Positions 1-22,280 of a stretch of DNA of 22,280 nucleotides are shown piece by piece. The first letter of the stretch is position 1. Each line of letters starts with the position of its first letter. The DNA lies in IMG/VR virus record IMGVR_UViG_3300020400_000049, positions 1 through 22,280 of that record. One strand, written 5' to 3'. Below the pieces are notes generated by a model, which was not told the origin of the DNA, did not search any database, and worked only from the letters and a program-made list of their open reading frames with translations. This stretch comes from a virus. The position numbers and the translations under genes were made by a program.

Positions 1-22
1 CATCTCTATTTTGTGATATGAT

Positions 23-1486
23 ATGTCGGATAAAATATTTGTAAAACATAACTTAGGTCCTTTTCAACAACCTTATTTACGCCAAGTTGCAACTGATAAT
101 CAGCAACTTGAAACAGGGAATACTCGAGGTATCACACAGGGTATTACTCAACAACCTTCAATTTACCAAAACCAAGGGGCAACAGTAGTACAGCAACCTT
201 TTAATATACGGACTACAACGCAAGGTGATACTCAGTTACCTAGTACATACATATATCAATCGCCTTCAAGAGGTAATACGCAAATAGCAGTTAGATATCC
301 ATTCAGATATCCGTTTATACAATCATATCCATTTACTTACCCGTTTATTGCTAGATACAATTATCAATCCCCTCAAACGTATGAATTTCAAGGACAGACA
401 CAGGTAAATGTAAATAATCCGGCAATTGGGCAATCTATTGGAGATACAACTGTTCAATCACCATCAAGAAGTCCTGCAAGATATGCCTTTCAAGTTCAGA
501 CTTCAACTCCTCAAAGAAATAATGTTAACGTACAAACAGCAGTAGATAATCAAACGGCAGTCAATGTACGAACTGCGACACAAGGAAATACACAATATAC
601 TTACCAAAGTCCTAGTATTGGTCAAGCAAGTGCACAAGGTACCACTCTAGGTAATACAGATAATCCAGTAACTATTGAAGAAAATCATTTCTTAAATACA
701 GGGGCATCGATTGCCAACATAACATCTACTGATACTTTTAATACTACTTCTACTTCTGCTCAAACAAGACAAGATAATTTTCATATTAAACATGAGATTG
801 ATACAACTAATTTTTCTGGCAAAACAGTTTTTAGAATATACATTCGTGGTGCTACGACAACTAATCCAGATCAACAACAAGGATCTCAAGCAGGAACTAA
901 GGTAGCAATCTACGAAACACCATCACAAAATACAGGTATACCCGCTGGTCAGACTGCATTCTCAATAACTTTTATTGAAGTTGCTAGATATGAAATACCA
1001 AGTTCATATACTGGTTTAACTGGGTATCAAACAGTGCTTTCAGATATAACACACGTGGCAGTTGGACCTCCAGGGGCATCATCGGCATTTTTAGATTATA
1101 CAGATACTCAAACATCAGGAAATCCAACAACAAAAGCATTTCCTACGAATAATCTTGTTTCTGTCTATAATAATTGTCTAAGTTTTAAAACATTTGAAAC
1201 CGCTTATAGTCCTGCAGGATTTCAGTTAAGATGTAATTCTCTAGGTAATTTTGGAAGCACATCTTGGAGGCAGATAAGTCAAATTAGAATTACTCTTAAA
1301 TTAAGATCGACATCTCCTGCACCTAGTAGAACATTGACTGGAACTCATTTTATAAGAATAAAAATAGATCATCAAGTTAACTTCCAGAGTGGATTCCCAC
1401 CACCATCTGGAGGACCACAATTCCCGAATTCGCCACCATCTGGTAATGCACCAGTTAATCAACCAGCACCGGGGGACGGAGAATAA
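23..1486 (+). CDS. Dipeptide-register fibre-like protein with C-terminal globular domain
   Basis: 487 aa; no family recognised. Residues about 12-222 can be cut into consecutive dipeptides (QP SI, YQ, GN TR, SP SR, YP FR, FI, AR YN, VN, GQ) without loss of phase, and proline falls on odd residue numbers throughout. This pattern is shared with the proteins at 1490, 9239 and 11507. Residues about 223-445 are a different, beta-rich and more globular region with two cysteines. The last 40 residues are Pro/Gly/Ser rich (PPPSGG, PPSGN). A long fibrous shaft with a terminal head or receptor-binding domain is inferred from this architecture. The ATG at 23 is near the window edge and no clear ribosome site precedes it, so an upstream start outside the window cannot be excluded. 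The next gene begins 3 bases after the stop, so the two are probably co-transcribed. Confidence 0.8.
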   Translation: MSDKIFVKHNLGPFQQPYLRQVATDNQQLETGNTRGITQGITQQPSIYQNQGATVVQQPFNIRTTTQGDTQLPSTYIYQSPSRGNTQIAVRYPFRYPFIQSYPFTYPFIARYNYQSPQTYEFQGQTQVNVNNPAIGQSIGDTTVQSPSRSPARYAFQVQTSTPQRNNVNVQTAVDNQTAVNVRTATQGNTQYTYQSPSIGQASAQGTTLGNTDNPVTIEENHFLNTGASIANITSTDTFNTTSTSAQTRQDNFHIKHEIDTTNFSGKTVFRIYIRGATTTNPDQQQGSQAGTKVAIYETPSQNTGIPAGQTAFSITFIEVARYEIPSSYTGLTGYQTVLSDITHVAVGPPGASSAFLDYTDTQTSGNPTTKAFPTNNLVSVYNNCLSFKTFETAYSPAGFQLRCNSLGNFGSTSWRQISQIRITLKLRSTSPAPSRTLTGTHFIRIKIDHQVNFQSGFPPPSGGPQFPNSPPSGNAPVNQPAPGDGE

Positions 1487-1489
1487 GAT

Positions 1490-2266
1490 ATGCCACAGGT
1501 ACAGCATCAATTTTCAAATCCTTCAACGTATACATTTAGATATCCGTTTAGGACACCTATAAATGTGCAGAATTCAGTACAGGGAAGAACACAATATACT
1601 TTTCAACAACCTAGCATTGGTAGATCACCATCAATAGTACAGCAACCAAGTATAGGTCAGCAACCAAGTATAGTGCAACAACCTTCTATAGGACGAGGTA
1701 ACACCAGAGTAAGTGTTCAGAATCCTACTCCTGCAACGTATAGATTTCCATACGAATATCAATCACCGTCTACTTCCCCTGCTAGATATTCAGCACAGGG
1801 AAATACAAGAATTACAGTTCAAGGTCAAACAGATGCTACAGGTCAAAGTCAAGGAAATACTGTAGCACAGGGAAATACTAGAGGTATAACTCAGAGTCCT
1901 GCTAGATATAATGTACAAAATACAGCAACTGGTCAAACAAGAACACCACAAAATTACATATATCAATCTCCATCTATTGGAGTTAATCAAAATATAACAG
2001 TGCCTTATCCGTACGAAGCAAATTCTCAAACACCAGTTAGATATTCATTCAGGTCTCCGTTTACATACGAATATAGATCACCTTTCATTACACAGGTAAC
2101 TACAAATGGTAATCGACCAATAGGACAAGTTGCTGAAGTCAAGGGAGTATTCTTCAAAGATTCAGATGGTGTAGTCAAGAAAACGCAAGAAGTATATGTC
2201 AAAAAAGATTCATCTACAGTAGAGAAGATACATCAAACAATACCACTCTCTCAGATGAACAGATAA
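1490..2266 (+). CDS. Dipeptide-register fibre-like protein
   Basis: 258 aa; not a recognised family. Residues about 8-212 follow the same two-residue pattern as the gene before it (NP ST YT FR YP FR TP), with one one-residue phase slip near residue 168 (around NITVP). Residues about 39-68 contain five copies of a six-residue unit of type QQPSI[GV]. The last 45 residues are charged and lack the pattern (VKGVFFKDSDG, VYVKKDSS), so they may form an attachment or capping end. The start ATGCCACAG matches the start of the similar gene at 11507, which supports the start choice; GGAG at 1478-1481 is a suitable ribosome site. Structural role is inferred from sequence style and neighbourhood only. Confidence 0.78.
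   Translation: MPQVQHQFSNPSTYTFRYPFRTPINVQNSVQGRTQYTFQQPSIGRSPSIVQQPSIGQQPSIVQQPSIGRGNTRVSVQNPTPATYRFPYEYQSPSTSPARYSAQGNTRITVQGQTDATGQSQGNTVAQGNTRGITQSPARYNVQNTATGQTRTPQNYIYQSPSIGVNQNITVPYPYEANSQTPVRYSFRSPFTYEYRSPFITQVTTNGNRPIGQVAEVKGVFFKDSDGVVKKTQEVYVKKDSSTVEKIHQTIPLSQMNR
1604..1693 (+). repeat. Five tandem 18-bp units (hexapeptide QQPSI[GV])
   Basis: Five in-frame 18-base units at 1604, 1622, 1640, 1658 and 1676 encode QQPSIG, RSPSIV, QQPSIG, QQPSIV, QQPSIG. Copies differ at synonymous positions (cct/cca, agc/agt/tct, att/ata), so the amino-acid pattern is better conserved than the DNA. Confidence 0.85.
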
Positions 2267-2271
2267 AGTTG

Positions 2272-2279
2272 TATAAATA
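2272..2279 (+). promoter_or_regulatory. T4-like late promoter box TATAAATA
   Basis: An exact TATAAATA lies in the short gap after the stop at 2266. Only five bases separate it from the ATG at 2285, and no Shine-Dalgarno sequence is present. In T4, transcription starts about 6 bases past this box, so the mRNA would start at or within a base or two of the ATG. Confidence 0.7.
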
Positions 2280-2284
2280 GTTAT

Positions 2285-2614
2285 ATGGCCAATATATCAA
2301 ACTTATTCATAGATCAAGGAACAGACTTCGAAATAACAGTCGATGTAACTCAAGCAGATGGTACTGCTTTAGATTTGACTGGTTATTCTGCCGCGGCACA
2401 AATTAGAAAAACCTATGGGTCTTCACAAAGAACAGCATTTACTACAGGTATTTCAGCGGCCTCTGGTCAAGTAACAATGTCTTTAACAGATACACAGACA
2501 AGTGCTCTTACTTCTGGACGTTATGTTTATGATCTTAATATTACTAGTGGTGCAGGTATCACTACTAGAGTTGTTGAAGGTCAAGTAATTATAACACCAG
2601 GGGTAACGAGATAA
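2285..2614 (+). CDS. BppU-N-like beta-sandwich baseplate/fibre protein
   Basis: 109 aa. The pattern of an N-terminal 'LFIDQGTDFEITVDV', a central 'DLTGYSAAAQIRK', 'GQVTMSLTDTQTSAL', and 'GRYVYDLNITSGAG' followed by 'VVEGQVIITPGVTR' is that of the small Ig-like/BppU N-terminal domains found in phage baseplate and fibre-associated proteins. The whole protein is one such domain, so it is probably an adaptor or capping structural protein. The start at 2285 is supported by the family-like N-terminus; the next in-frame Met is about 60 residues later. Its stop overlaps the next start by one base. The exact virion position is unknown. Confidence 0.65.
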   Translation: MANISNLFIDQGTDFEITVDVTQADGTALDLTGYSAAAQIRKTYGSSQRTAFTTGISAASGQVTMSLTDTQTSALTSGRYVYDLNITSGAGITTRVVEGQVIITPGVTR

Positions 2615-2856
2615 TGGCAATCAAGGGTGTAGTAGGAAGAGTTGCGGGTATATCTGCAAAAGTACAAGGACAAGGTAATGTTCGTGTAAAGCAAGTTGCA
2701 GTTGGTAACTCATCTACAAGTGTAAATCTATCAGCAAAATCTATCAACGAACTTCAAGACGTAAACGCCGCGGAGAGTGATGATGGATTTCTTCAATACA
2801 ACGCATCAAATGATAAGTGGGAAACTACTACAACAATTGATGGCGGAACATTCTAG
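2614..2856 (+). CDS. Small fibre-type structural protein ending in DGGTF
   Basis: 80 aa. The segment 'SINELQDVNAAESDDGFLQ' followed by 'YNASNDKWETT' is a module recurrent in fibre proteins of marine T4-like phages, where it precedes a beta-structured shaft. The protein ends in TIDGGTF, a C-terminus also seen here on the 492-aa protein and, as VDGGTI, on the 86-aa protein at 6628. The start overlaps the preceding stop by one base (TAATG), implying translational coupling. Whether it is an independent fibre segment or a remnant of a longer protein cannot be told. Confidence 0.65.
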   Translation: MAIKGVVGRVAGISAKVQGQGNVRVKQVAVGNSSTSVNLSAKSINELQDVNAAESDDGFLQYNASNDKWETTTTIDGGTF

Positions 2857-2859
2857 TCG

Positions 2860-2867
2860 CATAAATA
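2860..2867 (+). promoter_or_regulatory. Late promoter-like box CATAAATA
   Basis: Seven of eight bases match TATAAATA. It lies four bases after the stop at 2856 and 129 bases upstream of the ATG at 2997, so it would create an unusually long leader for that gene. Confidence 0.5.
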
Positions 2868-2996
2868 ATTATATCAATCAAGGTGTCATTCAGTGAGACA
2901 CGACCCACATTGTGAGTGGACTGGTACATCATGATCTTTCTCGAATAGTGCAGAGAAAAATAATTAATTAATTAAATTTTTTCGTAGGAGAAAAAA
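2868..2996 (+). promoter_or_regulatory. 129-base leader with possible stem-loops
   Basis: This is the longest non-coding stretch in the window. By eye it can form GTGTC/GACAC (2883-2887 with 2897-2901), a weak CCAC/GTGG (2905-2908 with 2916-2919) and TTTCTC/GAGAAA (2937-2942 with 2953-2958). An AT-rich run and a clear AGGAG ribosome site (2986-2990) follow. None of the hairpins carries a terminator-type U run. A structured 5' leader for the 492-aa protein is inferred; no known riboswitch class was recognised. Confidence 0.35.
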
Positions 2997-4475
2997 ATGG
3001 CAACAGTAATTCAGATTAAAAGAAGTACAGGAGCAAGTGCGCCAGGTGTTAGTGATCTAGCAGAAGGCGAATTGGCGTATGTACAAGATAGATCGAATGA
3101 TGGTGCTTCTGCTAAATTATTCATAGAGTCAGTCGACTCTGGATCATCAGCAGTTATCCATGAAGTTGGTGGTAAATTCTTTACAGATATATTATCAGGA
3201 AGTAAACCAACACCAGCAAACTTTAAAGTTGGTAATGGATCAACAGCAGGTGCATCTATAATACTTAACGAAGATTCAGATAATGGATCAAATTTCGTAG
3301 CACTTAAGGCGCCAGATTCAGTAGCAAGTAATGTTACATTTACATTACCAGGTGCTGATGGTTCTGCTAACCAAGTATTAGGAACTAATGGATCAGGTAC
3401 ACTTTCATTCCTATCAACAACTTCAACTCTTGCTGGAGCAACAGACTCAGATATTTCTTCACCAAATTCAGGACATATACTTGTTCATGACGGTTCAGAT
3501 TCATTTGATAACGTAGCAATATCAGGAGACATTTCATTAGCATCTAACGGTGCAGTAACAATCGCCAACGATGCGGTTGAACAAGCAATGATTGCCGATG
3601 ATGCAGTTGGTGCCGATCAGTTGGCGGCAAGTTCAGTAGTTATTGGTTCTTTATCAGCAGGTATGCTAGTAATCGAATCAGAAGGTATTGGATCAAACGA
3701 CAACGATACAACGATTCCAACTTCAGCGGCAGTAAAAGATTATGTTGATACAAACATAACTGCTCAAGACTTAGACTTTCAAGCAGATTCAGGTGGTGCA
3801 TTATCTATTGATTTAGATTCAGAAACACTTTCTGTAGTTGGTACAGCAAACGAAATCGAAACAACTGGTTCTGGTAATCAGATTCAAATCGGACTCCCAG
3901 ATAACGTAACAGTTGGTGGGAACTTTGCAGTAACAGGAAACTTAACAGTTAATGGTACAACTACAACTGTTAATTCTACTACTACAACAGTAGACGATCC
4001 TGTATTTACTTTGGGTGGTGATTCTGCCCCAGGTTCTGACGATAACAAAGACAGAGGTATTGAATTTAGGTATCACACAGGTTCAGCGGCAAAAGTCGGT
4101 TTCTTTGGATTCGATGATTCAACAAGTAAGTTTACTTTCATAGCAGATGCTACTAACAGTTCTGAAGTATTCTCAGGAAGTGCAGGTAATGTTTCATTTG
4201 GCAGTTTAGATTTAGCAGGATCAATTACTTCTGTAGACGGAAGTGCACCAACAAATGGTCAGATTCTAATGGGTCACACTGGAAATGGAGACATGCAATT
4301 AGGAACTATAACTGCAGGAGAAGGTGTAGATGTTTCTAATGGAGCAGGAAGTATTACTATATCAGGAGAAGATGCAACTACAACCAATAAAGGTATCGCA
4401 AGTTTTGCCTCAGCAAACTTTACAGTATCTAGTGGTGCAGTTACTATCACTGCTATTGACGGCGGAACATTCTAA
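2997..4475 (+). CDS. Modular tail-fibre/appendage protein (Mtd_N-like N-terminus)
   Basis: 492 aa. The N-terminus MATVIQIKRSTG with 'LAEGELAYVQD' and 'KLFIES' matches the Mtd_N-like domain common at the base of marine phage fibres. Residues about 186-215 are an 'ANDAVEQAMIADDAVGADQL' type repeat segment. Residues about 314-340 hold the 'NLTVNGTTTTVNSTTTTVDD' module shared with the proteins at 5805 and 6888, followed by a beta-rich domain (KVGFFGFDDSTSKFTFIADA). The C-terminus is AIDGGTF. The start is fixed by AGGAG at 2986-2990 and by the near-identical start of the next gene. It is very likely a virion fibre or whisker-like structural protein; exact placement is unknown. Confidence 0.75.
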   Translation: MATVIQIKRSTGASAPGVSDLAEGELAYVQDRSNDGASAKLFIESVDSGSSAVIHEVGGKFFTDILSGSKPTPANFKVGNGSTAGASIILNEDSDNGSNFVALKAPDSVASNVTFTLPGADGSANQVLGTNGSGTLSFLSTTSTLAGATDSDISSPNSGHILVHDGSDSFDNVAISGDISLASNGAVTIANDAVEQAMIADDAVGADQLAASSVVIGSLSAGMLVIESEGIGSNDNDTTIPTSAAVKDYVDTNITAQDLDFQADSGGALSIDLDSETLSVVGTANEIETTGSGNQIQIGLPDNVTVGGNFAVTGNLTVNGTTTTVNSTTTTVDDPVFTLGGDSAPGSDDNKDRGIEFRYHTGSAAKVGFFGFDDSTSKFTFIADATNSSEVFSGSAGNVSFGSLDLAGSITSVDGSAPTNGQILMGHTGNGDMQLGTITAGEGVDVSNGAGSITISGEDATTTNKGIASFASANFTVSSGAVTITAIDGGTF

Positions 4476-4497
4476 TAATCGTTAATAGGAGGAAAAG

Positions 4498-5325
4498 ATG
4501 GCAACAGTAATTCAGTTTAAGAGAAGTTCTACACAGAATGATGTGCCTGCTACATCTGACCTAGTTTTAGGTGAGTTAGCAGTTAACACTTATCATGGAC
4601 GTTTCTACACTGAGAAGAATGATGGTTCAGCGGCAATCGTTGAAGTGGGATCAAACCCTGCCACATTTCAGATCAATGATGCATATTCTTTTCCGACAAG
4701 TGATGGTACCAACGGGCAAGTATTAAAAACAAATGGTTCTGGAACATTAAGTTTCGGAAGTGCTACATCAGGTGGTGCAATATCAGTTTTTAAATTCACT
4801 GTTACATCAAATACAACAGTATTTACAGGTAATGACGATGATAGTAATTCATTGCTTTACGTAGTAGGTAACGAACAAGTATTTTTAAATGGTGTAAAAC
4901 TTGTAGACGGTGGTGCAGATTATACTGCAACGAACAGTAATACTATCACTTTAGAGGAAAACGCAATCAATGGTGATGTATTAGAAGTAGTAGCAATAAC
5001 GGCAACTGATCTAGTAGATGGTTTCTTTACTGCTAGTACATTTTCAGCAACTACGGCCAATCAGGTTTTATCACAAAACGCAGTTTCTAACAAAGCAATT
5101 AAGTACGTGATAAATGCCACCCATGCATCTGCAGGGACACATGCGGCCGAAGTATTGTTGATCAACGATGGTTCAAACGCATTTTTTGTTCAGTATGGTG
5201 ATGTATTTTCAAATGCATCATTATTTACATTAAGTGCTGATGTCAATAGTGGGAATATGAGATTACTCGTAACTCCAGCAAACACTAATACGACTATCGA
5301 TACATTTCAGATTAGACATAGTTAA
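4498..5325 (+). CDS. Modular fibre protein, Mtd_N-like N-terminus with shared C-terminal domain
   Basis: 275 aa. It starts MATVIQFKRSS, almost the same as the preceding gene (the first 18 coding bases are identical), with 'DLVLGELAVNTYHGRFYTE' completing the Mtd_N-like domain at about residues 1-55. A middle segment at about 95-170 ('NEQVFLNGVKLVDGGADYTA') resembles the beta-rich fibre segments of T4-like cyanophages. Residues about 190-275 (YVINATHASAGTHAAEVLLI, VQYGDVFSNASLF, LLVTPANT) form a domain repeated at the ends of the next two proteins. AGGAGG at 4487-4492 is an excellent ribosome site. Confidence 0.72.
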   Translation: MATVIQFKRSSTQNDVPATSDLVLGELAVNTYHGRFYTEKNDGSAAIVEVGSNPATFQINDAYSFPTSDGTNGQVLKTNGSGTLSFGSATSGGAISVFKFTVTSNTTVFTGNDDDSNSLLYVVGNEQVFLNGVKLVDGGADYTATNSNTITLEENAINGDVLEVVAITATDLVDGFFTASTFSATTANQVLSQNAVSNKAIKYVINATHASAGTHAAEVLLINDGSNAFFVQYGDVFSNASLFTLSADVNSGNMRLLVTPANTNTTIDTFQIRHS

Positions 5326-5336
5326 AGGAGGATAAT

Positions 5337-5747
5337 ATGGCAATATCAAGAGCATTCGAAATCGCAGAACTTATCCGTCATTTTAAGTATGATTCAACTA
5401 ACGATGTTATTGTAACTTCAAAAGCAACTCAAGACAAACATAAGAAGAGAGGTGCAGAAACTAAAACTTCTACTTCTCAGTTTGCTTTAGATACTTTTGC
5501 AAAAGCAGACTTCAGAGCGGCCAGATATATTATAGCAATGTCGAGAGGAACAGATTTTCATTCGACAGAAATAATGTTAGTCCATGACGGTTCAACAGTA
5601 ACGTTGACTCAGTATGGTACATTAAAAGATGCTAATTTGGCAACTATTGATGCGGATATAAGCAGTGCAAATGTCAGACTTTTAGTAACACCTGCTAGTG
5701 CAACTAGTACAGTTATTAAGTTTGATCGCACATTAGTAGAGGCGTAA
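5337..5747 (+). CDS. Small structural protein with shared C-terminal beta domain
   Basis: 136 aa. Residues about 53-136 (ARYIIAMSRGTDFHSTEIML, VHDGS, LTQYGTL, VRLLVTPASA, IKFDRTLVEA) align by eye with the C-terminal domains of the proteins at 4498 and 5805. The first 50 residues are charged and have no partner elsewhere in the window (FEIAELIRHFKYDS). AAAGGAGG at 5324-5331 gives a strong ribosome site. The gene is followed directly by a factor-independent terminator, so it ends a transcription unit. Likely a fibre-tip or appendage component, by inference from the shared domain. Confidence 0.68.
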   Translation: MAISRAFEIAELIRHFKYDSTNDVIVTSKATQDKHKKRGAETKTSTSQFALDTFAKADFRAARYIIAMSRGTDFHSTEIMLVHDGSTVTLTQYGTLKDANLATIDADISSANVRLLVTPASATSTVIKFDRTLVEA

Positions 5748-5761
5748 ATCAAAAAACGATC

Positions 5762-5789
5762 AAGGCGGGCGTAAGTCCGCCTTTTTTTT
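5762..5789 (+). terminator. Strong intrinsic terminator with GNRA-type loop
   Basis: AAGGCGG (5762-5768) pairs with CCGCCTT (5777-5783). The stem can be extended by a G-U and a C-G pair to close a GTAA tetraloop. A run of eight T (5782-5789) follows. It stands just before the late promoter at 5792 and separates two structural transcription units. Confidence 0.9.
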
Positions 5790-5791
5790 AT

Positions 5792-5799
5792 TATAAATA
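5792..5799 (+). promoter_or_regulatory. T4-like late promoter box TATAAATA
   Basis: An exact octamer two bases after the terminator T run and five bases before the ATG at 5805, with no ribosome site between. As the terminator blocks most upstream transcription, this box should drive the next gene, whose message would be nearly leaderless. Confidence 0.75.
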
Positions 5800-5804
5800 G
5801 TATT

Positions 5805-6548
5805 ATGGCAACAACAAAAAAATTTATAGCAGATATAGGTCTTGAAACTGCAAATGATTTAAGTGTAGACGGTAACGCAACAATTACTGGTAATCTAACA
5901 GTCAATGGTACAACTACAACTGTTAATTCAACAACTACTAGTATTACCGATTCTATGTTCGAACTTGCTAATCAAAATACATCAGCAGATACACTTGATC
6001 TAGGAATATACGGAAACTATAACGATGGTTTATCAGATGGTGGTGCAAGTGAATATACGGGTTTATTCAGAGACGCCTCCGACTCTACATGGAAGTTATT
6101 TGATGGTCTTGAAGAAGAACCAACGACAACAGTAAATTTGTCTGGTACGGGATATGCTAAAGCATCATTAGAAGTAGGTGATCTATCATGCACTACGATT
6201 ACAGCAACAGATAATCTAACGATAGATAGTTTAGTTGTAGATAGTAACACAGGTACAACTCTAACCACTACATCAGAAACAGAATTAGATAGTTTTACAG
6301 CATCATCTTTTAGAAGTGCAAAATATCTTTTACAAGCAACTCAAGGAAGTAATCATCATACATCAGAGATATTAATAATACATGATGGTACAAATGCATT
6401 CTTCTCACAATATGGTATAATAATTACAAACTCATCACTATACGATGTATCAGTATCATTAGCAAGTGGTCAAGTTAAATTAAATGTAACACCTGCATCA
6501 AATAGTTCGACTGTATTTAAGTTCTCTAGAACTTTAATTAAAGCATAA
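5805..6548 (+). CDS. Modular fibre protein with LTVNGTTTT module
   Basis: 247 aa. The N-terminus (KFIADIGLETANDLSVDG) resembles those of the proteins at 6628 and 6888 (F/L-I/V-x-x-x-G-L), which supports the ATG at 5805 even though no Shine-Dalgarno is visible. Residues about 30-57 carry the 'NLTVNGTTTTVNSTTTSITD' module. A domain at about 58-120 (LGIYGNYNDG, TGLFRDASDSTWKLFDGLEE) follows and is typical of these fibres. Residues about 160-247 are the C-terminal domain also found in the two preceding proteins. It opens a transcription unit behind a terminator. Virion fibre component, exact role unknown. Confidence 0.73.
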   Translation: MATTKKFIADIGLETANDLSVDGNATITGNLTVNGTTTTVNSTTTSITDSMFELANQNTSADTLDLGIYGNYNDGLSDGGASEYTGLFRDASDSTWKLFDGLEEEPTTTVNLSGTGYAKASLEVGDLSCTTITATDNLTIDSLVVDSNTGTTLTTTSETELDSFTASSFRSAKYLLQATQGSNHHTSEILIIHDGTNAFFSQYGIIITNSSLYDVSVSLASGQVKLNVTPASNSSTVFKFSRTLIKA

Positions 6549-6585
6549 AAATTCTTTTGTATCTCTTTTAGGAGATAGTGTCAAT

Positions 6586-6593
6586 TATAAATA
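6586..6593 (+). promoter_or_regulatory. T4-like late promoter box TATAAATA
   Basis: An exact octamer 38 bases after the stop at 6548 and 34 bases before the ATG at 6628. It leaves room for a normal leader containing a purine-rich AGGGAAAA ribosome site. Confidence 0.75.
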
Positions 6594-6627
6594 ATAGAGT
6601 TAACAGTTTATAAACTAGGGAAAAATT

Positions 6628-6888
6628 ATGGCAACTCAGAGTAACCTCGTAGTTGAATATGGATTAACAGTCGGAACGACTGAAGTGATAAACTCTTCAG
6701 GTAAATTACAAGCAAGTGCAATCAGTACATTAGATACAGACAATTTATCAGAAGGTTCTACAAACTTATATTTCACAAACGCCAGGGCACGTGGCGCAAT
6801 CAGTCTTGCATCGGGTGAGACTAGTCTAGCATATAATTCAACATCAGGAGAACTCTCATTGTCGTCAGTTGATGGAGGAACAATTTAA
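6628..6888 (+). CDS. Short fibre-type protein resembling the N-terminus of the following fibre
   Basis: 86 aa. 'LTVGTTEVINSSGKLQASAI' at about residues 13-32 matches 'LTIGSTEVINSSGIIQGSAV' of the next protein. 'LDTDNLSEGSTNLYFTNARA' matches the internal repeat of that protein. It ends in SSVDGGTI. It looks like a compact version of the 773-aa fibre: same N-terminal module, one copy of the repeat, then a stop. The two genes overlap by one base (TAATG), so they are translationally coupled. It could be a base or adaptor subunit, or the product of a partial duplication. Confidence 0.65.
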   Translation: MATQSNLVVEYGLTVGTTEVINSSGKLQASAISTLDTDNLSEGSTNLYFTNARARGAISLASGETSLAYNSTSGELSLSSVDGGTI

Positions 6889-9209
6889 TGTCAAGTAAAA
6901 ACTTCATAATTAAAAATGGTCTGACGATTGGTTCTACAGAGGTTATCAATAGTTCAGGTATCATACAAGGTTCAGCAGTAAATGAAGCAATTGATGATAG
7001 ATTAAATTCTACACTAACTGCAGGATCAGGTATCGGTTTATCATACGATGATGCCGCTAACACACTTACAATCACAGGTAATGTTGGAGATATTACAGGA
7101 GTAAATGCTGGTGCTGGTCTGACAGGTACAGCAACTTCTGGTGATGCAACATTAAACGTTGGTGCTGGTACAGGTATGACTGTAAATGCAGATGACATTG
7201 CTATCGACTTCAAAGACGAAGATAACATGGCATCAAATAGTGCTACCCATGCCGCTACTCAACAAAGTATTAAAGCATACGTAGATTCGCAAGTCGCATC
7301 TAAAGATGCATTATCAGAACTTTCTGGAGACTCAGATGACATAACAGAAGGTTCAACAAACTTATTCTTCACAAATGCTAGAGCAGATGCCAGAATTGCA
7401 AACGCAATCAAAGACGAAGATAACATGGCATCAGATAGTGCAACTCATGTTCCTTCACAACAATCAGTAAAAGCATTTGTTGCCGCCCAAATCGCAACTA
7501 AAGATAATACAGACGAGATCACAGAGGGTTCATCTAATCTTTATTTTACAGATGAAAGAGTCGATGACAGAGTAAACGCATTACTATCTGCTGGTGTTAA
7601 CGTAGCAATGTCTTATGACGATGCAAATAACAATTTAGAAATTAGAGTACCATTTGAAAATATACAAGACACAGTTGGTACTCAGATCGCAACAAATGGT
7701 ACACATACTGGTCTTACTGCAACTTACGATGACTCAAACGATGGTGCTATTGATCTAGCAGTATCTACATCACATATCAGAGGTTTGATATCTGCAGGTG
7801 GTGATTTATCATACGATAGTTCTACTGGTGTAATATCATTTACAAACGATGCAGGTGATATAGAGTCTGTAACAGCAGGTGCTGGTTTAACAGGTGGTGG
7901 AACTTCAGGTGCACTTACACTTAACGTTGTAGGTGGAGATGGTATAACTGCGAATGCAAATGACATCGCATTATCATCAACAGTTGCTGGTAATGGTTTA
8001 TCATTCTCATCAGGTGTTCTTGCAGTTGGCGTAGATGATAGTTCAATTGAATTAAACTCAGATGCACTTCGAGTAAAAGACGGCGGTATCGATAATGATA
8101 TGTTAGCAGGTTCAATAGCAAATGCTAAGTTGGCCAATAGTGCGATTACTATTGATGGTCAATCAGTATCACTTGGTGGATCAGTAACTACAACAAATAC
8201 ACAATTAACAACAGAACAAGTACAAGATATTACAGGTGCTCAGATTGTATCTAACGGATCACATACTGGTATATCGTTTGCATACGATGATGCAAATGAT
8301 GGCGCCATAGATGCTACAGTATCATTATCACCTTTTGATACTGATAACTTATCAGAAGGTTCAAGTAATCTATACTATACAAATGCTAGAGCAGATGCAA
8401 GAGTAAACTTGCAAACAGGGTCAAATCTAAATTTATCATCTAAAGATACTGATGATCTAAGTGAAGGTTCATCTAACCTATACTTCACTAACGAGAGAGT
8501 AGATGATAGAGTAAACGCATTGATACAAGAAGGAACAGGTATCACTGCAACTTATAATGATAGTTCAAATACGTTAACACTTGCAACTACAATAACACAA
8601 TATGCAGATTCAGATGCCAGAGGTGCTATATCAGTAACAGATTCTGGTGGTGATGGATCATTAGCATACGATAATAGTTCTGGTGTTATCACATATACAG
8701 GACCAAGTGCATCAGAAACAAGAGCACATTTCTCTGCAGGTACTGGTGTTGCTATCAGTTCAGGTCAAGTTAGTATCGGTCAGGCAGTTTCAACATCTAG
8801 TAATGTAACATTTAACGACCTTGTTGTATCAGGAGATTTAACAGTCAATGGTTCAACAACAACAGTTTCATCAACAAATACAACAGTCGAAGATTCACTT
8901 TTAGAACTTGGTAATGGTACAACAGGCACACCTTCAAATGATGCTGGTATTGTTATAGAGAGAGGTGATGAAGATAACGTATTCATGGGGTGGGACGACA
9001 GTGCAAGTAGATTTATAGTTGCAACAACAAATGCAACTGGTGCCTCTACTGGAGCATTAACACTATCAGAAGCAAACTTTAGAGCAGGACAAATATCTAC
9101 AAGTTACGCAAACAATAGTGGTGGTGTTGCAAGAAATATATATCAATCAACTTCTGCTCCGACTGGATCAGACGGACAAGTTGGTGATTTATGGATTCTA
9201 TTTTCATAA
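6888..9209 (+). CDS. Long modular tail-fibre protein
   Basis: 773 aa. After an N-terminal 'NFIIKNGLTIGSTEVINSSG' module, the shaft consists of repeated segments of two kinds: 'LSEGSSNLYYTNARADARV' with its variants (ITEGSTNLFFTNARADARI, LSEGSSNLYFTNERVDDRV), and 'AGAGLTGGGTSGALTLNV' with its variants. Residues about 645-680 hold 'DLTVNGSTTTVSSTNTTVED'. The C-terminal region has 'IVIERGDEDNVFMGWDDSA' and ends 'STSAPTGSDGQVGDLWILFS', a common terminal motif of marine phage fibres. It is the largest conventional fibre here and a good candidate for the host-contacting fibre shaft. The start overlaps the upstream stop. Confidence 0.8.
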   Translation: MSSKNFIIKNGLTIGSTEVINSSGIIQGSAVNEAIDDRLNSTLTAGSGIGLSYDDAANTLTITGNVGDITGVNAGAGLTGTATSGDATLNVGAGTGMTVNADDIAIDFKDEDNMASNSATHAATQQSIKAYVDSQVASKDALSELSGDSDDITEGSTNLFFTNARADARIANAIKDEDNMASDSATHVPSQQSVKAFVAAQIATKDNTDEITEGSSNLYFTDERVDDRVNALLSAGVNVAMSYDDANNNLEIRVPFENIQDTVGTQIATNGTHTGLTATYDDSNDGAIDLAVSTSHIRGLISAGGDLSYDSSTGVISFTNDAGDIESVTAGAGLTGGGTSGALTLNVVGGDGITANANDIALSSTVAGNGLSFSSGVLAVGVDDSSIELNSDALRVKDGGIDNDMLAGSIANAKLANSAITIDGQSVSLGGSVTTTNTQLTTEQVQDITGAQIVSNGSHTGISFAYDDANDGAIDATVSLSPFDTDNLSEGSSNLYYTNARADARVNLQTGSNLNLSSKDTDDLSEGSSNLYFTNERVDDRVNALIQEGTGITATYNDSSNTLTLATTITQYADSDARGAISVTDSGGDGSLAYDNSSGVITYTGPSASETRAHFSAGTGVAISSGQVSIGQAVSTSSNVTFNDLVVSGDLTVNGSTTTVSSTNTTVEDSLLELGNGTTGTPSNDAGIVIERGDEDNVFMGWDDSASRFIVATTNATGASTGALTLSEANFRAGQISTSYANNSGGVARNIYQSTSAPTGSDGQVGDLWILFS

Positions 9210-9215
9210 TAAATA
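9208..9215 (+). promoter_or_regulatory. Late promoter-like box AATAAATA
   Basis: Seven of eight bases match the T4 late box. It overlaps the stop codon of the preceding gene and lies 23 bases before the ATG at 9239; a weak purine-rich TTGGAAAA lies between. Confidence 0.5.
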
Positions 9216-9238
9216 GAATATATTTGGAAAATTAATAA

Positions 9239-11500
9239 ATGGCGACAGGTTCACAAAAAGTAAAAACCCCTACAGGTTGGAATAGTACAAGAGGAGCATG
9301 GGTAAAAACTGCTTCTGGTACTTGGAAAGATGTAGATCAAATTTATGTGAAAACACCTACAGGGTGGAACAATGCGTCTGGTCAAGAAGCAACTCAGCAA
9401 CCGTATCCCTATATTGCAAACGCACAGAATCCATTTATTAGAAGAACACCTCAACCATATCCGTATATAGCAAATGCTCAAAATCCTTTTATAAGAGATC
9501 AGCAGATACCATTTACGTATCAATATCAATCCCCGAGTACTTATGCGACTCAAGGTAATACTCAGGTACCTTACAGTCATAGATCACCAGATCAATATAG
9601 TGCTCAAGGGGCCACTAGAGGAAGTACGCAGAATCCATTTACGTACCCATTTATACAACCAGTGATTGGGCAAACTAGATCACCGTTTACGTATGATATA
9701 CAAACAACTACTCAAGGAAATACTAGACAACCGAATACATATCCTTTTAGATATCCATTCACTTACATATTTCAAGCACCAACTATTGGTACAACTGATG
9801 CAACTGGTAGTACTCAGCAACCTAATATAGGACAGACAAGATCACCATTTACATATATCTATCAGTCACCTAATATAGGTACAACTGAAGTACAAGGTAA
9901 TACTAGACAACCAAATACTTATATTTTTAGATATCCATTTACTTACATCTATCAATCACCTGCGATTGGTACTACAGATGCAACAGGAAGTACGCAAGAA
10001 CCAAACGAATATAATTTCAGAACACCAAGCAGATATCCATTTATTACTAGATATCCTTTCACTTATATCTATCAATCACCAGCAATAGGGACAACTGATG
10101 CACAGGGAAGTACACAAGAACCAAACGAATATAGTTTCCAAACACCGTTTAGATATCCGTTTATCGCAAGATATCCATTCACATACATTTATCAGTCACC
10201 TGCTATAGGAACAACTGATGCAACTGGTAGTACTCAAGAACCAAATGAATATAGTTTTCAAACACCATTTAGATATCCATTCATAGCAAGATATCCATTT
10301 ACTTATATCTACCAGTCACCTGCTATCGGAACGACTGATGCTACAGGAAACACACGGGAACCTAACGAATATAGTTTCCAAACAATTTTTAGATATCCGT
10401 TTATTGCGAGATACCCATTTACTTACGAATATCAATCACCTGCAATTGGTACTACTGATGCAACTGGTAATTCTAGAGGAACTACAAACGCAACTGGTAA
10501 TACTAGACAACCTAATATAGGACAGACAAGATCACCATTTACATACCCATTCATTCAACCTGCAACAGGGAATACGAGAGTAAATGCTCAAGAATCAAAT
10601 AGTAATCAAGGATCAACACAGAGTCCATTCACATACCCATATATTGCAAACGCAGTAGGGAATACGAGAGTAAATGCTCAAGAATCAAATGATAATCGTG
10701 GATCAACACAAAATCCATTTACTTATCCGTTTATCGCAAGATATCCATTTATTGCGAGATATCCATTCATTGCTAGATACCCATTCATTGCTAACGCAAC
10801 AGGGAATACAAACGCAAGAGGAAATACTAACGCAACTGGTAATTCAAATGGTAACACACAAGGTTCAACAAGATCACCATTCAGACAACCATTTAGAACA
10901 CCAACACGTGTACCATTTAGACTCCCATTCAGACAACCTGTGTTAGGGCAAACTCCTGTATTCTCGCCATTTGGAGGGTGTTTTGTAGCAGGTCAAAAAG
11001 TATTGATGGGTGATGATACATGGAAAGAAATAGAAAATGTAAATGTCGGTGATGAAGTGATGTCTATGAATATGGAAACAAAAGAGTTGAGAAAGAATGT
11101 TGTTGGTGGTCTGTTACCAGAAACCCACTGTAATATTTGGTGGATAACTTTAAGTAATGGTAAAGTTTTAAAAACAACAGAAGATCACCCAATACTATTG
11201 AAGTCTCATGAATGGGCATGTATTGACCCAGAAGTAGAAAACGAAAGACATGGCCAAGAAGAGTGGCATGATTTCGAATGTAAAAAACTAGAAGTCGATG
11301 ATGAAGTATATTATCATGGCGGAGAGAAAGTAAAAGTATTAGAGATATTTAACACGAATAAAACAGAGAGAGTTTATAACTTATTAGACGTAGGTTTATC
11401 TTCTTCCGAGAAAGCATACGCCGATCATAACTTTATTCTTGAGAAATTTTGTGCTCATAATAAACAGAGATTCGGTCCAGGAGGAGGTATACCACCTTAA
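9239..11500 (+). CDS. Dipeptide-register fibre protein fused to a C-terminal Hint (intein-like) domain
   Basis: 753 aa. Residues 1-50 contain two copies of VKTPTGWN. Residues about 52-580 follow an unbroken two-residue pattern (YP, FI, AR, SP, QP, GN, TR, GT). About sixty prolines all fall on odd residue numbers, and nearly all glycines fall on the other parity. Residues 581-741 are a Hedgehog/intein domain. Block A begins at C581 (CFVAGQKVLMGDDTWKEIEN, then VNVGDEV), block B has T647-x-x-H650 (TEDHPIL), and the end is YADHNFIL - C738 A H740 N741. The domain is 161 residues, the size of an intein without homing endonuclease. Only 12 residues (KQRFGPGGGIPP) follow N741, and the +1 residue is lysine. 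Self-cleavage or conjugation of the fibre at C581 and/or N741 is inferred; classical splicing looks unlikely without a Cys/Ser/Thr at +1. Confidence 0.85.
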   Translation: MATGSQKVKTPTGWNSTRGAWVKTASGTWKDVDQIYVKTPTGWNNASGQEATQQPYPYIANAQNPFIRRTPQPYPYIANAQNPFIRDQQIPFTYQYQSPSTYATQGNTQVPYSHRSPDQYSAQGATRGSTQNPFTYPFIQPVIGQTRSPFTYDIQTTTQGNTRQPNTYPFRYPFTYIFQAPTIGTTDATGSTQQPNIGQTRSPFTYIYQSPNIGTTEVQGNTRQPNTYIFRYPFTYIYQSPAIGTTDATGSTQEPNEYNFRTPSRYPFITRYPFTYIYQSPAIGTTDAQGSTQEPNEYSFQTPFRYPFIARYPFTYIYQSPAIGTTDATGSTQEPNEYSFQTPFRYPFIARYPFTYIYQSPAIGTTDATGNTREPNEYSFQTIFRYPFIARYPFTYEYQSPAIGTTDATGNSRGTTNATGNTRQPNIGQTRSPFTYPFIQPATGNTRVNAQESNSNQGSTQSPFTYPYIANAVGNTRVNAQESNDNRGSTQNPFTYPFIARYPFIARYPFIARYPFIANATGNTNARGNTNATGNSNGNTQGSTRSPFRQPFRTPTRVPFRLPFRQPVLGQTPVFSPFGGCFVAGQKVLMGDDTWKEIENVNVGDEVMSMNMETKELRKNVVGGLLPETHCNIWWITLSNGKVLKTTEDHPILLKSHEWACIDPEVENERHGQEEWHDFECKKLEVDDEVYYHGGEKVKVLEIFNTNKTERVYNLLDVGLSSSEKAYADHNFILEKFCAHNKQRFGPGGGIPP
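10022..10501 (+). repeat. Four tandem 120-bp units (40 aa = 20 dipeptides)
   Basis: Copies begin at 10022, 10142, 10262 and 10382. Each encodes TP FR YP FI AR YP FT, then YI YQ SP AI GT TD, then AT GS TQ EP NE YS FQ with small changes. The fourth copy has TI for TP and diverges after GN. Most differences between copies are synonymous third-base changes. Confidence 0.88.
10724..10792 (+). repeat. 18-bp tandem units encoding RYPFIA
   Basis: Units starting at 10724, 10742, 10760 and 10778 (the last incomplete) encode successive YPFIAR hexapeptides just upstream of the Hint domain. Codons for the same residues alternate (tat/tac, ccg/cca, ttt/ttc, atc/att). Confidence 0.85.
10979..11461 (+). other. 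Hint domain coding segment (C581-N741)
   Basis: This segment encodes the intein-like domain of the 753-aa protein from the block A cysteine to the terminal His-Asn. Its composition differs sharply from the flanking repeat: charged, normal-complexity sequence (EEWHDFECKKLEVDDEVYYH) against the Tyr/Pro/Thr/Gln fibre. No LAGLIDADG or HNH endonuclease motif is present. Confidence 0.82.
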
Positions 11501-11506
11501 ACAACT

Positions 11507-13135
11507 ATGCCACAGCAAACTTATTCATATAGAGTTAACGCACAGAACCCTGTTCATTTCCCTGTGTTTATTAACGCACGTGCGAATGCTCAACAACCAG
11601 TTCGATATCCGTTCACGTACCCCTTTACCTATCCGTTTATTACGAGATATCCATTTATTACAACATACCCATTTACAGTCAATGCAAGAGGGACCACAAA
11701 TGCAAGAGGGACCACAAATGCTAGAGGAACTACTAACGCAACTGGAAACTCTAGACAACCTGCAAGATATCCGTTTATTACTAGATCGCCGTTTAGACAA
11801 CCTACAACTTACCCATTTACATACGATGCAACAGGGAATACTAGACAACCAGTTAGATATCCATTTATTACTAGATCACCATTTAGACAACCTACAACTT
11901 ACCCGTTTACAGTAAATGCGACTGGGAGTACACAGGAACCTAACGAATATAGTTTTCAAACACCATTTACTTATCCGTTTATTGCAAGATATCCATTTAC
12001 ATATCCGTTTATACAACCATATAGTTTCCAAGTTACAACTCAAGGTTCTACACAGGGAACTACAATTGCACAGGGTGTTACTAGACAACCAAACATTGGT
12101 CAAACAAGATCACCATTTACTTATCCATTTATACAACCGTATGCTTTCCAAGTTTCAACAACAGGAAACACTAGAGGTAACACAAATGCTCAAGGTAATA
12201 CTAGACAACCGAATATAGGACAAACTAGGTCACCATTTACTTACCCATTCATACAACCTTATGCTTTTCAAGTTTCAACAACAGGAAATACTAGGGGTAA
12301 TACGAATGCTCAAGGTAATACTAGACAACCAAATATTGGTCAAACAAGATCACCGTTTACTTATCCATTTATACAACCATATAGTTTTCAAGTAACAACG
12401 ACTGGTAATACTAGAGGTAATACAAACGCACAGGGTAATACACAAACACCGAACATAGGACAGACAAGATCGCCGTTTACTTATCCGTTTATTCAACCAT
12501 ACAGTTTTCAAGTTACTTCTACAGGAGGAACTCAAGGTACAACTACAGGTAATACTCAGACACCGTTTACTTATCCGTTCATTCAACCTTATAGTTTCCA
12601 AGTTACATCTACTGGTACTACTCAAGAACCAAATGAATATAATTTTAGAACACCATTTACTTACCCATTCATACAACCTTATGCTTTCCAAGTAACTACG
12701 ACTGGTAGTACACAGGGTAATACAACTGGTAACACACGAACACCATTTACTTACGAATATCAATCACCATCGATTGGTAATACTCAAGAACCAAATACAT
12801 ACATATTTACTGTAGAAGCACAGGGTAATACTAGACAACCTGTAAGATATCCATTTACATATCCTTACATAGCAAATAGACAGAACCCATTTATAAGACA
12901 GCAAACACAACCATATCCATACATTGCAAACGCAGTCAATCCGTTTATTAGAAACGCAAGACAACCAACTACTTACAGTCATAGATCACCTAGTACGTAT
13001 GCAACTCAAGGGGTAACTCAAGTAACATATAGTCATAGATCCCCGAGTACATACGCAACTCAAGGTAGAACACCTGTAAATAGATGGGACGGAGTCTTGA
13101 GTCAACAGTGGCCAGCATCTCCAATATCGTCATAA
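11507..13135 (+). CDS. Large dipeptide-register fibre-like protein
   Basis: 542 aa, almost entirely low-complexity repeat; not a recognised family. From about residue 4 to 530 the sequence stays in one two-residue phase (QP NI GQ TR SP FT YP, then FI QP YA FQ). About sixty prolines sit on odd residue numbers and glycines on even ones; the only exceptions noticed are P2, one GG and the end (QWPASPISS). The C-terminal 15 residues (VNRWDGVLSQQWPAS) are the only non-repetitive part and hold its two Trp. The start MPQ matches the protein at 1490. No good ribosome site lies at the usual spacing; AGGAGGAGG at 11479-11487 is about 19 bases upstream inside the previous gene, so coupling to that gene is likely. 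It is probably a partner fibre of the Hint-bearing protein. Confidence 0.8.
   Translation: MPQQTYSYRVNAQNPVHFPVFINARANAQQPVRYPFTYPFTYPFITRYPFITTYPFTVNARGTTNARGTTNARGTTNATGNSRQPARYPFITRSPFRQPTTYPFTYDATGNTRQPVRYPFITRSPFRQPTTYPFTVNATGSTQEPNEYSFQTPFTYPFIARYPFTYPFIQPYSFQVTTQGSTQGTTIAQGVTRQPNIGQTRSPFTYPFIQPYAFQVSTTGNTRGNTNAQGNTRQPNIGQTRSPFTYPFIQPYAFQVSTTGNTRGNTNAQGNTRQPNIGQTRSPFTYPFIQPYSFQVTTTGNTRGNTNAQGNTQTPNIGQTRSPFTYPFIQPYSFQVTSTGGTQGTTTGNTQTPFTYPFIQPYSFQVTSTGTTQEPNEYNFRTPFTYPFIQPYAFQVTTTGSTQGNTTGNTRTPFTYEYQSPSIGNTQEPNTYIFTVEAQGNTRQPVRYPFTYPYIANRQNPFIRQQTQPYPYIANAVNPFIRNARQPTTYSHRSPSTYATQGVTQVTYSHRSPSTYATQGRTPVNRWDGVLSQQWPASPISS
11683..11718 (+). repeat. Perfect 18-bp direct repeat (AR GT TN)
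   Basis: Two identical 18-base copies (11683-11700 and 11701-11718) are followed by a third copy with synonymous changes. They encode NARGTT units. These are among the few copies in the region that are still identical at DNA level, suggesting a recent duplication. Confidence 0.85.
12086..12565 (+). repeat. Four tandem 120-bp units (40 aa = 20 dipeptides)
   Basis: Units start at 12086, 12206, 12326 and 12446 and encode QP NI GQ TR SP FT YP, then FI QP YA FQ VS TT, then GN TR GN TN AQ GN TR. Copies 1-3 are nearly identical in protein but scattered with synonymous changes; the fourth starts TP and diverges in its last third. The unit length equals that of the repeat in the 753-aa protein although the amino-acid content differs. 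Confidence 0.9.
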
Positions 13136-13138
13136 ATA
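13131..13138 (+). promoter_or_regulatory. Late promoter-like box CATAAATA
   Basis: Seven of eight bases match the late box. It overlaps the stop codon of the preceding gene and lies 21 bases before the ATG at 13160, with an AAAGGA ribosome site (13147-13152) in between. Confidence 0.55.
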
Positions 13139-13159
13139 TAATAAACAAAGGATTTTATT

Positions 13160-14713
13160 ATGAGTAAATTTGAATCTATTCAAAAACGTTTATCAATAGT
13201 CGAAAAAACAGACAAGCATTACGAACATCTAGGCAGTTTTAATATTACAGATGAGGAAGAATATAAAGAGTCTGATGCGTATCGCCTTGCCCAATGGTGT
13301 ATAGACGAAGATAAAGTTGGTAAATTAAAGTTAGTAAAGTGGAAGTTAGTCGATGAAAGACTAAACGATAAAACTTTAAATTCATTTGGACACTGTTCAT
13401 CTAATTCATACGCATATCACTATTTTTTGCAACATGGTTGGACAGAAAAAGTTAGAGAAGACAAACAAAAAAATGGTAAAAGTAATATGGACTTTATGGG
13501 TATCAATGGTGAATATGCAGATATAGTAGACTATTGTGATTTTGAAGGTTCATCTGTTTCGAAAGATGCTACAATGACTGATGAGATATTAAATTCTGTT
13601 TACTATCATTCTGCAAAAGCACATTGGTTAGTTCATAGTTTACAAAAAGAAGGTCAGTGGGGTCCAATTATAGGTCGTACGTATAAGAGTGGTAATGGTT
13701 TTGGATTATCAATACACCCAGGATCAGTTAGATCGCAAGTCTTTGAGATATTACATGACCCCGATATGGAAGTATGTGTCTACGATGACTATGATGTTTT
13801 TGATACTGAAGTGTTATCTTTAGATCGGTATATAGAAATCATACGAGAAAAAGTAGAGACTAGAGGTGGTCATAATAATATGTCTATCGCATATAATAAT
13901 GGTTATCTAGAAATAAATCATGGTAATCAAGACGGTGGTAAGGGCAGAAGTAATTTCAGACGTGAAGTTTTTGAATTTAATAAAAAAGTATCATTAGCAA
14001 GTGCAGGTAAACCTCTCAGTATATACATTGGTTACGATAGTAATCACAGTGATCTAGCAGAACAAAATAAAAAATTATTAGAAAAAGAGATACGTAAATG
14101 CATGTCTAAGTCTACAACAGATGTACATGGCACACTGAAAGATTTTATGCCAACAATAAAATACCTTGACATTTCTAAACTTTCAGATTATAATAGAGAG
14201 TATGCAAATCAGTCTACTGAATTTACATACAGTAGATTCTTAATCCCACATTTAGAAAATTTTGAAGGGTATAGTATATTCTTAGACGATGACATATTGT
14301 TTAGAAAATCTATATTACCTTTGTTCTATTTCTTAAATCCAGATGATGCAGTAGCATGTGTACAATATGATTTTGATAAACACAATGATACTAAATTTGA
14401 TGGTGAGAAAAATGTTTCATATCCAAAAAAACTGTGGTCATCTTTTATGATCTTTAACAACAGTCATGAAGATTGTAAGAAACTAACACCAGATGTAATT
14501 AATACAGAGTCGGGCAAGTATCTACACCAGTTTGAATGGACTGATGCGATATCAAAAATACCAGAAGAGCATATCATAACAGAGGGTTTCAATACACTCA
14601 AAGATTACCCTAACGCATCGGCAATACATTGGACTCGTGGTGGCCCATGGATAAAAGACATGAATACAAGTGAAATAAATATGTTAGACATTTATGATTT
14701 TATGGTTGATTAA
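13160..14713 (+). CDS. Two-domain protein with C-terminal GT8-like glycosyltransferase
   Basis: 517 aa. Residues about 286-515 look like a GT-A fold sugar transferase: 'LSIYIGYDS' at 286-294 at the nucleotide-binding start, 'TEFTYSRFLIPHL' at 353-365, a metal-binding 'FLDDDIL' at 374-380, and 'IHWTRGGPW' at 489-497, which matches the H-x-x-G-x-x-P-W type C-terminal motif of family GT8. Donor and acceptor cannot be read. Residues 1-275 form a separate domain with 'GQWGPIIGRTY' and 'LSIHPGSVRSQV' (183-194); this layout vaguely recalls ParB/sulfiredoxin-type folds but I do not recognise the family. It opens the enzyme-rich segment right after the fibre genes, so modification of virion fibres or of the host surface is a reasonable inference. 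Start supported by AAAGGA. Confidence 0.75.
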   Translation: MSKFESIQKRLSIVEKTDKHYEHLGSFNITDEEEYKESDAYRLAQWCIDEDKVGKLKLVKWKLVDERLNDKTLNSFGHCSSNSYAYHYFLQHGWTEKVREDKQKNGKSNMDFMGINGEYADIVDYCDFEGSSVSKDATMTDEILNSVYYHSAKAHWLVHSLQKEGQWGPIIGRTYKSGNGFGLSIHPGSVRSQVFEILHDPDMEVCVYDDYDVFDTEVLSLDRYIEIIREKVETRGGHNNMSIAYNNGYLEINHGNQDGGKGRSNFRREVFEFNKKVSLASAGKPLSIYIGYDSNHSDLAEQNKKLLEKEIRKCMSKSTTDVHGTLKDFMPTIKYLDISKLSDYNREYANQSTEFTYSRFLIPHLENFEGYSIFLDDDILFRKSILPLFYFLNPDDAVACVQYDFDKHNDTKFDGEKNVSYPKKLWSSFMIFNNSHEDCKKLTPDVINTESGKYLHQFEWTDAISKIPEEHIITEGFNTLKDYPNASAIHWTRGGPWIKDMNTSEINMLDIYDFMVD

Positions 14714-14734
14714 TTACTCAACCCATGATATAAT
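14706..14734 (+). promoter_or_regulatory. Possible sigma70-type promoter
   Basis: TTGATT (14706-14711), a 17-base spacer and TATAAT (14729-14734) lie 23 bases before the ATG at 14758. The -10 is a perfect match and the -35 is 4 of 6. In so AT-rich a genome this may be chance, but it is the only such pair noticed in a gene gap and it is not a late-type box. Confidence 0.35.
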
Positions 14735-14757
14735 GAGAAGTCTACAGGAGAAATAAT

Positions 14758-15309
14758 ATGAACATGTTAGTATATGATGAAAATGGCAATCTAATTATTC
14801 GTAAGCAAAATGGTTTAGAATATAGGTTTGATAATACCGATAAACCAGAATTTGGTTTCGAATATGATGTATTAGTCTACGATGATATCGAAGTCAAAAT
14901 TGTAAAGTGGCAAGATGGAATAGATTTCAGTGAGCAAGAGCAAGTCAAATTAAATGCTGATGAATGTGATGCAATTGAAATGTATATCGCAAACTCAGAA
15001 CCACCTTCAGATGTAAGTCTTAATTCACAATATCTAAACAATCTAAATCACATGTGTAAAGATTTTATCAACTCTCAAACAAATGATACAGGATTCAATG
15101 ATTTCCATGAAGTCATATATGCTGGACGAGAAGGATCAAATCACCCATACAGAAGTGATGCTAGAGATGTTATGGAATATGCAGATGTTGTATGGCAAAC
15201 ATACGTACAAGTTGCAGATGAAATTAAAATGACTAGAGAAGATACACTCAAACCATTTGAAGATTACTCAAATGCTATACCAGGACCAATGAGACAACTT
15301 CTAAAGTAA
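14758..15309 (+). CDS. Hypothetical protein
   Basis: 183 aa, no family recognised. The N-terminal half is acidic and beta-like (MLVYDENGNLIIRKQNGLEY, FEYDVLVYDDIEVKIVKW). The C-terminal half is helical and contains 'SDARDVMEYADVVWQTYVQ' at about residues 133-151, a pattern like the helical domains found in some phage tail-fibre assembly or DUF4376-type proteins, but the resemblance is weak. No signal peptide or membrane segment is visible. CAGGAG at 14745-14750 gives a clear ribosome site at correct spacing. It sits between the glycosyltransferase and the first oxygenase, three bases before the latter. Confidence 0.7.
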   Translation: MNMLVYDENGNLIIRKQNGLEYRFDNTDKPEFGFEYDVLVYDDIEVKIVKWQDGIDFSEQEQVKLNADECDAIEMYIANSEPPSDVSLNSQYLNNLNHMCKDFINSQTNDTGFNDFHEVIYAGREGSNHPYRSDARDVMEYADVVWQTYVQVADEIKMTREDTLKPFEDYSNAIPGPMRQLLK

Positions 15310-15312
15310 TGT

Positions 15313-15987
15313 ATGTCTTTAACAATAGAACATATTGATAGACCTATAAAGGTATCTGAATTACCATTAGACAGAGTATATGTAATAGATAATTACTTAC
15401 CTACTGTTCTTTGGCATAGAGTAGATGATGTATTATCTACTGCTATGATATGGGCAAAAACAAATTCAGTTCATGGTCAAAGTCGAACAGGATTACCACA
15501 TCATAGTTTTTGGGGTACATCTTTTTTTCGTGGACCAGATAAAGTCACAGAACACGATGATCTAAAATCTATAACTCTTATGAAAGCAATAGACGAAAAA
15601 ATACAAACTGATTTTGGGTTTAGATGGATTAGATTTCAATATATGGGTTGTAACAGTCAGACACAGGGATTACATGGCACAACTCATTCAGATTGTGCTG
15701 AAGATGATGATTATAATCTCTCATTTCTATATTACTACAATAAGTTTTGGAATCCACATTGGGGCGGTGATTTAAGATTTTATGATGAACCACAACAAGG
15801 ATTAGATGGTAGAGATGAACATATAAAAAATCATCAGATCGGAAGTGTTGAGTTTGTACCAAATCGATTGCTGATGTTTGACGGAAGAATACCACATGGT
15901 GCAGATGCACCAAACGAAAGGGCAAGATATGCCGATAGAAGATCGATAGTATTAAGAGGCGATGAAGTAGAAATATGCCAACGATAA
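15313..15987 (+). CDS. 2OG-Fe(II) dioxygenase
   Basis: 224 aa. It shows the double-stranded beta-helix iron-binding pattern of 2-oxoglutarate-dependent oxygenases: H125-x-D127 (GTTHSDC), then 'NLSFLYYYNKFWNPHWGGDL' with 'RFYDEP', and distal H195 (GRIPHGADAP). R209/R210 (ADRRSIVLRG) lies 14-15 residues later as the likely 2-oxoglutarate contact. All three iron ligands are present, so an active hydroxylase is expected. The substrate is not known; such enzymes are frequent in T4-like marine phages. It begins three bases after the upstream stop and overlaps the next gene by 13 bases, so it belongs to one operon with its neighbours. Confidence 0.85.
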   Translation: MSLTIEHIDRPIKVSELPLDRVYVIDNYLPTVLWHRVDDVLSTAMIWAKTNSVHGQSRTGLPHHSFWGTSFFRGPDKVTEHDDLKSITLMKAIDEKIQTDFGFRWIRFQYMGCNSQTQGLHGTTHSDCAEDDDYNLSFLYYYNKFWNPHWGGDLRFYDEPQQGLDGRDEHIKNHQIGSVEFVPNRLLMFDGRIPHGADAPNERARYADRRSIVLRGDEVEICQR

Positions 15988-16820
15988 ATTTTGTAACAAA
16001 CAATGCTGATACTTTAAAGTATTTTAAACCTGTATTAGCAAGATCAGTTATGCCAGAGTGGTGGAAAACTGCTAAAGTAGAAATGGGTGTAAATACAGAG
16101 TTTGTTCAAACTATAAGGGCATGTCCTGCTATGGACGATTGGACTAAATCGGGTTATTATATATTAGCAAATAGAGACATACACATCGCATCTGGTGATG
16201 AAAGAATAAAAAATGTAGAGAGTAGACATTGGGGTACAGTAAATGATGCAGGTAATTATGCTTCACCATCTCACCCTGCTGAACAAATGTTAAATCTTTT
16301 TGAACCCGTAGGAGATCATGGTGTAAAAGATGCATTTAAGTTTAGAAACCCGTGGAACATACAAACACCACCAGGTTATTCTGTACTATTTCTTGACCCA
16401 TTTCTATTCACTGGACGTGCCTGGTGTGTCTGGCAGGGTATTGTAGACAGTGATAGATTCAAAACTAATCAAGACAATGCTCAGATCATATTATATCCAA
16501 AAACAACAGAGTCTTTTGTTATCAAAAAAGGCACACCCATATTACAAATGTTACCATTCAAGAGAGAAACATGGACTGCATCTTATCAGTGGCAAGATGC
16601 CAAAACTGCACATGAAAACAGAACAGCAGGTCATCATTCAAATAACGAAGAGTGGGATTCTATGGATACATGGGCAAGAAAAGGTTATGATATAAAAGAA
16701 GAAGATGCATTAGAAATGGGACCATATAGAAAAGAAGGATATTGGGTAAATAAAAATAGAATGTTTAAAGAAGAAGGACCACCACCAGAGTGTCCATTTC
16801 ATAACGAGGAAAAAGAATGA
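15975..16820 (+). CDS. Conserved-type phage protein with dUTPase-fold resemblance
   Basis: 281 aa. Visible landmarks are 'MPEWWK' (26-31), 'IRACPAMDDW' (48-57), 'TPPGYSVLFLDPF' (131-143), 'GIVDSDRF' (155-162) and 'FVIKKGTPILQMLPF' (181-195). The last two stand in the order and near the spacing of the trimeric dUTPase/dCTP deaminase signature (G-x-I-D-S-D-Y ... I-x-x-G-x-R-I-A-Q), which suggests the same beta-barrel. The RSG motif and the C-terminal Gly-rich arm of active dUTPases are not seen, so dUTP hydrolysis is unlikely. The C-terminus is charged and ends with a PPPECPFH stretch. The gene lies between two 2OG-Fe(II) oxygenases and overlaps both (13 bases upstream, 4 bases downstream), which implies a shared pathway. 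Confidence 0.65.
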   Translation: MPTINFVTNNADTLKYFKPVLARSVMPEWWKTAKVEMGVNTEFVQTIRACPAMDDWTKSGYYILANRDIHIASGDERIKNVESRHWGTVNDAGNYASPSHPAEQMLNLFEPVGDHGVKDAFKFRNPWNIQTPPGYSVLFLDPFLFTGRAWCVWQGIVDSDRFKTNQDNAQIILYPKTTESFVIKKGTPILQMLPFKRETWTASYQWQDAKTAHENRTAGHHSNNEEWDSMDTWARKGYDIKEEDALEMGPYRKEGYWVNKNRMFKEEGPPPECPFHNEEKE

Positions 16821-17503
16821 GTGTTATATTGATGTTTCCTAATTTTGTATTTACTAGAGAATATCTTGGTAAAGATTCTGGTGTCGATCCAAGTATGAAT
16901 GCAGAATACTTCAAATTACTGAAAGACGAAATAGATGGTATGAGAAAACGTGATCCTGTAGGTCGCAGAGTATCAAATGCAGGATCTGGGTGGCAATCTA
17001 AAGATGGTTGTGATTCTAGTCCTATATTTACTAAGTGTATGCGAGGTATAAGAAGAGTCGTAGATGATGAGATGATGCCGTTTTTAGGACTAGAACCAAA
17101 CTCGTTTATTACAGATATGCATAACTCATGGGCAAATATAAATGATGCTGGTGCATGGAATAAACCACACTTACATAATGGTTGTTTTTATTCAGGTGTA
17201 TTTTATATACAAGCAGATGGTGATGAGGGTGAAATAATTTTCATAGACAAAGATAACAAGATTGCAGGCACATTTCCACATGCACCAAAGATTAAAGAAT
17301 CATTTGCTTTCAAACCTAAGACTGGTGACTTACATCTATTTCCTAGTGGGTTGATGCACATGGTCGAACCTAATCCTACTAATAAAGATAGATACTCTAT
17401 ATCATTTAATTTATGTGTAAATAACGTAGGTGAATTAAAGCACACTATAGATAATCACGATTTGCACTACGAATTATCTCCTGACCACAAGTTAAAAATA
17501 TAA
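16817..17503 (+). CDS. 2OG-Fe(II) oxygenase (Oxy_5-like)
   Basis: 228 aa. 'NSWANINDAGAWNKPHLHNG' at 103-122 is followed by 'FYSGVFYIQADGDEGEI' (124-140), and 'DLHLFPSGLMHMVEPN' (171-186) by 'DRYSISFNL' (191-199). This is the layout of the putative 2OG-Fe(II) oxygenase family Oxy_5: H118 and H120 in the first motif, H181 as distal ligand and R192 as 2-oxoglutarate partner. It is unlike the other oxygenase at 15313 in sequence, so the two are not a recent duplication. Start overlaps the upstream stop by four bases (ATGA). Substrate unknown; hydroxylation of protein or small molecules is possible. Confidence 0.83.
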   Translation: MSVILMFPNFVFTREYLGKDSGVDPSMNAEYFKLLKDEIDGMRKRDPVGRRVSNAGSGWQSKDGCDSSPIFTKCMRGIRRVVDDEMMPFLGLEPNSFITDMHNSWANINDAGAWNKPHLHNGCFYSGVFYIQADGDEGEIIFIDKDNKIAGTFPHAPKIKESFAFKPKTGDLHLFPSGLMHMVEPNPTNKDRYSISFNLCVNNVGELKHTIDNHDLHYELSPDHKLKI

Positions 17504-17506
17504 ATA
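17499..17506 (+). promoter_or_regulatory. T4-like late promoter box TATAAATA
   Basis: An exact octamer overlapping the stop of the second oxygenase and ending five bases before the ATG at 17512. There is no Shine-Dalgarno in the gap, the same arrangement as at 2272 and 5792. Confidence 0.7.
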
Positions 17507-17511
17507 CTTGC

Positions 17512-17775
17512 ATGGAAGGAATAACTATCGATCCACATGTATTGTGGGAAATCATCATAACTATAATAATAGTACCAGCAGGTTTCTTGGTACGTTCTTT
17601 ATTAGCAGAACAAAAACGATTAGATATTCTTGTCAATAAAACTAGAGAAGAAATAGCAAGAGAGTATGTTACAAGAGAGCAATTAGAAAAAGATTTAGAG
17701 AAACTAATTGCTACAATGGAAAGAATTGACGAAAAACTTGATAGACTACAGACAAAAACTTATTTTCAAGATTAG
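17512..17775 (+). CDS. Small membrane protein with coiled-coil tail
   Basis: 87 aa. Residues about 11-31 (LWEIIITIIIVPAGFLVRSL) form one membrane segment. Residues about 32-82 are a charged helical heptad-type region (REEIAREYVTREQLEKDLEK, MERIDEKLDRLQ) that should be a coiled coil. The only other Met in frame is near residue 69, so the ATG at 17512 is the sensible start even though it follows the late promoter by only five bases. No lysis signature (spanin lipobox, SAR endolysin) is seen. A membrane-anchored oligomeric accessory protein, such as a holin-like or entry-associated factor, is possible, but function is unknown. Confidence 0.65.
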   Translation: MEGITIDPHVLWEIIITIIIVPAGFLVRSLLAEQKRLDILVNKTREEIAREYVTREQLEKDLEKLIATMERIDEKLDRLQTKTYFQD

Positions 17776-17781
17776 TTTCAA

Positions 17782-17789
17782 CATAAATA
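17782..17789 (+). promoter_or_regulatory. Late promoter-like box CATAAATA
   Basis: Seven of eight bases match. It is located in the 39-base gap before gp13, 25 bases upstream of its ATG, with CAGGAA (17801-17806) as ribosome site. It probably starts the neck/terminase transcription unit. Confidence 0.55.
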
Positions 17790-17814
17790 GTAGTATTAGA
17801 CAGGAAATACTACT

Positions 17815-18630
17815 ATGGCAGAACCAAATTCAAAAGCATCATTAAAAGAGTATATAAAAAGAAAACTTGGTGCACCTGTTCTTGAAATCAATGTTGATGA
17901 TGATCAATTAGATGATAGAGTAGATGAGGCGTTACAATACTTTTATACTTACCATTATAATGGTACAATGAAAGTATATCTTAAACATAAGATAACAAAT
18001 ACCAAAAAGACTGCAATGAAAACAAATGAGACGTTCACTGAGAACGCCTCTGGTACTCACGATTATACAGATGAGCAACACTTACAACAAAAGAACTATG
18101 TTGTATTACCAGAGTTTGTAACAGCAGTAATCAATATATTCCCTTTTAGAGATAAAAACAATCTTAACATGTTTGATCTTAGATATCAACTAAGATTAAA
18201 TGATTTGTATGATCTTACATCTACAAATATTTTATACTACGAGCAAGTACAACAACACTTAAATCTCTTAGATCGTGTATTAGTTGGTCGACAACCTATA
18301 AGATATAACCAACACATGAACAGATTATATCTAGATATGGACGTTGATCTAATTGATAACGAAGAGTTTATTATTATAGAGTGTTATCGTAAGATAGACC
18401 CAAATACATTTACAGATGTATACAATGATATGTGGTTAAAGAAATATGCTACAGCATTGGTAAAATATCAATGGGGAGAAAACTTGTCCAAGTTCTCAGG
18501 AATACAATTGCCAGGTGGTGTTGAACTTGATGCAAGTCAAATAAAAACTGAAGCACAAGAGGAAATAACAAGATTAGAAGAAGAGTCAAGACTTAATCAT
18601 GAATTACCAGTGCTTGATATGATAGGTTAA
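17815..18630 (+). CDS. 13: Neck protein gp13 (head completion)
   Basis: 271 aa. The N-terminus 'SLKEYIKRKLGAPVLEINVD' (9-28) with 'DDQLDDRVDEALQYFYTYHY' (29-48) is characteristic of T4-like gp13, which joins gp14 at the portal vertex to complete the packaged head and dock the tail. The rest, including 'NMFDLRYQLRLNDLYDLTS' and 'CYRKIDPNTFTDVYNDMWLK', fits the family in T4-like marine phages. It is somewhat shorter than T4 gp13. It is followed after two bases by gp14, and then gp15, gp16 and gp17 in the T4 order, which strongly supports the identification. Confidence 0.9.
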   Translation: MAEPNSKASLKEYIKRKLGAPVLEINVDDDQLDDRVDEALQYFYTYHYNGTMKVYLKHKITNTKKTAMKTNETFTENASGTHDYTDEQHLQQKNYVVLPEFVTAVINIFPFRDKNNLNMFDLRYQLRLNDLYDLTSTNILYYEQVQQHLNLLDRVLVGRQPIRYNQHMNRLYLDMDVDLIDNEEFIIIECYRKIDPNTFTDVYNDMWLKKYATALVKYQWGENLSKFSGIQLPGGVELDASQIKTEAQEEITRLEEESRLNHELPVLDMIG

Positions 18631-18632
18631 TT

Positions 18633-19493
18633 ATGCCAACAAATGTATTTTTCAATCATGCAGTACAGACTGAACAACATCTATACGAAGATTTAGTTGT
18701 TGAGTCTCTCAGAATATATGGTCATGAAGTTTTCTATTTACCAAGAGAAATAATAGAAGAAGATACAATCTTCAACGAAGATGTACAATCTAAATTTGGT
18801 GATGCATATTCTGTAGAGATGTATATTGAAAATACAGAAGGTTATGAAGGTGAGGGAGACCTCATGTCTAAGTTTGGTGTACAAATTAGAGATTCAGCAA
18901 CGTTTGTATTATCACTTAGAAGTTGGGAAAGATTTGTATCATTAGATGGTAATCTTGCAACTGGTCTTAGACCAAACGAAGGTGATCTAATATATTTCCC
19001 ACTTTCTGGTTCTATGTTTGAAATTAAATTTGTAGAACACGAAGACCCATTCTATCAAGTTGGTAAACTATTTGTATTTAAATTACAATGTGAACTATTT
19101 GAATATAGTGGTGAAGACTTTGATACTGATATTACAAGAATAGATCAGATCGAAGATGAACAAGCATACATTACTACTATGACTATGGCAACTGGTGGTT
19201 CTGGAACTTACGCAGTAAATGAAGACGTAACTCTATCAGGAACAGTTGTTGGTGAAGTAGTAAGTTGGAGAGCACTTGGATCAGGCGGTACTTTAAAACT
19301 AAAAGATTTAACAACAACATTAAAACAAAACGATGTGATAGTTGGTGCAACATCAACAGCATCATATACAATATCATCTATCGATAATGTCTTAACAATG
19401 GAAAATGATCCACAAGCAGACAACTTAGAGTTTGAACAAAACGATGCAAACTTCCTTGATCTATCAGAAACAAATCCATTTGGAGAACCATAA
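18633..19493 (+). CDS. 14: Neck protein gp14 (head completion)
   Basis: 286 aa. 'FFNHAVQTEQHLYEDLVVES' (6-25) and 'LRIYGHEVFYLPREIIEEDT' (26-45) with 'IFNEDVQSKFGDAYSVEMYI' are the N-terminal features of T4-like gp14, which binds gp13 to form the neck. 'SKFGVQIRDSATFVLSLRSW' follows in the usual place. Residues about 186-260 (GGSGTYAVNEDVTLSGTVVG, and the segment up to YTISSID) are an extra glycine/threonine-rich beta domain; it may explain the length exceeding T4 gp14. The stop overlaps the gp15 start by one base. Confidence 0.9.
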   Translation: MPTNVFFNHAVQTEQHLYEDLVVESLRIYGHEVFYLPREIIEEDTIFNEDVQSKFGDAYSVEMYIENTEGYEGEGDLMSKFGVQIRDSATFVLSLRSWERFVSLDGNLATGLRPNEGDLIYFPLSGSMFEIKFVEHEDPFYQVGKLFVFKLQCELFEYSGEDFDTDITRIDQIEDEQAYITTMTMATGGSGTYAVNEDVTLSGTVVGEVVSWRALGSGGTLKLKDLTTTLKQNDVIVGATSTASYTISSIDNVLTMENDPQADNLEFEQNDANFLDLSETNPFGEP

Positions 19494-20539
19494 TGTTTGG
19501 AACATATTTTTACAATGAGACTATAAAAAGGTGTGTATCTGTTTTTGGTACTATGTTCAATAATATTGATATCAAAAAAACTAAAGCAGATGGTACAGTT
19601 TTGACAACAACAAAAGTACCAATATCTTATGGTCCCTCTCAAAAATTTATAGACAGATTAGCAGAAGAACCAAATCTATCAGACAATAATAGAAGTGCGA
19701 TCAGTCTGCCACGAATGGCATTTGAACTTACAGGTTTTAATTATGATGCACAAAGACAGCAAAACAAATTAATTAGAAATGCTAAGACAGTAATAGAGTC
19801 CGATAATACAAATAGAAAGTTTCAATACGCACCAGCACCATACGATTTAAATTTTACACTTAGCATATTAGCAAAGAATCAAACTGATGCATTACAAATT
19901 GTAGAACAAATACTACCATATTTTCAACCCGAATATACAGTCACAATGAAAATGATTGATGACTTATCTGATAATCGTGATGTTCCCATAGTTTTAAATG
20001 GTGTAAATTACGATGATCAATATGAAGGTAGTTTTGAAGATAGAAGAGTGTTAGAATACACTTTAGATTTTACTATGAAAACATACTTCTTCGGACCTGT
20101 ATACACAGGAAAAGTTATTAAGAATGTTATTGAAAGAGATTATATATCAAGTGCACTTGGTCAATTTACTACAACACAAATTGATGAAAGTGGTCTAGTA
20201 AAAGAAGTGAAACATTATGAACCAGCATTTGCGGCCATTGCCAATGCAGTAAATAACAACAGTACTGTAACTTTTGATACTGCTATAAATAGTAGTATCA
20301 GTGTTGGTGATGAAGTCTTCGACACAGGTAATGCTACGAATCCAACAGTTAGTAGTATTGCAAACGATAAAAAGTCAGTTGTATTGTCAGCAAACATTAC
20401 ACTGGCAAGTGAGAAGACATTGAAGTTTGTCGGATCAGTAAGTCCAAACGATACGTTTGTAGTTGCTGAAAATGTAACTTTCTTAGATGATGGTACATCT
20501 AGGGACTTTGCAGACGACAAAGTAACAGATGCTAGTTAA
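19493..20539 (+). CDS. 15: Tail sheath stabilisation/completion protein gp15
   Basis: 348 aa. The start 'MFGTYFYNETIKRCVSVFGT' with 'MFNNIDIKK', then 'KVPISYGPSQKFIDRL' and 'LPRMAFELTGFNYDAQRQQN' match T4-like gp15, the hexameric terminator of the contractile tail that connects to the neck. 'YTVTMKMIDDLSDNRDVPIV' and 'EYTLDFTMKTYFFGPVYTG' continue the family pattern. The last about 100 residues (AIANAVNNNSTVTFDTAINS onwards) are an additional beta-rich segment, making the protein longer than T4 gp15. An octamer TATAAATA at 20284 lies inside the gene but is probably coincidental. Confidence 0.9.
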   Translation: MFGTYFYNETIKRCVSVFGTMFNNIDIKKTKADGTVLTTTKVPISYGPSQKFIDRLAEEPNLSDNNRSAISLPRMAFELTGFNYDAQRQQNKLIRNAKTVIESDNTNRKFQYAPAPYDLNFTLSILAKNQTDALQIVEQILPYFQPEYTVTMKMIDDLSDNRDVPIVLNGVNYDDQYEGSFEDRRVLEYTLDFTMKTYFFGPVYTGKVIKNVIERDYISSALGQFTTTQIDESGLVKEVKHYEPAFAAIANAVNNNSTVTFDTAINSSISVGDEVFDTGNATNPTVSSIANDKKSVVLSANITLASEKTLKFVGSVSPNDTFVVAENVTFLDDGTSRDFADDKVTDAS

Positions 20540-20544
20540 TTATT

Positions 20545-20946
20545 ATGAATGACAAAGTAGATCAAAAGTTGAACGATATAATGGGTATCGAATCGACAAT
20601 CAAAAAAGAAACAGCAGAAGTAATCAAAAAAGTTCCTGCTAGAACTGATAACGTAGAAACTGATTACAGATATGCTAGAGAAAATCTTTACAATCTTGTA
20701 GAGAGAGGACAAGATGCTATCGATGGCATTTTAGAATTATCAAGAGAAACAGAACACCCAAGAGCATACGAAGTTGCAGGGCAACTTATAAAGACTGTGG
20801 CAGATACTGCCGAAAAACTTATTGATCTACAAAAGAAAGTTAAAGATGTTGAAAGTGAAGAGCAAAAAAGAATAGGAACTCAACATAATCATTTATACGT
20901 TGGTTCAACATCGGAGTTGCAAAAGTTTCTAAAGAAAAATAAATGA
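20545..20946 (+). CDS. 16: Small terminase subunit gp16
   Basis: 133 aa. 'DYRYARENLYNLVERGQDAI' (40-59) and 'DGILELSRETEHPRAYEVAG' (60-79) are the conserved core of T4-like gp16, which forms a ring, recognises or organises DNA and regulates the large subunit during packaging. It is mainly helical with flanking coiled-coil character, and a little shorter than T4 gp16. It lies five bases behind gp15 and overlaps the methyltransferase gene by four bases (ATGA). No Shine-Dalgarno is seen, so reinitiation after gp15 is likely. Confidence 0.9.
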   Translation: MNDKVDQKLNDIMGIESTIKKETAEVIKKVPARTDNVETDYRYARENLYNLVERGQDAIDGILELSRETEHPRAYEVAGQLIKTVADTAEKLIDLQKKVKDVESEEQKRIGTQHNHLYVGSTSELQKFLKKNK

Positions 20947-21746
20947 AATTAAAAATACATGATGACGATAAACCGTTTGAATACTATCCCACAGAATACT
21001 GCGTATTAGATCCAGATCGTACAAATGCGTACGAAAGTTGGATAAAGGACAATGTCAAAGATAAAACTTTTATAGATTTAGGTGCAGGTTCTGGAATTCT
21101 TTGTTATCAAGCACTAAAGTATGGTGCAAAGAAAATATATGCATTTGAAGGTAATAGTAGAATCATAGGCGATCTAAAAGATACATTTAAAGATAATAAA
21201 GAAGTAGAAGTCGTGTATGGTAATTTTGAGTATGATCCAATACCAGAGTGTGATGTATACGTACATGAAATGATTTCACATAATTTAATTGGTGAAGGTT
21301 TAGCAGTCTTATTTTCTAGAGCAGAGTATGAAGGATTTGCAGATCATCTAACACCGTTCGATGTAGAAGTCTGGAACTGTATACCAGAAACTTACGACAT
21401 AATAGATGAACCCGTAGACACTAATAATTTTATGCCAGCAACAAAAGAATTTTTAGAGAATGTAGTACCAGTATATACTGAACAGTTTTATAAAGGACAT
21501 ATATATCACGTAGATTTAAAAGAAAAACTATTTCATGGTCACATGAAAGATTTAAAACATGAAATGTTTATAAGACCAGAATATGCAGATACTAAAAATA
21601 AAATAGCATGGAAAGTTAATTTTCCTAATGGTGCATCATATCAAAACTTCAATTGTGAATCACATTGGAAACTAGGTGAATATTGGAAAAAAGATCCTTT
21701 ATATTCGTATGATCCTGAAGAAAGCATAAGAGTAATGAAGAAATGA
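20943..21746 (+). CDS. PRMT-like SAM-dependent methyltransferase
   Basis: 267 aa. Motif I is 'FIDLGAGSGILCYQALKYGA' (43-62), with the acidic ribose-binding residue E69 in 'KIYAFEG'. 'VHEMISHNLIGEG' contains E109 and E118 with exactly eight residues between, the double-E spacing of protein arginine methyltransferases. 'SHW' at 240-242 (ESHWKLGEYW) corresponds to the THW loop of PRMTs. Together these point to an arginine-methyltransferase-type enzyme rather than a DNA methylase, which would show a DPPY or PC motif. The length fits a compact catalytic core. It is inserted between gp16 and gp17 and overlaps both by four bases, so it is made with the packaging motor. Substrate unknown. Confidence 0.78.
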   Translation: MKLKIHDDDKPFEYYPTEYCVLDPDRTNAYESWIKDNVKDKTFIDLGAGSGILCYQALKYGAKKIYAFEGNSRIIGDLKDTFKDNKEVEVVYGNFEYDPIPECDVYVHEMISHNLIGEGLAVLFSRAEYEGFADHLTPFDVEVWNCIPETYDIIDEPVDTNNFMPATKEFLENVVPVYTEQFYKGHIYHVDLKEKLFHGHMKDLKHEMFIRPEYADTKNKIAWKVNFPNGASYQNFNCESHWKLGEYWKKDPLYSYDPEESIRVMKK

Positions 21747-22280
21747 AACCACAAAACGAGGGATATTTAGGGAATCCATTAATCAAGAGAGCAGGTATTG
21801 AACATCAATACGATGAAAAAGAACTGCAAGAATACTTGAAGTGTACAGAAAACCCTACATATTTTATAGAAAACTATACACAAATCATTGCACTTGATGA
21901 GGGTTTAGTGCCTTTTCATCTTCGTGGTTATCAAGAAGATTTAATTAATCATTACAACAAGAATAGATTTAGTGTAGTCTTAGCATCAAGACAGAGTGGT
22001 AAATCTATAACATCATGTGCGTATCTTTTATGGTATCTATTATTCAATCCAGAAGTTACAGTTGCCGTATTAGCAAACAAAGGTGCAATCGCAAGAGAGA
22101 TGGTAGCACGTATTGTAACTATGTTAGAATCTGTTCCATTTTTCTTACAACCAGGTGTTAAGATACTGAACAAAGGTAATATTGAGTTTGGCAATGATAG
22201 TAAACTAGTTGCCGCGGCCACATCTTCAAGTTCGATTCGTGGTATGTCAATCAACATGTTATATCTTGACGAGTTTGCAT
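21743..22280 (+). CDS. 17: Large terminase subunit gp17, 5' part
   Basis: The first 179 codons are present; the gene continues past the window. Reading from the ATG that overlaps the upstream stop (ATGA) gives 'MKPQNEGYLGNPLIKRAGIE' followed by 'PFHLRGYQEDLINHYNKNRF'. The Walker A is 'ASRQSGKS' (81-88) and the Walker B 'MLYLDEF' (172-178), with 'SSSIRGMSIN' before it, as in T4-like gp17. This is the ATPase half of the DNA packaging motor; the nuclease half is beyond the end. It completes the gp13-gp17 order. Confidence 0.93.
   Translation, partial: MKPQNEGYLGNPLIKRAGIEHQYDEKELQEYLKCTENPTYFIENYTQIIALDEGLVPFHLRGYQEDLINHYNKNRFSVVLASRQSGKSITSCAYLLWYLLFNPEVTVAVLANKGAIAREMVARIVTMLESVPFFLQPGVKILNKGNIEFGNDSKLVAAATSSSSIRGMSINMLYLDEFA

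Follow-up and report, generated by a model that had tools for sequence, protein, structure and literature searches.

A strict two-residue parity rule in putative tail-fibre proteins of marine phages

The window analyzed here, the whole 22,280-nt stretch at positions 1 to 22,280 of IMG/VR virus record IMGVR_UViG_3300020400_000049, carries four genes (encoding proteins A to D) whose products contain long stretches in a two-residue phase, together with structural genes and several enzymes (Table 1). The gene order is vrlC-D-A-tail genes-B-C-GT-p183-2OG-p281-2OG-gp13, and D-type relatives lie immediately 3' of vrlC in three long contigs. The region from vrlC to gp13 constitutes the host recognition cluster of pelagimyophages (PMC7029224), and the phased genes, located between vrlC and gp13/gp14 among tail-fibre genes, are placed as in a T4-like host-recognition cluster. 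The genes separating A from B have PHROGs tail fibre/structural matches, and their order is kept in relatives. A cyanophage origin was considered and rejected, no Photo_RC gene (psbA/psbD family) being found in 13 long contigs.

Table 1. Features of the window (positions counted from its first nucleotide)
Feature	Position	Strand	Remarks
Phased protein D, 487 aa	23..1486	+	N-terminal MSDKIFVKHN..FQQPY motif; shaft residues 13-216 (59-670)
Protein D, unphased C-terminal domain	671-1483	+	
Phased protein A, 258 aa	1490..2266	+	Shaft residues 3-164 (1496-1981)
Protein A, C-terminal anchor	~2108-2263		Conserved, VYVKKDSSTVEKIHQ; preceded by the slip near 168 and a segment in the opposite phase up to ~206
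Tail/baseplate-type structural genes, unphased	2285..9209	+	109, 80, 492, 275, 136, 247, 86, 773 aa
Phased protein B, 753 aa	9239..11500	+	N-terminal domain 1-49 (9239-9385), shaft 50-578 (9386-10972), Hint and short tail
Protein B, Hint / bacterial-intein-like domain	10979..11461	+	C581...T-E-D-H-P...H740-N741, then Lys and a 12-residue tail
Phased protein C, 542 aa	11507..13135	+	Shaft 3-524 (11513-13078); conserved C-terminal RWDGxLxQxWPxSPI (13082-13132)
GT8-like glycosyltransferase (GT), 517 aa	13160..14713	+	Pfam Glyco_transf_8 7e-6, above cut-off
183-aa protein (p183)	14758..15309	+	74/74 loci
2OG-Fe(II) oxygenase, prolyl-4-hydroxylase-like (2OG-224)	15313..15987	+	Pfam 2OG-FeII_Oxy_3 1e-8
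281-aa protein (p281), phrog_7084	15975..16820	+	Homologues in haloarchaeal tailed viruses
2OG-Fe(II) oxygenase	16817..17503	+	2OG-FeII_Oxy_5
gp13, gp14, gp15 orthologues (neck, head closure, tail sheath stabiliser)	17815..20539	+	End of host-recognition cluster

The open reading frames of the four proteins lie where a sequence-only reading of this DNA had placed them, and its central claim, that all four are locked to a two-residue phase, holds for their cores (residues 50-578 of the 753-aa, 3-524 of the 542-aa, 3-164 of the 258-aa and 13-216 of the 487-aa protein), but neither for the 487-aa protein beyond residue 216, which is a different domain, nor for the C-terminus of the 753-aa protein, where residues 581-741 form a Hint domain. 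When the four cores are combined, all 157 prolines fall on one parity (0/63, 0/61, 0/16 and 0/17 being off-parity, in the same order), and Tyr, Phe, Gly and His are off-rule in 4 of 308 cases. Counted by odd:even residue number, the 542-aa protein gives P 62:2, Y 0:42, F 1:42, G 2:33 and R 34:4, and the 753-aa protein P 68:3, Y 3:49, F 4:43 and G 11:44; the phase of more than 500 residues attributed to both is borne out, with no proline violator across cores 3-524 and 50-578. The parity chi-square reaches 247 (542-aa) and 260 (753-aa), where 2000 shuffles give at most 37 and 53, and three of the structural proteins encoded between A and B showed no parity bias in the same test. Simulated first-order Markov sequences that keep the dipeptide statistics never attain the observed value, and second-order sequences attain it in the short core of the 258-aa protein alone (10/400). 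The slip noticed earlier near residue 168 of this protein is a one-residue phase shift somewhere from 164 to 172; aligned relatives do not carry the extra residue, which suggests an insertion of 1 aa. This natural slip counts against the shaft model proposed below. So does the lag-2 autocorrelation of hydrophobicity, suggested as a further signature, which is nearly nil on the Kyte-Doolittle scale (-0.02 and 0.04), because Ile, Thr and Pro occupy one parity and Tyr, Phe, Ala, Gly and Val the other; an indicator of the YFVAGL class alternates at about -0.4/+0.4 up to lag 10.

The same rule is found in 194 distinct proteins encoded on contigs of related marine phages (P 8360:87, Y 77:6103), and hundreds of IMG/VR stretches of marine phage origin contain the phased family. 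Spacings between prolines across the family are even in 8164 cases and odd in 89. The vocabulary is as restricted as had been noticed in the window: 20 dipeptides account for 71% of the pairs read in phase in the whole family. Prolines recur every 8 residues (48%) or every 6 residues (28%), and mostly start a P-[FYN]-[TI]-[YAR] tetrad, after which come 2, 4 or 6 polar residues. Judged from sequence, this pattern resembles a succession of short strands linked by turns of even length more than a single long strand, and the long unbroken one-sided beta ribbons proposed at first are not supported in that form. Tandem arrays of 18, 90 and 120 bp are also present in genes of the window.

Could the phase simply be inherited from DNA units duplicated in tandem, whose lengths happen to be multiples of 6 bp, without any structural meaning? 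The arrays just mentioned, the repeated reuse of a few words, and the fact that third-order Markov sequences reproduce the phase would all agree with such an origin. However, the phase is kept by words of 6, 8 and 10 alike. Among 69 independent pairs of close orthologues, indels are even in 210 cases and odd in 9, those of 2 and 4 aa exceeding those of 1 and 3 aa by 68 to 6. Isolated single-nucleotide substitutions from N/Q/R/S/T/K/L lead to P/I/D/W rather than A/G/Y/F/H/E/V in a ratio of 34:8 on the proline-bearing parity (x), and of 0:47 on the other (y), whereas synonymous differences are equally frequent on both (970 vs 942), which largely refutes descent as the explanation. Codons vary synonymously, and parity depends on the residue encoded rather than on the base: Ser has the same parity whether it is encoded by TCN or by AGY (0.33 and 0.34), while pairs differing only at the third base are split (Asp 0.86 vs Glu 0.11; Gln 0.69 vs His 0.02), which excludes a hexamer rule at the DNA level. 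The C-terminal RWDG motif lies on the same parity in 63/64 complete C-type proteins of 222-584 aa. Parity is maintained by purifying selection on the protein and does not stem from repeat drift, and phase by descent appears very improbable.

Linkers rich in P/Q/N/T, intrinsically disordered and lacking a stable fold, whose phase would serve some form of sequence-reading or nothing, are another possibility, in line with a low-complexity composition, low AlphaFold2 confidence and weak compositional matches to Cementoin and Extensin. Disorder does not explain the purging of odd indels, nor parity-specific substitution over 500 residues, and aromatics are abundant and restricted to one parity, so that this explanation is judged distinctly unlikely. 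The AlphaFold2 monomer of a canonical member shows no confident fold (pLDDT 41.0, pTM 0.12), and that of the 542-aa protein only local hairpins (pLDDT 49.5); since no confident fold was obtained, we can but infer the beta-ribbon geometry. The hairpins of the 542-aa protein are in register with its 40-aa repeats, with block pLDDT up to 88, as a single-chain beta-solenoid made of intramolecular coils might produce. The number of residues per coil is nevertheless not constant (6/8/10 units are mixed, with 30- and 40-aa repeats), the canonical member gave no model, and Foldseek with the AlphaFold2 models retrieved nothing at E<=0.001 in PDB or BFVD, leaving the solenoid improbable. Some weak BFVD rows were labelled 'Curlin associated'.

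Curli-like amyloids exported by a phage-encoded CsgG pore were also envisaged: CsgG occurs in 9/13 long contigs bearing phased genes, and CsgG-carrying phages of this kind have been reported without CsgA/B (PMC7029224, PMC9004378). Yet the phased genes belong to a tail-fibre cluster among structural genes, their N-termini have no evident signal peptide on inspection, no Pfam match to the curlin repeat family (CsgA/B) was found in them, and sister phages possess CsgG in the absence of phased proteins (PMC7029224, PMC9004378). This explanation is barely credible.

The phased genes are accompanied by potential modifying enzymes. The GT8-like protein has a DxD at D376/D378 and an extra N-terminal region of ~280 aa, its catalytic residues being kept across 110 distinct sequences. 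The iron site of 2OG-224 (H125-x-D127...H195), an HxD...H triad in a 2OG-Fe(II) fold family as in prolyl 4-hydroxylases, is at least 97% conserved in 96 distinct sequences, and the nearest isolate gene carries a prolyl 4-hydroxylase annotation. Among the matches listed, GT, p183 and 2OG-224 are present in 74/74 distinct C loci, and a phased gene lies just 5' of 53/53 distinct GT genes; because the two scans of GT loci cover the best 80 matches each, part of this coupling may stem from common descent and not from function. The p183 protein, seen only beside phased genes in the loci examined and without a match in GenBank phages, is possibly a fibre chaperone. A point against the reading proposed below is that related phages without phased proteins also often carry a 2OG oxygenase next to gp13.

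The C-terminal ends of the tip-bearing candidates differ from their shafts. In protein B, the Hint domain matches Pfam Hint at 3e-6 (under the curated cut-off) and the BIL domain of PDB 2lwy at 8e-6, and is clearer in relatives, one of which (L012) matches Intein_splicing at 1e-9, above cut-off. It shares with BIL/Hint domains the N-terminal Cys, the TxxHP block and the terminal HN, but is a swappable tip on a phased shaft, with a +1 residue that is mostly no splicing nucleophile. Among 72 distinct B-like proteins, 17 were scored as ending in a Hint domain and 40 in a short tail, the rest being other or truncated; the N-terminus is invariant and the C-terminal modules exchangeable, as in the anchor and modules of fibres. 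For the C-terminal domain of protein D, no relative was found in the related loci examined or in PDB.

Taken together, A to D probably represent a new tail-fibre shaft built of even-length strand-turn units, likely oligomeric and perhaps modified post-translationally. The fibre role proposed from the sequence agrees with the position of the genes between vrlC and gp13, with a layout of anchor, shaft and variable tip, and with the adjoining tail-fibre genes, and A to D would be host-recognition-cluster fibre proteins of pelagimyophage-like (T4-like, Kyanoviridae-related) marine phages. The shaft would be a chain of 6-, 8- or 10-residue units, typically P-F/Y/N-T/I-Y/A/R plus 2, 4 or 6 polar residues, whose even length preserves the parity of each residue and would thus create two distinct faces. 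The x face would be made of Pro, Thr, Ile, Gln, Arg, Asn and Asp, whereas the y face would combine residues suited to packing, aromatic or small (Tyr, Phe, Ala, Gly, Val), with His and Glu. In this extended, beta-rich and probably oligomeric shaft, short strands would be joined by even turns, with y packed and x exposed, and odd indels would be purged because a one-residue slip would turn these faces inside out. B and D may be tip-bearing fibres with exchangeable C-terminal modules (Hint, small beta domains, Gly-rich tails), and A and C partners bearing conserved C-terminal anchors, while GT8, the prolyl-hydroxylase-like oxygenase and p183 probably mature the shaft through hydroxylation and/or glycosylation of its exposed face and chaperoning.

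As the sequence-only reading had supposed, no described family in the resources searched follows this rule: no match to the shaft was found in Pfam, PHROGs, PDB (sequence search) or GenBank phages, where tblastn retrieved no relative of the 542-aa protein or of the B N-terminus, nor was a relative of protein C found in bacterial genomes, or a description of phased proteins in a literature search. Matches to Pseudomonas YA3 (an octapeptide SNTGNRSA protein) were dismissed as compositional, and those to Pfam Cementoin, Rhodopsin_N, AXH and DUF1388 as compositional or Hint-related. The phased proteins offer a strict, testable parity rule for a structural family absent from these resources. A new fibre shaft would provide a simple code for designing modular protein fibres of adjustable length, would explain part of the host-recognition region in abundant uncultured ocean phages, and would be a concrete candidate on which the many phage 2OG oxygenases and GT8 enzymes so far unexplained might act.

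Several known systems can be compared with this shaft. The fibre genes of Mosig EXVC030M, Melnitz and HTVC008M occupy the same vrlC-to-neck slot with similar structural neighbours (PMC7029224), but include no phased proteins, and GT517, p183, 2OG-224 and p281 are missing from the slot, the first three being absent beside gp13. The C-terminal trimerisation domain of T4 gp5 (PF22178) shares an even 8-residue repeat and a baseplate/fibre context. An intertwined trimeric beta-helix like this needle, in which every unit of 6-10 residues would make up one side of a triangular prism, would suit the dominant 8-residue unit, the even periods, the baseplate-region location and weak Pfam Gp5_trimer_C matches (best 4e-4; 2/9 A and 4/40 C members). 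All these matches are however under the curated cut-off (21.0 vs 30.9 bits) and may reflect composition; moreover, the phased shafts are proline-rich, far longer, without a conserved V-x-G frame (VxGxxxxx), and mix 6-, 8- and 10-residue units irregularly. Though unlikely in this exact form, the gp5-like helix is a specific version of the proposed strand-turn shaft, not its opposite. The T4 gp37 needle and other trimeric fibres likewise combine a long shaft, an exchangeable tip and in/out residue alternation, but have no sequence similarity to the phased proteins, and we know of none with a parity lock over hundreds of residues. Finally, collagen- and extensin-like fibres are similarly repetitive and Pro-rich, and the phased genes lie beside a prolyl-hydroxylase-like enzyme and a glycosyltransferase, the modification being suggested here by synteny; the phased period is two residues, not the three of Gly-X-Y triplets, nor Ser-Pro4. 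A tentative and rather doubtful extension is that these proteins form a new fibrous class, in which the proline face of a phase-locked, two-residue-code shaft would be hydroxylated and glycosylated by a dedicated, always-linked phage cassette, as a counterpart of collagen or extensin in viruses of prokaryotes, with a period of two instead of three.

The four open reading frames proposed by the sequence-only reading are all found at the positions predicted (types D, A, B and C), and residue class does alternate along them, but Kyte-Doolittle hydropathy does not. In the 753-aa protein (odd:even residue number P 68:3, Y 3:49, F 4:43, G 11:44) and the 542-aa protein (P 62:2, Y 0:42, F 1:42, G 2:33), parity departs from a shuffle as anticipated, with summed statistics of 260 and 247 against shuffle maxima of 53 and 37, and the signal is flat in three other structural proteins of the window. 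No proline violates the phase within the cores (0/63, 0/61, 0/16 and 0/17 in the 753-, 542-, 258- and 487-aa proteins, respectively); first-order Markov simulations never attained the observed core value, and second-order ones did so for the short 258-aa core alone (10/400). Phasing is real in all four proteins as claimed, but covers only residues 13-216 of the 487-aa one. The one-residue slip recognized in the 258-aa protein lies between residues 164 and 172, where alignment places an extra residue without counterpart in relatives.

The parity rule is not confined to one fragment (the window being a complete IMG/VR fragment record of 22,280 bases): in IMG/VR scans, B had 191 related stretches and C had 332. 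No relatives of C were found in a scan of bacterial and archaeal genomes, one per species, nor any of C or the B N-terminus among GenBank phages. With x the alternate positions carrying proline and y the others, 194 distinct proteins (63,104 phased residues) give pooled x:y counts of P 8360:87, I 3035:200, D 618:100, Y 77:6103, F 77:2861, V 119:1471, H 24:1072 and E 114:883, slightly biased as phased segments were picked by parity score, and in agreement with unselected per-protein counts. Proline-to-proline spacing in this pool is even in 8164 cases and odd in 89 (modes 8 and 6), and shafts are built of P-[FYN]-[TI]-[YAR] plus 2, 4 or 6 polar residues, so that even unit length is what keeps parity.

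That such a phase is a side effect of duplicating 6n-bp units, and not the outcome of selection, we consider very improbable. Against it, the C-terminal RWDG motif lies at even residue number in 63 of 64 complete distinct C proteins, whose lengths range from 222 to 584 aa, and phased-region indels in 69 non-overlapping orthologue pairs are even in 210 cases and odd in 9 (among small ones, 68 of 2 or 4 aa versus 6 of 1 or 3 aa). Isolated single-nucleotide substitutions, starting from residues seen on both parities, also obey the rule (changes to P/I/D/W against changes to A/G/Y/F/H/E/V number 34:8 on x positions and 0:47 on y positions), whereas synonymous differences are equal on the two parities (970 vs 942). 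Parity goes with the encoded residue rather than with its codon: both sets of serine codons give nearly the same value (0.33 and 0.34), yet Asp and Glu, or Gln and His, differing by the third base only, take different parities. Taken together, the parity rule is therefore kept by purifying selection acting on the protein.

The four types recur in fixed order and are modular. D-type proteins combine an MS[DE].. N-terminus, a phased shaft and an unphased C-terminal part, and directly follow vrlC in three long contigs; relatives on other contigs carry different C-terminal parts, which suggests an exchangeable tip. In some relatives D and A are seemingly one protein, with a D-type N-terminus and a VEKIH-like A-type C-terminus, so the window's 487-aa and 258-aa genes may be its split form. 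The A type conserves a VYVK..VEKIH C-terminus, B has an invariant 49-residue N-terminus, a shaft and a variable C-terminus, and C ends in RWDGxLxQxWPxSPI; the B N-terminus and A C-terminus share a weak motif, VKxxxGxxK..VYVK (hhalign E 4e-5, 24 columns). Automatic sorting of 72 distinct B-like proteins assigned a Hint C-terminus to 17, a short tail to 40, other ends and small domains to 8 and one further domain to 5, with 2 truncated; several ends classed as "other" resemble divergent Hint domains. B carries this Hint/intein-like domain as a C-terminal tip in some members only (window, loci L012, L014, L015, L016, L017, L018 and others), preceded by a Gly-rich stretch and followed, after HN, by a short tail that mostly starts with a residue other than Cys/Ser/Thr; autocleavage is predicted. 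Long alternative open frames within the phased genes result from the low-complexity codon usage of these genes.

Features discussed (window positions unless a locus is named)
Feature	Position	Remark
D, 487 aa	23-1486 (+)	
D C-terminal domain	671-1483	no relatives in loci examined, PDB, Pfam, PHROGs
A, 258 aa	1490-2266 (+)	
B, 753 aa	9239-11500 (+)	
B Hint domain	10979-11461	C581...H740-N741; closest to bacterial intein-like domain, PDB 2lwy
C, 542 aa	11507-13135 (+)	
Alternative frames	10338-10520, 10674-10946, 11916-12218 (+)	several more on - strand
p281	15975-16820	phrog_7084
Fused D-A proteins	L085:696-2162; L094:323-2155	
YA3 repeat protein	L179:2080-3429	
CsgG-bearing contigs		behind L032, L061, L088, L080, L138, L025, L063, L072, L002

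Downstream of C, all 74 distinct loci with enough flank carry GT517 (a GT8-like glycosyltransferase), p183, a 2OG oxygenase, p281, a second 2OG oxygenase and gp13, and a phased gene lies immediately upstream of 53/53 distinct glycosyltransferase genes with enough upstream sequence among the matches listed. The isolate phages Mosig, Melnitz and HTVC008M have no phased genes, and their same slot is without GT517, p183, 2OG-224 (the prolyl-4-hydroxylase-like oxygenase) and p281. Conservation of the glycosyltransferase DxD residues and of the oxygenase HxD...H triad is 97% or more, in families diverging to about 40% identity. Homologues of p281 (25-30% identity) occur in the haloarchaeal tailed viruses HF2, HJTV-1 and HCTV, an unexpected link between bacterial and archaeal viruses. 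The region that holds the phased genes corresponds to what has been described in pelagimyophages as the host recognition cluster (PMC7029224). Photo_RC is absent from 13 long contigs bearing phased fibre genes and CsgG (PF03783, E about 1e-49 to 1e-56) is present in nine of them, which fits pelagimyophage-type genomes rather than cyanophages.

On the best-supported reading, each phased segment forms the shaft of a tail-fibre protein. Aromatic and small residues would form the packing face, and Pro, Thr, Ile, Gln, Arg, Asn and Asp the exposed one; even-length units would let shaft length vary without turning the faces over, and odd slips, flipping them, would be purged by selection. The data demonstrate the parity rule, selection on it, the family, its synteny and its modularity; we infer that the shafts form beta structure, as oligomers, in the virion, and the linked glycosyltransferase and oxygenase may modify their exposed face. 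AlphaFold2 monomers of two members reached pLDDT 49.5 and 41.0, giving no confident fold and local hairpins only, in 40-residue repeats; obligate oligomers often fail when predicted as monomers, but these models are also compatible with disordered shafts, which the indel and substitution patterns make unlikely. That the shafts represent a modified, categorically new class of period-2 fibrous proteins is proposed tentatively, and with some doubt.

As first suspected, the shafts stand outside described families, nothing in Pfam, PHROGs or PDB covering them. The nearest hint, PF22178 (the T4 gp5 trimeric octapeptide needle), matches a few members of the phased family, below its cut-off, so membership in the gp5 needle family is not claimed; a similar construction is plausible. 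Even phase is shared with a hypothetical protein of Pseudomonas phage YA3, made of near-perfect SNTGNRSA octapeptide repeats, but this protein is unrelated and even-phased because its period is 8. The phased proteins are best placed among phage fibres.
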